This document shows, piece by piece, positions 1 to 52,394 of a stretch of DNA of 52,394 bases. The first letter of the stretch is position 1. Each line of letters opens with the position of its first letter. The position numbers and the translations under genes are program-made. Location: positions 1-52,394 of IMG/VR virus record IMGVR_UViG_3300044642_000273; one strand, 5' to 3'. The notes under the pieces were generated by a model, which ran no database searches, was not told the origin of the DNA, and saw nothing but the letters and a program-made list of their open reading frames with translations. This DNA is from a virus.

Positions 1-57
1 AGTTGGTTTCAACTGCGAACCAATATTACCAAAGCCGTCATATCTAATTTTAATCAT
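1..57 (-). CDS. Hypothetical protein, N-terminal fragment cut by window edge
   Basis: An ATG at 57-55 on the minus strand opens a frame (MIKIRYDGFGNIGSQLKPT) that stays open to the window edge. An AGGA ribosome site lies about 8 bases upstream. Only 19 residues are visible, so no function can be given. It continues the leftward fibre gene series. Confidence 0.6.
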   Translation of the reverse strand, partial: MIKIRYDGFGNIGSQLKPT

Positions 58-64
58 TTCTATC

Positions 65-115
65 CTATGCTAAATTTACTACATCTAAAATTCGTCCTGT
101 AGTCTGTAAAGTCAT
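65..115 (-). pseudogene. 16-residue remnant of the neighbouring fibre gene
   Basis: This tiny frame has a good AGGAG ribosome site and reads MTLQTTGRILDVVNLA. Its first nine residues match the start of the upstream protein (MTLQTSGRI), and its end (LDVVN) matches that protein's last residues (LDVAN). CTACATCTAAA is shared at the DNA level between the two 3' ends. It looks like a copy of the 348-residue gene with nearly all of the middle deleted. It could still be translated, but a function is doubtful. Confidence 0.5.
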
Positions 116-123
116 TGTATCTC

Positions 124-1170
124 CTAAGGAGTAATATTCGCTACATCTAAATAGCCAAATTCAATAAAAGTGCCATCACCATACTGACCATTAGTGTAAT
201 GTTGACAATAGATAGTAGTCCCAGTAGGAATAGAAATAGGAGCAGTAAACTCATACCCAGCTAAAGGCTGTTGACCCCAACCATGTGCACCATACCAACT
301 AGCGATAGCAGCTTCGTATAAAGTGCCATGCTCTTGAGTATAAATTCGTACGTTTGCGGTCACGTTGTAGTTACCACCAGGCTTAGCAAATACTCCTCTA
401 AACACACAAGAAGCACCGGCTCGAATCTCTGAGGTAGTTACTGCGCTTGCTGTTACTTGCTGTTGCATACCGCCGAAGTTCCAATACACAGACCCAAAGT
501 CTGCATATTCCCTTTGATCTGCAGATAAGCGTGGATCAGGAGTAGGAGAGCCATGGTCGATCTGTTCTTGATCGTCTACATCACTGTTTGCTACTCCTAC
601 GTTCCAACCTTGCTGCCTTAGCTCGTTTAATTGTACTTCATTTCTAGCTGGAGAGTATCCTTTTGCCATATAGATCTGAGATGTGCCAATCATAGCACAA
701 CCGTCAAAACTACGAGTTAATCGTAGCGTTGCACCTTTAGGAATATATGAAGTAACGTTAAAGATTCTCCATTGACCCCAATTGCTAGTTCCTTGACCAC
801 CCCAGTATCCTGCAATGGCTCCATCAATCAAAGTTATACCTTGATCTGGAAGAGTTAGAGTAGCGTAATTAGTGCCTGGGCAGTTGCAACAATTGCCACA
901 TCTTAACACGTATAATATTCTATCGCCAGAATTTAAATCTACTGGCAAGGCTTTGTCTATAGTCTCACCGCTACCCATTTCAGGATAAGAGGTCCACACG
1001 TACTCGCCTTGATATTTTTTCTTGCCATATAGTTGGGACATTGATATAAGACCACCATCGTCTTCTGCTAGATATCTAACTTGGTCTTCTCCTAATGAGA
1101 TGTCATCGGTGTCTCTAAGTTCTCTTTGAACATCACCAAGCGAAATTCTTCCAGATGTTTGTAGTGTCAT
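124..1170 (-). CDS. Tail fibre / virion surface protein
   Basis: 348 residues. The first 50 residues (MTLQTSGRISLGDVQREL, ending near QLYGKKK) resemble a short N-terminal module seen at the start of many phage tail or fibre proteins, probably a virion attachment segment. The rest is rich in Gly, Tyr, Trp and beta-prone stretches, with a cysteine pair cluster (CGNCCNC) near residue 92. No catalytic motif is seen. It lies downstream of a leftward terminator, so it may be expressed less or from its own promoter. The fibre role is inferred from the module and neighbourhood. Confidence 0.6.
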   Translation of the reverse strand: MTLQTSGRISLGDVQRELRDTDDISLGEDQVRYLAEDDGGLISMSQLYGKKKYQGEYVWTSYPEMGSGETIDKALPVDLNSGDRILYVLRCGNCCNCPGTNYATLTLPDQGITLIDGAIAGYWGGQGTSNWGQWRIFNVTSYIPKGATLRLTRSFDGCAMIGTSQIYMAKGYSPARNEVQLNELRQQGWNVGVANSDVDDQEQIDHGSPTPDPRLSADQREYADFGSVYWNFGGMQQQVTASAVTTSEIRAGASCVFRGVFAKPGGNYNVTANVRIYTQEHGTLYEAAIASWYGAHGWGQQPLAGYEFTAPISIPTGTTIYCQHYTNGQYGDGTFIEFGYLDVANITP

Positions 1171-1179
1171 ATTAATTTC

Positions 1180-1218
1180 CCAATAAAGAAACGGTGAGCA
1201 TACATTTGTACACCCACC
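1180..1218 (-). terminator. Intrinsic terminator, leftward
   Basis: On the minus strand, 1218-1208 pairs with 1203-1193 in an 11-pair stem that includes three G-U pairs and an AAAT loop. It is followed by GTTTCTTTATT. It sits directly after the 109-residue gene and before the 348-residue fibre gene, and would limit readthrough into the last fibre genes. Confidence 0.7.
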
Positions 1219-1231
1219 TATAATTAATTAA

Positions 1232-1561
1232 TTACTTCTGTTCGTATATTACTTCTTTCCACTGTTTAGAAGCCTCATCCCAATGATATGCCTTAGTCTT
1301 ATCGATAGGCATTGCAACAGGAGGAGTCCATCTATTAGTGGTACCATTATAAACCCAGCTTGGAAAAGCTTTAGGTTTTTGAGGTGTAAACTTTTTACTT
1401 ACTTTGTCGTAGACGAATCCTACTCCTGGATACCAGACAGACTTCTCATCCACAGACACCGCAACCCAACTACTAGAGTTAGGAAGAGTGTCTATGAAAC
1501 CTTTGTCTGCCACAATCACAGTTTCGACAACATCGTTGACTACTTTAGCGAAATATGACAT
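1232..1561 (-). CDS. Conserved small phage structural-region protein
   Basis: 109 residues, beginning MSYFAKVVNDVVETVIVAD, with repeated aromatic motifs (WVYNGTTNRWTPPV and YHWDEASKQWKEV). Proteins of this shape occur beside fibre genes in cyanophages and other marine phages. Their exact role is not known to me. The W/Y-rich beta repeats suggest a virion or fibre accessory protein. An AGGAG site precedes the ATG. Confidence 0.65.
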   Translation of the reverse strand: MSYFAKVVNDVVETVIVADKGFIDTLPNSSSWVAVSVDEKSVWYPGVGFVYDKVSKKFTPQKPKAFPSWVYNGTTNRWTPPVAMPIDKTKAYHWDEASKQWKEVIYEQK

Positions 1562-1570
1562 TAGTTCTCC

Positions 1571-3184
1571 TTAGAGAGGTAGAGGAGTTAGAGTGCCTGA
1601 AGATAGGAACTTGTGTACTGTGTAACCGTTGGCTTCGTACTGATCGCCACCAGTGAACTTCGCAGCACCTGGGTAGGCAACAATGACAAGACCTGACCCA
1701 CCTGGTTGAGGATTGGTATGACCAGACGTACTTGGTGCAGAACCACCACCACCGCCACCAGTGTTAGGTGCGCCAGCTGTTGAAGGTGTCTGTGCAGGAT
1801 CTCCGCCACCAGTACCACCACCACCATAACCACCAGCACCACCAAGGTCAGCAGCATGATTACATCCGCCACCACCACCGCCACCAACAGCGTAGACTTC
1901 ACCAGCAATAGTTGCATCGCCACCAGCACCACCAGCACCGCCAGGAGATACGAAGTAGCCATATAGACCATCATATCCACGTTCTTTCCAACCGCCACCG
2001 CCACCAGAAGATCCGCCATAATAGCACGGAGCACCAGGCATACCTTGGCCATCAGTACCAGCACCACCAGAACCACCATTGTCTCGACCGCCACCGCCAC
2101 CAGAACCACCACTTATACCGTTGCTATTCTGTCCGCCAGCGCCACCACCTATAGTAGCAATGTAAGTGTCTAAAGATGAACCAGATCCGTTGCCATCAAC
2201 AGAACCACCAGCACCAACAGTGATTACGTAGGATGTCTTATAGTCCATGACTAAACCTGTACTGTTCAAGACACCACCTGCGCCACCGCCACCGCCACCG
2301 CCATTGTTTCCATGTCCACCGCCACCGCCACCTGCGACTACTAAATAATCAACAGTGTATTGTGGGATGAAGATACTACCAGACTCATTACTCTCAGCAC
2401 TATTACCTACAGAGTTTGTAGCATAGACTTTGAATGTGTAGCTAGTATTTGGAGTCACACCACTAACAGTAATTACTCCACCACCTTCTTGAGTTACAGA
2501 GCCAGATAATCCTTCTGGTACTGAAACTGCTGTGTAAGATGTGATAGGAGTTCCACCATTAAATGCTGGAGCATCGAAAGCTACGTCAACTGTACTAGAA
2601 GAAGTAACTGTAGAAGATGTTACTACAGGAGCGTCTGGGACTGTCCAAGTTTTAATACTGCCACTGTAATCTGAGTAACTACCAACTCCAACAGGATTGT
2701 TAGCGTAAACTCTAAAAGTGTAATCAGTAAATGGAATAAGTCCATCAACTTGAATTGTACCAGAATCAGATCCTGCAAGAGAACCTGTCAACCCACCAGG
2801 AGTTGATACTGCTGTGTAAGACGAAACGCTATCTGTTACAGCATCTACATGAGCAGTAAAAGTCACTGTCGCAGAAGTGCTGCTGATAGCTGTAGCTGTT
2901 CCAATAGTAGGAGCAGAAGCATACCTGTCGTATTTGAATACTTGCCAGAATGATGCTCCATATCCTTCGTAACGATCTATGTCTGAGTTGTAGCCTAGCT
3001 GACCAGCAGAAGGAGCAACAGGACGAGTGGCGTTGGACCAAATTGAGATCCCACCTTCACCACCTCCTGAAGACTCTCCTGGGACAACTTCCCAAGCGTA
3101 CCCATTGAATCGATACAAGACGCCAGTGTCAGCTGTGTAGAAGTCGTTTACTTCAGGATTCTGTGGGAAATTTAAAATTGCCAT
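1571..3184 (-). CDS. Tail fibre with fibronectin-III-like repeats and glycine-rich tip
   Basis: 537 residues. The N-terminus ([19 protein letters not shown]) is shared with the next gene upstream and is probably a virion-attachment module. A linker (SIWSNATRPVAPSAGQLGYN) is followed by two fibronectin type III-like repeats (about residues 90-185 and 185-275). The last 260 residues are very rich in Gly, with many GGGGGG runs, and end in a short beta segment. Glycine-rich distal domains of this kind occur in phage receptor-binding tips. Receptor binding is an inference. Confidence 0.7.
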   Translation of the reverse strand: MAILNFPQNPEVNDFYTADTGVLYRFNGYAWEVVPGESSGGGEGGISIWSNATRPVAPSAGQLGYNSDIDRYEGYGASFWQVFKYDRYASAPTIGTATAISSTSATVTFTAHVDAVTDSVSSYTAVSTPGGLTGSLAGSDSGTIQVDGLIPFTDYTFRVYANNPVGVGSYSDYSGSIKTWTVPDAPVVTSSTVTSSSTVDVAFDAPAFNGGTPITSYTAVSVPEGLSGSVTQEGGGVITVSGVTPNTSYTFKVYATNSVGNSAESNESGSIFIPQYTVDYLVVAGGGGGGHGNNGGGGGGGAGGVLNSTGLVMDYKTSYVITVGAGGSVDGNGSGSSLDTYIATIGGGAGGQNSNGISGGSGGGGGRDNGGSGGAGTDGQGMPGAPCYYGGSSGGGGGWKERGYDGLYGYFVSPGGAGGAGGDATIAGEVYAVGGGGGGGCNHAADLGGAGGYGGGGTGGGDPAQTPSTAGAPNTGGGGGGSAPSTSGHTNPQPGGSGLVIVAYPGAAKFTGGDQYEANGYTVHKFLSSGTLTPLPL

Positions 3185-3198
3185 AATTTATCCTTTTC

Positions 3199-3948
3199 CT
3201 ATTCGTAAACAACAAATGAAACACCAGAAGTTGGGTCTTGACCAATGAAGAAATCAACTGAAGTTGTAGATCTTCCATTGACATGCCAAGGGCGAGAATA
3301 TTGATCAACAGGAGTATTGCCACCTATTACTACAGCATAATCTGCAGTTTCCATTGGTGTGGTAAATGTTACACTAATAGGATTAGATCCACTAACACTT
3401 GAAATATTAAACCCACGCATAATCGTTCCATTTAAAATATATCCCCATGCTTTAGCACCAGGAGCTGACGCACCAACAGGACCTTGGATACCTTGCTCGC
3501 CTTGAGGACCAGCAGGACCTTGAGGACCGTCTGCACCTACAACAGGACCAGCATTATCCCAAACAGATGTTGTGCTGTTCCAGATGTGAGCTTCACGAGT
3601 ATCGTTAGCAACGTAAACGTCACCATGAGTCTTCTCAGTGATAGCATCTAGTTCTGAAGCAGTTGCAATGCGACCGACATAGCGTAGACCAATACCTTGA
3701 GGACCTGTAGGACCTACTTCACCTTGGATACCTTGCTCTCCTTGCGGACCAGCAGGACCACCAGGACCAATAGGACCAATAGGACCTTGCGGACCAGCAG
3801 GACCTTCTGGCCCAGGAGGACCTTCCAAGCCTTCAACAGGATCAGTAGCTAAGTCCCAAGCGTAACCGTTAAACCTATACTTCACCCCAACAGGGGACGT
3901 GTAAACTTGTCCACCTGTAGGATTAGCAGGAAAATCTAGAATTGCCAT
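3199..3948 (-). CDS. Collagen-like fibre protein
   Basis: 249 residues. It starts with the [19 protein letters not shown] module shared with the 537-residue fibre. A collagen-type Gly-X-Y stretch (about residues 42-85) is interrupted by a roughly 60-residue globular insert ([17 protein letters not shown], ending GPVVGADG). A second short Gly-X-Y stretch and a C-terminal beta domain follow. The same insert type occurs twice in the 1239-residue protein. It is presumably a trimeric fibre, by analogy with other phage collagen-like proteins. Confidence 0.7.
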
Positions 3949-3950
3949 AG

Positions 3951-4166
3951 TTAAATCTCCTGATAGGTTGATTTGGTTCCATCACTGTATGTGATAGTCG
4001 CAGATTTTAATGTTAGTTCTAATTTCACTTTACCTTTAGAGTAGGATGGAAAGTTATCCACCACACCGCTCTTCAGCTTTCCAGTTGTCTTCAACATATT
4101 GAATATAACTTTGGCTTCGTTAGCAGCGATGCGAGATTCTATTTCACTAAGATTTATTGTTGCCAT
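3951..4166 (-). CDS. Hypothetical protein in fibre cluster
   Basis: 71 residues, lysine- and serine-rich, beginning [20 protein letters not shown] (helical) followed by beta-prone [20 protein letters not shown]. It is tightly packed between two fibre genes with an AGGAG site upstream. No family is recognised; a small structural or chaperone role is possible but unsupported. Confidence 0.55.
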
Positions 4167-4178
4167 AGAGATCTCCTA

Positions 4179-6299
4179 TTAGATTGGGAAAGTGTACTCG
4201 AAGATATCCTGTCCAGATACGTGGAAGAATGAAGTTCTCAAGTTAATCATTGTAATGGTTGTACCGTCGTCACCAGTGCCCCAATAGCTAGAGTTGATGA
4301 ACACTGTTACAGTATTGTCTGCGTTACGTCTTGCAGCCATCTGCCATCCGTCTCCAGCAAACTGTACTAAACCTGGCTCGCCCCAACCTAACTTAAATAA
4401 GTTTTCGCGACGAACAGGATACATAGTACCAACGTCTGTTAGTGTAACCTGACCAACCTCGTTCCATGTAGAATAAGGACTGCTTGAGTTACCCATCACA
4501 AGTTCTCCTGGTGTTGCAGGACCAGACTGAGCTGCCCAATAACCAATTGTAGCTACGTATTGACCATCAACTAAATCGATAGACCAACCAGTGTCAGCTT
4601 GATAGCCTTCAAAACCAGTACTCATGTTGTGTAACTTCTTAGAGTTCATTGTCACACTGTTACTTGGTGCGCTAGATGCTGAGTTACCAGATGTATTAGT
4701 AGCGTAAACTGTAAATGTATATGCTTGACCATACTCGAACACATCAGTAAATGTGAATGTACCAGAGTCTGCAGTTTCAATTGTAGAAGTCATTCCACCT
4801 GGTTCTGCAACAGCAGTGTAAGATGTAATAGTCTGTCCACCGTTGTAAGCAGGTGCTGTGTATGGAACACTAATAGATGTCACAGATACAGTAGCTTCTC
4901 CAATAGTTGGAGTATCAGGAACTGACCAAGTCAATACTTCATTACTTGCAGCAGAACTTGCACCAGCACCGACAGCGTTGTTAGAGTGTACAGTGAATGT
5001 GTATCTTGTATTTGGATCTAATCCTTCTACAGTGATCGTGCCAGATTCAGACTGAGACAAGGTGGCAGTTAATCCACCAGGACTTGCTACAGCTGTGTGA
5101 GACACTACACCATCAGCACCAACATCAGCGTGAGCAGTGTAATCTACAGAGGCACTTGTGGTACCAGTAGTACGTGCCTCACCAATCTGAGGAGGACCAG
5201 CTTCTTTATCGTATTTCAATATTTGCCAGAATGATAAACCATAAACTTCGAGTCTGTCGAATGTTGTGTTGAATCTCATTTGGCCAGTAACTGGGCTTTC
5301 AGGACGTTCTTCGGTAGTGCCCATAGGCATCTTACCACCAGCTCCTGCGCCACCTACCAATACGCCAGTGTTGACCCATGAGCCTTCACCGCTAGTAGGA
5401 TTAATGTACCATACATACATGTTACCAGAGTCTGACTCGAACCACACTTCACCTTCAAGAGGTTCAGCAGGAGGAGCAGAGTCGATAGTTGTTGTAGTAT
5501 TACCAGTCTCGCCTTGGGGACCGACAGGACCTTGAGGACCATCTGTTAGATCGCCTGTAACTTTGATGATGTAGAGTAGAGAGTAGTATGGAGGTAAGTT
5601 TGCACCTACACCAGACACACCAGCTTCGTCTACTGAAATACCTGTACCAGCAGCTAATGCGCCAGCAGGTCTAGTTGTTGATCGCTGATCGTCACCACCA
5701 GAATCGCCTACATCGCCCCAACTGTTAGGAGCTTCACTACCACCAGAACCGATAGTAAACGCAGTATCGTGAGTGTGCGTAGGATCAGTTACAGAGTGGC
5801 TATGTGCTACGACTGTTGCGTCAGCACTACCACCAGTTGAACCAATAGGGTATGTTACACTAGATCCGATTACGAATCTATCGCGTAAGTCTGGACGACC
5901 ATCTTGACCGTCGCAAGGCATCCAACCTAAAGGTACACTTTCAGCAGTACCAGACCAAATAGCAATAGTGCCAATTGGTGTACCACCAGGAGCATTGGCT
6001 CCAGCAGGACCGACAGGTTGAGCGGATTCAATCCACTGCCCACTACCATCTGCATTGAGATAGTAGATAAAATTCTTTCCTGTATCAGATTCAAACCAAA
6101 CCTGACCAGATTTTGGATCTTGAGGAGGTACGTCTTGTACGATGACGCCACCACCGTTTCCAGTGGCAGCTGTCAACTGCACAGTCCCGTCTGGGAAAGC
6201 CAGAGGACCTGGCAACTGTGCTTCTTCGTCTATCGCGAGTTCTCCAAGAGCCACGACTTTACCTTCAACGTCATAGATTGGTTTTAATAAAATTGCCAT
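4179..6299 (-). CDS. Large tail fibre with collar domain and fibronectin-III-like repeats
   Basis: 706 residues. The N-terminus (ILLKPIYDVEGKVVALGEL) is paralogous to the 342-residue gene upstream. A phage tail-collar type domain follows (about residues 108-245): GTIAIWSG, GWMPCDGQDGRPDLRDRF, AHSHSV and THTH. A short collagen-like stretch, a linker paralogous to the 537-residue fibre (MGTTEERPESPVTGQMRFN), two fibronectin type III-like repeats and a C-terminal beta domain complete it. It is probably a receptor-binding or baseplate-proximal fibre. Confidence 0.75.
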   Translation of the reverse strand: MAILLKPIYDVEGKVVALGELAIDEEAQLPGPLAFPDGTVQLTAATGNGGGVIVQDVPPQDPKSGQVWFESDTGKNFIYYLNADGSGQWIESAQPVGPAGANAPGGTPIGTIAIWSGTAESVPLGWMPCDGQDGRPDLRDRFVIGSSVTYPIGSTGGSADATVVAHSHSVTDPTHTHDTAFTIGSGGSEAPNSWGDVGDSGGDDQRSTTRPAGALAAGTGISVDEAGVSGVGANLPPYYSLLYIIKVTGDLTDGPQGPVGPQGETGNTTTTIDSAPPAEPLEGEVWFESDSGNMYVWYINPTSGEGSWVNTGVLVGGAGAGGKMPMGTTEERPESPVTGQMRFNTTFDRLEVYGLSFWQILKYDKEAGPPQIGEARTTGTTSASVDYTAHADVGADGVVSHTAVASPGGLTATLSQSESGTITVEGLDPNTRYTFTVHSNNAVGAGASSAASNEVLTWSVPDTPTIGEATVSVTSISVPYTAPAYNGGQTITSYTAVAEPGGMTSTIETADSGTFTFTDVFEYGQAYTFTVYATNTSGNSASSAPSNSVTMNSKKLHNMSTGFEGYQADTGWSIDLVDGQYVATIGYWAAQSGPATPGELVMGNSSSPYSTWNEVGQVTLTDVGTMYPVRRENLFKLGWGEPGLVQFAGDGWQMAARRNADNTVTVFINSSYWGTGDDGTTITMINLRTSFFHVSGQDIFEYTFPI

Positions 6300-6311
6300 G
6301 GCTCAAACTCC

Positions 6312-7340
6312 TTAGATAAACTTAATAGGCTTCGATGCACCGTTTGTATCGAAGAACGGTAGTGCTTTCATTGCAACTTCTTGAATAGCGTCTTGAACTG
6401 TAGTAGACTTCACACCTTCAACTGGAGCATACTTAATAGCAGAAGCTACGTGAGCATCTTCAGTAGCGTTGATGTGGTCTTCTAAAGCGTCAGCATTAGC
6501 AGAGTTATTCTGTAAACCAACGATAGCTGTTTGAAGTTGATTCAAAGAACCTTGAACTTCAGTAGAACTAAGAATTGGACCAACGTTAAATGTGCGAACT
6601 TGTACAGCATTGTAATCGCCATCAGCAGGAGTTACAACACCTGAACGGCCATTGAAAGCATTTACATAATTACGACCTTCGATGTTCTGAACTTGAGATT
6701 CAATAACTCCAAGAGCGATGTCAGCTTGATCTAAAGCAGCTTGAACGTCTGTTCCTTTTAGAATCTTATTACCATCTGGATTGTAAGTTGTACCAGAAGC
6801 TACTTGAGCACGAGCTGAGTAAGCCAAATGAGTCCACTTAGCTGTACCTTCGTTGTAGATCAACCAGTCGCCAACTTCAACTGCAACACCAGCAGCGTCG
6901 CCAACAGTACGTTGACCAGCTGTGTTGAAGATGTAGTAAGGAACAACACCAGTGCCAGCTGCAGGTTTTGCAGGATCAGCGCTATTGAAGCCTAATGTGC
7001 CAGAGAACTTAGTAGCACCTTGAACGCTAGAAACTTGATTGGTAATTGCAACGAGTGCATCTTGAACGTTAGATGAACCAGCAACTAACGGTGATAATGT
7101 AACTTGGCTACCTGTGTAGTCGCCTGTTGCTGGTACAACATTACCTTTACGACCTGCGAAGCCTGTTACGTTTTCTGCAGGAATGTATGCTGTAGTTTGT
7201 TGCGTGCCATCTTCGAATTCGAGAGGACCAGGAACAATGGCAACGTCGCCTTGTACGAGTTCGCCTAAGCCAACTACTTTGCCTTCGATGTCTCGAATCG
7301 GTTTAATTAAAATTGCGGATACGTTTGTTGGATCTGCCAT
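6312..7340 (-). CDS. Tail fibre / structural protein
   Basis: 342 residues. The start (SAILIKPIRDIEGKVVGLGEL) is shared with the 706-residue fibre. The repeated motifs FAGRKGNVVPATGDYTGSQV and FNGRSGVVTPADGDYNAVQV, each followed by helical SNVQDALVAI or STEVQGSLNQL, resemble repeats in cyanophage structural proteins. No enzyme motif is present. A fibre or virion role is inferred from these repeats and its place in the cluster. Confidence 0.65.
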   Translation of the reverse strand: MADPTNVSAILIKPIRDIEGKVVGLGELVQGDVAIVPGPLEFEDGTQQTTAYIPAENVTGFAGRKGNVVPATGDYTGSQVTLSPLVAGSSNVQDALVAITNQVSSVQGATKFSGTLGFNSADPAKPAAGTGVVPYYIFNTAGQRTVGDAAGVAVEVGDWLIYNEGTAKWTHLAYSARAQVASGTTYNPDGNKILKGTDVQAALDQADIALGVIESQVQNIEGRNYVNAFNGRSGVVTPADGDYNAVQVRTFNVGPILSSTEVQGSLNQLQTAIVGLQNNSANADALEDHINATEDAHVASAIKYAPVEGVKSTTVQDAIQEVAMKALPFFDTNGASKPIKFI

Positions 7341-7352
7341 AATGGAACTCCT

Positions 7353-7685
7353 TTAGGGGTTGAGTGGTACAGGTGATTCTGAGCCATCTGTATTGAAAAA
7401 CGGAAATGTTGATTTAACTGATAGCTTCGTAGTATTAGGCTCGATACCTGGCTCTATTAAGATACCAGGACCAGCTTCTAATTTTACTGCACCACCTTGG
7501 CCATCACCAGGCTCACCCTGTGGACCTACTAAACTTGCTAGCCATTCTTCCTCTGTGCCCACAAAGCCGTTCGCTAGAGCGACTTCGTAAGCAGAGAGGC
7601 CAGGATCGCCTTTTTCACCTTGCGGACCCTGTGGACCAGGAGTACCGCTAGATGGCATTACATATGTATCTGGAAAACCAGCCAT
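7353..7685 (-). CDS. Short collagen-like protein
   Basis: 110 residues. Gly-X-Y segments (GTPGPQGPQGEKGDPG) flank a segment resembling phage fibre connectors (AYEVALANGFVGTEEEWLASL), a motif common next to collagen repeats in fibre proteins. The C-terminus (PFFNTDGSESPVPLNP) resembles the end of the 342-residue protein (LPFFDTNGASKPIKFI), so the two genes probably share a distal module. Confidence 0.6.
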   Translation of the reverse strand: MAGFPDTYVMPSSGTPGPQGPQGEKGDPGLSAYEVALANGFVGTEEEWLASLVGPQGEPGDGQGGAVKLEAGPGILIEPGIEPNTTKLSVKSTFPFFNTDGSESPVPLNP

Positions 7686-7696
7686 GATTTTCTCCT

Positions 7697-8101
7697 TTAT
7701 GCTGTGATAGTGATAGAGTATGTTGTACCACCGAACTCTGGATGTTCTGCACTACCTAAATCTTGACAGACTACTTCTTTCGTTCCGTAAGACTTATAGG
7801 CATGAACCATAACGTTTCCGCCATAGCCACCACCTTCGTTTGAAGTGTTAGGACCATCCCAATCCCAGTAATAAGTACCAGAACCACCTACAGCAGTAAA
7901 TTCGAATTCGCGAGTGTTACCAGTCTTACGCCATAAAATGTTAGACAGAGGACCGCCAGCAGCAGGAACAAGGTAGATGTCCTTCCAGACACCTCCGATG
8001 TTCACTTTAGCTGATGTTACAGGTTTCCATGCACCGCCTACGTTTACTTTCTCAGGAGTGCCTTCTTTCCAGGCACCGCCAACTTGAACGGCTACGGTCA
8101 T
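7697..8101 (-). CDS. Virion protein with PKD/Ig-like fold and VGGAWK repeats
   Basis: 134 residues. The first 45 residues hold three copies of a 14-16-residue repeat around VGGAWK or IGGVWK. The remainder (EFEFTAVGGSGTYYWDWDG, HAYKSYGTKEV) looks like a PKD or Ig-like beta sandwich. Its ATG overlaps the stop of the upstream 1239-residue fibre gene by four bases (ATGA), which suggests coupled translation. A structural role is inferred. Confidence 0.65.
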   Translation of the reverse strand: MTVAVQVGGAWKEGTPEKVNVGGAWKPVTSAKVNIGGVWKDIYLVPAAGGPLSNILWRKTGNTREFEFTAVGGSGTYYWDWDGPNTSNEGGGYGGNVMVHAYKSYGTKEVVCQDLGSAEHPEFGGTTYSITITA

Positions 8102-11100
8102 GGTGTATACCTCACTAACAATGCACCTTCAGGATAATCTGCAGCAGCAGGCTCAGTAGCTCCGTCAGCAACAGATACTATCGTTGCACCCGCTTTAGAG
8201 TCTACATACTGCTTAGTAGCAGCCTGTAACGCTGTAGTAGGGTCTGCAGGTAACACAACAGGTACCAGTGATGTATGCTCAGTGGAATCAAATTTAAACT
8301 TTTGAGAGCCACCTGTGTAAACACCGATACCAGTCCCAACTTTTGACATGTAACCGCCACCATTACCAAACTGAATTCCAATGCCAGTAGCAGGAGTAAT
8401 CAAAGGTTTATAGGCATAGATACCTGTACTACTTGCAGCCAATAAATCTGTGGCACCAAACCTAAACGACACGCCACCGTTGCCAGTGAACATTGAGTAG
8501 GTATTAGTAAAGTTCATTGCCGTGCCAACAGGCATAGTGATTGGACCTGTAAGTGTGCCACCAGCTAGAGGTAAGTAAGAACCAGATGCGCCACCACCCG
8601 CAGCTACTTTGTCATCGACATACTTCTTAGACGCAGCATGCTCATCTAATGTAGGAGCCACGAGGATTCTAAGTGGAACTGTTGCAGCGACATAATCTTC
8701 GTTGAAACCTAAGACAGATTTTGTGCCATAACGGAGAGCAGTGCTAGTCAAAACGGCTTGGAAATTAAAGCCATTGTCCATCATGAATGCAACAGCACCA
8801 TCGCCTTTAACGTTGATAGGACCAGTCATGTCTCCACCAGATGTTGGTAGATAGCCTGTGGGTTTTGAAACGTAAAGTAATCCGTCAGTGCCTAGTGTCG
8901 CAGTATTGTCTGCATCAGCAGAAACTGCAGTAGGACCAGCAGGACCAGTTTCACCTTTAGGACCAACAGCACCTTCAGGACCAGCTTCGCCTTGTGCACC
9001 TGTTGGACCAACGATAGGACCAGCATTCTCAAACGCAGAAACACTATCAGACCATACCCATGCATCGCCAGTCGCATCGACGATATACATATCGCCTTGC
9101 ACAGCAGTAGCAGGTAAGTCACCAACAGTCGCTACACGACCTTTGAATGTGATACCTAAACCAGGAATACCTTGATCACCTTGGTCACCTTTAGGACCGA
9201 CATCACCTTGCGGACCTTGTGGACCCATAGGACCTTCAGCACCAGCAGGACCAGCAGCACCAACTTCGCCTTGCGGACCAGTGTTACCGATGTCACCTTT
9301 AGGACCAACGTCGCCTTGTGGACCGAGATCGCCTTTAGGACCCATAGGACCTTCTGCTCCATCTTTACCATCAGCTCCTGCAGGACCAGTTTCGCCAGTG
9401 TCACCTTTAGGACCTTGAGGACCTTCAGCACCATCTGCACCAGCAGGACCAACTTCGCCTTGGATACCTTGTGGACCAACGTCTCCAGTATCGCCTTTAG
9501 GACCAACTGCACCATCAGCACCAGCAGGACCAGTTTCACCGATAGGACCTTGAGGACCTACTTCACCAGTGTCACCTTTAGGACCAACTTCGCCTTGGAT
9601 ACCTTGAGAGCCTTGAGGACCTGTTTCACCTTTTGGACCAACGATCTGACCAATGTCAATGTATTGAGCATCAGTCTCAGACCATGCATAAGCATTACCA
9701 TTCTCATCTACTACGTATGTGTCACCTTGAGCAGCACCAGTTGGTAAGTCTGCGACTGTAGGCACGTGACCTTTGAGGTTGATGCCCATGCCAGCAGGAC
9801 CTTGCGGACCAGCAGCACCAGCAGGACCTTCAGCGCCATCTGCACCAGCAGGACCTGTAGGACCTTGTGGACCAATAGGACCTGTATCGCCTTGCATACC
9901 GTCTTTACCTGGTAGACCAGCTTTACCTTGTTCGCCTTGTGGACCAGCAGGACCCATAGGACCTGTAGGACCCGCAGGACCAGTATCACCTTTAGGACCG
10001 CGAGGACCCATAGGACCTTGTGGACCAACAGTACCTTCGCCACCACCGCCTGTACCACCACTAGAAGTGGCAGCAGAGACCATGAGTTGCCAAGAGTCGC
10101 CAGAAGCGATCACTGCATCAGCACTTAGGAATTCTTGAGGAGATACTCCATTAGAATCCTTCTTAGATACGTATAAACTATTTGAATATGAAACTACATC
10201 ACCACGTTGGTAGGCACGATTAGAATTCCATAGACCTTTGAAGTCATTGATAGGTAATTCGTATGTGTCGTACTGAGTCAACCATTGTTTAGTAACCATG
10301 TCCTGAATCAAGCTGATTACAGGTAGGTCAAAAGAAATTCTAGAACCGTCGCTCTTGATGAATGACATCTCTTCAGAGTCGTAATCATACTGTACGTCTA
10401 GGATTTCTGATGCGTCTAAACCTTTCTCGCCTTGGATACCTTGCGGACCCATATCACCTTTGGCACCACGTTCACCACGCTTGACTAGAAGATTCCAGTC
10501 AGGAGTAGTTCCAGGCTCACCAGTAGGTTGGGCTTTGTTGGCTATCCAAGCAGACCCCGACGACGAGATGACGACGTCAAGTCTTTCATAAGTTGCGTCA
10601 GGACTCCAAGCCTTACGAAACTCGAAACCACGAAGTACAAGTGAATAAGCTGTACTATCACCAGGAATGCTATCACTATCTCGATTGGCAACATAATATC
10701 TTCCATTGTGTTCGATCCAAGAGCCTGCTTTAATCACAGTATCTGGAGTCCATTGTTGAACTTTACTTCTGTTAGCTTCTGCGATAGCCATTTCTAATTG
10801 AATAGATTTGGTCTTGGCTACAGCAATGGCTTCGTCGAATTCTTCGATCTGCCCAGCAACAGCCGCTTTAGACATTTCCACTAGCTCACTAGTAGCACTT
10901 TCTGCTTCTTCTAATGAGGCAGACTTAGTTACTTCTAACTCGTCTTGGAATGCCTTGATTTGGTCTTCGGCAGTAGCTAAGAATTCGCTTACTGTCTCTA
11001 ACTTTTCGTCTACTTTCGCCTGAGTGTCGCCAAGCGCTAATTCTAGTTGCTGACTAATGCTACTATTCACTTCAGAATAGAATGTCTCTAGTGACTTCTG

Positions 11101-11817
11101 GATGACCTCAGGGTCAATCTTGAGTGAATCAATTAGCTCTGAATCAGATTTAAACTTTTCATAGAAAGAGTCTACATCAAAGTCTTTACCATCAACACCA
11201 TCTGCGCCTTTGATAATGCCTAGGTCTACTGATTGACCATCTGACATTTCAATTGTAAGACTACCTTCTTCAGTAATCTCAAACGCCTTGATGCTAAGAC
11301 CTTCAGGACCTACTTCTCCTTGTGGTCCTTGCTCTCCTTGGATACCTTGGTCGCCAATAGCGCCGGTATCGCCTTTGTCGCCTTTTTCTCCGATGAGGGA
11401 TTTAACGAACTCGATGTCGAGAATAAGAGCGGACTTAACTTCTTCTGCTGTGACTGATTGACCATCTTGACCTCTTTCGCCTTGTGGACCTACTTCACCT
11501 TGAATTCCTTGCTCACCTTTTTCTCCAACGATAGACTTAACGAAGTCTTCATCTTGAAGAAAAGCTTGTTTTACTTCTTCGACAGACACTGATGTGCCAT
11601 CAAAACCTTTTTCACCTTGCGGGCCAACCTCACCTTGAGGTCCTTGATCGCCTTGCAAACCTTGCTCACCTTTTTCAGGTATGCGGCTTGCTAACTCTTT
11701 TACTAATTCGATACTAGCAAAGGCCTCATCAATCTTAGATTGAAGTTCTGCCTTCTGTTGATCGCTATAGTCTTTAAGGTTAGTCGCAACCAGTACTAGA
11801 CTTTTTTCTAGCTCCAT
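8098..11817 (-). CDS. Giant collagen-like tail fibre
   Basis: 1239 residues. It has a helical N-terminus, alternating Gly-X-Y collagen-like stretches and globular inserts, and a long helical segment (about residues 235-350). Two carbohydrate-binding-module-like repeats ([20 protein letters not shown] and [20 protein letters not shown]) are present. Two copies of a roughly 60-residue insert ([19 protein letters not shown] and [19 protein letters not shown]) lie within a long collagen block around residues 590-970. The C-terminus carries repeats of [14 protein letters not shown] and [17 protein letters not shown] type, typical of distal fibre domains. AAGGAAT precedes the ATG. It is probably the main long fibre binding a surface glycan. 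Confidence 0.75.
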
Positions 11818-11856
11818 TTTAATTCCTTATACAATGAGTTTGGCGAACAATCACAA

Positions 11857-12090
11857 TTATGAATTAGCAACTGCTAAAGCCTTGTCGATCGCTGTCTTTA
11901 ATCTTTTATTCGGTTCTTTGTCGTCTTCATTAAGACCTTCAATTAGAATATCTAAAAACTCTTTAACACCTTCTTCTGTAAGTGTTTCTTCTGTGTCTAG
12001 ATAATCTTGGAAAATATTCCATTCTGTTTCGAAGTCGTCTTGCTGGCCAAGATATTCGACAAATAAATCTAATGCATCATCTTTTGTCAT
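11857..12090 (-). CDS. Hypothetical acidic protein
   Basis: 77 residues, strongly acidic and helical (MTKDDALDLFVEYLGQQDDF, then EEGVKEFLDILIEGLNEDDK), with a basic final helix. It lies between the HNH-like head protein and the giant fibre. No family is recognised; an assembly helper is one possibility. Confidence 0.6.
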   Translation of the reverse strand: MTKDDALDLFVEYLGQQDDFETEWNIFQDYLDTEETLTEEGVKEFLDILIEGLNEDDKEPNKRLKTAIDKALAVANS

Positions 12091-12102
12091 AGTCGTATTC
12101 TC

Positions 12103-13260
12103 TTATTTAGTAGGTTGAATAGGATTCTTTACTAGATAACCACGCAATTCATTGATTGCATTATTAGACTGGTAAACAACGCCTTTCTTGTCAAACTTAA
12201 GTTTACTACCTTTCTTGTAGATGCCTGCTCTAATAGCAACATCCATATAAGGTTTTACTTGCTGGTTGATTCTGGCTTCTAACTTCTTAAATTCAGAAGC
12301 GCTCATTGGAGCTGAGCCATCTTTACCATACTTAGCATTACGTAACTTACCTGCTTGACTTCCTAATTGTTTAGTAATATTGTTTTGTGCTCGAGCCGCA
12401 GTAGCGACTTCAATTTGAGGATAAACACCGAGATTTCCTGGCTTAGTGCCACCTTTGGCAACTTTAATAGGATTAATCACAGCCTCTAACATATGAGCAA
12501 CCGTATGCTCACCACCATTTAGTAGTGCCATATTCTTACCACCGTTAGAGCCACCTTTACCACCGGAAATCTTATGATGCCATTCCCAATTCATAGTGGA
12601 TAAGCCTTTATCCTTCATGTATTTCTTTTGGCCTTGAGATTCAAACTTATGTTTGTCTACTTCTGAGCCTTGTCTTTTTGTAGCGTGAGCATATAAATCA
12701 TTCATCATAACACGAGCGGCAAATACTCCTGCTTCGCCTTGATTACGAAGATTGTCAATATCTTTCATAGACATTGGTGGCTTCCAAACTCCTTTAGAGG
12801 TAAAATCACCTTCTTTAACTGTAGGAGCTCTTGGCGCCTTAGGCATATCTGCTCCGTAACCTTTAGGAGGTTTCTCAGACTTGTCCCAATGACCACTATA
12901 ATAGATACCATTATCACTTGAGTCGCGTTTATAGAAAGGATCAGTAATAGCGTTATCTGAGTGATAAGCACCACTTACTTTACCTTTATCCATATCTCGT
13001 TTAGGACCGCCAGCAGCGTCTAGCTGAGCCTTCATTTTAGCGGACTCAGCTGCAGACATGGTTGGCTTAGCCTTTACGGCGCCACTTCCACCACTGCCAC
13101 CGCCTTTACCTCCTTTGCCGCCGCCTTCTGGTGCGGCACCGCCTACTCCACTACGAGAAGTAAATCTACCATTGCTTCTATCATGGTACGGATTTCGTTT
13201 TTCCATCAAAACTTCGTCAATTGCGGCCAAAGCCTTGGTAATCATACTACTAAAATCCAT
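12103..13260 (-). CDS. Head-region protein with HNH-like histidine motif
   Basis: 385 residues. An N-terminal helix is followed by NPYHDRSNGRFTSRSG and a long Gly/Lys/Ala-rich linker (about residues 36-80). A similar NPY..GRF motif occurs near the start of the 655-residue protein by the terminase. Around residue 228 lies WHHKISGGKGGSNGGKNM followed by GGEHTVAHM, which resembles the His-rich core of HNH/colicin-type nucleases without the zinc cysteines. The C-terminal third is basic. It could be a packaged nuclease or a head morphogenesis protein; nuclease activity is not certain. Confidence 0.6.
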   Translation of the reverse strand: MDFSSMITKALAAIDEVLMEKRNPYHDRSNGRFTSRSGVGGAAPEGGGKGGKGGGSGGSGAVKAKPTMSAAESAKMKAQLDAAGGPKRDMDKGKVSGAYHSDNAITDPFYKRDSSDNGIYYSGHWDKSEKPPKGYGADMPKAPRAPTVKEGDFTSKGVWKPPMSMKDIDNLRNQGEAGVFAARVMMNDLYAHATKRQGSEVDKHKFESQGQKKYMKDKGLSTMNWEWHHKISGGKGGSNGGKNMALLNGGEHTVAHMLEAVINPIKVAKGGTKPGNLGVYPQIEVATAARAQNNITKQLGSQAGKLRNAKYGKDGSAPMSASEFKKLEARINQQVKPYMDVAIRAGIYKKGSKLKFDKKGVVYQSNNAINELRGYLVKNPIQPTK

Positions 13261-13277
13261 ACTATCTCCTTATTATA

Positions 13278-13314
13278 GAATAAGTTTATAAGAGCGCTCA
13301 TTTCTAAACGCTCT
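13278..13314 (-). terminator. Possible weak leftward terminator after portal gene
   Basis: On the minus strand AGAGCG (13314-13309) pairs with CGCTCT (13296-13291) across a 12-base loop, followed by TATAAACTTATTC. The stem is short and the tail only moderately U-rich, so termination would be partial at best. Confidence 0.35.
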
Positions 13315-13326
13315 GTAAACCAACTC

Positions 13327-14769
13327 TTACTTCGTGACAAACACGCCTTTCAACATTAAGTTGAGTGCGTCCATGTCGATTTGTTTTTGTTGGGGTTTTA
13401 TTTCTTCTTCAGCTTCTTCTTTAGGAGCTTCAGCCTCAGTTGGCTTTGCTTCTATAGATGCGATCTGAGCTTGTGCTAAGTCGTTTTCACGAGCATTGCG
13501 GTCCATGGCATTATCTGCGTTAGCTTGCATAGGTTGGACCTGTGCTTGAGACACTAACTCATCCGCTACTCCAGGAACTGGAGCCAAGTCTAACTTAGCA
13601 CGAGCTTCGTTAGGCTTCATAATACCATTCAATACTAAACCTTTTAGCATCTCAGCTTTGTTCATTACTTCTGAACGAGCCAAATCACCAATATCTAAAA
13701 CCATCTCTTCGTACTTAGGAAGTTTGAAAGTAAATTCAAATGCTTGCTCAATAACCATACAGATAGAGAGCAAACCAGTGGTTCGCCATCCGTATAACAA
13801 CTGTTCTAGATTATTATAAGTAACGCCTGAGTTTTCGCCTAACATAATAGGTGGAATACCAAACGCTTTTGCAATATCTTTAGTTGTAAATCCTAGTAAC
13901 TGAACTACTTGGCTTTCATTCGCAGAAACAGATACTGGTTGGAAACGTAATCCATTAGAAAGGATAGGTGTTTCGCCTTGTTTCATCTTCTGAGACATTT
14001 CATTCCAACGCTCACGTAAACGAGTAGCTTGTTCGGAAGTCAATGAAGCATCTGTAGTCAATACACCAGATGGTTGGCCTTTGTTTGAGTGAAATGCTTC
14101 TTGTCCAGCACGCAATACTGAGCCAAGACCGATTGAGTTTGCATAAGAGTGCAAAGGACCTAACGCTCTCAAAGGATTGCGTGGGTCTACTTCAAATCTG
14201 CCATGGACTACGTAGCGTTGAGGAATATACATCCTACCTTGCTCGTCTGTCCACTCTTTCCAAGGCTCAGCAAGATGACTGTTCATGTCGTGGAAGTTGA
14301 TTTGGTAAAAGATTGAGCCATCTTCAGCAGCAATCATTTGGAAATCGTGTAGTGGATGAAGAGTCGATTGACGACCTCTACCATCTTCTTCTACGAAACA
14401 AGCAAACTCACCTTTAGTCAATAGACCATCAACAATAACACCGATCATCTCGGCCCACGTCATATAGATGTTGGGTCTAAAGATTACCTCAGAGAGCGCT
14501 GAAGTGCTAAATACTTCTACACTTGCGCCATCTGAATTACGTTTTACGTGAGTAGCAGGAACAGCCATAAGAGCGCGCTTATATAAAGATATAGCAGCAC
14601 TAACATCAGGGTTGAATGTTCTTTCATTACCAGGTGTGTAACCACGCTGATACCAGCCTGAGTCAAAGTGACTTGGGAAAAACCCTTCAAGGGTATTCCA
14701 GCCACCTTGCGCAGGAGTTTTCTCTATGTCGGAAGCGACGAGCGATTTAATTCTATCGAGTAATCCCAT
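13327..14769 (-). CDS. Portal protein, HK97 family
   Basis: 480 residues. It has the typical HK97-type portal pattern: NPDVSAAISLYKRALMAVP near residue 50, a region for the stem, LGFTTKDIAKAFGIPPIMLG and YNNLEQLLYGW in the middle, and NKAEMLKGLVLNGIMKPNEA near the C-terminus. The last 80 residues are a charged Ala/Glu/Gln tail. It would form the dodecameric DNA gate of the head. Its place downstream of capsid and RNR genes, rather than beside terminase, is unusual. Confidence 0.88.
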   Translation of the reverse strand: MGLLDRIKSLVASDIEKTPAQGGWNTLEGFFPSHFDSGWYQRGYTPGNERTFNPDVSAAISLYKRALMAVPATHVKRNSDGASVEVFSTSALSEVIFRPNIYMTWAEMIGVIVDGLLTKGEFACFVEEDGRGRQSTLHPLHDFQMIAAEDGSIFYQINFHDMNSHLAEPWKEWTDEQGRMYIPQRYVVHGRFEVDPRNPLRALGPLHSYANSIGLGSVLRAGQEAFHSNKGQPSGVLTTDASLTSEQATRLRERWNEMSQKMKQGETPILSNGLRFQPVSVSANESQVVQLLGFTTKDIAKAFGIPPIMLGENSGVTYNNLEQLLYGWRTTGLLSICMVIEQAFEFTFKLPKYEEMVLDIGDLARSEVMNKAEMLKGLVLNGIMKPNEARAKLDLAPVPGVADELVSQAQVQPMQANADNAMDRNARENDLAQAQIASIEAKPTEAEAPKEEAEEEIKPQQKQIDMDALNLMLKGVFVTK

Positions 14770-14793
14770 AGGATTGCCTCCTTCCGATTATAG

Positions 14794-15381
14794 TTATACT
14801 GCTGGTGTCTCTTCTACTGGAGTTGGCTCAGGAGTAACTTCAGGAATTGGCTCTGGAGTTGGCTCTGGAGCAGCAGCTACAGGAGCAACTACAGTAATAG
14901 CAACTGTACCATTCTTGTTACCGTCAGCTGGGACGAATGTAACAGTGTAGTTACCAGCGGCAGCAAAGGTGTGGCCCATCTGACCATCAATAGCATTAGC
15001 TGTTGGTTTACCATCGCCAAAGTTGTATGTACCGGCGTTAGCAGGTGCAGCATCGAAATGATACTTCATAGGATCTGTAGCGTCAACCGTTGCAGTAATA
15101 ACGTAAGTTACTTGTTCAACAGGAGGAGGAACAACTACATCAGAGCCAGGTTTCACACCCAACATAGCCAATGAGAAATCGGATGTTGTTGGTGCTGCTA
15201 TAGCTGCTGCAGTGTTGTCTGGTGTTGCTGCGTTAGCGAAGTTAGTGCCTTCTAAATCAAGACCATTCTTTGCTACTACAAAAGTTTTTGCTTGTGCTGA
15301 GCTCATACCTAAGATTTGGCCAGCGTGCCATACGTTACCTTTTTTGTCAGTAACTGGCTTAAGAGTTAAAACTGCTTTCAT
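14794..15381 (-). CDS. PKD/Ig-like domain virion protein
   Basis: 195 residues from the ATG at 15381, chosen because AAGGAG lies upstream; a longer frame from 15426 lacks one. The first 35 residues (MKAVLTLKPVTDKKGNVWHA) form a small domain also seen in head-associated proteins. A PKD-like domain follows (YVITATVDATDPMKYHF, then GHTFAAAGNYTVTFVPADG), and the end is a Pro/Glu/Thr/Val-rich tail. It overlaps the end of the 61-residue gene. It may be a head decoration or adhesion protein, which is inference. Confidence 0.65.
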   Translation of the reverse strand: MKAVLTLKPVTDKKGNVWHAGQILGMSSAQAKTFVVAKNGLDLEGTNFANAATPDNTAAAIAAPTTSDFSLAMLGVKPGSDVVVPPPVEQVTYVITATVDATDPMKYHFDAAPANAGTYNFGDGKPTANAIDGQMGHTFAAAGNYTVTFVPADGNKNGTVAITVVAPVAAAPEPTPEPIPEVTPEPTPVEETPAV

Positions 15382-15544
15382 TGAGTTCTCCTTCATTGGA
15401 ATTGGGTTCATCGTCTGCGTAAACACCGCATCCAGATGAGACTATTGCTAGAGCAAGGGCCGGATCTACGAAGTAAAACTCGTCCGCTCTAAATTGTTGT
15501 TTTTGTAATATCACTGTCTTACCAATATATACTTCTCTTTTCAT
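15359..15544 (-). CDS. Small protein coupled to nrdB
   Basis: 61 residues (MKREVYIGKTVILQKQQFRA at the start). Its ATG overlaps the nrdB stop codon (ATGA), a sign of translational coupling, and its 3' end overlaps the next gene by 23 bases. It is not a glutaredoxin: no CxxC is present. No family is recognised. Confidence 0.6.
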   Translation of the reverse strand: MKREVYIGKTVILQKQQFRADEFYFVDPALALAIVSSGCGVYADDEPNSNEGELNESSFNS

Positions 15545-16548
15545 GCAGCCTTACCCCAAACGTCATTCCAGCTTCCAGACAAAGCGCCTTTAGCGTAATC
15601 TGTTACTCGGTTTTCGAAGAAGTTACCATGAATAGGAGCGTTAATCATCGACTCTACCCACGGTAATGGATTCGTTTTACGTTTGAAAATACCTTTTAGG
15701 CCTAATGAGATTAAGCGGCGATCTGCAATATAGCGAATGTATTCTTTTACATCACTAGCTTTTAAGTCGCGCATATCAGTACCAGCAAATGAAAGGTCAA
15801 TAAATTTATCTTCAAGCTCAACCATCTTCTCTGCAATAGAGTAGATTTTAGATTTCAATTCATCGTTCCAGATTTCTGGATTTTCTTTAATATATTCTTT
15901 AAAGAGTTTAATCATAGACTCTGCGTGCATTGTCTCATCAACAATAGACCATGTAACAATCTGTCCCATGCCTTTCATTAGACCATGACGCGTAAAGTTT
16001 AGTAACATGATAAAAGAAGAGAATAGTTGCATTCCTTCTGTAAACGCTGAGAATACGGCAATATGAGTGGCTGTTGACTCTAATGTGCCATTCTTATTAC
16101 TCAATTCTAAAACGTAATCATGTTTATCACGCATCTCTTGGTATTCAAGGAATTCGTTGTAAGTAGACTCAGGCATGCCGAGTGTTTCGATTAGATGCGA
16201 ATAGGCGGCGATATGAAGAGCTTCACGGGCCGCAAAGCCCATTAGCATCATACGCACTTCTGGTTGTGGGAAATATGGCAAGTAATTCTTAACATATCCA
16301 CCAGCAACGTCGATATCGCCTTGTGTGAAGAATCTAAAGATATTGGTCAAGAACTGTTTCTCACTAGGAGTCATTTTTCTTTTCCAGTCTTTTACATCTT
16401 CTGCCATTGGCACTTCTGTATGCATCCAATGAGATTGCTCATGTTTAAGCCAGGCTTCATAAGCCCATGGATAATTGAATGGCTTAAAGTGCGTTCTTGT
16501 ATCCGTTAAACGTGATTTAGTTTTTACCATTTTATCCTTCGCATGCAA
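15541..16548 (-). CDS. nrdB: Ribonucleotide reductase class I, beta subunit
   Basis: 335 residues. It supplies the di-iron tyrosyl radical for reducing ribonucleotides. Metal-ligand motifs are visible: an acidic residue in FFTQGDID, then EALHIAAYSHL, AFTEGMQLF and VDETMHAESM. The Tyr seven residues after the EALH Glu sits where the radical Tyr lies in E. coli NrdB, so this looks like a standard tyrosyl-radical enzyme. Its start overlaps the end of nrdA by 17 bases. Expression with nrdA is likely as one message beginning after the capsid terminator. Confidence 0.93.
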   Translation of the reverse strand: MHAKDKMVKTKSRLTDTRTHFKPFNYPWAYEAWLKHEQSHWMHTEVPMAEDVKDWKRKMTPSEKQFLTNIFRFFTQGDIDVAGGYVKNYLPYFPQPEVRMMLMGFAAREALHIAAYSHLIETLGMPESTYNEFLEYQEMRDKHDYVLELSNKNGTLESTATHIAVFSAFTEGMQLFSSFIMLLNFTRHGLMKGMGQIVTWSIVDETMHAESMIKLFKEYIKENPEIWNDELKSKIYSIAEKMVELEDKFIDLSFAGTDMRDLKASDVKEYIRYIADRRLISLGLKGIFKRKTNPLPWVESMINAPIHGNFFENRVTDYAKGALSGSWNDVWGKAA

Positions 16549-18319
16549 TACATTCTACACCTTCAGTAAGAGAGTGTAGGTCAATTTCTTTAATAACTTC
16601 TCGTTCAATCTTCTTAGAGATCTTATCAGCTTTAGCAATCTTATCAGAACGACAGTAATACATAGTTTTCAAGCCTTGCTTCCATGCTTGGAAGTGTACA
16701 GCATGAATATACTTTATATGGCTATCTGGTCTGAAGAACACGTTAAGTGACTGGGCTTGGTCGATATATTCTTGTCGATCAGCAGCATGCTGGACCACCC
16801 ATCTCTGGTCAATTTCCATTGATGTTTTAAACACATCCCTGTCCCAGTCTGACATCCAGCTAAGATGCTGGACAGAACCATCATTGGCAATAATGCTAGA
16901 CCAAACCTCATCATACTCATCACCTTTTTGTTCACGGATAATCTTATCTAAATAACGATTACGTGTAAAGTGTGATCCAGATAAAGTGTCTTGGCGATAT
17001 GCATTTGCGCGATATGGCTCAATACTAGGAGACGTGTTGCCCATAAGAATCGATGAAGAGGCGTTAGGAGCAATAGCCATTAAATGACTAAAGCGTAGTC
17101 CTGTGCCTTTAGCATCAGGAGCTTCTCCACGTTCTTTACCAAGTTTCTTATTAGCAGCGTCAAGCTGACTTCTAATGTGTTTGAAGATTAGTTTATTACG
17201 GCCAATAGCCATAGGTGATTCCCAGGCTATGCTGTTCTTTTGCAAGTAAGCGTGCCATCCAAGCGCACCCACGCCAATTGATCGTTCTTGCATAGCGGAG
17301 TATCTTGCTCGCTCGATTGTAGAAGGAGCGTTATCAATAAAATACTGAAGAACATTGTCAAGAAGTTCTGCAACATCACTAAGGAAAATAGGATCCGATT
17401 TCCAATCGTCATAATACTCCAAGTTTAAAGAAGATAGACAACATACGGCTGTACGCTTTTCGTTAGTTGGTAGAATAATTTCGCTACATAAATTGGATTG
17501 GTGGACTTTTAATCCTAAATCTTTTAAATGCTTTGGTAGTTTACGGTTTGACTCATCTATGAAATGTAGATAAGGCTCGCCAGTAGTCATACGTAATTCT
17601 AAAATCTTTTGCCATAACTCACGAGCAGATACAGTCTCTCTAACCTCTTTCGAAGCAGGATCGATTAAATCCCATGAGTCATCAAAATCATTGTCTAACA
17701 TAGACTTCTCGATCAACTCCATAAAGGCGTCAGGAATATTAATTCCATGATGCAGATTTAGAGTACGCATGTTTTGATCGCCGGTTGGCTTGCGCATTTC
17801 TAAAAATGGGATGAGATCGGGATGAGAAATATCAAGATATGCCGCGTATGAACCTCTACGAGTGCGACCTTGACGGAACGCTAATGAGGACGCGTCATAC
17901 ATCTTTAGGTGTGGCATGACACCAGTTGATTTATCGTCAGCAGACCGAATACCGAATCCTACACCTACGCCGCCTCCTAGCATTGATAGCCAGTTGGTTT
18001 CAGATAGATTATCAACTAATCCTTCTGAAGTATCTTCTACATAGTTTAGGAAACACGAGATTGGTAGACCACGCTTACTGCGACCAAAAGAAAGGATTGG
18101 TGTAGAATAAGACAACCAATGCTTGCTACTATATTCATAGAGTCGTTGAGCGTGTTCAGGGTTACTACTGAAAGATTTACTTACAAAAGCAAAACGCTCT
18201 TGTGGACTTACTTCTTCGTCTGTCATGTAACTTTCTTTAAGACGGATCTTACCTAATTCATCAAATAGACTATCTCTAGAATAATCTACTTGGATACCGT
18301 GAACAGTATCTTTGCTCAT
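16532..18319 (-). CDS. nrdA: Ribonucleotide reductase class I, alpha subunit
   Basis: 595 residues. Catalytic features are present: a Cys in PISCFLNYV, NLCSEI with the radical Cys and Glu, CCLSSLNLE, paired tyrosines in MYYCRS near the C-terminus, and a C-terminal CIACEG that would be re-reduced by thioredoxin or glutaredoxin. The N-terminus starts directly in the core without an ATP-cone, so feedback shut-off by dATP is probably missing, as in many phage enzymes. It lies between capsid and portal genes, an unusual insertion point, and starts after a strong capsid terminator. Confidence 0.93.
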   Translation of the reverse strand: MSKDTVHGIQVDYSRDSLFDELGKIRLKESYMTDEEVSPQERFAFVSKSFSSNPEHAQRLYEYSSKHWLSYSTPILSFGRSKRGLPISCFLNYVEDTSEGLVDNLSETNWLSMLGGGVGVGFGIRSADDKSTGVMPHLKMYDASSLAFRQGRTRRGSYAAYLDISHPDLIPFLEMRKPTGDQNMRTLNLHHGINIPDAFMELIEKSMLDNDFDDSWDLIDPASKEVRETVSARELWQKILELRMTTGEPYLHFIDESNRKLPKHLKDLGLKVHQSNLCSEIILPTNEKRTAVCCLSSLNLEYYDDWKSDPIFLSDVAELLDNVLQYFIDNAPSTIERARYSAMQERSIGVGALGWHAYLQKNSIAWESPMAIGRNKLIFKHIRSQLDAANKKLGKERGEAPDAKGTGLRFSHLMAIAPNASSSILMGNTSPSIEPYRANAYRQDTLSGSHFTRNRYLDKIIREQKGDEYDEVWSSIIANDGSVQHLSWMSDWDRDVFKTSMEIDQRWVVQHAADRQEYIDQAQSLNVFFRPDSHIKYIHAVHFQAWKQGLKTMYYCRSDKIAKADKISKKIEREVIKEIDLHSLTEGVECIACEG

Positions 18320-18343
18320 ACAACTCCTTATTTTTGGGGGATT

Positions 18344-18391
18344 TAAATAAAAATACTCTAAGACACTCCGAGAATCCTCAGAATGCCTTAG
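18344..18391 (-). terminator. Strong intrinsic terminator after major capsid gene
   Basis: Read leftward, 18391-18377 pairs with all 15 bases of 18372-18358 (including three G-U pairs) across a GATT loop. AGTATTTTTATTT follows. It lies between the capsid gene stop and the nrdA start, so it would end the abundant capsid message and keep the reductase genes at a lower level. Confidence 0.85.
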
Positions 18392-18429
18392 ATAGATTTA
18401 CTTAATTACTTAAGAGAATCTTTTAGCGA

Positions 18430-19707
18430 TTAAACTCCGCCTAGACCGTCAACGATCTGTACTGAGCCGCCACGTACGTCAGCCCAACCAGTGTTGGTGA
18501 TCATACGAATTGCCAACATATCTTGTTGGAACAATGAAGCGTTCAATGCAGGACCTGTTGCTGGAGCGTCGTCCATCTGCAATGCAGCTGTGTCGCTAAC
18601 TGCGAAGTTAGGTGAACCCAAACCGAAGTAAACTTCAGCAGCGTCAACCAACATGATGCTGTCAGCAGGAGCAGCATTAGATACCAATACGTCCATACCC
18701 ATCAAGCGGCCAGAAGCCAACTCAGATTGGAATACGAAAGAACCAGTAGCAGTCATAGTCATGCTCAAACCTAAATGTACAGCAGGAGTCATGATAGCGA
18801 CTGGCTTGCTTGTACGGTTCTGGTTAGACATAGCTGTAATAGCTTGTTTCAATGCCGCGATAACTTCTGCAGTTGTCACGCCAGTAGCTGTGATTGGTGT
18901 TACACCATTCAACAAACCAGCTGGAGACAATGGAGTTGCAGCAGCAGCAGAGAATGCTACTGAATCTAACAATGCAGCTGTATCACGAATGATAGCGTCA
19001 CGTAGGATTGGCTCGATCGCAGGAGTAGACTTGCGAAGGATCTCTGAAGTTGCAACAGTGATTACACCTAATTTGCTTGACTTGATAGTCTTGCTACCGA
19101 AAGATGTCTTCTTAACTGGAATTGATTGACCTTCGCCGATGAAAGCACCAGCCAACGCAGTTGTAGAACCAGCGTAGAATGGAATGATTACTTCGTTGTT
19201 CTTGTCAAATGACAATGATACGCCACCTTTAGCTGCCAACTGTGGCAACAAAGCTGCTGGACGTAGCAACTCAAGGAATGTACCATAAGATTCACGAACT
19301 AATTCTTGAGCCCAACCAGCCACGTCAGTGCGTGCTTCTGGAGTAGCTGCTTTAGTTACAGCGTAAACGCCAGAGTCTTGGCCGTATAGAGCCTCAGCAG
19401 CAGCCAATTGGCTCATGCCTTCAACTTTAGCTTTAACAGCAACTAGAGCTTGCTTCTCGAAAGAATACTCATTTGCTGATTTGTTACGGATAAATGCTGG
19501 AGCAGATTTCTGCACCAATACTTGCTCAGCCTTCTCTAAAGAAGCCATTTTAGCTTGGTCATCTTCGATAGACTTTGTTAGTTGCTCTAGAGTAGCAGCA
19601 TCTACATCTTCACCGTTAGCAGCTGCTTCGGCTAGTTTAGCCAACTCAGATTTCTTTTCAGCGATTGCAGATTTTGCAGCTTCAATTTTTGTAGAAATGT
19701 TAGACAT
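18430..19707 (-). CDS. Major capsid protein, HK97 fold
   Basis: 425 residues. The first 85 form a charged coiled coil (KIEAAKSAIAEKKSELAKLA), the usual delta or scaffolding domain removed by the prohead protease. The rest fits the HK97 fold: GWAQELVRESYGTFLELLRP, IIPFYAGSTTALAGAF (E-loop and N-arm region), then SKLGVITVATSEILRKSTPAI and RMITNTGWADVRGGSVQ. The protease gene is 8 bases upstream, so they are co-transcribed. A 15-pair terminator follows. Confidence 0.92.
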   Translation of the reverse strand: MSNISTKIEAAKSAIAEKKSELAKLAEAAANGEDVDAATLEQLTKSIEDDQAKMASLEKAEQVLVQKSAPAFIRNKSANEYSFEKQALVAVKAKVEGMSQLAAAEALYGQDSGVYAVTKAATPEARTDVAGWAQELVRESYGTFLELLRPAALLPQLAAKGGVSLSFDKNNEVIIPFYAGSTTALAGAFIGEGQSIPVKKTSFGSKTIKSSKLGVITVATSEILRKSTPAIEPILRDAIIRDTAALLDSVAFSAAAATPLSPAGLLNGVTPITATGVTTAEVIAALKQAITAMSNQNRTSKPVAIMTPAVHLGLSMTMTATGSFVFQSELASGRLMGMDVLVSNAAPADSIMLVDAAEVYFGLGSPNFAVSDTAALQMDDAPATGPALNASLFQQDMLAIRMITNTGWADVRGGSVQIVDGLGGV

Positions 19708-19715
19708 GTTAATCC

Positions 19716-20435
19716 TTACTTTTTTATAACACTAACCGCTTTTTGATAAGCAGCTAGTAATTGAGGGTCAGTGATTTTAACTTGTTTGTTAAATACTGAG
19801 TTAGTGCTAATCGCATCTTTAGCGAGAAGGTCTTGAGCCTTTTGAAGCGCCAATGAACTTGGCAAAGGTGTATCATCATCAACATCAATGTCGGAATCGA
19901 CTCCGTCAATAGATACAAAGGTCTTAACTACATCGTTACTAATTTCCAAGGATTTAGCGATCCTTAGAGCGTTTTGATTTGCTGGCACTGATACGAGAGA
20001 TACCTCACGTAAAACAGCTTTATGCACAATCATGCCTTTCCGTGGGCGACCTTGAGCGTCTTTTCGTTTTTCGAAGTTTTTGACACCAAAGCCAACAGAA
20101 GTGGCGTTTAAGATTCCTGCTTCTACCAATGCGTTGGCGTATTTTAATACGTCACTTACTGGAGGCGCAAGAGTTAAATCTGCTACAGTCTCGTAACCAC
20201 CTTTTTGGCGAGCACGAGTTTGAATATTGGACCAACGACCTACAGGTTGTTTGTGGTCGTGTTGCAAAAGAGCAATCGGATTCGCATTGAATTCGTCTAG
20301 CTCCCAGCCGTCTTGTTTTACAATATCGCCATCACGATCTTCATCATCAGTGGAGATAATAAAACGATATGTTGGAGCGACTGTGCCTGCTACCTGCTCA
20401 ACAGGTGAGGTAAGTGCTTTGTTAATGATATCCAT
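19716..20435 (-). CDS. Prohead protease, HK97 gp4-like
   Basis: 239 residues. It carries the S78-type pattern: YRFIISTDDEDRDGDIVKQD at the start, LLQHDHKQPVGRW with the catalytic His, and GILNATSVGF with the catalytic Ser, then KAVLREVSLVSVPANQNA. It would cleave the capsid delta domain during head maturation. The C-terminal 70 residues are a charged extension. AAGGAG lies just upstream of the ATG. Confidence 0.9.
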   Translation of the reverse strand: MDIINKALTSPVEQVAGTVAPTYRFIISTDDEDRDGDIVKQDGWELDEFNANPIALLQHDHKQPVGRWSNIQTRARQKGGYETVADLTLAPPVSDVLKYANALVEAGILNATSVGFGVKNFEKRKDAQGRPRKGMIVHKAVLREVSLVSVPANQNALRIAKSLEISNDVVKTFVSIDGVDSDIDVDDDTPLPSSLALQKAQDLLAKDAISTNSVFNKQVKITDPQLLAAYQKAVSVIKK

Positions 20436-20596
20436 TGATATCTCCTTTAGTGAAGCGGTATTAAGAAAGATACGTCATACTTAGTATCAAGTATCTCACT
20501 TGAGTTAAACAGAGGAGATCTCGCAACCTCCTCTGGAAACCCTAAGGGAATTCACTCCCCCAAGCTTCAACCCTTTCGAGTTTCAAGAAGCTTGTA
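20436..20596 (-). other. Structured leader upstream of protease-capsid genes
   Basis: This 161-base gap holds several inverted repeats: AGAGGAG (20511-20517) with CTCCTCT (20528-20534), CAAGCTT (20561-20567) with AAGCTTG (20588-20594), and a small CCCTAAGGG. None is followed by a clear U-tract in the leftward direction. A leader or partial terminator shaping expression of the protease and capsid genes is possible. No convincing promoter is seen. Confidence 0.4.
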
Positions 20597-21376
20597 TTAT
20601 CTAATAGCAGTGTTGGCGTTGTTAGCACTATTACCAGACATTGTACCAGAACCGATGTTAATCTGGTCGTTAGTACCGCGTTGGTAAATTAAAGGTAAAG
20701 CAGTATTTAGCAATGTGCTAATACCGTTTAGCTGTGCTTGTGCTTGCTGCTGTTGTTGCATTTGGTTTACGTTCTGAGTAACGTTAACTTCAGTTCCTAA
20801 AGCACGATGACTCGCGTCTAAAGTCGCTAAGCGATCTCGTAGAGTTTGAATCTCAGATTGTGCGATTGCTTGAAGAATTACAGCATTACCTTGCGCTACT
20901 TGGGTAGATAAATCCTTTGTAGCTAGTAAGTTATTAGTAGAACCAGTCATTACAGTATTGCCTAGTTGGTTTAAACCTTGGCAAATTTGATTGCTTTGCT
21001 GGAGAATAGCGTTTTGAGTTTGTGACGCAGTCAAAGGAATAGACCCTTGAATGTCGCCAAGTTTACTTAAAACTTCGGTTGTTGCAATTTGATTCACAGC
21101 ATTACCGTTGCCATCTCCGTTACCAAAGCCACCATTACGGCCAAATAGAGCGCCTAAAAGTAGACCAGCAACGATACCGCCGCCGCCAATACCACCAAAG
21201 CCGTCCATGCCATAGCCTCCGGCAACTCCACCTGCAGGTTTAAAGACATTAGTAATTTCAGGTATTTCATACATATGCGATTTCCTTTTCGAATGTTCCC
21301 ACAATTTGTCAATAGACGCTTCGTGGGCAGTTAGTTTATCCATCATTTCATGCATTTGTTTCTGCATTTCATCCAT
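20597..21376 (-). CDS. Head-region protein with glycine-rich membrane-like segment and coiled coil
   Basis: 259 residues. A helical start (MDEMQKQMHEMMDKLTAHEA) is followed by a Gly-rich hydrophobic stretch (GIGGGGIVAGLLLGALFGR, about residues 61-79), a long helical Gln-rich region with a QQQQQAQAQ run, and a polar tail. It sits just before the protease and capsid genes, where scaffold or internal head proteins often lie. An internal head or ejection protein is one possibility; no family is recognised with confidence. Confidence 0.65.
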   Translation of the reverse strand: MDEMQKQMHEMMDKLTAHEASIDKLWEHSKRKSHMYEIPEITNVFKPAGGVAGGYGMDGFGGIGGGGIVAGLLLGALFGRNGGFGNGDGNGNAVNQIATTEVLSKLGDIQGSIPLTASQTQNAILQQSNQICQGLNQLGNTVMTGSTNNLLATKDLSTQVAQGNAVILQAIAQSEIQTLRDRLATLDASHRALGTEVNVTQNVNQMQQQQQAQAQLNGISTLLNTALPLIYQRGTNDQINIGSGTMSGNSANNANTAIR

Positions 21377-21505
21377 GATTTATTTTCCTTTCTTTTGATT
21401 AAGAATTGAAATGTATTGAGGGTACACTTCATATTCGTAACAAAAGGGGGATAGATAAGGAATTGTGGATTTAACTAACTTACAAAAAAAAGGATTGGTG
21501 CTACA

Positions 21506-21817
21506 TTACTCTATAGATTCCCATATCTTATTAAGTCTATACTCAATAAGTTGTGGAATCTCATCTAGTTGATACACGCCTGTTGACTCTAAATCGAATT
21601 CAATAGACTTATCACTTTCATCTAAAACGAAATCGTAAAATTCAAAATCGCCGTCGTCAAAAGATTTAAAATTTTCTCGTATCTGTAGGCCGGCAACGTA
21701 AGGACTTCCTAATGAAAATCCTACGGTACCGTCATCAGATTCTTGAATCTGTTCCATAATAAACGGAACAAGAGAAGCAGGTGTTCCCACTAACTCACTA
21801 AGTTTAATCATTCTCAT
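21506..21817 (-). CDS. Hypothetical acidic protein
   Basis: 103 residues, acidic, with FDDGDFEFYDFVLDESDKS in the middle. It starts two bases downstream of the stop of the 655-residue gene. No family is recognised. The 129 bases after it contain a T-run on the leftward strand but no stem. Confidence 0.6.
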   Translation of the reverse strand: MRMIKLSELVGTPASLVPFIMEQIQESDDGTVGFSLGSPYVAGLQIRENFKSFDDGDFEFYDFVLDESDKSIEFDLESTGVYQLDEIPQLIEYRLNKIWESIE

Positions 21818-21819
21818 AC

Positions 21820-23787
21820 TTACTCCGATTTCTCAAACTCTAAGTGGTCAGTATTTGGAGGAATCGTTACTGAAGGAGGACGACCGTTAACGAATCCTGG
21901 GAAGCGCTTTACTGCGTCATTTATTTGTTTAACTTGTTTATCGTACATAGCTTTTGTATATGTTTTGTATTTGTAACCTGTGCGTTTACTTCCACCAACT
22001 CGGACAGGAGAACCGATTTGACGTGCTAACTGCGCCTTCATTTGACGTGCTAGGTCGTTAATAGGATCTGCTTTGTGAATCTTAGTGTAGGCGCTTGCTA
22101 CGGTTTCTCTAAGTTTAGGTAACTGAGATGTTGAAGTAATAGCGAACGCGTCATGTTTAGACATAACATTCTTAAGTCTAACAGCTACTTCGTCTTTTAC
22201 AGCAGCATCAAAAGATTGAACGAATAAAGGCATAGCAGAGCTTTTAGACTGCTGCGTATTCACTTCTCCAGGAGTGCGAATAGAAATCTTAAATGGATTA
22301 CCGTTTTGATCCTTGAGAGCCACTCGTGTAGACACCATATCGTGTTTCTGAAAGGCCATTTTGAATCCGTTAATAGGATTGGTGTAGACAAAGTTATCAG
22401 GCATTAGCTTGGCAACTTCGTTAAAGCCTTTTTCAAACTTAGCGATTGGAGTTAAGTCAAAATTATTAACCAACTTGGTAGCTAACGATTTAGCTTTTTC
22501 TTTTATAGCTGGAGTAGGGATATTCTTAGAATCGTTTCCATAACCTGCTTTATCTAGAATGGTTTGCGTCGTACTTAAGATAGTTTGACCAGGACGACCG
22601 CCATAAAGGCGTGGAGTATCAACAGCTTTAACAACTTTCTTGATATTTCCTTTATCTTTCATGAGCGTTCCAATATCTAAATCATCAGCAGTGATCTCAG
22701 TACCACCGTTTTTCTTTTGATTAAGAATCGCGTAATAGGGTTTCTCAGGATGCTCAATACCTAACTTCTTCGCAGTGGCAATTGCAGGAGTCTCTTTAAC
22801 CTTGCCGCCCCGTCCCAGTTTTACAGAATCAAGCAACTCTTGATTTCCAGTCATAGCCCCTACGTTAGCACGAGCTGATGATGTGGCGTCATACCATTTA
22901 TGATTTGGATATGTTTCTCCAAGAGTTTTCTCTCCCGCTTTGCGAGCAGCAGCGGTGATAGAAGAAACCTTTGTCTTTAAAAGCTCAGGTGCGTTCTTAT
23001 CGTTAGAATGCACTCGACCTTGAGGACCTAACTGTGAATTAGGAAAGGTTTTACGGCGTAACTCTAGAGACGCAAACGCTGTAGAAGAAGGATCTAATTC
23101 AAACTTTGTAGGGCGAGTATTTGATAAACTCTGTGTAATGGTGAATCCGCCGCCTTCTTTTTCAGCAGCATTTCTGCCTTTAGTAGTTAAACTGATGGCA
23201 TGCGACGTTTGAATTTCTATTTTAGCGTCTATACCTAATGCTCGTACCGTACTTCCACGCATAGGTTTGCCAGTGATTGGGTTTACTACCCTATTGCCGG
23301 TAGTCGCATCCGCATAAGCCCAATGACCGCCTTGCATTTTGCCGCGGCGTTCTACTCTAGTGACGTTTATAAGTCCTTCAGTCTGCAGACGAGACAAAGA
23401 ATCGCCAACAGCACGTGATAATTGCTTACCTTGCAATGATCCTGTATGCTGTGAAATAATGGCGGCTATGTCAGAGGCTTGAGAAGCACCTCGTTCGTTT
23501 AGAAAACGACCCATCTCAGATACGCGCATTGATTGCGTTATAATCGCTCGTCTAACTAATGAGTCTTGTTCAGAGCGCGAAAGTGTGTGGAAAGGAGCGG
23601 TACCAGAAGAAGAACCTGCTACCTTAGCGCCTACAGCGTGAGAAAATCCTTTACCACCCCAATGAGAAGCAAAGCGACCTTTTTCGTCACGATACGGATT
23701 ATAGCCTCGACCTCCAGTTTTACCGCCTTTTCCAGCGGCTTTCTCTATCACATCTAAAGTGACGTTGAAATACTTTCTCCAATCCAT
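21820..23787 (-). CDS. Large basic head-region protein of unknown function
   Basis: 655 residues, basic. Near residue 30 it has NPYRDEKGRFASHWGG, echoing NPYHDRSNGRFTS in the 385-residue head protein. A winged-helix-like stretch follows (about residues 75-150: RAIITQSMRVSEMGRFLNER, then LSRLQTEGLINVTRVERRG). The remainder is mixed, with many Lys, Thr and Asn. It lies directly downstream of terminase, where portal is normally found. A DNA-associated internal head or head-completion role is possible; nothing catalytic is visible. Confidence 0.65.
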   Translation of the reverse strand: MDWRKYFNVTLDVIEKAAGKGGKTGGRGYNPYRDEKGRFASHWGGKGFSHAVGAKVAGSSSGTAPFHTLSRSEQDSLVRRAIITQSMRVSEMGRFLNERGASQASDIAAIISQHTGSLQGKQLSRAVGDSLSRLQTEGLINVTRVERRGKMQGGHWAYADATTGNRVVNPITGKPMRGSTVRALGIDAKIEIQTSHAISLTTKGRNAAEKEGGGFTITQSLSNTRPTKFELDPSSTAFASLELRRKTFPNSQLGPQGRVHSNDKNAPELLKTKVSSITAAARKAGEKTLGETYPNHKWYDATSSARANVGAMTGNQELLDSVKLGRGGKVKETPAIATAKKLGIEHPEKPYYAILNQKKNGGTEITADDLDIGTLMKDKGNIKKVVKAVDTPRLYGGRPGQTILSTTQTILDKAGYGNDSKNIPTPAIKEKAKSLATKLVNNFDLTPIAKFEKGFNEVAKLMPDNFVYTNPINGFKMAFQKHDMVSTRVALKDQNGNPFKISIRTPGEVNTQQSKSSAMPLFVQSFDAAVKDEVAVRLKNVMSKHDAFAITSTSQLPKLRETVASAYTKIHKADPINDLARQMKAQLARQIGSPVRVGGSKRTGYKYKTYTKAMYDKQVKQINDAVKRFPGFVNGRPPSVTIPPNTDHLEFEKSE

Positions 23788-23797
23788 TTATAACTCC

Positions 23798-25441
23798 TTA
23801 AACGATCATCGACTCAATGTCAGTTAGTGCCAAGTTGGCATCACTTAATAAATACACAGACATCGCTAAAGCCACTAAAGGGTCGATGCGTTGGCTTGAC
23901 TTAGATTTATCTAATTTTCTATTACCTGTTGGATCGGAAATAACGATCGCATTAGATGCTGCCATGTTTAACAATGGATGAGAAGCATGCCGTAGTAGTT
24001 TCTGTAGTAACAGAGACTCAAGTCCTTCTAGTCGCAACGAGAAATCTTTGAAGCCTTGGCCAACAGGCAACCATTCAGAGTCTTGTGCGAAGTTAGCCTT
24101 CTCAGCAGCAACTTTGAAGTCATCAATACGCCATCTATCGAATGACACAGAAGCGATATCCCAACCTGCAGTACGCAAGGCTAACTCTTCAGCTAACATC
24201 TCATAGTTTAAATGAGAGCCTGGAAGAGCGATAAGGAATCCGTCTTTGGCCCACTGATCGTAAGGAACGCGGTCTGTTAGAGATCGGTCCATTAGAGTAT
24301 CTAGTGGAGAAAAAACGAATGGTGTAGAATGCACTTCACCTGTTTCTGGGTCACGTACGCTAGCAACAGCAGCTGTCAAGTCGTTTCTTGAGGATAAGTC
24401 AAGACCGATATGCACAGGGTATTTTGTGAATAACTCTAAATCAACAGGACCGTTACACTCCTTCCAAACGCTTGGAGAGACGAATAATGTGAGTAATGAT
24501 ACTCTTTGATTTAGTAATAGGTTTCTTGCGGCTGCTTCGGCCGCGGGCATGCGGGCTGCTTTCTCTAACTGTTGGCGTAAGTCTTCAGAAGAGCGAAACA
24601 CACCTAATGCCGGATTGGCTTTAATCCATTGTGATTCGTCAAGAAGGTCACAGTCTTTCTCCGCCTCGTAAACGTGGCAGACAACTGTAGAGTCTTCGTT
24701 GCGTTCAGCATCGTCAATCCACATACTTAATAAATCAGAATCAGAAGCAGCTTGCGTCGAAATAACGAAAAGCAAAGGATCCTTATGCGCTCCTTGGGAT
24801 GTCGTGATCGCTTCGATAAAAGCGTCTCGAGGTCCCACAACCTGACCAACTTCATCTAGTACGGCAATGTAAGGCGATAAGCCTTGCGCTGTCGAACCAT
24901 CTTTTGCTAGTGCTTTGTATTCTGTATTGGTGGTGATGCCTTTTAAACGCTTTCCTGATGGAATAACTTGGCATCTTTTTGACATGTTAGGATTTAATCC
25001 TATCATCTTAGACATAGCGGTGAAAAGAATCGCCGCCTGTTCGCGTGATTGGGCACCTGACACGATCTGAGCATTCTTTGGCGCTAAAGGGCCGATGATA
25101 GACGCTAGTACGAGTGGTGCAATAATTGTTGATTTGCCGTTTTTACGTGCAATAGATAGAATTGCGGTTTTCGTTAGACGATTACCTTCACTATCTTTGT
25201 TGTCGTAAATAGAACGGATAAAAGCTCGCTGAAAAGGGAGCAATGTGATAGGCGTACCTACCAATGCGCCTTCTGGGACTAGACATTCTTTATGTACGAA
25301 CTGCATGACTTTCTCAGCGTCTGTGAGTAAATCCCACTTGATTTTCGAGAAATCTCTATCTCGAGGGATTGGACCGCTTTTTATAGCGGCTTGGACTTCA
25401 GGAGGAAAATCATACCATTCTGGTGTTGTGTAATCAATCAT
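23798..25441 (-). CDS. terL: Terminase large subunit
   Basis: 547 residues. This is the packaging motor ATPase and nuclease. Walker A is ARKNGKST (residues 98-105). Walker B is YIAVLDEVGQ (191-200), with Asp-Glu 196-197. A nuclease-type acidic motif is HIGLDLSSRNDLTAAVA near residue 342. The ATG overlaps the stop of the homing-endonuclease gene (ATGA). The pattern fits the HK97/lambdoid-siphovirus terminase group rather than T7 gp19. Confidence 0.9.
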   Translation of the reverse strand: MIDYTTPEWYDFPPEVQAAIKSGPIPRDRDFSKIKWDLLTDAEKVMQFVHKECLVPEGALVGTPITLLPFQRAFIRSIYDNKDSEGNRLTKTAILSIARKNGKSTIIAPLVLASIIGPLAPKNAQIVSGAQSREQAAILFTAMSKMIGLNPNMSKRCQVIPSGKRLKGITTNTEYKALAKDGSTAQGLSPYIAVLDEVGQVVGPRDAFIEAITTSQGAHKDPLLFVISTQAASDSDLLSMWIDDAERNEDSTVVCHVYEAEKDCDLLDESQWIKANPALGVFRSSEDLRQQLEKAARMPAAEAAARNLLLNQRVSLLTLFVSPSVWKECNGPVDLELFTKYPVHIGLDLSSRNDLTAAVASVRDPETGEVHSTPFVFSPLDTLMDRSLTDRVPYDQWAKDGFLIALPGSHLNYEMLAEELALRTAGWDIASVSFDRWRIDDFKVAAEKANFAQDSEWLPVGQGFKDFSLRLEGLESLLLQKLLRHASHPLLNMAASNAIVISDPTGNRKLDKSKSSQRIDPLVALAMSVYLLSDANLALTDIESMIV

Positions 25442-26019
25442 AAATCAATCCAAACGTGCTTGTATCCTGTTTTAGTTTCGTAGCGTTTTGTCCAGGTCCA
25501 GCATGTAACTTTGCCATCATCTAATGAGACAACTTTACGAACTGACTTAGCCTGTGCTAGTTTAAATGAACCGTTCTTTACAACTGCTTCTCCGCCTTTT
25601 CGCGCTCTAATGGCTTTATCTTCATTAGATTGGTTAGCGTATCCTACCTTACCAGCTAAAGAGCGGGCAAGTCTACCTTCATCGGTTAGAGAGTATTCTT
25701 TAAGTTTGCGAGAAACGGTATTTCTAAAATTCTCTGATTGCCATAGTTTAGTGGACAACTCAGATTGAATCGCTGCTTTCTCAATAGGTGAGATTTTCAT
25801 ACGATTAGCGATAAGTTTGCAAGCCGCAAAATCGCGCTGTTCGTAATGAATAGCATAATGCTCGTCTATAGTGACAAGTTTGAGATTTTCAATACGATTA
25901 TCATTATGATTACCATTGATGTGATGAATCTCATAACTACGACCTTGCTCATCCTTTGGTATGGCGCCAAAGGCGTTTTCCCATACTTTACGGTATTTCT
26001 TAGTTTTGGTGATTACCAT
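25438..26019 (-). CDS. HNH homing endonuclease
   Basis: 193 residues. The HNH core is YEIHHINGNHNDNRIENL (about residues 28-45) followed by HYAIHYEQRD. The C-terminal part (SLAGKVGYANQSNEDKAIRA, VVSLDDGKVTCWTWTKRYET) resembles DNA-binding modules of phage homing endonucleases. It is wedged between the terminase subunits and overlaps both neighbours by a few bases, so it is a free-standing selfish gene fitted into the operon rather than an intron. Confidence 0.8.
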   Translation of the reverse strand: MVITKTKKYRKVWENAFGAIPKDEQGRSYEIHHINGNHNDNRIENLKLVTIDEHYAIHYEQRDFAACKLIANRMKISPIEKAAIQSELSTKLWQSENFRNTVSRKLKEYSLTDEGRLARSLAGKVGYANQSNEDKAIRARKGGEAVVKNGSFKLAQAKSVRKVVSLDDGKVTCWTWTKRYETKTGYKHVWIDL

Positions 26020-26315
26020 TCACATCCTTTAGGGAATCCATCTAGGCCAATCTGTGGTTTTTCTTTGTACGTCTCAGAGCGACCTAGAGAGGTGCTAAGG
26101 CGTGCATGGCACGATGGGCATAATGTTCGAAGATTATTCAAATCTAATGATAAGTGTGGAAATTCTTTCAAAGGCTTTATGTGGTCAACTGTCATCCGGG
26201 GTGCATTTTTAAAACAGAGCACACAATGATTGTGGTCTCTAATTAGCACTAGTTTTCGGACTCTACGCCACTGTGGAGAGGCATAGAATTTCTCTGAAAT
26301 GGACTTAGCGGGCAT
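26013..26315 (-). CDS. HNH endonuclease, terminase-associated
   Basis: 100 residues from the ATG at 26315, preferred because AAAGGTG precedes it; a longer frame from a GTG at 26390 lacks a site. It has a complete zinc HNH motif: HNHCVLCFKN, TVDHIKPLKEFP, LNNLRTLCPSCHARL. HNH proteins of this size next to terminase (HK97 gp74-like) help terminase cleave DNA in packaging, so this one is probably a packaging factor. Confidence 0.85.
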   Translation of the reverse strand: MPAKSISEKFYASPQWRRVRKLVLIRDHNHCVLCFKNAPRMTVDHIKPLKEFPHLSLDLNNLRTLCPSCHARLSTSLGRSETYKEKPQIGLDGFPKGCEW

Positions 26316-26432
26316 AAGGACACCTTTGGTTTGATGCAAAACATACTTTATGAGTAACCCTGGAGGTATACCAGGATTACGGTAAAGCACGCTCTGAGTA
26401 ACCGCAAGTTTTAGCTTGCGTAAGCACAGCGT

Positions 26433-26882
26433 CTAGCTAGCGTATAACACAGTAACATCTTGGATTATGTCTGAAACTTGTTGGGCAGCTTTAGTCGCTC
26501 CATGAAAGCGAGAGGCTTGACCGTGAAGTTGAGACGGTGTAAGTTGTAAAGTGGTCTGTAAGGCACGGATCACAGGAATCTTAGAATTCGCCAAGCGGTT
26601 ATACTTCTCCGCTTCTTTGAGATCGTGAGCTATTGCAGCTTTAATCTCTAGCCGATTGTAGTGAGATGCCATATAGATCGCTTCACATAAAAGCTTGAGT
26701 TGCTCTACATATACTTCATTCCACCAGGTAACAGGTCTTAAAGGAATGGTCATTTCGATCATTCTTTGCACTGGACCTGGTGTTCCACGCTTGATTGCGT
26801 CTACTACGGGCTGTAGAGCCACAGCAGCGGCGTAGGCGTCTGTCATACCGTCTTGGGTATTTACTTTAGAGGCGTCATACAT
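26433..26882 (-). CDS. Probable terminase small subunit
   Basis: 149 residues, mostly helical. Central helices (LKLLCEAIYMASHYNRLEIK, LKEAEKYNRLANS) are followed by KIPVIRALQTTLQLTPSQLHG, which resembles the C-terminal part of P27-type small terminases. The assignment also rests on its place upstream of the HNH gene and terL. A CGCAAG/CTTGCG hairpin (26403-26420) lies in the gap after it. Confidence 0.65.
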   Translation of the reverse strand: MYDASKVNTQDGMTDAYAAAVALQPVVDAIKRGTPGPVQRMIEMTIPLRPVTWWNEVYVEQLKLLCEAIYMASHYNRLEIKAAIAHDLKEAEKYNRLANSKIPVIRALQTTLQLTPSQLHGQASRFHGATKAAQQVSDIIQDVTVLYAS

Positions 26883-27104
26883 TGCAAAGGGCTCCTAGCG
26901 GGCGCGGTATGCGCGTTATGCGTGTGGGTGTGAAGGAAAAAGGAATGGTGAGCTTGTGTCGTGGCTCCGAGAAGCAGACGCAAATCAAAAAAAGAGGTAC
27001 GACGATTACGAGCCTACAGTGAAGATTTCCTCAATAGCCCCAATCAACTGCGGATTGAAATTATTTTAGAGTCATCACATGTAGGCGTGAGTAACACAGT
27101 ACTA
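26883..27104 (-). other. Gene-poor gap upstream of small terminase; possible packaging site
   Basis: 222 bases without a convincing gene. The part nearest the small terminase (26890-26930) is unusually G/C-rich for this genome, with repeated TATGCG words. Phage packaging sites often lie here, so it is a candidate cos or pac region. That is positional inference only. A 60-codon + strand frame here was not accepted as a gene. Confidence 0.3.
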
Positions 27105-27755
27105 CTATACTACGAGGTGGGCGTGGCGTGGGTACACGTGTAGAGAGGCCGCATTCCATATCATCTCACCTAACTCAAGAGTAGGGTAAGTGGTACGTAG
27201 GTCGGTCAACGCTTGAGCGTGTACGTAGTCATGCCATGCTTTATCTCCTTTATAGCCGAAGATAGCGTCGTTAGACCTCATGTAAACAAAGTAGTACAAC
27301 TTATCGTTACGAATAAACAATTGAGTAGAGTAGGTACAGATCATGTCTTTCATACCTAATCTAGTACTATCGGTATGTATAGACGGTCTAGTGTAGATCA
27401 TGTTACCCTGTCTACTATACCTATCTTTCTTTAGTGTATTGATTACATAATCGTATTGACTACCGTTCTCTTTACTCCAGATACACCAGCCGTAGTTACT
27501 ATTGACATTACCCTCTGTAGAGGCTATACTCCGCCAGATACTAGGTATAGGAGCAGGGATGTCCTGTATAGATAGACTCTGGCTCTTATACCACTGTAGC
27601 TCTCTAGCATTCCACTCCTGATTAACAGTACCAAAGATAGCTGTTTCATCTGCTACAAAACTAACATTCAATAGTTCTAACATACCTGTTTCATCAGGTT
27701 GTACAGTCCTAAAGAAGTTTCTAATACTTTCAACATTATAAGTTGTAGTCAACAT
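27105..27755 (-). CDS. Thymidylate synthase family; probable dCMP hydroxymethylase
   Basis: 216 residues. Family motifs are the catalytic Cys in KDMICTYSTQLFIR, YMRSNDAIFGYKGDKAWHDY, and LHVYPRH near the C-terminus. In thymidylate synthase the middle motif ends in an Asn that reads the uracil ring; here the aligned residue appears to be Asp (in YKGDKAW). Asp at that place is typical of cytosine-using members such as T4 dCMP hydroxymethylase. It is about 50 residues shorter than E. coli ThyA. Its start overlaps the previous stop (TAATG). Confidence 0.75.
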   Translation of the reverse strand: MLTTTYNVESIRNFFRTVQPDETGMLELLNVSFVADETAIFGTVNQEWNARELQWYKSQSLSIQDIPAPIPSIWRSIASTEGNVNSNYGWCIWSKENGSQYDYVINTLKKDRYSRQGNMIYTRPSIHTDSTRLGMKDMICTYSTQLFIRNDKLYYFVYMRSNDAIFGYKGDKAWHDYVHAQALTDLRTTYPTLELGEMIWNAASLHVYPRHAHLVV

Positions 27756-28375
27756 TATTCTTTATCCTTAAAAGGAGTACCTGATTGAGGCCGATCATCA
27801 CCCTGTTTATTGATATAAGAGTGTTCGATCATAAATAAAATGTTACAAGCGGCATGAGCTAAATGAGAAAGTTTAGTTTCTTCATCTAAATCTTCGCCAG
27901 ACCAGAATTGCATTAAATGCCTTTGTGTGGCAGAATAACATCTTGACCAGGCAATCATTTCGCCTTCTCTCCAAGAATTTGCACCATACTTATCAGCACC
28001 GATAGACAATACTTCGGCAATGTCTTTTAATGGACGTACAGGAAGTAAATCTAATCTTACTTTGCCAGAATCAAACTTTGGCGCTTTACCTTCGATAAAC
28101 TCAACTTTATCTTTAGTTTCAATTTTGCATTCTCTAGTTGTCATAATACTTTCTTTATTTGATGTTGGGCTCCCAAGCAACTCTTGAGTTGGGCTCCTAG
28201 GCGTCTTAGCGCTACTAGGCATAGGCTCAGTAATCGCCAAGACTGTAGGCCAAGGATGAGTAGCCTTGAGTTCGTCTTGCTGTCTCTGATTCTCTAACTC
28301 ATTCTCTCTACGAGCTACGTAATCTGCCAAAGTCATATCTAGACGATAGGCCTTTCTTTTATCACGGAAGCTCAT
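27755..28375 (-). CDS. dATP/dGTP pyrophosphohydrolase-like protein (DUF5664, MazG-like)
   Basis: 206 residues from the ATG at 28375, chosen because it overlaps the upstream stop as ATGA. The first 95 residues are a charged, low-similarity extension. The conserved part is KFDSGKVRLDLLPVRPLKDI, then IGADKYGANSWREGEMIAWS, RHLMQFWSGEDLDEETKLSH and LAHAACNILFMIE, the DUF5664 pattern related to MazZ. It would hydrolyse dNTPs to dNMPs. An internal ATG at 28142 could give a shorter product of normal family length. Confidence 0.75.
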   Translation of the reverse strand: MSFRDKRKAYRLDMTLADYVARRENELENQRQQDELKATHPWPTVLAITEPMPSSAKTPRSPTQELLGSPTSNKESIMTTRECKIETKDKVEFIEGKAPKFDSGKVRLDLLPVRPLKDIAEVLSIGADKYGANSWREGEMIAWSRCYSATQRHLMQFWSGEDLDEETKLSHLAHAACNILFMIEHSYINKQGDDRPQSGTPFKDKE

Positions 28376-28785
28376 TCTACATTCTCCATAGCCAAAGTAC
28401 GCTGGACTAAGATTTGAGTATGAGTGTCTTCTGGACCTTTCCATCCTTCTGGCTTTACTAGGTCGGTTTTAAAACCACCTCTCTTGTTTCCGTTCTGACC
28501 AACCTCTTTGGCGAGGTTACAAGCCATCACAGCATCAAAGCCACTTTGGAGTGGAAAACCATGTTTGTCTAAACTACCTACAGCGAATACTATCAAGTCT
28601 AACAAAGCATCATACTGCTCTACTAGAGTATCGGCTTCGGCATACTCGTTTAATTCTTCTTGCATTGCGGCTATTCTAAACGCCTTCTCTTCGTAAGGGA
28701 GGTGTCTAGGCGGACCGTTATAATCGATACCAAACTTGGTATGCATGGTATTCAAGGCGGTTAGTAGGTTATTCTCTGCTGTCAT
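28372..28785 (-). CDS. MazG-like nucleotide pyrophosphohydrolase
   Basis: 137 residues. The all-alpha NTP pyrophosphohydrolase pattern is clear: MQEELNEYAEADTLVEQYDA gives the EExxE metal site and LLDLIVFAVGSLDKHGF the ExxD-type partner helix. Phage MazG-like enzymes of this group remove non-canonical or excess nucleotides. It is the first gene of the leftward arm. Confidence 0.8.
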   Translation of the reverse strand: MTAENNLLTALNTMHTKFGIDYNGPPRHLPYEEKAFRIAAMQEELNEYAEADTLVEQYDALLDLIVFAVGSLDKHGFPLQSGFDAVMACNLAKEVGQNGNKRGGFKTDLVKPEGWKGPEDTHTQILVQRTLAMENVE

Positions 28786-28944
28786 GTTATCTGCTCACTC
28801 TTGGTTAATGTAATCTTTAGGTAACCTAAGCATATCCTATACAGGTCTTTGCTAGGTCTATAGTAAGGTTATTTATAGTAGTATCTATAGAGTAGTATCC
28901 CTAGGCTAAATACCTAGGACTGCTAAGGATATCTTATACTACTC

Positions 28945-29190
28945 CTATAGGGATACCGGGCAGGTGGTATGTAGTGGTAACCACACGGCTTCTTTATAGG
29001 GATACTCAAGTCATTCTTACAGGTTATGTCGTGGTGGGCTAAAGATGTAGTGGTCGCTGAACTGCTGTATAAGATACTTCCTAATCTTCTCTTATACCTT
29101 ATCCTATACATCGTCTTTGACGGATAGGAGCGCTCTATGATCTTGCCCAAAGACGAAACCCCTGTTTTTGGTTTATAGGGATACTCAAGT
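28945..29190 (+). repeat. TATAGGGATAC direct repeats
   Basis: TTTATAGGGATACTCAAGT occurs at 28993-29011 and 29172-29190, and a shorter copy, CTATAGGGATACC, at 28945-28957. All point the same way. TATAGGGA resembles the initiation segment of T7-type promoters, but the bases just upstream are not conserved among the copies, so promoter function is uncertain. They could also be operator sites. Confidence 0.55.
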
Positions 29191-29204
29191 TAGCTACTAT
29201 CACA

Positions 29205-29367
29205 TAAGTTATTGATTTGTATACCTTTTTATCCCAAGGAGCTAAGTTATTGATTTTAAACACTATTTTATAGACACCGAAGGTATACCGACAAACGATG
29301 GAAAAGTGCTCTAAGTTATTGATTTTAAACGAATTGTGAAATCCAGGCTAAGTTATTGATTTTAAAC
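29205..29367 (+). promoter_or_regulatory. Four tandem TAAGTTATTGATTT(TAAAC) elements; candidate phage RNAP promoters
   Basis: Copies at 29205-29218 (shorter), 29243-29261, 29312-29330 and 29349-29367. The last three share TAAGTTATTGATTTTAAAC exactly. Two more copies lie just upstream of genes at 32874 and 36666. All face rightward and no reverse copy was noticed in the left arm. Repetition, orientation and placement before ribosome sites fit promoters of a single-subunit phage polymerase, which this phage encodes. A role as replication iterons is the main alternative. Confidence 0.55.
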
Positions 29368-29518
29368 GATTTTTCAACAATACCCTGAAAAACGACCTTA
29401 GATCAATACCCGGTATACCCTAGATGTCCATTTTTGTACTGGTACCCAAGAAAAGATAATTTAGCTGAAAAGACTGAATAATCTCACTTACTTATTATTA
29501 GTATTAATATGTTACTAG

Positions 29519-29622
29519 ATTAACTGAATATCGAATATCGATAACTGGCGTAATAAATATAATAACTGAATATCTTAACGGATAACTGGAATAATATGAA
29601 TCGTGAGATTAACTGGAAATTA
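29519..29622 (+). repeat. Iteron-like TAACTG boxes at about 21-bp spacing
   Basis: TAACTG starts at 29521, 29542, 29563, 29583 and 29610, giving spacings of 21, 21, 20 and 27, close to two helical turns for the first four. The extended consensus is roughly WTAACTGRAWAT. Same-face spacing suggests cooperative binding of one protein: a replication initiator or a repressor of the first rightward genes. The binding protein is unknown. Confidence 0.55.
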
Positions 29623-29667
29623 TCTAATCTATATATTAATTTCATATTAACTTAAAGGATAAATATT

Positions 29668-30015
29668 ATGAAAAACTTTATTACTGTATCTCTTGATGGT
29701 TTAGGTAAATTCGTATTAACTGAAACTCGTTTAGTAGTTCAAAACACTGTTATTGTTGAAACCGATAATACAGCTGAATTAACTACAGCTATTTCTAATT
29801 TAACTGAATATAAACGTGCTCAGTTTACAGAAGACGCTAAAAGCGAATTTAAACGAATTGAAAAGGAAGCCAAAATGGCTAACAAACTTAAAAACGACGT
29901 AAAACGTCAAGAACGTGAAGCTAAGAAAGCAGAACGTAAACAAGCTCAAGAAGCTAAGCTAATCGAAAGAATGGCTAAACTTCAAGCACAACTTGAAAAA
30001 GTAAAATCAGCATAA
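29668..30015 (+). CDS. Coiled-coil protein, first gene of the rightward arm
   Basis: 115 residues. The beta-prone start (MKNFITVSLDGLGKFVLTET) leads into a long Lys/Glu/Ala coiled coil from about residue 50 to the end. AAAGGATAAATATT precedes the ATG. Its stop codon lies inside stem I of the first hammerhead ribozyme. As the first early gene it may be a host-takeover protein; no family is recognised. Confidence 0.7.
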   Translation: MKNFITVSLDGLGKFVLTETRLVVQNTVIVETDNTAELTTAISNLTEYKRAQFTEDAKSEFKRIEKEAKMANKLKNDVKRQEREAKKAERKQAQEAKLIERMAKLQAQLEKVKSA

Positions 30016-30061
30016 CTGATGAGTCCTTTATGGACGAAACTACCGAAAGGTAGTCTTATGC
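30010..30061 (+). ncRNA. Hammerhead ribozyme 1 (type I)
   Basis: Stem I is GCATAA (30010-30015) with TTATGC (30056-30061). The core CTGATGA is at 30016-30022. Stem II is GTCC/GGAC with loop TTTAT. GAA follows at 30036-30038. Stem III is ACTACC/GGTAGT capped by a GAAA tetraloop. The predicted cut is after GTC at 30055. The upstream gene's TAA stop is part of stem I, so a terminating ribosome would hide the fold until it leaves. Confidence 0.95.
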
Positions 30062-30130
30062 ACAGAGTGAGCGAAAGCTAATACTTAACCTGCTATTATC
30101 GATTAAGAAGTACGATAAAATACGGGTATT

Positions 30131-30256
30131 ATGAAAAATCAACGAGCAATACGTAATACTGTGGGTGCAAACACTAATCATGTTAGATTCAAGAGGAATG
30201 GACTTGTAAGACTATTCAAACCAAAGTATATGACTAGAGCATATGCAGTTAATTAG
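30131..30256 (+). CDS. Small basic peptide
   Basis: 41 residues, very basic (MKNQRAIRNTVGANTNHVRF at the start). The ribosome site is weak (a GGGT shortly upstream). It lies between ribozymes 1 and 2. It could be a nucleic-acid-binding peptide; function unknown. Confidence 0.45.
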   Translation: MKNQRAIRNTVGANTNHVRFKRNGLVRLFKPKYMTRAYAVN

Positions 30257-30279
30257 TATCTAGAAACTAATTCTTATCC

Positions 30280-30369
30280 ATGAGAGTTCATGAGATCGTT
30301 CGTTATATCGAATCGTTAAAAGAATATAAACGGTTAAGTGGATATGCCGTTCTTACCACAGTAGAGTAA
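30280..30369 (+). CDS. Possible 29-residue peptide
   Basis: Frame MRVHEIVRYIESLKEYKRLS continues to VLTTVE. No good ribosome site is seen. Its TAA overlaps an ATG (TAATG) that opens a 17-codon frame to 30422, a coupling style used by real genes nearby. Weak support. Confidence 0.25.
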   Translation: MRVHEIVRYIESLKEYKRLSGYAVLTTVE

Positions 30370-30403
30370 TGCACTTAAAATCAGACGCATTCATCGAGCC
30401 AGT

Positions 30404-30466
30404 GATCTGCAGAACGATGTAAAAGTAATCGAACAGATCCGTTTTGAGGACAACGTAAAAGTCCTC
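30404..30466 (+). ncRNA. Two adjacent RNA hairpins of unknown role
   Basis: GATCTG (30404-30409) pairs with CAGATC (30434-30439) around an inner CGAT/ATCG pair, and GAGGAC (30446-30451) pairs with GTCCTC (30461-30466). No U-tract follows, so these are not ordinary terminators. They lie in the leader of the 48-residue gene. Confidence 0.4.
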
Positions 30467-30487
30467 ACCAATTATAGTAAAGGAAAT

Positions 30488-30634
30488 ATGAATAAAATTA
30501 TATATAATGGACTTACACGTCCGCAAATGGTTTCTATGATTCACATGGAAACTGATACTTCATTCTGGTGCTACAAAGTGTCTGATGAAGAATTAATCGA
30601 AGGTTTTAAACAAATCTTTGGTACATCTAACTGA
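30488..30634 (+). CDS. Small hypothetical protein ending inside ribozyme 2
   Basis: 48 residues (MNKIIYNGLTRPQMVSMIHM, then SFWCYKVSDEELIEGFKQIF). AAAGGAAAT lies directly before the ATG, the common ribosome site of this arm. Its TGA stop (30632-30634) is the TGA of the ribozyme's CTGATGA core. Function unknown. Confidence 0.65.
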   Translation: MNKIIYNGLTRPQMVSMIHMETDTSFWCYKVSDEELIEGFKQIFGTSN

Positions 30635-30741
30635 TGAGTCCGTAAGGACGAAACCACCCAATATGAAATTCAACAAAACATCGTTGAGCGTATGCGACGA
30701 GCATCCCATTGGAGCTCCAAACTCCCAGAGTGGTCTTAGAT
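30625..30741 (+). ncRNA. Hammerhead ribozyme 2 with long stem III insertion
   Basis: Stem I is ATCTAA (30625-30630) with TTAGAT (30736-30741). CTGATGA is at 30631-30637. Stem II is GTCC-GTAA-GGAC. GAA at 30650-30652 leads into stem III ACCAC (30653-30657) with GTGGT (30730-30734). The predicted cut is after GTC at 30735. Instead of a tetraloop, stem III is closed by 72 bases that include a TTGGAGCTCCAA palindrome. All core bases are intact. Confidence 0.88.
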
Positions 30742-30755
30742 TAAAAGGAATTATT

Positions 30756-30968
30756 ATGAGTATTTATACAAGTGCATTAGCACGAATCGAAGAAGTAAAT
30801 CGATTAAACAAAAACTTAGGTCATAAAGACGAATGTGGAATTACTGAATCGAAAGATCCAGTCGGCGAAGTAGATCGCTCAGAAGCTGCTTACATTGTTA
30901 AGCGTGCTAAAGAGTTAGGTATTACTCCGTTTGAATTCATTATGAAACCTCTATCAGAGAAGAAATAA
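30756..30968 (+). CDS. Small hypothetical protein
   Basis: 70 residues from the ATG at 30756, which has AAAAGGA upstream. A longer frame from 30618 would run through ribozyme 2 and is rejected. The sequence is charged and helical, ending in VKRAKELGITPFEFIMKPLS. Its stop overlaps the next start (TAATG). It is the first gene after the ribozyme 2 cut. Confidence 0.65.
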   Translation: MSIYTSALARIEEVNRLNKNLGHKDECGITESKDPVGEVDRSEAAYIVKRAKELGITPFEFIMKPLSEKK

Positions 30969-31078
30969 TGGATCACAGTAGTCCTAGTGTAACTGAAATT
31001 ATCGAATGGATAGCGACCATTGCGATGTGTACATCATTCTTTGTGATTACATCTTATATTATCGCTAAAATAATTTAA
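30968..31078 (+). CDS. Single-span membrane peptide
   Basis: 36 residues: polar start MDHSSPSVTEIIEW and one hydrophobic helix (IATIAMCTSFFVITSYIIA). The ATG overlaps the upstream stop, so translation is probably coupled. Function unknown; small early membrane peptides often act on the host envelope. Confidence 0.5.
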   Translation: MDHSSPSVTEIIEWIATIAMCTSFFVITSYIIAKII

Positions 31079-31092
31079 TTAAAGGAAATATT

Positions 31093-31350
31093 ATGAAAAG
31101 AGACTATATTGCAGCTTACAATCAACTACAAAAGATCGGCGTTCCTGTATATGAGCATAGTGATGATAAAGGAAACTTTAGCATTGATGCAGAACATCCA
31201 GAATCGTATCTTTGGTGTGATTACTACGATGGTAGCTCCATCCCAGATTGGGACTTTGGCGTTAATCCAAAAATCGGACAAATCCTCTCAAAACGTGGAT
31301 TGTTCGCAGAATGGGTTAATCCAGGACGACTCGCTGTTTACATTATTTAA
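31093..31350 (+). CDS. Hypothetical protein
   Basis: 85 residues (MKRDYIAAYNQLQKIGVPVY, then DYYDGSSIPDWDFGVNPKIG). AAAGGAAAT precedes the ATG. No family is recognised. Sequence in the +1 frame after its stop looks protein-like, see the next entry. Confidence 0.65.
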   Translation: MKRDYIAAYNQLQKIGVPVYEHSDDKGNFSIDAEHPESYLWCDYYDGSSIPDWDFGVNPKIGQILSKRGLFAEWVNPGRLAVYII

Positions 31351-31441
31351 AGTAAACGGAAAAGAGTATCACATACTTGCCTACGCTATGCAAATGGCGA
31401 ATGGCAAGGAAATAGAAATCATTAAACATAAAGGAAATTAA
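31321..31441 (+). other. Possible +1-frame extension or overlapping gene
   Basis: In the +1 frame relative to the 85-residue gene, an open stretch reads DDSLFTLFKVNGKEYHILAY onward and ends KHKGN before a stop at 31441. No start codon with a ribosome site lies near. It may be reached by frameshifting near the ATT-TAA at 31345-31350, be a decayed gene part, or be chance. Confidence 0.25.
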
Positions 31442-31442
31442 T

Positions 31443-31694
31443 ATGAACATGGAACAATTTAAAGAGTTGCAGCAGTATTATGCGCACGATCTATTTGACT
31501 TCGTCTATGGCGAAGGCTTATCATACGAGCTTTACGATAAACTATTTACCATCTATACCGAATCAGGTGAGATGCCTTATGGTGTCGCTAAAGCTCGAAC
31601 TGACGATCCATATACATGGATTGATGATCGCTTTACAGCGTTTATTGAGCAGAACAATCTGCAAGATGAATGTGCAATTGAAAACATTAATTAA
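31443..31694 (+). CDS. Small acidic hypothetical protein
   Basis: 83 residues, acidic and aromatic-rich (LQQYYAHDLFDFVYGEGLSY). The ATG follows AAAGGAAATTAAT. No family is recognised. Confidence 0.65.
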   Translation: MNMEQFKELQQYYAHDLFDFVYGEGLSYELYDKLFTIYTESGEMPYGVAKARTDDPYTWIDDRFTAFIEQNNLQDECAIENIN

Positions 31695-31703
31695 GGAAAA
31701 CTT

Positions 31704-31802
31704 ATGAAATATTATTTCGTATTACAAGATGGTTCAGTAGTGTTTGCAAAAACATACGTAGAGCTTAAAGATAAAATTAAACAATACATAGAAAGTAACT
31801 AA
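31704..31802 (+). CDS. 32-residue peptide
   Basis: MKYYFVLQDGSVVFAKTYVE then LKDKIKQYIESN. AAGGAAAA lies upstream, and its TAA overlaps the next ATG (TAATG). The short beta-strand pattern followed by a helix looks like a folded micro-protein. Function unknown. Confidence 0.5.
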   Translation: MKYYFVLQDGSVVFAKTYVELKDKIKQYIESN

Positions 31803-31978
31803 TGGAATTTATTACAGCACTTATAATCTTAGCAATTTTCGTAGTAGCGGTTATTGGTTATATCATGAACATTGTTAAACTTGTCAGATCTACAGAAATG
31901 ACAGGTAAAACTATTGCACGTGGAATTGGAATATTCTTCTTCCCATTGGGTGCAATCTTAGGTTATGTGTCTAACTGA
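31802..31978 (+). CDS. Small two-span membrane protein ending inside ribozyme 3
   Basis: 58 residues with two hydrophobic stretches (FITALIILAIFVVAVIGYIM and IGIFFFPLGAILGY) joined by a charged loop. The TGA stop (31976-31978) is within the CTGATGA core of ribozyme 3. It could be a holin-like or superinfection protein given the transglycosylase gene next door, but this is speculation. Confidence 0.55.
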   Translation: MEFITALIILAIFVVAVIGYIMNIVKLVRSTEMTGKTIARGIGIFFFPLGAILGYVSN

Positions 31979-32019
31979 TGAGTCGGTAACGACGAAACCG
32001 TAGTGATACGGTCTTAGAC
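31969..32019 (+). ncRNA. Hammerhead ribozyme 3 (type I)
   Basis: Stem I is GTCTAA (31969-31974) with TTAGAC (32014-32019). CTGATGA is at 31975-31981. Stem II is GTCG-GTAA-CGAC. Stem III is ACCGTA-GTGA-TACGGT. The predicted cut is after GTC at 32013. Outside stem II it is identical to ribozyme 8, showing recent duplication or exchange within the genome. Confidence 0.95.
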
Positions 32020-32043
32020 TAAAAGGAGTAGTAAACACTTATT

Positions 32044-32544
32044 ATGAAAAATAATATAAAAGTTGTTATATTGGCTACGTTGATCTTTTTATTAGGTTTG
32101 TTAATCGGTGTAATGATTAAACAAGAAAAAGAAGAGCCAATGATTGTAAAGCCTGTAACAACACAACAGTACGTGAAATACATACGACAAGAAGCTAAAA
32201 AGATCGGTTTAGATCCTGAATTAGCTCTTGCAGTGGCGATTACAGAAAGTGAATTGAACCCTGATGCTAGAAGTAAAGTAGGTGCTATTGGTATTATGCA
32301 AGTAATGCCGACAACTGCTAAATATCTAGGATTTGATCCACACGATCCTACAGAAAATATTAAAGGTGGCTTAGCTTACCTTAAATATCTTGTAGAAAAG
32401 TTTGGTGTAGAGCATGGTGTAGCAGCTTATAACGCTGGTCCAACCCGTATGCATAAAGTGCGTGCTGGTGCTTCAACAATGCCACGTGAAACTAAACACT
32501 ACATCAAGAAAGTAATCGCTAAGAAAAATGAATTAGAAGTTTAA
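32044..32544 (+). CDS. Membrane-anchored lytic transglycosylase (SLT domain)
   Basis: 166 residues. An N-terminal membrane helix (VVILATLIFLLGLLIGVMI, about residues 7-25) probably acts as a signal anchor. The SLT domain has the catalytic Glu in AITESELNPDARS, then GAIGIMQVMPTTAKYLGF and AYNAGPTRMHKV. It would cleave peptidoglycan in the periplasm for lysis or entry. It is the first gene after the ribozyme 3 cut. A second SLT protein is encoded at 48.4 kb. Confidence 0.85.
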   Translation: MKNNIKVVILATLIFLLGLLIGVMIKQEKEEPMIVKPVTTQQYVKYIRQEAKKIGLDPELALAVAITESELNPDARSKVGAIGIMQVMPTTAKYLGFDPHDPTENIKGGLAYLKYLVEKFGVEHGVAAYNAGPTRMHKVRAGASTMPRETKHYIKKVIAKKNELEV

Positions 32545-32562
32545 TATTATAAAGGAAATAAA

Positions 32563-32709
32563 ATGGAAATGAAGTATTTAATTATCGCAATCGGTATAGT
32601 GTATTTACTAATTGGTATCGATCAGCTTCGCAAAGGAGCTGTTGGTAACTTTATTATTTATGCTGGATATGCGTTTAGTAACGTCGGCCTATTTATGATG
32701 GCCAAATAA
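32563..32709 (+). CDS. Small membrane protein
   Basis: 48 residues with two hydrophobic segments (YLIIAIGIVYLLIGI and FIIYAGYAFSNVGLFMM) separated by DQLRKGAVGN. AAAGGAAATAAA precedes the ATG. It directly follows the transglycosylase gene, so a holin-like role is possible but unproven. Confidence 0.55.
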   Translation: MEMKYLIIAIGIVYLLIGIDQLRKGAVGNFIIYAGYAFSNVGLFMMAK

Positions 32710-32717
32710 GATTGCCT

Positions 32718-32854
32718 GGTTGGAGCATCACGAAAGTGAAAACAACCTAGCGCTTATTCGCTCTACCCTTTGATCGGGTAAGCGCACGCTTTTGCATCTT
32801 GAGCGGAAAAATCAAGGTGCCATTTGGAATGCATTTTACACTAGAATGTATTCC
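32718..32854 (+). ncRNA. Structured non-coding RNA element with four hairpins
   Basis: Four stems follow one another: GGTTG/CAACC (32718-32747) enclosing TCAC-GAAA-GTGA; GCGCTT/AAGCGC (32750-32785) enclosing ACCC/GGGT; GCATCTTGA with TCAAGGTGC (32794-32820); and GGAATGCATT with AATGTATTCC (32826-32854). Nothing codes here and no U-tract follows. It ends 20 bases before a candidate promoter. It could be a small RNA, an RNase-resistant element or a regulatory leader. Confidence 0.55.
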
Positions 32855-32873
32855 CAATGACTCAACTATTACG

Positions 32874-32890
32874 TAAGTTATTGATTTTAA
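32874..32890 (+). promoter_or_regulatory. Candidate phage RNAP promoter
   Basis: TAAGTTATTGATTTTAA, identical to the control-region repeats over 17 bases, lies just upstream of a ribosome site (TAAGGAAAT) and the ATG at 32903. The bases before it (CAACTATTACG) are almost the same as before the copy at 36666. Confidence 0.55.
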
Positions 32891-32902
32891 TAAGGAAATT
32901 TT

Positions 32903-33250
32903 ATGAATATACAAGAAATGAGAGCCAACTTTCTAAATGGCAAATTATATGCAATGCATCATGCTTACTCAGACGTTAATCCGTATGAAGTATTACGAGT
33001 TGTAAGTGATAATTGTTTGGAGATACGTGCAATGGACCATGAAAATGATCCTAACGATATGCCAAAGTTTATAGCAGGTGGCTTTAGCGTCATTTGCACT
33101 CATTTTGGATCTCGAGTAATCACTTCAAATCCAAATAATCGTGTAATTCGTATTAGACGTAGAAAGAAAGATCCAAATAGATGGGTTCACAAAGGTATGA
33201 GATTTACCTTAGATGTAGAACCTCATGCTTATTACGATCATAATTTCTAA
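32903..33250 (+). CDS. Hypothetical protein
   Basis: 115 residues. The middle is mixed alpha/beta with a basic run (NNRVIRIRRRKKDPNRWVHK) and the end is aromatic (EPHAYYDHNF). First gene after a candidate promoter. No family is recognised. Confidence 0.65.
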   Translation: MNIQEMRANFLNGKLYAMHHAYSDVNPYEVLRVVSDNCLEIRAMDHENDPNDMPKFIAGGFSVICTHFGSRVITSNPNNRVIRIRRRKKDPNRWVHKGMRFTLDVEPHAYYDHNF

Positions 33251-33251
33251 T

Positions 33252-33368
33252 ATGATAATACTAATACTATTACTGGGTATTATGACCATCAACGTTATAC
33301 TAGCTTTTGTTTTACGCAAGTATAGCATTTATAAAGATTCAGATTTTAAAGGAAAAGATAAGAAATAA
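33252..33368 (+). CDS. Single-span membrane peptide
   Basis: 38 residues: hydrophobic helix MIILILLLGIMTINVILAF followed by a basic tail (SDFKGKDKK at the end). Its TAA overlaps the next ATG (TAATG). Function unknown. Confidence 0.5.
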   Translation: MIILILLLGIMTINVILAFVLRKYSIYKDSDFKGKDKK

Positions 33369-33637
33369 TGTATAATCAATTTAGAGAACATGTAAGATTT
33401 AAAGACTATGGCACTACTAGAGCAGAGCTAATCGAAGAGTTTAGAAAATTCTATGACGCTGATTTAGAGAAAGCCACTAAACAGTTTGAGTTTCATGAAG
33501 AGATGGCAGGACACAATTTCCTAGTTGTTGCAGTTACTAGACAACCAGTCAATTCTTTAGGACATCATACTATTGAGGTAACATTGGCACCAATAGACAA
33601 AGTAGATGATGATTTAATCTACCCGGAAGGAGACTAA
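33368..33637 (+). CDS. Hypothetical protein
   Basis: 89 residues. A helical first half (TTRAELIEEFRKFYDADLEK) is followed by beta strands (HNFLVVAVTRQPVNSLG). It is coupled to the membrane peptide upstream and ends one base before the ligase ATG. No family is recognised. Confidence 0.65.
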   Translation: MYNQFREHVRFKDYGTTRAELIEEFRKFYDADLEKATKQFEFHEEMAGHNFLVVAVTRQPVNSLGHHTIEVTLAPIDKVDDDLIYPEGD

Positions 33638-33638
33638 T

Positions 33639-34472
33639 ATGAGTGAATTTAAACTAATGTTAGCATCTGTATGTGATCCAGCAAAGCTTGTCTTTCCTAA
33701 ACTCGCATCACCAAAACTTGACGGTATTCGTTGCACCATTCGTAATGGCACTGCGCTAAGCCGTAACGGTAAACCTATTCGAAATAAGTTTGTGCAGTCC
33801 ATTATTGGTAACAATCACTTAAACGGATTGGATGGCGAACTTATGGTTGGCGATCCAACTGCAAGTGATGCTTTCCGTCAAGCAACGTCTGGCGTTATGT
33901 CAGAAGACGGTGAGCCAAAGTTTACGTTTATGGTGTTTGACTATTACCATTCAGACTTAGGCTTTAGTGACCGCTTACAGTTAGCGAAAGAGATGGTGCA
34001 AGACTTTGGCGTACCTAAATACGTAAAGATTGTGCCACATAAGAAAGTAAAAGACATCGCTCAGCTAGACGCTCTTGAAGAGAAATGGCTTGAAGATGGA
34101 TACGAAGGTGTTATGCTACGTTCATTAGATGGTCCATACAAACTTGGACGATCAAGCGTAACTGAAGGACATTTACTGAAAGTGAAACGCTTTAGCGATG
34201 CTGAAGCTACTATCGTAAGCTACGTAGAAGAAATCCATGGCAAAACACAATTGCCAAAGAATTCTTTAGGTAAGTTTATGTGCCGTACACCAGAAGGTAT
34301 TGTATTCGGTGTAGGTGGTGGATATAGCGCTAAAGAGCGCAAAGAGTTTTGGGAAAATCGAGATGCGATGATTGGACTTACGTTGAAGTATAAATACTTT
34401 ACTGTAGGTATGAAAGATGCTCCACGATTCCCGACATTCTTAGGTATTCGTGATGAAAACGATATGAGTTAA
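33639..34472 (+). CDS. ATP-dependent DNA ligase, T7 gp1.3-like
   Basis: 277 residues. Nucleotidyltransferase motifs are present: KLDGIR with the adenylated Lys (about residue 27), LDGELMVG, FMVFDYYHSD, EGVMLRSLDG and GHLLKVKRF. The C-terminal part is a short OB-like domain (GKFMCRTPEGIVFGVGGGYS), so the enzyme is about 80 residues shorter than T7 ligase. It would seal nicks in replication. Its TAA lies in stem I of ribozyme 4. Confidence 0.9.
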   Translation: MSEFKLMLASVCDPAKLVFPKLASPKLDGIRCTIRNGTALSRNGKPIRNKFVQSIIGNNHLNGLDGELMVGDPTASDAFRQATSGVMSEDGEPKFTFMVFDYYHSDLGFSDRLQLAKEMVQDFGVPKYVKIVPHKKVKDIAQLDALEEKWLEDGYEGVMLRSLDGPYKLGRSSVTEGHLLKVKRFSDAEATIVSYVEEIHGKTQLPKNSLGKFMCRTPEGIVFGVGGGYSAKERKEFWENRDAMIGLTLKYKYFTVGMKDAPRFPTFLGIRDENDMS

Positions 34473-34518
34473 ACTGATGAGGCTTTAGTAGCCGAAACGC
34501 CGTGACGGCGTCTTTAAC
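34468..34518 (+). ncRNA. Hammerhead ribozyme 4 (type I)
   Basis: Stem I is GTTAAA (34468-34473) with TTTAAC (34513-34518). CTGATGA is at 34474-34480. Stem II is GGCT/AGCC with loop TTAGT. Stem III is ACGCC/GGCGT closed by GTGAC. The predicted cut is after GTC at 34512. The ligase stop codon TAA (34470-34472) is part of stem I. Confidence 0.94.
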
Positions 34519-34536
34519 ATTTTATAAAGGAATATT

Positions 34537-34923
34537 ATGGGATTAGATATGTTTGCGCATAGCGTCGCTAAAAATAACGCTATTGATGACCTCACTATGA
34601 CTAGTGATACTGACAGTCCACAAGATAACGTTGAAATTTTCTATTGGAGAAAACATCACGATTTGCATGGATGGATGAAAGAGCTATTTCATTCTAAAGG
34701 TGGTGAAGGTGAGTTTAATCTTCAACCTATTCGTCTTACATTAGATGATTTAGATAAACTCGAAGCAGCGGTGTTACAAAACACTCTACCTTTTACTACA
34801 GGAATGTTTTTCGGAAACAACCCGCCTGATGAAGAATCGCAGACGCGTGATTTAACGTTTATTGACAAAGCACGCTCACACATCTATGTTGGACGTGAAA
34901 TTTATTATAACTCTTGGTGGTAA
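34537..34923 (+). CDS. Conserved phage protein, MGLDM family
   Basis: 128 residues starting MGLDMFAHSV. Proteins with this start and with EIFYWRKHHDLHGWM, TTGMFFGNN and a Tyr-rich end (EIYYNSWW) are widespread in phages and bacteria, sometimes mislabelled as kinases; the function is not established. First gene after the ribozyme 4 cut, with AAAGGAATATT upstream. Confidence 0.75.
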   Translation: MGLDMFAHSVAKNNAIDDLTMTSDTDSPQDNVEIFYWRKHHDLHGWMKELFHSKGGEGEFNLQPIRLTLDDLDKLEAAVLQNTLPFTTGMFFGNNPPDEESQTRDLTFIDKARSHIYVGREIYYNSWW

Positions 34924-34925
34924 TC

Positions 34926-35156
34926 ATGGAAAAATGGCTTACCTTAACCAAATGGTTAGGAACTATTTTGTGTCTAACAGGTATAGCACTTACTAGCTTC
35001 AACATTTATCCGTTAAATATTGTACTAAGCCTTATAGGCAGCTTACTATGGACAGTGGCAGGATTCCTTCAAAAGGATCCTCCATTAATCTTAGTAGAAG
35101 CAGCTGCGGTTGGGCTTTACTTTATTGGTATAATTACTTATTTAGGAACATTATGA
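34926..35156 (+). CDS. Small multi-span membrane protein
   Basis: 76 residues from the ATG at 34926; a TTG at 34914 would add four residues. Three hydrophobic segments are visible: LGTILCLTGIALTSF, IVLSLIGSLLWTVAGFL and EAAAVGLYFIGIITYLG. Its stop overlaps the next start (ATGA). Function unknown. Confidence 0.6.
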   Translation: MEKWLTLTKWLGTILCLTGIALTSFNIYPLNIVLSLIGSLLWTVAGFLQKDPPLILVEAAAVGLYFIGIITYLGTL

Positions 35157-35410
35157 AAAAATTTAAGATAGGAGATTTAGTCGCTGTAAACACTTTACCT
35201 GATTGCCAAGTATATCATCTATACGAGCAACATCAGAGAAATAAGTTTATGTTTTATCTAACTTACTACTCAAATGGGAAGTTGTGCGGCGGAGGTTGGT
35301 TAGACGTTAGCGCTTTTCGCGAACCGTCAAAGGATCAACTTAAAAACTACATAGCTACATCGCTGCCTGAAATCGGCGTATCTGCTACTGAAGATGCAGT
35401 AACAAATTAA
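35153..35410 (+). CDS. Hypothetical protein
   Basis: 85 residues. The start at 35153 is chosen because of the ATGA overlap with the membrane gene. The first half looks like a small beta barrel (MKKFKIGDLVAVNTLPDCQV, YHLYEQHQRNKFMFYLTYY), the second half helical. No family is recognised. Confidence 0.6.
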   Translation: MKKFKIGDLVAVNTLPDCQVYHLYEQHQRNKFMFYLTYYSNGKLCGGGWLDVSAFREPSKDQLKNYIATSLPEIGVSATEDAVTN

Positions 35411-35427
35411 TTTATAAGGAAAACATT

Positions 35428-35889
35428 ATGAAAGAAAATAAATTGGCTCAAATGCCAGCAGGTAAGTATTGGATTGGTGACTTGTGTTATGTAATGCACG
35501 ATAATTGGGATGAGTTTTGCCAAAAAGCTTACGACAGTGAAACTGGTAAAGACAACAATGGTCTTATGGTTCTCAATAACGGCACCAAAGTCGCATGGTT
35601 TAACACTAAGTGGGGCGATGGACTCTATCGCGATACCAGAGGTAATAGGTATCCTGTAGACGCAGGTCTTATTGGGTGCATAAAGATGAACGACATCGAC
35701 TTTGACCATCCGCATAACGATCTACTTGGAGGCAATATAGTCTCATTCAAAGAAGATTTCGAATGTGGATATGAAAATGGTCTTATTTGGTTTGGTCATG
35801 GCAAAGACTCAGTTGAAATTCAAACTGACGATATGTATGGCGAAGACGAAGAGGAAGAAGACGAAGATTACGAACAATCTTATAACTAA
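35428..35889 (+). CDS. Conserved hypothetical phage protein
   Basis: 153 residues. GKYWIGDLCYVMHDNWDEFC and DAGLIGCIKMNDID match a pattern common in phage and bacterial small proteins of unknown function (often seen as GKYYIGDPCYV). The last 20 residues are a nearly pure acidic run. AAGGAAAACATT precedes the ATG. Confidence 0.7.
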   Translation: MKENKLAQMPAGKYWIGDLCYVMHDNWDEFCQKAYDSETGKDNNGLMVLNNGTKVAWFNTKWGDGLYRDTRGNRYPVDAGLIGCIKMNDIDFDHPHNDLLGGNIVSFKEDFECGYENGLIWFGHGKDSVEIQTDDMYGEDEEEEDEDYEQSYN

Positions 35890-35900
35890 GGAAAAAACAA

Positions 35901-36074
35901 ATGGACATTATTGCACAACGTGAAAGAATGCGTAATCGCAAAAAAGTATTAACAGAGCAAGTTAAGACATTGTTAGCACAAGAAGAGTATGACGATTACG
36001 TTGTTGCTCTTGCTAAAGGAAGAGTGTTTGAACTTGAAGAACAGTATTATGAATTATTTGGAGAAGATTTATGA
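35901..36074 (+). CDS. Small helical protein
   Basis: 57 residues, all helical and charged (MDIIAQRERMRNRKKVLTEQ at the start, LEEQYYELFGEDL at the end). AAGGAAAAAAC lies before the ATG and the stop overlaps the next start (ATGA). Function unknown. Confidence 0.6.
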   Translation: MDIIAQRERMRNRKKVLTEQVKTLLAQEEYDDYVVALAKGRVFELEEQYYELFGEDL

Positions 36075-36397
36075 AATCTAATAAACAACGAACAGAAAAC
36101 TGGGTCGCTACTCTACCTACACTCACCTCGCCAGAAGACCAAATGGCCTTAGCAGCCATTAAGTCGTCTGTAAAGGCTATCAACATGCAAAATGCGCATC
36201 ACGATCACTTAGCTTATGGCAAAGGGTGGAGAAGTTATAAGCGTTTCGATGCTGATTGTAACGAGCGCCGCTTACCTCGCTATCGCGTCACCATTAGAGC
36301 GCGTGGTCCAGTTGATGGACATAAGTATGGATGGGGCGGGTATCTCAAACTCGCTGGTGGTAGCCGCTTTGACATCTACATTCACGAAAGACGCTAA
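36071..36397 (+). CDS. Hypothetical basic protein
   Basis: 108 residues, basic, with many Arg, His and Tyr (ERRLPRYRVTIRARGPVDGH). Coupled to both neighbours by ATGA and TAATG overlaps. No family is recognised; nucleic-acid binding is possible. Confidence 0.65.
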   Translation: MKSNKQRTENWVATLPTLTSPEDQMALAAIKSSVKAINMQNAHHDHLAYGKGWRSYKRFDADCNERRLPRYRVTIRARGPVDGHKYGWGGYLKLAGGSRFDIYIHERR

Positions 36398-36591
36398 TGA
36401 CTAAATTTATCGTAGTGGAAACAACTAAAGAAAATAAAGATCGTAAACTCGCTGTAAAAGACTCTTTAGCTGAAGCTATGAAAGAGCAAAAGAAACAGCG
36501 AAAGCTAGTGCCTGATACTTCAGCTGTCAGTATTGCTGAGAAAGACACTTACGATTTTATTCAAAAGCATAACAAGAAAAAGTCAAACTGA
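36397..36591 (+). CDS. Small charged protein ending inside ribozyme 5
   Basis: 64 residues, Lys/Glu-rich and helical (MTKFIVVETTKENKDRKLAV at the start). Its TGA (36589-36591) is within the CTGATGA core of ribozyme 5. Function unknown. Confidence 0.6.
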   Translation: MTKFIVVETTKENKDRKLAVKDSLAEAMKEQKKQRKLVPDTSAVSIAEKDTYDFIQKHNKKKSN

Positions 36592-36632
36592 TGAGTCCTC
36601 AATGGACGAAACGCCGAGATGGCGTATTTGAC
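36582..36632 (+). ncRNA. Hammerhead ribozyme 5 (type I, GUA cleavage site)
   Basis: Stem I is GTCAAA (36582-36587) with TTTGAC (36627-36632). CTGATGA is at 36588-36594. Stem II is GTCC/GGAC with loop TCAAT. Stem III is ACGCC/GGCGT with loop GAGAT. The cleavage triplet is GTA, cut after 36626, which satisfies the NUH rule but differs from the GTC of the other seven. Confidence 0.93.
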
Positions 36633-36633
36633 A

Positions 36634-36651
36634 CTCCGTATCGCTACGGAG
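36634..36651 (+). other. Perfect hairpin after ribozyme 5
   Basis: CTCCGTA pairs with TACGGAG across a TCGC loop, starting two bases after ribozyme 5. No U-tract follows. After cleavage it would sit 7 bases from the new 5' end, so it may protect that end. Confidence 0.55.
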
Positions 36652-36665
36652 ACCCAACTATAACG

Positions 36666-36682
36666 TAAGTTATTGATTATAA
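36666..36682 (+). promoter_or_regulatory. Candidate phage RNAP promoter
   Basis: TAAGTTATTGATTATAA differs by one base from the control-region repeat. It is followed by the ribosome site AAAGGA and the ATG at 36693. The preceding bases (CAACTATAACG) match those before the copy at 32874. Confidence 0.55.
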
Positions 36683-36692
36683 AGGACTTATT

Positions 36693-37031
36693 ATGAAAGA
36701 GTTATTAACATTAATACGTAGACGCTTAAGCGACGCAAAAGAGCGCGTAAATAAGCAAGCAAAGAAATCACGATATTTAGAGTTTAACGTGACTGTAGAG
36801 TATTTACTACAACTATGGATGAAACAGAATGGAAAATGCGCTATTGAGAATATTCCACTATCAATAGAAACACACTCTATTACAATTGCTTCATTAGACA
36901 GAATTAACTCTGATGTTGGATACGTAGAAGGAAACGTTCAATGGGTTACAAAGCGCGTAAATATCGCAAAAAGTAATCTATCTGACGCTGACTTTAAAGC
37001 AATGATTTTCAACGCTTACAAAGGACTTTAA
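36693..37031 (+). CDS. HNH-like endonuclease
   Basis: 112 residues. NGKCAIENIPLSIE, then ASLDRINSDVGYVEGNVQWV and VNIAKSNLSDADF follow the pattern of a widespread phage HNH-type fold in which the usual His and Cys pairs are partly lost. It may be a small nuclease or homing endonuclease; activity is uncertain because the canonical catalytic His is not evident. Confidence 0.65.
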   Translation: MKELLTLIRRRLSDAKERVNKQAKKSRYLEFNVTVEYLLQLWMKQNGKCAIENIPLSIETHSITIASLDRINSDVGYVEGNVQWVTKRVNIAKSNLSDADFKAMIFNAYKGL

Positions 37032-37032
37032 T

Positions 37033-37305
37033 ATGGCTGGAGAGCAAGCAAGTAGTGTATCAACGCGAGAATTTAAAGGCTATAAAGTAAAGCCTCATAA
37101 TAAACCACCATCATCGGTATATTTCAATCAAATTAAAAAGTTTATAATTGAGAGATATCCAACGATGTATACTATATGCAAAGAACGGTATGGAGAAAAA
37201 GAGTGGTGGGAGATTGTGTATAAAGAAATGACAGAATACACTTTCGACTTTGAAGACAATCAAGCAAGATTTCTATACGCAAAGTACGTAAAGGAGTTTA
37301 AATGA
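37033..37305 (+). CDS. Hypothetical protein
   Basis: 90 residues, rich in Lys, Tyr and Phe (YPTMYTICKERYGEKEWWEI). It starts one base after the HNH-like gene and overlaps the next gene by four bases. No family is recognised. Confidence 0.6.
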   Translation: MAGEQASSVSTREFKGYKVKPHNKPPSSVYFNQIKKFIIERYPTMYTICKERYGEKEWWEIVYKEMTEYTFDFEDNQARFLYAKYVKEFK

Positions 37306-37784
37306 ATATTTTCTACTTAGCAGCAGATCCGTATGTGGCAGCATCTATGCATTGTGATAAACACGTTTGTAAAATGATTATTGAAACAGCACAAATGTTG
37401 TCATCAGTGCAAGCAAGGTATGGATCAGACAATACTCCTTACAAACCTACTCACGTAAAACATCCATCAACGTTATGGGCAGGTGATTCTGCTTCTAACT
37501 ATAAATGGCTAGTGAGCTTAGGTAAAGGCTTATGTAATGAATACACTAGACGGTATGGCAAAATCCATAAGACGCAAGAGATTATAGACAAATTGTCGGA
37601 ATCTCCTGATGGTCTACCGGATGTTGGATATACTAAGATGCCACAGTGTATGCCTGAAGAGTATAAGACTGAAGATTCTATTACTGCTTATCGTAATTAT
37701 TACATTGCTGATAAAATGCGATTTGCAAAATGGAAATATACAGAAACACCAGCATGGTGGCCAAGTGTAACTGAAGAGGCTTGA
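37302..37784 (+). CDS. Pyrimidine-dimer-glycosylase-like conserved phage protein
   Basis: 160 residues. MNIFYLAADPYVAASMHCDK, then HVCKMIIETAQMLSS, SNYKWLVSLGKGLCNEYTRR and CMPEEYKTEDSITAYRNYY match a phage family sometimes linked to pyrimidine dimer excision proteins. The T4 endonuclease V relationship is distant, so the repair function is tentative. Its last codons and stop (37782-37784) run into ribozyme 6: coding sequence forms stem I, the core and one strand of stem II. Confidence 0.65.
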   Translation: MNIFYLAADPYVAASMHCDKHVCKMIIETAQMLSSVQARYGSDNTPYKPTHVKHPSTLWAGDSASNYKWLVSLGKGLCNEYTRRYGKIHKTQEIIDKLSESPDGLPDVGYTKMPQCMPEEYKTEDSITAYRNYYIADKMRFAKWKYTETPAWWPSVTEEA

Positions 37785-37815
37785 ATAGCCGAAACGCCGA
37801 GATGGCGTCTTACAC
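37765..37815 (+). ncRNA. Hammerhead ribozyme 6, overlapping coding sequence
   Basis: Stem I is GTGTAA (37765-37770) with TTACAC (37810-37815). The core is CTGAAGA (37771-37777), with A at the free seventh position. Stem II is GGCT/AGCC with loop TGAAT. Stem III is ACGCC/GGCGT with loop GAGAT. The predicted cut is after GTC at 37809. The upstream stop TGA is in loop II, so 17 bases of ribozyme precede it and encode the last residues VTEEA. Confidence 0.92.
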
Positions 37816-37832
37816 ATTATTAAAGGAGGAAG

Positions 37833-39389
37833 ATGAGTACAGTAAAAGAAAAGTTGTACGTCCTTCGACGTGAAAAATCGGTCTTAGAGGCCGACTTGCG
37901 ATCTCTAAAAGCGAGACGTGAGAATGCCAAGCGCGCTAACAGACAGGCTATTGACGTAGGTCCTGATCCGTTTTACTATCGCGTAGGTATGGACTTTCGC
38001 GGTCGCCTTTACTATAAAGGTGCCCACTTAAATCCACAAATGGGTGATGATGTAAAGGTAGTATTGACGTTAGCCAATAAGAAACCTCTAGGCACTAATG
38101 GACTCCATTGGTTATGTTGGGGAGTCGCTTCTGCGGCTGGCTACGATAAAGCCGCTTTTGGTGCACGTGTTACATACACTCGTGAGCATTTGCAAGAGAT
38201 ACGTAAGGCAGTAGAAGACCCATCAACATCAGATTATTTTATAAACACTGTGATGAAAGATGGTGAGCCTGCGCTATTTCTTCAACGCGCTAATGAGTTG
38301 ATTAATGCGATAGATAGTGGTGATAGCGCTTCATACGAGACTGATGTAACGATCGCTATGGACGCTACATGCTCTGGTTTGCAGATTCTATCAGCAGTCG
38401 CTAAGGATCGTCAAGGTGGTAGTTTAGTAAACATCACTGAAACTCCTGAAACGCAGACTGAAAAGGCTGATGTGTATGGCACAGTTGCAAAACTAATCTT
38501 GAAGAAGTATTCACAACTTCCAGAAAACTATTTTGCACAATGGGTAATTCTAAATGGAATACCTCGAAGATTTACTAAGCGTCCTGTTATGACATTACCT
38601 TATTCAGCTACTATTCGTAGTGCTATCGGTTATGTCCAGACAGAGTTGCAAGGTAATTCAGAAAAAGGTATTGCACCTTATCCTTTACCACCATCAGAAG
38701 AAGATAGACGACGTTTACAACTATCAATTAAATCTCTAATGGGTAAAGAAGAATCAGGCGAAGTAAAGTTGGACGATAATTCACTTTATTACGGTATGGC
38801 AACTCTTATTGCGCGTGACATTCACGGCGTATGTAGAGAAACTATTCCTGCCGCAATGACTCTTCTTGAATTCTTTAAATCTACACCAAAGAAGTTATAC
38901 GATCACGCTATTTGGAATACTCCTGATGGCTTATATGTAAAACAGCGCTATGGCGTTGAAGAAGAGAGTCGTACTAAGTATACGCTAACATGGGTAGACC
39001 AAGATACTGGTGAGATTTGCCAGAAACTTATCCAACGTAGATATGCGTATATCGACCCAAGTGATAGAGATAGAAGTAAAGCGTCTAACGGTATGCCTCC
39101 TAATTGGGTGCACTCTTTAGATGGCACATTAGTGCGTAGAGTTATGCTAAGCGCTCCTTTTGAGATTATCGCCATCCATGATTCATTCGCTGCACATCCT
39201 GCAGACTGTGATGATTTGGCTAGAATCTTACGTGAGCAATTCGTATGGATCGTTGAGCAAGAGCCTTTGCAACGCTTAATCGATCAGCTTAACGCGCAAG
39301 TTGGAGAAGAGGTCTTTAAGTCAGAGCCACTTATGTTAAATACGTGGAATCCTAAAGAAGCCTTAAACTCTGAATTTCTATTTTGTTAA
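37833..39389 (+). CDS. T7-type RNA polymerase, catalytic C-terminal half
   Basis: 518 residues. It corresponds to T7 RNA polymerase from just before MDWRGR to the end. MDFRGRLY is at residue 53; AMDATCSGLQ carries catalytic Asp177 (T7 D537); TKRPVMTLPYS carries Lys249, Arg250 and Tyr257 (T7 K631, R632, Y639); HSLDGTLVRR is at 427; IHDSFAAHPAD carries catalytic Asp450 (T7 D812). The end LNSEFLFC matches the T7 C-terminus. Residues 1-40 are a charged helix replacing the whole N-terminal domain. AAAGGAGGAAG precedes the ATG. The N-terminal half is the next gene. Confidence 0.93.
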   Translation: MSTVKEKLYVLRREKSVLEADLRSLKARRENAKRANRQAIDVGPDPFYYRVGMDFRGRLYYKGAHLNPQMGDDVKVVLTLANKKPLGTNGLHWLCWGVASAAGYDKAAFGARVTYTREHLQEIRKAVEDPSTSDYFINTVMKDGEPALFLQRANELINAIDSGDSASYETDVTIAMDATCSGLQILSAVAKDRQGGSLVNITETPETQTEKADVYGTVAKLILKKYSQLPENYFAQWVILNGIPRRFTKRPVMTLPYSATIRSAIGYVQTELQGNSEKGIAPYPLPPSEEDRRRLQLSIKSLMGKEESGEVKLDDNSLYYGMATLIARDIHGVCRETIPAAMTLLEFFKSTPKKLYDHAIWNTPDGLYVKQRYGVEEESRTKYTLTWVDQDTGEICQKLIQRRYAYIDPSDRDRSKASNGMPPNWVHSLDGTLVRRVMLSAPFEIIAIHDSFAAHPADCDDLARILREQFVWIVEQEPLQRLIDQLNAQVGEEVFKSEPLMLNTWNPKEALNSEFLFC

Positions 39390-39397
39390 GGAGTTAC

Positions 39398-40285
39398 ATG
39401 AATTTACATCAAAGAGAGATTGAATTAGAGAATGCTAAGTTGGCAAAGGATCGCCACTTAGAGATTCGTCAGAAACTTGACTCTATTTCAATCGAATTCT
39501 CGAAAGAGATTATTGACTTAAGCTTTCACATTGATAAATGGAGAAAGGTAGATAGAAAACCTAGAGAAGTTGAAAGACTAGCTTATGCTAGCTTGTTAAA
39601 TAAAGTGCCTTCTATCGTTCTAGCAGAAAACGTTGTTCGTGCTTTATTCGAATCATACATTAACGTAGACATTGGAGCACCTTTAACGTATGCTACTGTT
39701 GTTAACAATAAGTTAATTCAGCAGAGATTACGTAGTTTACTTCCTAACGAGGAAACAGCAATACCGATACAGTTTAAATTCTCTTTAGTAGATTTACTAG
39801 TATCCCGTACTGTTAGATATCTTCCTTCATTATTTATCGATGTTGAAAGTAGAAAACTTGGTACTCCAGACTCCATCGAACTCACAAAAGTCGCAAAAGA
39901 GCGTTTAGGCAAGATTTCTATTCAGGAATTGTTAACTGACGTTCCAATGAGATGCAAACCTGCGAAATGGACTTCAGTATTTCATGGTGGTTTCTTAACA
40001 TCAGAAATGCAGCGTGGAAATCCACTGATTGGGTCTCGTTATCACGATTATAAAGAATTGATTGAAATCGATAAGTCTTTGCAAAGTAATCCTGAAATTT
40101 TAGAATCTGTAAATAAAATGCAAAACGTAGCATTTAAAATCGATCCTAACTTTCAGAAATATCAAAAGATTATTGATGATATTCGAAAATCGAAGATAAA
40201 AGAGATTCAAACTCAAATCGACAAGAAGCGAGAAGAGATTTCACGATGTGAAAAGGAGTTAGATTTGAGTATCCCTATTAGATAG
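39398..40285 (+). CDS. T7-type RNA polymerase, N-terminal half
   Basis: 295 residues from the ATG at 39398 with AAGGAG upstream, eight bases after the catalytic half. About residues 190-255 align with T7 RNA polymerase residues roughly 260-330: MRCKPAKWTSVFHGGFLTSE matches T7 VVPPKPWTGITGGGYW, and SRYHDYKELIEI plus VNKMQNVAFKID match T7 THSKKALMRY and INIAQNTAWKIN. The earlier part is mixed helical, as in the T7 N-terminal domain. The last 35 residues form a charged helix (IKEIQTQIDKKREEISRCEK). It would complete the polymerase in trans. Order relative to the catalytic half is reversed. Confidence 0.8.
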   Translation: MNLHQREIELENAKLAKDRHLEIRQKLDSISIEFSKEIIDLSFHIDKWRKVDRKPREVERLAYASLLNKVPSIVLAENVVRALFESYINVDIGAPLTYATVVNNKLIQQRLRSLLPNEETAIPIQFKFSLVDLLVSRTVRYLPSLFIDVESRKLGTPDSIELTKVAKERLGKISIQELLTDVPMRCKPAKWTSVFHGGFLTSEMQRGNPLIGSRYHDYKELIEIDKSLQSNPEILESVNKMQNVAFKIDPNFQKYQKIIDDIRKSKIKEIQTQIDKKREEISRCEKELDLSIPIR

Positions 40286-40329
40286 ACCATACGGGATATC
40301 TAGTTTTTAACTTATGGAGAATAGCCAAG

Positions 40330-40884
40330 ATGGCAAAACTAAAAACTGCAATTACACCGAAAGGTACTTTATCATGGCCATACATTGGTCGTCCTGATAC
40401 AAGATACAATCCTGAAGGTGTCTATAAGACCAGCTTAATTGTACCGGCAGCTGAAGCCGAATCGCTGATGGAAACATGCAAACAGATGTTTATTGATGAG
40501 TATGGTAATGCCAAACTCGCCAAAGCGAACATGCCTTTCTCACCTGAAGTCGATGACCAAGGTAACGAAACAGGCAACATCGTGTTTAAGTTTAAATCTA
40601 AACGACAGCCAAAACTGTATGACGCTAAAGGTAAAGTAATTACTAAAAACCTTCAAGTTGCATCAGGCACAGTGGCTAAAGTCGCTACAGCGATTAATCC
40701 TTACGCTACAGGTATCAACGTTGGTGTTTCACTTTATTTGAACGACGTTCAGATTATCGAGTTAGTAGAATACGGCAAAGGCAGCCTATTCGGACAAGAA
40801 GATGGTTTCGAGTTCGACGACGATGGTGAGCCTAACGAACCTTCTACTACTGGATCGAAGAGTGAAGAAAACGCGGACTTCTAA
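40330..40884 (+). CDS. Single-stranded DNA-binding protein, T7 gp2.5-like
   Basis: 184 residues. An OB-fold type sequence (GTLSWPYIGRPDTRYNPEGV, VFKFKSKRQPKLYDAKGKV, YATGINVGVSLYLNDVQIIE) is followed by an acidic tail ending in an aromatic residue (EENADF). That tail is the T7 gp2.5 feature which contacts DNA polymerase and primase-helicase. The gap before it (40286-40329) shows no clear element. Confidence 0.88.
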   Translation: MAKLKTAITPKGTLSWPYIGRPDTRYNPEGVYKTSLIVPAAEAESLMETCKQMFIDEYGNAKLAKANMPFSPEVDDQGNETGNIVFKFKSKRQPKLYDAKGKVITKNLQVASGTVAKVATAINPYATGINVGVSLYLNDVQIIELVEYGKGSLFGQEDGFEFDDDGEPNEPSTTGSKSEENADF

Positions 40885-41269
40885 GCAAGTTGGAATTTAT
40901 CACGGATTTCGAAGTGGTCTTGAGGAACGCATAGCGGAGCAATTGACAACGCTTAACGTTCCTTTCACCTTTGAAGAGGTCAAGATAAAGTATGTGAAAC
41001 CTCAACGATCTGCTACCTATTGTCCGGATTTTATCCTGTCGAATGGTATCATCGTTGAGACTAAAGGTCGTTTCCTAACGGCTGATAGACAAAAGCACAT
41101 ACTGATTAAAGAGCAGCATCCTGAGTTGGACTTACGTTTTGTATTTAGTAACTCAAATGCACGTATCTCTAAGACTTCGAAAACTACATACGCAGATTGG
41201 TGTATTAAAAATGGGTTTGTCTTTGCAGATAAACTTATTCCAATCGAATGGATAAACGAAACACGCTAA
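40862..41269 (+). CDS. Endonuclease I, T7 gp3-like Holliday junction resolvase
   Basis: 135 residues from a GTG at 40862, chosen because it gives the family's N-terminal length; no ATG fits. The catalytic residues of T7 endonuclease I are conserved in HGFRSGLEERI (Glu), YCPDFIL (Asp) and VETKGRF (Glu, Lys). ADKLIPIEWI at the end also matches. It would resolve branched replication intermediates and degrade host DNA. It overlaps the ssDNA-binding gene by 23 bases. Confidence 0.9.
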   Translation: MKKTRTSKQVGIYHGFRSGLEERIAEQLTTLNVPFTFEEVKIKYVKPQRSATYCPDFILSNGIIVETKGRFLTADRQKHILIKEQHPELDLRFVFSNSNARISKTSKTTYADWCIKNGFVFADKLIPIEWINETR

Positions 41270-41279
41270 GGAGAATACG

Positions 41280-42899
41280 TTGATTGAAAATGAAGAGTCG
41301 AGATTCCTAAGACACGAATCCTGCGACAGTTGCGGATCGAGCGACGCTAAGGCAGTTTATTCGAATGGATCGACCTTTTGCTTCGCTTGTCAAGTTTCTA
41401 CTCGCAGTGAAGGTGGCAAAACTAAGGTGATGAATAACACATCTCCTTCTCTTGCACCATTCTTTGACGCTCAAATAGAGCCACTCGCCGCTAGAGGTAT
41501 TTCCGAAGCGACTTGTAAACGGTTTGGCGTACGTAAAGGTGATTTAAATGGACGTAATGTCCACTTCTATCCTTACGTTGTAGATGGTGAAGTAGTTGCC
41601 GCTAAGACTAGAGATAAAGACAAAAACTTCAAGATTATTGGAGATGGAAAAGACTTACCATTCTTTGGTCAGCATCTTACTCCTAATCCAAGTGATAAAC
41701 TTACTTTAGTTGTTACTGAAGGTGAGATCGATGCGCTATCTATGTCTCAGATTATGGGAAATAAATGGCCTGTTGTATCTATTCCACAAGGAGCTCAAGG
41801 CGCCATAAAAACTTTTAGAAGCCAAATTGAATGGCTAGATAAGTTTAAAGATGTTGTTATCATGTTTGATAATGATGGTGCTGGTAGAGATGCCGCTCTG
41901 AAATGTGCTGAAGTATTACGACCTGGTAAAGCCAGAATCGCTTCACTTCCGCTCAAAGACGCCAACGAAATGTTGATGGCTGAGCGTACTGAGGAGTTGA
42001 TGAAGGCGTTTTGGGACGCTAAGCACTTCCGTCCGGATGGTATTCTATCTGGAAATGAGTTGTGGGAATCTGTATCACGTGAAGAGTCTACCATCACAGT
42101 AGAGTATCCTTTCTCGAAACTAAATGAAACTACTTTAGGTATTCGTAGAGGTGAGCTAGTGACTGTTACGGCAGGCTCAGGTATTGGTAAGTCAGCGTTT
42201 ATGCGAGAAATCGCGCATCATTTACTTTCACTAGGTGAGACAGTGGGTATGGTGATGTTAGAAGAAAATCCTAGACGAACTGCATTAGGTCTTATGGGAT
42301 TATCTTTGAATAAACCTTTGCACTTATCTCGTGACGGTGTATCTAATGAAGAGTTACGCAAAGCGTTTGATGACACATTAGGCACCAATCGTGTATTCTT
42401 ATACGATCACTTTGGTAGTACGGAAGTAGATTACCTTATGAATAAATTAAGGTATATGGTAAAAGGTTTACAGTGTAATTGGTTGATTCTTGACCACCTA
42501 TCCATTCTTGTATCAGGATTGGAAGGCGTAGATGAGCGTAGACTTATCGATCAAGCAATGACTATGTTACGTACCTTTGTTGAAGAAACAGGTTGTGGAT
42601 TGTTGTTAGTAAGCCATTTACGACGGCCAGATGGAAAAGGCCATGAAGAAGGAGCTGCTACATCACTATCACAATTGCGTGGATCACATGCCATCGCTCA
42701 ACTCTCTGACATTGTAGTCGGTTTAGAGCGTAATCAACAAGGTGACAATCCTAATGAAACTCAAATTAGAGTATTAAAGAATCGTTTCTCTGGTCAAACT
42801 GGAGAAGCTGGTAAACTTTACTTTAATCGAGAGACAGGACGATTGACTGAAACATTTACTATGGCACCTGAAACATTCACAGCAAGTTCGGATTTTTAA
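41280..42899 (+). CDS. Primase-helicase, T7 gp4-like
   Basis: 539 residues from a TTG at 41280, supported by AAGGAGAA eight bases upstream. A zinc-binding domain is at residues 12-40 (CDSCGSS and CFAC). The toprim primase has VVTEGEIDALSM and VIMFDNDGAGRDAA. The RecA-like helicase has Walker A GSGIGKSAF and Walker B WLILDHLS, then LLVSHLRRP. It unwinds DNA and primes lagging strands. The order after ssb and endonuclease I is that of T7. Confidence 0.92.
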   Translation: MIENEESRFLRHESCDSCGSSDAKAVYSNGSTFCFACQVSTRSEGGKTKVMNNTSPSLAPFFDAQIEPLAARGISEATCKRFGVRKGDLNGRNVHFYPYVVDGEVVAAKTRDKDKNFKIIGDGKDLPFFGQHLTPNPSDKLTLVVTEGEIDALSMSQIMGNKWPVVSIPQGAQGAIKTFRSQIEWLDKFKDVVIMFDNDGAGRDAALKCAEVLRPGKARIASLPLKDANEMLMAERTEELMKAFWDAKHFRPDGILSGNELWESVSREESTITVEYPFSKLNETTLGIRRGELVTVTAGSGIGKSAFMREIAHHLLSLGETVGMVMLEENPRRTALGLMGLSLNKPLHLSRDGVSNEELRKAFDDTLGTNRVFLYDHFGSTEVDYLMNKLRYMVKGLQCNWLILDHLSILVSGLEGVDERRLIDQAMTMLRTFVEETGCGLLLVSHLRRPDGKGHEEGAATSLSQLRGSHAIAQLSDIVVGLERNQQGDNPNETQIRVLKNRFSGQTGEAGKLYFNRETGRLTETFTMAPETFTASSDF

Positions 42900-42916
42900 C
42901 TTTATTGGAGAATTAA

Positions 42917-43186
42917 ATGTCAACACAATTATACTTTGCAGTAAAAGCAATTAAAGAAAACAAAAACGGCGCTACTTCGCAACACTTAGCGAAATACGGT
43001 ATCAAGAATGCCTCAGCCGTAATCTCAACACTACGCAAACGTGGCCACACTATTGTGACACAATTCGTAACCAAGAATGGTCAACGTGTTGGTAAATATT
43101 TGATGCCTTTTGGCACACGTACTGAAGAAGCAAAACTTACTAAAACAGCTCGTAAGGCAATTGCCAAGGAGTTTGGGTTAGCATAA
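42917..43186 (+). CDS. Small winged-helix-like DNA-binding protein
   Basis: 89 residues. NGATSQHLAKYGIKNASAVI then STLRKRGHTIVTQFVTKNGQ has the spacing of a winged helix-turn-helix, with a basic C-terminal helix. It lies between primase-helicase and ribozyme 7. A transcription or replication regulator is likely. Confidence 0.6.
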   Translation: MSTQLYFAVKAIKENKNGATSQHLAKYGIKNASAVISTLRKRGHTIVTQFVTKNGQRVGKYLMPFGTRTEEAKLTKTARKAIAKEFGLA

Positions 43187-43241
43187 ATGTAACTTATTAT
43201 ATACAAAATAGCATGTTTATGTATATTATATGATACAATCA

Positions 43242-43301
43242 GTCTGACTGATGAGCCTTAAATAGGCGAAACCGCCACTCGGGAGAGTCGCGGTCTCAGA
43301 C
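43242..43301 (+). ncRNA. Hammerhead ribozyme 7 (type I, extended stem III)
   Basis: Stem I is GTCTGA (43242-43247) with TCAGAC (43296-43301). CTGATGA is at 43248-43254. Stem II is GCCT/AGGC with loop TAAAT. Stem III is ACCGC/GCGGT, then a C-C mismatch, then ACTC-GGGA-GAGT. The predicted cut is after GTC at 43295. Uniquely it does not overlap a stop codon: 55 very A/T-rich bases separate it from the gene upstream. Confidence 0.94.
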
Positions 43302-43371
43302 ACTCAAAACTATATCGATAAACTGAATCGAATCCTCCTGTAGTTTTAACATCCAATAGGAGTTAAATACT

Positions 43372-43782
43372 ATGAGCATTAAATCGCAAATTATTATGTC
43401 AAGCCGAGAGCATTACAAGGCTCACATTCGTAAACATGTCACTAACATCAACGCAATTCTTGCTAATCCAATCGCTATTCCTGAGCACACAGACATCATG
43501 GACTCGGTTGAAAAAGAACTGTTTGTCATTAGTGAATACGAAAGCAAATTACAAGCATTAGACAAATACATTAAAGATGAGTCTGATGATAATGGTAATA
43601 ACGGCAACAATGGTAATGGCAACGGTGGTAATAATGGAAACAACGGTAATAATGACACAAGCACTACTACCGAATCTTCTACAACTACCGAGACTAATGA
43701 GACTTCAACCACTCAACAAGAAGCCACCATTACAGTCGGTGCAGGCTCTCATTTAACTATTGAGAGACCTTTTACAGTCTAA
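43372..43782 (+). CDS. Low-complexity Asn/Gly/Thr-tailed protein between two ribozymes
   Basis: 136 residues. Residues 1-67 are helical (SSREHYKAHIRKHVTNINAI). Then come an Asn-Gly repeat tract (about residues 68-95), a Ser/Thr/Glu tract and a short beta end (TITVGAGSHLTIERPFTV). AGGAG precedes the ATG. Ribozymes 7 and 8 lie on either side, so cleavage would free this gene as a single-gene message of about 527 bases. Its TAA is in stem I of ribozyme 8. Function unknown. Confidence 0.65.
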   Translation: MSIKSQIIMSSREHYKAHIRKHVTNINAILANPIAIPEHTDIMDSVEKELFVISEYESKLQALDKYIKDESDDNGNNGNNGNGNGGNNGNNGNNDTSTTTESSTTTETNETSTTQQEATITVGAGSHLTIERPFTV

Positions 43783-43828
43783 CTGATGAGTCCTACATGG
43801 ACGAAACCGTAGTGATACGGTCTTAGAC
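43777..43828 (+). ncRNA. Hammerhead ribozyme 8 (type I)
   Basis: Stem I is GTCTAA (43777-43782) with TTAGAC (43823-43828). CTGATGA is at 43783-43789. Stem II is GTCC/GGAC with loop TACAT. Stem III is ACCGTA-GTGA-TACGGT. The predicted cut is after GTC at 43822. The upstream stop TAA (43780-43782) is in stem I. Stems I and III are identical to ribozyme 3. Confidence 0.95.
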
Positions 43829-43831
43829 AAT

Positions 43832-43866
43832 CCCAACTACATCATAAGTAGTTGAATTGATTACAA
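43832..43866 (+). promoter_or_regulatory. Diverged promoter-like element before DNA polymerase
   Basis: CCCAACTACATCATAAGTAG then TTGAATTGATTACAAA resembles the context of the 36666 element (CCCAACTATAACGTAAGTTA, TTGATTATAAA) with small insertions. AACTAC/GTAGTT also forms a hairpin. It may be a weak or decayed copy of the candidate phage promoter. Confidence 0.35.
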
Positions 43867-43897
43867 ATATTTACCCTACCAAGTAGAATAGGATAAA

Positions 43898-45697
43898 ATG
43901 AAACGATTAGTATTTGACATTGAGTCGGATGGACTTCTCGACACCATTTCTAAAGTGCATTGCCTTGTAATACAGGATGCCGACGATGGTAAAGTGATGT
44001 CTTATGTAGGTCACGACGAAGTATTGAAAGGTATTGAGGTATTAAATGCGGCTGATGAAGTCGCTGGACATAACATTATTGGTTATGACATACCTGCACT
44101 TGAAAAGATTTTTCCTGGAAAGTTAAACGTAACTTCAAAAGCGTTTGACACTCTATTGGCTAGTAAGTTGAGCGCTCCTGACATTTACATGTTTGACGTT
44201 GCTAAACGCTATCCAAAACTAGAAATCAAGAGTTATGGCTCATACTCATTAGAGGCTTGGGGCCAACGCTTAGGAAACTTCAAGGCATCAAAGCCAGTAG
44301 ACTTTAAAGTGTTTACCGATGAGATGCTAAAGTATTGTATTCAAGACGTTGACACTAACGTTACGCTATACAAATACCTTAAGAGTTTGAAAATGTCTGA
44401 ACGAGCACTTCAGATGGAAACTTTATTCTGGGTTAACACAATTGACATGGCTAACTCAGGATTTCCATTTGATGCCGTTAAGGCTCAAAACATGTATGCT
44501 AAATTGTCTTCAGAACGTGAAGAGATTCGTAAAGAATTGACTACACTGTTTCCGACAAGAACGATTGAGCGTACATCTGAAAAGACAGGTAAATCTTTAA
44601 AACCGAAGGTGATTGAGTTTAATCCATCATCTCGCGATCACATCGCTTATTGGTTTAAAGAGAAATACAACTGGCAACCTAAAGACTTTACACCGTCTGG
44701 AAAACCAGAAATCAACGCGGACATTCTAGAAACATTAGAGTATCCTGAAGCGGCCGAACTTAAACGCTACTTTATTCTCGATAAAATCATCGGAATGGTA
44801 GCAGAAGGTAAGAATGCTTGGTTGACTATGGTTGGAAACGACGGTCGTATGCATGGTAGAATAAACACCATTGGTGCAGCTTCTACACGATGCACACATA
44901 CTTCGCCAAACATGGCGCAAGTGCCAGGTGCCAGAAAAGAGTTTGGATTAGATTGCCGTTCACTATTCCATGCTCCAAAAGGTTACAAACAAATCGGTAC
45001 GGACTTAAACGCTATCGAACTTCGATGCTTTGCGCATTATCTAGCAGCGTATGATGAAGGTGAATATACCAACATTATTTTGAGTGGTGACATTCACTGG
45101 ACAAATGCTGTAGCGGCAGGTTTCCATCCTCCATTACCTGAAGGTGAAGTTTACAGCAGCGATGTGAAGGCTCAGAAACTTGCACGTGACCAAGCAAAGA
45201 CATTGATTTATGCTATGATTTATGGCGCAGGTGATGCTAAGCTCGGTGAGATTGTTGGCGGTGCTACTAAAGAAGGTAAAATGATTCGTAAGAAGTTTTA
45301 CGAAAGTTTTCCAGCGATTGAGCGTCTAACCAACGAAGTAAAGAAAGCAGCTGAAGCTCGAGGTAGTATTAAACTACTTCACGGTGCTATGATTCCTGTG
45401 CGTAAAGCCTTTGCAGCGCTAAACACTCTTTTACAAGGTGCTGGCGCGGTAGTTGCAAAAGAATGGCTAAACGTCGCTAGAGAAATGGCTGAAGATCGTG
45501 GATGGGTTTATGACAAGGACTTCTGGTTCGCTGGGCACATCCATGACGAAATTCAGGCAATCGCTAGAGAAGACATCGCTAAAGAATTTGCAGAGTTGAT
45601 GGAAGCATCTGCGCAAGAAGCTGGCAATCGTTTAGGCATGAGATGTAGAGTAGATGCTGAAGCGAAAGTCGGTCAGAATTGGGCAGATTGCCACTAA
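43898..45697 (+). CDS. DNA polymerase, family A, T7 gp5-like
   Basis: 599 residues. The proofreading exonuclease domain has FDIESD (Asp7, Glu9), GHNIIGYDIPAL and YCIQDVDTN. The polymerase domain has STRCTHTSPNMAQVPG, motif A DLNAIELRCFAH, motif B RDQAKTLIYAMIYGAGDAKLG and motif C HIHDEIQ. It is about 105 residues shorter than T7 gp5; I did not determine whether the thioredoxin-binding insert is what is missing. Confidence 0.94.
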   Translation: MKRLVFDIESDGLLDTISKVHCLVIQDADDGKVMSYVGHDEVLKGIEVLNAADEVAGHNIIGYDIPALEKIFPGKLNVTSKAFDTLLASKLSAPDIYMFDVAKRYPKLEIKSYGSYSLEAWGQRLGNFKASKPVDFKVFTDEMLKYCIQDVDTNVTLYKYLKSLKMSERALQMETLFWVNTIDMANSGFPFDAVKAQNMYAKLSSEREEIRKELTTLFPTRTIERTSEKTGKSLKPKVIEFNPSSRDHIAYWFKEKYNWQPKDFTPSGKPEINADILETLEYPEAAELKRYFILDKIIGMVAEGKNAWLTMVGNDGRMHGRINTIGAASTRCTHTSPNMAQVPGARKEFGLDCRSLFHAPKGYKQIGTDLNAIELRCFAHYLAAYDEGEYTNIILSGDIHWTNAVAAGFHPPLPEGEVYSSDVKAQKLARDQAKTLIYAMIYGAGDAKLGEIVGGATKEGKMIRKKFYESFPAIERLTNEVKKAAEARGSIKLLHGAMIPVRKAFAALNTLLQGAGAVVAKEWLNVAREMAEDRGWVYDKDFWFAGHIHDEIQAIAREDIAKEFAELMEASAQEAGNRLGMRCRVDAEAKVGQNWADCH

Positions 45698-45710
45698 TTG
45701 GAGAAGCACC

Positions 45711-45977
45711 ATGGAAATTAGACATATTCACATTATGCCATTCATCGATCAAGGTGAATTGGTAGTTGAATTGCATGTTGATGGACAAGAGGTAGCTCCT
45801 GTCGCTCAGCGCTTAGAGCAAATCTTTGAAGAGTATTTAGATTATCGCCGTAATCCTGAAGATAGTGGACTCGATCCACAACATCGTGAAGAAACGGTAA
45901 ATCTTATTGCAACTTTGAGATATATTGCCCAACAACTTGAACGTGAAACAGATGACTTGCGAAGGACACTACAATGA
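45711..45977 (+). CDS. Hypothetical protein between DNA polymerase and exonuclease
   Basis: 88 residues from the ATG at 45711 with GGAGAAG upstream. A beta-rich first third (MEIRHIHIMPFIDQGELVVE) and a helical remainder (LEQIFEEYLDYRRNPEDSGL). Its stop overlaps the exonuclease start (ATGA). Possibly a replisome accessory by position; no family is recognised. Confidence 0.6.
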   Translation: MEIRHIHIMPFIDQGELVVELHVDGQEVAPVAQRLEQIFEEYLDYRRNPEDSGLDPQHREETVNLIATLRYIAQQLERETDDLRRTLQ

Positions 45978-46735
45978 GGTTGGCAATTGACGCAGATATA
46001 ATTTTGTATCAGGCGAGTTTAGGCGCTCAAAATAAAATAGATTGGGGTGATGAAACTGTTTCAGTAGAAGCAGACATCAACAAAGCCAAGGCGATTGTAA
46101 AGAGTACGATACGTGAGTATCAAAACTATACAGGAGTCAAGGAGTTTGTGCTATGCCTATCTCATTATGAGAATTTTAGAAAGACTGTATGGTCAGACTA
46201 TAAATTATCTCGTAAAGATAGCGAACGTCCTGTCTTACTAAAACCTTTAAGAGAATGGGTAGAGGAGACATACCCAACGATGGTGATTGAGAAACTTGAA
46301 GCAGACGATGTTTTAGGTATCTTAGCCACCACGTATCCAGGTGAGATTATCCACTGTACGATGGATAAAGACTTACAATGCGTTCCAGGTAAGATGTTAC
46401 ATGTAAAGAAAAACAAGAAACATTTACTATTAGACATTTCAGAAGACAGTGCGAAAAGGTTTCATTACATTCAAACTATGACTGGTGACATGTGTGATGG
46501 TGTGCCTGGCGTTTATGGTATTGGCCCAAAGAAGGCTGAAAAGTATTTAGACAAGTATGGTGTAAAGTGGTCTACAGTCGTCAAATGTTATACTGACAAT
46601 GGTATGACAGAAGAAGAGGCGCTACGTAATGCCATTATGGTAAAGATGTTAGACAATACTTTATATGTTAATGGTGAAATTAAATTGTGGGAGCCTCCTA
46701 TCGATGAACGATCAACGGTTACAACAACCGCTTAA
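45974..46735 (+). CDS. 5'-3' exonuclease, FEN / T7 gp6-like
   Basis: 253 residues. Metal-binding acids are seen in MRLAIDADIILYQAS, EKLEADDVLGILA, HCTMDKDLQCVPG and MTGDMCDGVPGVYGIGPKKA, the last being the helix-hairpin-helix DNA-binding motif. It would remove primers and process ends in recombination. The order polymerase then exonuclease is that of T7 genes 5 and 6. Confidence 0.92.
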   Translation: MRLAIDADIILYQASLGAQNKIDWGDETVSVEADINKAKAIVKSTIREYQNYTGVKEFVLCLSHYENFRKTVWSDYKLSRKDSERPVLLKPLREWVEETYPTMVIEKLEADDVLGILATTYPGEIIHCTMDKDLQCVPGKMLHVKKNKKHLLLDISEDSAKRFHYIQTMTGDMCDGVPGVYGIGPKKAEKYLDKYGVKWSTVVKCYTDNGMTEEEALRNAIMVKMLDNTLYVNGEIKLWEPPIDERSTVTTTA

Positions 46736-46943
46736 CGATCTTATAGATGAATACAGGCGTAAGTTTTTAGAAGTCCACGCATACAACATGGTCTTTCTTC
46801 CAACTCCTTTAACAAAGGAATGGTTGATTGACCAATTGCATGCACTGGAATGGTATAAACATTACGAAACATCTATTGAGTTAAAACCTCAAAAAGAGAT
46901 TGTAAAGCGAAAAGTAGTAAGAAATACAAATCCATTTAAATAG
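46704..46943 (+). CDS. Small hypothetical protein
   Basis: 79 residues from the ATG at 46704, with GGGAG upstream; it overlaps the end of the exonuclease gene by 32 bases. The middle is helical (LTKEWLIDQLHALEWYKHYE) and the tail basic (EIVKRKVVRNTNPFK). No family is recognised. Confidence 0.55.
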   Translation: MNDQRLQQPLNDLIDEYRRKFLEVHAYNMVFLPTPLTKEWLIDQLHALEWYKHYETSIELKPQKEIVKRKVVRNTNPFK

Positions 46944-46950
46944 GAATTTT

Positions 46951-48147
46951 ATGACAAGAGTTGCACACGTTTTAGGAAGAGGTATCGAAGGTTGTGGAGT
47001 TACCATGGCCGCAGTCCAATTACAGAAATCTGTAGGTGGAAAGATACTTGCTGAGATGAGTAAGAAATGGCCACGTGGTAAAGGTATTACCTTTGACCGT
47101 ATTGAATTTAAGGCAGGAGATTCTGCACTTAAAATGGCCGAACTAATTAACAGTGAATTTGATTTAGTAGTATTTCACTCTGTACCATCAACAGGTCACC
47201 CAGACGAATGTAAAGCGGGTTTCTTGGAAATGGTAAAGGCGATTAAGGTACGCAAGGCACTCCTTCAACATGACCATAAGATGGCTTCAGTTACGCGTAA
47301 TGCGAACTTGAAAGAAATCTGTGCGAATGTTGATGTTATGGCCACGCACTCCTTAAATGGCGACTTTGTGAAATGGCTGAATCGCAATGAGGTCACAACA
47401 CCTGTTAAGAAGATGGAGTTAGGTTTCGATTATGATGGCCATCGCGCTAAGTATTGGAAGCCTATTGAAGCACAGCGATCTAATGTATTACGTTGGATTG
47501 GTAGAGCCGCTGGATGGAAGAATCCAAAATTGATGATTGACTTTCATGAGCAGTCGTTGATAGATGTAGGCTTTATAACCGTATTAGAAGGTCTTGAGGC
47601 CTCGATTGGTTATAAGGATTTATTGTATAGAGACGTGGATGACCCATCTACTCGTCGAAAGGTATCTAATTACTTTAGACAAGAGAAGGAATACGGTGAG
47701 TCTGGCAAACATACTCATGGTAACGAAGTAGTGAATGTTGGTGCGTATCTTTTGCCACCATTTACTAACGTAGAAGCCATGGAGCGTTTAAGCCTTTCAG
47801 CGTTTGGTTCGAATCTATACAATCTTGGACCTGAGTATCACCAGAATAACATTGAGTATTGTCACGCAGAAGTTATCGCGTCTGGTGCAGTGCCGGTTTT
47901 TCACAAAGGTTTGTTAGACACTCTTATCCATAAGAAGATTGGTGACCCAGTAAGCAAGTGTGTAAACACAGGCACCATCGGATTGGATTACAGTAACTTT
48001 GCTGAAGTTAAAGATCGAATGGAATTCTTAAAGAGCGACTTAGGAGCTCGTAATGAGCAACGAGAAATGGCTTTTGAATTCTGGAAATCCCATAACGACA
48101 TTTCAGTAATTGGCAAATCTACAATTCAACAATTAAGTAAGGAATAA
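46951..48147 (+). CDS. GT-B type glycosyltransferase
   Basis: 398 residues. The N-terminal half has a Rossmann-like start (RVAHVLGRGIEGCGVTMAAV) and FDLVVFHSVPSTGH. The C-terminal half has LRWIGRAAGWKNPKLMIDFH and EYCHAEVIASGAVPVFHKG, the nucleotide-sugar binding pattern of GT4-like enzymes. In phages such enzymes glycosylate modified DNA bases or surface glycans. Location after replication genes, plus a probable dCMP hydroxymethylase in the other arm, makes DNA modification plausible. Confidence 0.7.
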   Translation: MTRVAHVLGRGIEGCGVTMAAVQLQKSVGGKILAEMSKKWPRGKGITFDRIEFKAGDSALKMAELINSEFDLVVFHSVPSTGHPDECKAGFLEMVKAIKVRKALLQHDHKMASVTRNANLKEICANVDVMATHSLNGDFVKWLNRNEVTTPVKKMELGFDYDGHRAKYWKPIEAQRSNVLRWIGRAAGWKNPKLMIDFHEQSLIDVGFITVLEGLEASIGYKDLLYRDVDDPSTRRKVSNYFRQEKEYGESGKHTHGNEVVNVGAYLLPPFTNVEAMERLSLSAFGSNLYNLGPEYHQNNIEYCHAEVIASGAVPVFHKGLLDTLIHKKIGDPVSKCVNTGTIGLDYSNFAEVKDRMEFLKSDLGARNEQREMAFEFWKSHNDISVIGKSTIQQLSKE

Positions 48148-48152
48148 ATTAT

Positions 48153-48416
48153 ATGACACAAGAAAGAGAAGCACTACCGCCAGAGGTAGTCGAAGCGGCA
48201 CGTAAAGCATTGGTAATTAGTTTAGCAGATGCTGTATCAACGCTAGATGAGTTTGACCGATACTTGATGCCATTACTAACCGAAGCAGTACTAAAAGCGG
48301 AAACTGACATTAAACTCAGAGCTGCTTTAAACCGTATGTTGTTTACCTCTCGCAATTCTACCTTCGCACAGCAGTGCAAGATTGAGTTGGCTAAATATAA
48401 AGAGAAACAACAATAG
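48153..48416 (+). CDS. Small helical protein
   Basis: 87 residues, all helical (LPPEVVEAARKALVISLADA, then EFDRYLMPLLTEAVLKAETD). It lies between the glycosyltransferase and the second transglycosylase. No family is recognised. Confidence 0.6.
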   Translation: MTQEREALPPEVVEAARKALVISLADAVSTLDEFDRYLMPLLTEAVLKAETDIKLRAALNRMLFTSRNSTFAQQCKIELAKYKEKQQ

Positions 48417-48425
48417 GAGATATTG

Positions 48426-48929
48426 ATGCGAGTCTTTAAATCACTAACTATCTTATTAACCTTGGCGGCAATGGCAACTTCTGCCGGAACCGCTACGGCT
48501 CAAGAAATAGAGCGTTCATGGAAAGATCGCCTCACTGAGTACGTTGCAGACACTTACAAAATAAGTAATGCAAAAACTATCGTTGACATCGTTATCGATA
48601 TCTCTGAAAGTAGAAACGTAGAACCATCATTAGTTCTTGCAATGATTAGCGTCGAATCAGGCTTTAATCCAAAAGCAAGAAATATTAGTGGAGCTAAAGG
48701 TCTAATGCAAGTCATGACACCTTTACATAGCAAGCGTTTCCCTAGTCACCATTTCTATTATGACCCAATGACAAACATTGAAGTTGGATTGGATATTTGG
48801 CAAGAGTGTGAAGCACGCTCAAAGTCATTTAACCAAGCTGCTAAATGTTATTCAGGTGGATCATTGACATGGGCTAAAAAAGTAAAAACACAGCAACAAA
48901 AATTTGATAAACTTAAGGAGTTCTTATGA
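48426..48929 (+). CDS. Secreted lytic transglycosylase (SLT domain)
   Basis: 167 residues from the ATG at 48426. A signal peptide is clear: basic start, hydrophobic SLTILLTLAAMATSAG, then an Ala-rich site near ATAQE (about residue 26). The SLT domain has the catalytic Glu in MISVESGFNPKARN, then GAKGLMQVMTPLHS and AAKCYSGGSLTWAK. It would cut peptidoglycan in the periplasm. It is not a close copy of the 32.0-kb transglycosylase, which is anchored rather than cleaved. Confidence 0.85.
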   Translation: MRVFKSLTILLTLAAMATSAGTATAQEIERSWKDRLTEYVADTYKISNAKTIVDIVIDISESRNVEPSLVLAMISVESGFNPKARNISGAKGLMQVMTPLHSKRFPSHHFYYDPMTNIEVGLDIWQECEARSKSFNQAAKCYSGGSLTWAKKVKTQQQKFDKLKEFL

Positions 48930-49114
48930 AACACACAGTCGCACCGGATATTAACAATCCACAATGGAAGTATGTAACAGCCGCAGAAACAAACGTTAAA
49001 CAACGCTTTGAAGATCACGGCCATAAATTTAAAGATTCCATGTTCAAGAAGACTTATGACTTCCGTCCATTACATTATTGGATGTGGGTGATTACTCACA
49101 AGGAAGAGGTGTGA
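48926..49114 (+). CDS. Small hypothetical protein
   Basis: 62 residues, basic and aromatic (MKHTVAPDINNPQWKYVTAA, TYDFRPLHYWMWVITHKEEV). It overlaps the transglycosylase stop (ATGA). No family is recognised. Confidence 0.6.
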   Translation: MKHTVAPDINNPQWKYVTAAETNVKQRFEDHGHKFKDSMFKKTYDFRPLHYWMWVITHKEEV

Positions 49115-49115
49115 T

Positions 49116-49595
49116 ATGACAATCATTATTGGTGATCCAGAAAGAATGCTTCTTGTATCTGATTCTCAAGTATCTGACGAGGACAGTGATACAAAATCTT
49201 ATGGCAATCAAAAGGTATTTAGGATTCAACATCCTCAAGTGCCTGACGGTTGGTTAGGAGGAGCAGGTGACTTTCGCTCAATTCACAAAGTAGTTGATTG
49301 GTTTAATTCAGGTAAGAAAGACAAGGATAAACCAGAGATTACTTCTGAATTCGATGCGGATTTCATGTTACTTACTTCAGAAGGTCTATTTGTCTCTGAT
49401 AAAGAGTTAGAGTTTTGGAAGTTAAGTAAAATCGATGCTATCGGTAGTGGCCAAGCAGCTGCTATGGGAGCTGCAACATATGGTGCTGACGTTGAAGACG
49501 CTGCATGGGCTGCAACGCAAGTAGACTTATATTCTGGCGGTGACGTCGTAGTATATAGTCTCAAGAAAGCACCAACTATCTACAAACATGGCTAA
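49116..49595 (+). CDS. Proteasome-beta / HslV-like Ntn hydrolase
   Basis: 159 residues. The strand order and motifs fit the Ntn-hydrolase fold: MLLVSDSQVSDEDSDTKSYG, QKVFRIQ, GWLGGAGDFRSIHKVVDWF, DFMLLTSEGLFV and AIGSGQAAAMGAATYGADVE, then AAWAATQVDLYSGGDVVVYS. Phage homologues of this type are known but poorly studied. A catalytic N-terminal Thr directly after the first Met is present (MTIIIGDPE), so Met removal could expose it. Protease activity is not shown by sequence alone. Confidence 0.75.
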   Translation: MTIIIGDPERMLLVSDSQVSDEDSDTKSYGNQKVFRIQHPQVPDGWLGGAGDFRSIHKVVDWFNSGKKDKDKPEITSEFDADFMLLTSEGLFVSDKELEFWKLSKIDAIGSGQAAAMGAATYGADVEDAAWAATQVDLYSGGDVVVYSLKKAPTIYKHG

Positions 49596-49635
49596 TGGCA
49601 TTTCGCCATACAGACCAAACAATAGGAGTATTACA

Positions 49636-49947
49636 ATGTTTAACATTTTTAAAATGCAAGATGAAAACTTTAAACTAGAATTCGACAAGCGCGTAGCTGA
49701 ATTCGATAATTGGTTTCTAAAACAAGTCAAAGAGGCGCAATCAATGGTGCCTAAAGTAGAAGACACAAAGGATAGCGTAACTGTTACGTTTAAAGGTCCT
49801 AACGTCGTAACTACTATTACTACAAGCAAAGACCTGCTACCATCAGTATTGAAAGATTTGGGAGTAGAATTACCTAAGTCTGCGACTGTACTTGGAGCAG
49901 AGACAGAAAAGCGTGTAACTAAGCAGCGCAAAACGACTGCGAAGTAA
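49636..49947 (+). CDS. Hypothetical protein
   Basis: 103 residues from the ATG at 49636 with AGGAG seven bases upstream; a frame from 49588 would overlap the upstream gene and lacks a site. Helical start (LEFDKRVAEFDNWFLKQVKE), beta middle (DSVTVTFKGPNVVTTITTSK), basic tail. No family is recognised. Confidence 0.65.
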   Translation: MFNIFKMQDENFKLEFDKRVAEFDNWFLKQVKEAQSMVPKVEDTKDSVTVTFKGPNVVTTITTSKDLLPSVLKDLGVELPKSATVLGAETEKRVTKQRKTTAK

Positions 49948-49953
49948 TACTGA

Positions 49954-50022
49954 GAGGCCATTCCACGAGAGTGGTCTCGATTGTATTTCTTTGTAAAAAT
50001 GCCTAGGTAAAAATTACCTGGC
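49954..50022 (+). terminator. Two hairpins; first resembles an intrinsic terminator
   Basis: GAGGCCA (49954-49960) pairs with TGGTCTC (49972-49978) and is followed by GATTGTATTTCTTTG. A second stem (GCC-AGGTAA with TTACCT-GGC, 50001-50022, one bulged base) comes right after. CCAC-GAGA-GTGG is an alternative inside the first. It may end or slow transcription in the 3' part of the arm. It is not a hammerhead. Confidence 0.5.
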
Positions 50023-50047
50023 GATTCAAATGCACTTGGAGAATATG

Positions 50048-50296
50048 ATGACAGTGAACTTTAAAAGATTAGATTGTACGGATGGTTGTTGTAAAGACAA
50101 GATGAAGTTTCTCTTTGAGAAGGAGTTCGCAGTGCAAGACGACATGTATAACATTCTTGCAGCAGAAAACATTTCTCTTGGAAACTTTGTAGTAGATGAA
50201 ATCATGCCGTTCTTAGAAAGACGAACATTGATTGGTGATACGGCAGCTGAAGACTTACTTATAGACCTTACAAGCGTCTTAGCAGGCAAGTCATGA
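50048..50296 (+). CDS. Small hypothetical protein
   Basis: 82 residues from the ATG at 50048, which is six bases after GGAG; ATGs at 50045 and 50030 are alternatives. The start has a Cys cluster (LDCTDGCCKDK). The rest is helical and acidic. Its stop overlaps the next gene (ATGA). No family is recognised. Confidence 0.55.
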   Translation: MTVNFKRLDCTDGCCKDKMKFLFEKEFAVQDDMYNILAAENISLGNFVVDEIMPFLERRTLIGDTAAEDLLIDLTSVLAGKS

Positions 50297-50775
50297 TACA
50301 CAATCATCATATAATACCTAAACATAATGGTGGATTAGATTGTAAAACTAATATCGCTCATTTAACTGCGTATGAACATGCTGAAGCACATTGGATTCTA
50401 TACTTCACTCATAAAAGATGGCAAGACAAACTAGCAGCTCAAGCGCTTGAAGGATGGATAGGTAAAGAAGAAGTAATACGACGTAGGATTTCTGATAGTA
50501 ACAAGAATCGCAAGAATCCATGGGTTGGTAGAAAGCATTCTGACGCCACACGCCAAAAGATGTCGGATAGCCATCCAAGAAATGCGCCAATGAAAGGCAA
50601 AAATCATTCAGAAGAGACTAAGAATAGAATGTCTTTGTCACGTCTTGGGAAAACACAGTCTCAAGAGACAATACAAAAACGCATGGATAAGGTAAGAGGA
50701 AGAGTGCAATCAGATCTAGAGAAAGAAAAAAGATCGGCTGCTATGAAAAAGTGGCATCAAGATAAAAGGAAATAA
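50293..50775 (+). CDS. HNH homing endonuclease with NUMOD3-type repeats
   Basis: 160 residues. An HNH-like start (MIHNHHIIPKHNGGLDCKTN, LTAYEHAEAHWILY) is followed by repeated DNA-binding motifs GRKHSDATRQKMSDSHP, GKNHSEETKNRMSLSRLG and GKTQSQETIQKRM, the NUMOD3 type of phage homing endonucleases. It is a free-standing selfish gene before the dCMP deaminase. Confidence 0.85.
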   Translation: MIHNHHIIPKHNGGLDCKTNIAHLTAYEHAEAHWILYFTHKRWQDKLAAQALEGWIGKEEVIRRRISDSNKNRKNPWVGRKHSDATRQKMSDSHPRNAPMKGKNHSEETKNRMSLSRLGKTQSQETIQKRMDKVRGRVQSDLEKEKRSAAMKKWHQDKRK

Positions 50776-50779
50776 TATA

Positions 50780-51178
50780 ATGAAACATGATACATTCATG
50801 AAAATTGCTGATGTAATTGCGCAAGAAAGTAAAGCAGTGCGATATAAAGTTGGATCAGTAATTGTTAAGAACGATAGGATTATTAGCTGCGGCTATAATG
50901 GGACACCGTCAGGATTTGATAACGCAGCGGAGGATGAAAATGGAAATACTAAAACGACCGTCATACATTCAGAAGTTAATGCTATCTTTGCTGCTAGCAA
51001 GGTCGGTATCGAGATTAATGACAGCAGTATGTATTGCAATCTTAGTCCCTGTGTACCTTGTGCTCTTGCCATTTGCAGTGTTGGAATACGCAATTTCTAC
51101 TACCGGGATGCTTATCGTGATAGCAGCGGTTTGCAGTTACTTCTTGATGCTGGTATAAATGTGGAGAAAGTAGAATGA
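50780..51178 (+). CDS. Deoxycytidylate deaminase
   Basis: 132 residues. Zinc and catalytic motifs are present: VIHSEVNAIF (His and Glu) and CNLSPCVPCALAI (two Cys). GSVIVKNDRIISCGYNGTPS is typical of phage dCMP deaminases. It converts dCMP to dUMP for thymidine synthesis. With RNR and the ThyA-like enzyme it forms a pyrimidine pathway. Its stop overlaps the next start (ATGA). Confidence 0.9.
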   Translation: MKHDTFMKIADVIAQESKAVRYKVGSVIVKNDRIISCGYNGTPSGFDNAAEDENGNTKTTVIHSEVNAIFAASKVGIEINDSSMYCNLSPCVPCALAICSVGIRNFYYRDAYRDSSGLQLLLDAGINVEKVE

Positions 51179-51798
51179 AGGTATACATTAGCGACTACCG
51201 ATACAATTGGATAAGCCCATACACTATGATTGAGTATGTTTTCTTTTGGACTGCATGGTCTAAATGTGGCCGCAGTAAAGAGATTGTAAAAGATACAGAT
51301 TGGGTTGCAGCACCTGAGTGGGTTGATACAGTTGCAGACAAACTTAGATGGATAAGTGTCTCTATTCAATGGGTGCTAGATAAAATTCGTCCTAGAATTA
51401 CTTACGTAAAGATCGATAAGTATGATACATGGTCTATGGACAATACTTTAGCGCTCCTAATCGTTCCTATGCTAAAGCAATTGAAAGCAACAAAGCATGG
51501 AGTGCCAATGTCTTTTGCGCACCATGTCGATCCAAGGACTGGCAAAGAAATCACATTCGGCAAAGCTGAGCGAGAGTGGAATAAAACTCTTGATAAAATG
51601 ATTTGGTCGTTTGAGCAACTGCTTGACGATACCAGTGAAGATCAGTTTTGGAGCGGTGAAGACGATAAGGACCTTGACATCTTAGAGATTGGTAAAAGTA
51701 AGCGTAAGTTAGATTACAAAGCGCTTCAAAAGCATGATGCTAAGATTCAAGAAGGCTTAGAGTTGTTTGGAAAATATTACAGAAATTTATGGGACTAA
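51175..51798 (+). CDS. Conserved hypothetical phage protein
   Basis: 207 residues. VKIDKYDTWSMDNTLALLIV then PMLKQLKATKHGVP is a very widespread phage signature with no established function. The N-terminus is aromatic (YISDYRYNWISPYTMIEYVF) and the C-terminus charged and helical. Coupled to the deaminase gene by overlap. Confidence 0.75.
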   Translation: MKVYISDYRYNWISPYTMIEYVFFWTAWSKCGRSKEIVKDTDWVAAPEWVDTVADKLRWISVSIQWVLDKIRPRITYVKIDKYDTWSMDNTLALLIVPMLKQLKATKHGVPMSFAHHVDPRTGKEITFGKAEREWNKTLDKMIWSFEQLLDDTSEDQFWSGEDDKDLDILEIGKSKRKLDYKALQKHDAKIQEGLELFGKYYRNLWD

Positions 51799-51799
51799 T

Positions 51800-52153
51800 A
51801 TGACAGCGAAATTTACAGGAAGTATTAGCACTCATATGTGTGATGACATCCTAAACGTACTAAAAGCTTTACCCGTTTTTAAAGCAGCGCCTGATCTTGC
51901 TCAAATCAATTTTGAGTTGATTCAAGGTGCCGATCATGGAGCTTGGGCTTGGTCTTGGGAATCAGATACAAAAGAATGGACAATTCAAATTGACATCGAT
52001 CGAAACAATTCGTTGAGAAAACTTATTGGGACCATCGCTCATGAATTAATCCACGTTATGCTAAATAACTATGAAGACGAAGACCAGCACGGTCCTAAGT
52101 TTCAAAAAGTATTGAAGCAAGTAACAGCACAACTAGGTATGGAGGTGGCATGA
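51800..52153 (+). CDS. SprT-like zinc metalloprotease
   Basis: 117 residues from the ATG at 51800. The zinc motif HELIH is in GTIAHELIHVMLNNYEDEDQ, followed by HGPKFQKVLKQV with the third His, the SprT/Spartan arrangement. Spartan-type proteases degrade proteins trapped on DNA. Here it may clear DNA-bound host proteins or be a conserved phage protein of other use. Confidence 0.75.
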   Translation: MTAKFTGSISTHMCDDILNVLKALPVFKAAPDLAQINFELIQGADHGAWAWSWESDTKEWTIQIDIDRNNSLRKLIGTIAHELIHVMLNNYEDEDQHGPKFQKVLKQVTAQLGMEVA

Positions 52154-52332
52154 GAGAAATCTCTACTTACATCTCAGCAGGTCGCTCAGCAATCATTAAA
52201 CAAGATTGTGATGGCGTATTCATTGTAGACCTATTCGAAAATGGAGAAGTAAAAGAGTGTCGAGCATTGCAAGGCAAAAGCCAATGTTATGCCGAAGACA
52301 CCGCTGAGAATTGGATTTTAAACATTATTTAG
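52150..52332 (+). CDS. Small hypothetical protein
   Basis: 60 residues with beta-hairpin character (SAIIKQDCDGVFIVDLFENG) and a short helix at the end. Coupled to the metalloprotease by an ATGA overlap. No family is recognised. Confidence 0.55.
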   Translation: MREISTYISAGRSAIIKQDCDGVFIVDLFENGEVKECRALQGKSQCYAEDTAENWILNII

Positions 52333-52339
52333 GAGTAAT

Positions 52340-52394
52340 ATGTCTTGTGATAAACATGACGTGTATTCACAGATTGCCTCACTAGAGGACGACA
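52340..52394 (+). CDS. Hypothetical protein, N-terminal fragment cut by window edge
   Basis: AGGAG lies seven bases before an ATG at 52340. The frame (MSCDKHDVYSQIASLEDD) is open to the window end. Too short for a function. Confidence 0.55.
   Translation, partial: MSCDKHDVYSQIASLEDD

Follow-up and report, generated by a model that had tools for sequence, protein, structure and literature searches.

A hammerhead ribozyme encoding the C-terminus of a phage protein, and the placement of stop codons in phage hammerheads

The window, the whole stretch of DNA that was analysed, comprises 52,394 nucleotides of a virus (IMG/VR record IMGVR_UViG_3300044642_000273) and carries eight hammerhead ribozymes (HHRs), all on the plus strand and placed between phage genes from 30010 to 43828 (Table 1). 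Seven of them fit a strict HHR motif and one has a long stem III. An earlier note on this sequence had numbered the copy discussed here as ribozyme 6, and it is indeed the sixth of the eight. In order, the registers in which HHR 1 to HHR 8 hold the stop codon of an upstream gene are -1, +3, +3, -2, +3, +13, none, and -1. HHR 6, with register +13, lies between a gene of 160 residues and the C-terminal half of a phage RNA polymerase. The 160-residue protein matches the Pyr_excise family (pyrimidine dimer DNA glycosylase) only barely over the cut-off.

Several neighbouring features deserve description in their own right. HHR 2 retains an intact core and stem I, and a compact version is found at the equivalent place in the related contig L001; comparable long stem III inserts occur in the clade members L001 (at 5508), L003 (at 6103), and L228. 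The cleavage triplet of HHR 5 is GUA instead of GUC, likewise in L001, and HHR 5 is followed in the window by an HNH/endonuclease VII-like gene (36693-37031), which is absent there in L001. The RNA polymerase is split and its parts are in reversed order, the C-terminal half (phrog_414 348-816) standing ahead of the N-terminal part at 39383-40285 (a weak match to Pfam ID PF14700; phrog_414 210-326). In Agrobacterium phage OLIVR1 (Schitoviridae), the annotated RNA polymerase genes lie apart from each other.

Table 1. Features at the HHR 6 junction and the other hammerheads of the window.
Feature	Position	Strand	Remarks
Upstream gene, 160 aa	37302-37784	+	Ends ..WWPSVTEEA*; phrog_624 "DNA binding protein"; Pfam ID PF03013 (Pyr_excise)
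HHR 6 stem I, 5' strand GTGTAA	37765-37770	+	Coding: covers the final 2 nt of Ser AGT, all of GTA, and the first A of ACT; pairs with 37810-37815
HHR 6 core CTGAAGA	37771-37777	+	Coding; free base N7 is 37775, third base of a GAA codon
HHR 6 stem II, 5' strand GGCT	37778-37781	+	Coding: G of GAG, then GCT; pairs with 37787-37790
Stop TGA, first triplet of loop II	37782-37784	+	Loop II is TGAAT, 37782-37786
GAAA strand, stem III, cleavage base C17	37791-37809	+	Stem III pairs 37794-37798 with 37804-37808, loop 37799-37803; C17 is 37809
Leader of downstream message after predicted cut, 23 nt	37810-37832	+	Shine-Dalgarno AAAGGAGG at 37822-37829
Downstream gene, C-terminal half of single-subunit phage RNA polymerase	37833-39389	+	Pfam ID PF00940
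HHR 1	30010-30061	+	TAA of gene 29668-30015 in stem I, register -1
HHR 2, stem III expanded by long insert	30625-30741	+	Core TGA ends ORF 30488-30634, register +3
HHR 3	31969-32019	+	Core TGA ends upstream ORF (..GYVSN*), register +3
HHR 4	34468-34518	+	TAA of gene 33639-34472 in stem I, register -2
HHR 5, cleavage triplet GUA	36582-36632	+	Core TGA ends gene 36397-36591, register +3
HHR 7	43242-43301	+	Sole one of the eight without a gene stop inside; nearest ORF end 56 nt upstream
HHR 8	43777-43828	+	TAA of gene 43372-43782 in stem I, register -1; passes the Rfam gathering score

HHR 6 spans 51 bases (37765-37815, plus strand) and can be written as GTGTAA-CTGAAGA-GGCT(TGAAT)AGCC-GAA-ACGCC(GAGAT)GGCGT-C^TTACAC. 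All three stems are perfect, with 6 bp in stem I, 4 bp in stem II, and 5 bp in stem III, and the open stem I gives the topology of a type I hammerhead. The core corresponds to CUGANGA/GAA with conserved spacing (the GAA(A) at 37791-37794), and the cleavage triplet GUC (GTC, 37807-37809), which agrees with the NUH rule, precedes the 3' strand of stem I, so that the predicted cut falls after 37809. The minimum free energy fold is identical to the hammerhead structure (-15 kcal/mol, z -2.66). Judged from its letters and its predicted fold, HHR 6 has all the sequence and structure features of a type I HHR.

The Rfam Hammerhead models do not match HHR 6 even at E<=5, and the absence of a Hammerhead_1 report is what speaks for a chance fold at a gene end. 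These models miss most such short phage forms, the one copy in the window above their gathering score being that at 43777. HHR 6 scores 62.2 bits (E 1.6e-16) with a covariance model derived from 30 phage HHRs from outside the clade of the window; covariation within this 30-sequence set is partly circular. The strict motif occurs seven times in the real window and in none of 100 dinucleotide shuffles of it, both strands considered. With the compensatory changes in orthologues described below, these results refute a chance fold at the sequence level, leaving it a negligible probability, and they uphold the claim of the earlier note that the ribozyme is real.

The last codons of the upstream gene are AGT GTA ACT GAA GAG GCT TGA, and 17 bases (37765-37781) are shared between gene and ribozyme, namely, the last two nucleotides of the serine codon followed by the codons for VTEEA. 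The VTEEA end, the 17 shared bases, and the core CTGAAGA had all been described correctly before. The stop codon lies in loop II, 25 nt ahead of the predicted cut, in keeping with the earlier statement that the coding region stays intact upstream of the cut. VTEEA can be encoded in 256 synonymous ways, of which, by a hand count, just 2 preserve the core and every Watson-Crick pair; the ribozyme thus fixes the codon choice here.

The junction can be compared in five related contigs in which the 160-residue gene is followed by an HHR (L001, L002, L003, L004, and L059), a comparison of C-termini that had been proposed with the first description. In L001, the protein is 97.5% identical to that of the window and both ribozyme and register (+13) are the same. 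L002, L003, and L004 (61-62% identity) and L059 (59%) keep the HHR with the TAA inside stem I (register -1). From the last conserved proline codon (the CCN of WWP) to stem I there is 1 nt in the window and L001, 6 nt in L059, and 12 nt in L002 to L004, showing that a frame-changing length difference separates registers +13 and -1. In the junction alignment, 100% of the cells are paired and 4 of 15 pairs are changed on both sides, a result of modest weight given only four distinct sequences. These two-sided changes are split evenly, two each, between stem I and stem II, both of which have a coding 5' strand in the window. The same stretch of DNA specifies a conserved hammerhead fold and a protein C-terminus, as had been proposed.

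The peptide itself is not kept. With the HHR retained, the tails at the junction read SVTEEA, KLQTM, or NTV, and the tails also differ among homologues of the 160-residue protein in other phages (about 42% identity), at 17 loci of which (209 kb searched) no HHR was found. Homologues with the same residues but stem-destroying codons, the case that the earlier note had held against a functional fold, were not seen among the relatives; the reverse was seen, with stems kept and residues changed. On this alignment, the RNA element is conserved and the peptide tail is not.

We also observed breaks in similarity at these positions. Between L003 and L004, identity drops from 95.6% in the gene ahead of the ribozyme to 53% in the RNA polymerase behind it, which is a mosaic break. 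The window and L001 share 97.5% identity before the ribozyme, and the polymerase start of L001 matches that of L059 (12 of 13 residues), whereas that of the window matches L003 (85%). Several further breaks in the alignment of the window and L001 coincide with other HHRs.

The placement of stop codons was surveyed in HHRs gathered from IMG/VR viral contigs by pattern scans and from gene-based loci, giving at least 622 distinct HHRs in 377 loci and a final set of at least 674. The sample is non-random, as the motif patterns have fixed stem II or stem I ends and the scanner demands perfect stems; genes are mechanically called ORFs of at least 50 codons, not curated, and the data are DNA throughout. 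In the first set, an ORF end lies within -12 to +16 nt of the core in 267 of 356 HHRs among the matches listed, compared with 7% of random positions on the same contigs, and loci from patterns unbiased for stem I give 307 of 417 (matches listed). Among the 622 HHRs listed, the stop is found directly before stem I in 217, in stem I in 125, in the core in 71, and in loop II or stem II in 62. Preferred stops are TAG ahead of stem I, a TAA that closes stem I, the core TGA, and T(A/G)A opening loop II. Register -6 is mostly occupied by TAG with its G doubling as the first base of stem I (60 of 66 matches listed), and in 522 of 523 cases among the matches listed the stop precedes the cut.

Adjacent phage genes commonly touch or overlap, and the tight placement of HHRs at gene ends could in part reflect general compaction of phage genomes. 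If compaction alone made a small RNA overlap the stops of packed genes, the position of the stop would be unconstrained, and loop II does open with a stop triplet in about 45% of the copies in other registers (matches listed). In the core-reading frame, all 35 entering ORFs of at least 80 codons stop by loop II, with none continuing past the cut, and against the 48% expected from other registers this gives p=6e-12 (matches listed), which points to selection keeping the stop upstream of the cut. The non-redundant core-reading-frame genes of the 674-HHR set behave alike, 40 of 40 among the matches listed stopping in loop II and none past the cut. These counts, and the dominance of the TAG that shares its G with stem I, make a fortuitous overlap improbable. 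Each of the three frames has a stop ahead of the cut in 48% of the HHRs among the matches listed, compared with 15% of composition-matched simulated HHRs.

Of 72 multi-member clusters of homologous upstream genes, 40 contain more than one register (matches listed), indicating from the genomic comparison that the register drifts and the ribozyme at the gene end stays. This bears on the idea that the overlap is a regulatory switch, in which a ribosome on the last codons would unfold stem I, the core, and stem II; translation of the upstream gene would then compete with cleavage and couple expression of the two genes. The geometry of registers +3 and +13, which forces a terminating ribosome onto the ribozyme core, the concentration of gene ends inside the ribozyme, and the RNA polymerase gene downstream all fit such a switch. 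The free change of register among homologues means, however, that the ribosome overlap is not conserved, and 217 of the 622 HHRs listed have their stop just ahead of stem I. Phage polymerases usually outrun ribosomes, and cleavage would then usually come first. Translation and cleavage may compete, but the drift speaks against this being the main point, and as an explanation of the overlap we regard the switch as unlikely.

In the first sample, the register giving the shortest tail seemed to be preferred, a reading that was rejected; that sample was biased by a pattern containing TAA, and the preference is gone in unbiased loci (45:47:36, p=0.45). Downstream of the cut, a Shine-Dalgarno sequence with an ORF start within 40 nt is found for 44% of the HHRs among the matches listed, compared with 5.6% at random positions. 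Near the HHRs, sigma-70 promoter-like sites show no excess over shuffles and terminator-like sites are slightly more frequent than in shuffles. Loop II of the IMG/VR phage HHRs has the consensus T-N-A-A-T with a free second position (matches listed); the T and A hardly vary, which suggests that loop II makes a tertiary contact, perhaps with bases next to stem I. The Agrobacterium phages OLIVR1 to OLIVR3 have one canonical HHR, which is at no stop of a gene of at least 50 codons. The copies in OLIVR1 (L493:3960-4009) and OLIVR3 (L494:4037-4086) are canonical and unannotated, and these cultured Schitoviridae offer a possible laboratory system for cleavage in infection. The canonical-core scanner has no match in phage PaP3, whose HHR was reported as a core variant (PMC3088659).

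The core CTGAAGA had been read earlier as using the one free position of the hammerhead core, N7, to avoid a TGA stop. This reading fails, because the frame of the upstream gene runs NCT GAN GAN and N7 is the third base of a GAN codon, where any base gives Asp or Glu and none can prevent a stop. The sole obligatory stop of the core is U4G5A6, in the frame C|TGA, on which N7 has no influence. An HHR in the same register with the core CTGATGA (L059:7282-7331) is read through to end ..GCT GAT GAG ACT TGA, which likewise rules out stop avoidance; the gene it ends is a different one of 302 aa, located where the N-terminal half of the RNA polymerase would be. Homologous genes in the loop-II register alternate between TTDEA and TTEEA. 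When one HHR per homologous cluster and register is counted, N7 is A in 13 of 49 in the coding (loop-II) register and in 31 of 298 in other registers (p=0.004). The shift is a weak coding effect, from Asp to Glu rather than away from a stop, and hints that protein or translation matters somewhat.

The dual code, which the earlier note had called unusual, is not unique to this locus. The loop-II register accounts for about 10% of the phage HHRs among the matches listed, mostly with unrelated genes. Nearly all of these proteins end in [T/S][D/E]E[A/S/T/P] (matches listed), since the core read as NCT GAN GAN encodes that tail. The recurrence of one tail on mostly unrelated proteins and the enrichment of A at N7 could also mean that selection acts on the tail ([T/S][D/E]E[A/S/T]) as a peptide, which might serve, for instance, in interactions or as a signal for stability, with the ribozyme partly kept for the tail. 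The tail comes automatically with the core, D and E alternate in homologues, and the tail is missing from orthologues whose HHR stands in a different register (WWPKLQTM and WWPNTV), leaving peptide selection very unlikely. The VTEEA tail is dictated by the ribozyme and probably tolerated rather than selected.

We consider it probable that HHR 6 is an mRNA-processing ribozyme fused to gene ends and bringing its own stops. As a type I hammerhead separating two genes on a single phage transcript, the transcribed HHR 6 would fold and cut 25 nt beyond the upstream stop codon. The upstream message would then carry stems II and III at its 3' end, terminating in a 2',3'-cyclic phosphate, and the RNA polymerase message would begin with a 5'-OH and the 23-nt leader with its strong Shine-Dalgarno sequence. 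Such self-acting processing sites would split long phage transcripts into single-gene messages. That HHR 6 cleaves, that it does so during transcription, and that mRNA stability is affected are expectations based on hammerhead biochemistry and on published work in which prophage HHRs cleave.

Under the same processing model, the coding overlap would arise because the ribozyme is fused to the gene end. The motif tends to carry a stop for each frame, namely, the TAA of stem I, the unavoidable UGA of the core, and the T(A/G)A starting loop II, so that a gene in any frame would end before the cut. At the junction studied here, the frame-changing length difference would have put the 160-residue gene into the core-reading frame, where it terminates at the loop II stop. 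What can be read directly from the DNA in this account is the structure and its conservation, the registers, the variable tail, and the stop before the cut. More tentatively, and with rather less than even probability, the element might act as a combined punctuation mark, a three-frame stop cassette joined to an RNA cutter and selected so that translation ends before the cut irrespective of the incoming frame; it would be movable between genes, with interchangeable gene ends and starts, and may be a recombination junction.

HHR 6 shares with the type I hammerhead of Rfam (Rfam ID RF00163, clan CL00010) the CUGANGA..GAA core, the GUC triplet, the open stem I, and the three stems. It differs in being a short phage form of 6, 4, and 5 bp with the loop II T-N-A-A-T, in having a protein-coding 5' half, and in being unmatched by the Rfam model; no loop for a tertiary contact was identified in the sequence of its stem I. 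Clustered hammerheads of phages and prophages were described by Perreault et al. in 2011 (PMC3088659), with several HHRs between phage genes, as in the window. For the prophage clusters, transcript processing was proposed, and the tested clusters cleave in vitro and in vivo (PMC3088659), which, together with the Shine-Dalgarno sequences and ORF starts after the cut, fits the processing-site reading. The main text of that study does not contain the words "stop codon" or "open reading frame", whereas here most HHRs are fused to stops in defined registers. Phage hammerheads have been known for more than a decade, and their role was left open (PMC6155905 and PMC3088659). In the literature considered, which leaves out Jimenez et al. 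and de la Pena et al. (2010-2011, on bacterial and microbiome hammerheads), we found no statement of a systematic fusion to stop codons or of a ribozyme-encoded tail. The HDV-like theta ribozymes of gut phages are also self-cleaving ribozymes of tailed-phage genomes, but have another fold, often occur with viral tRNAs, and are not reported at gene stops in the study describing them (PMC10879173).

The position of the stop inside or just before the ribozyme, ahead of the cut in all but one of the cases counted above, gives phage hammerheads a concrete and testable role. The proposed role is to provide single-gene message ends without host nucleases and never to leave a message without a stop. 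In addition, many unrelated proteins receive a short C-terminal peptide from the ribozyme, which makes this a clear example from nature of protein sequence being constrained by RNA function. A functional parallel is found in the early mRNA of phage T7, where RNase III sites are cut between genes, leaving a hairpin at the 3' end of the upstream message and a fresh leader for the next gene, and where the host protein is needed. The ends of both messages would be similar at HHR 6, with the difference that the HHR 6 RNA would cut itself.
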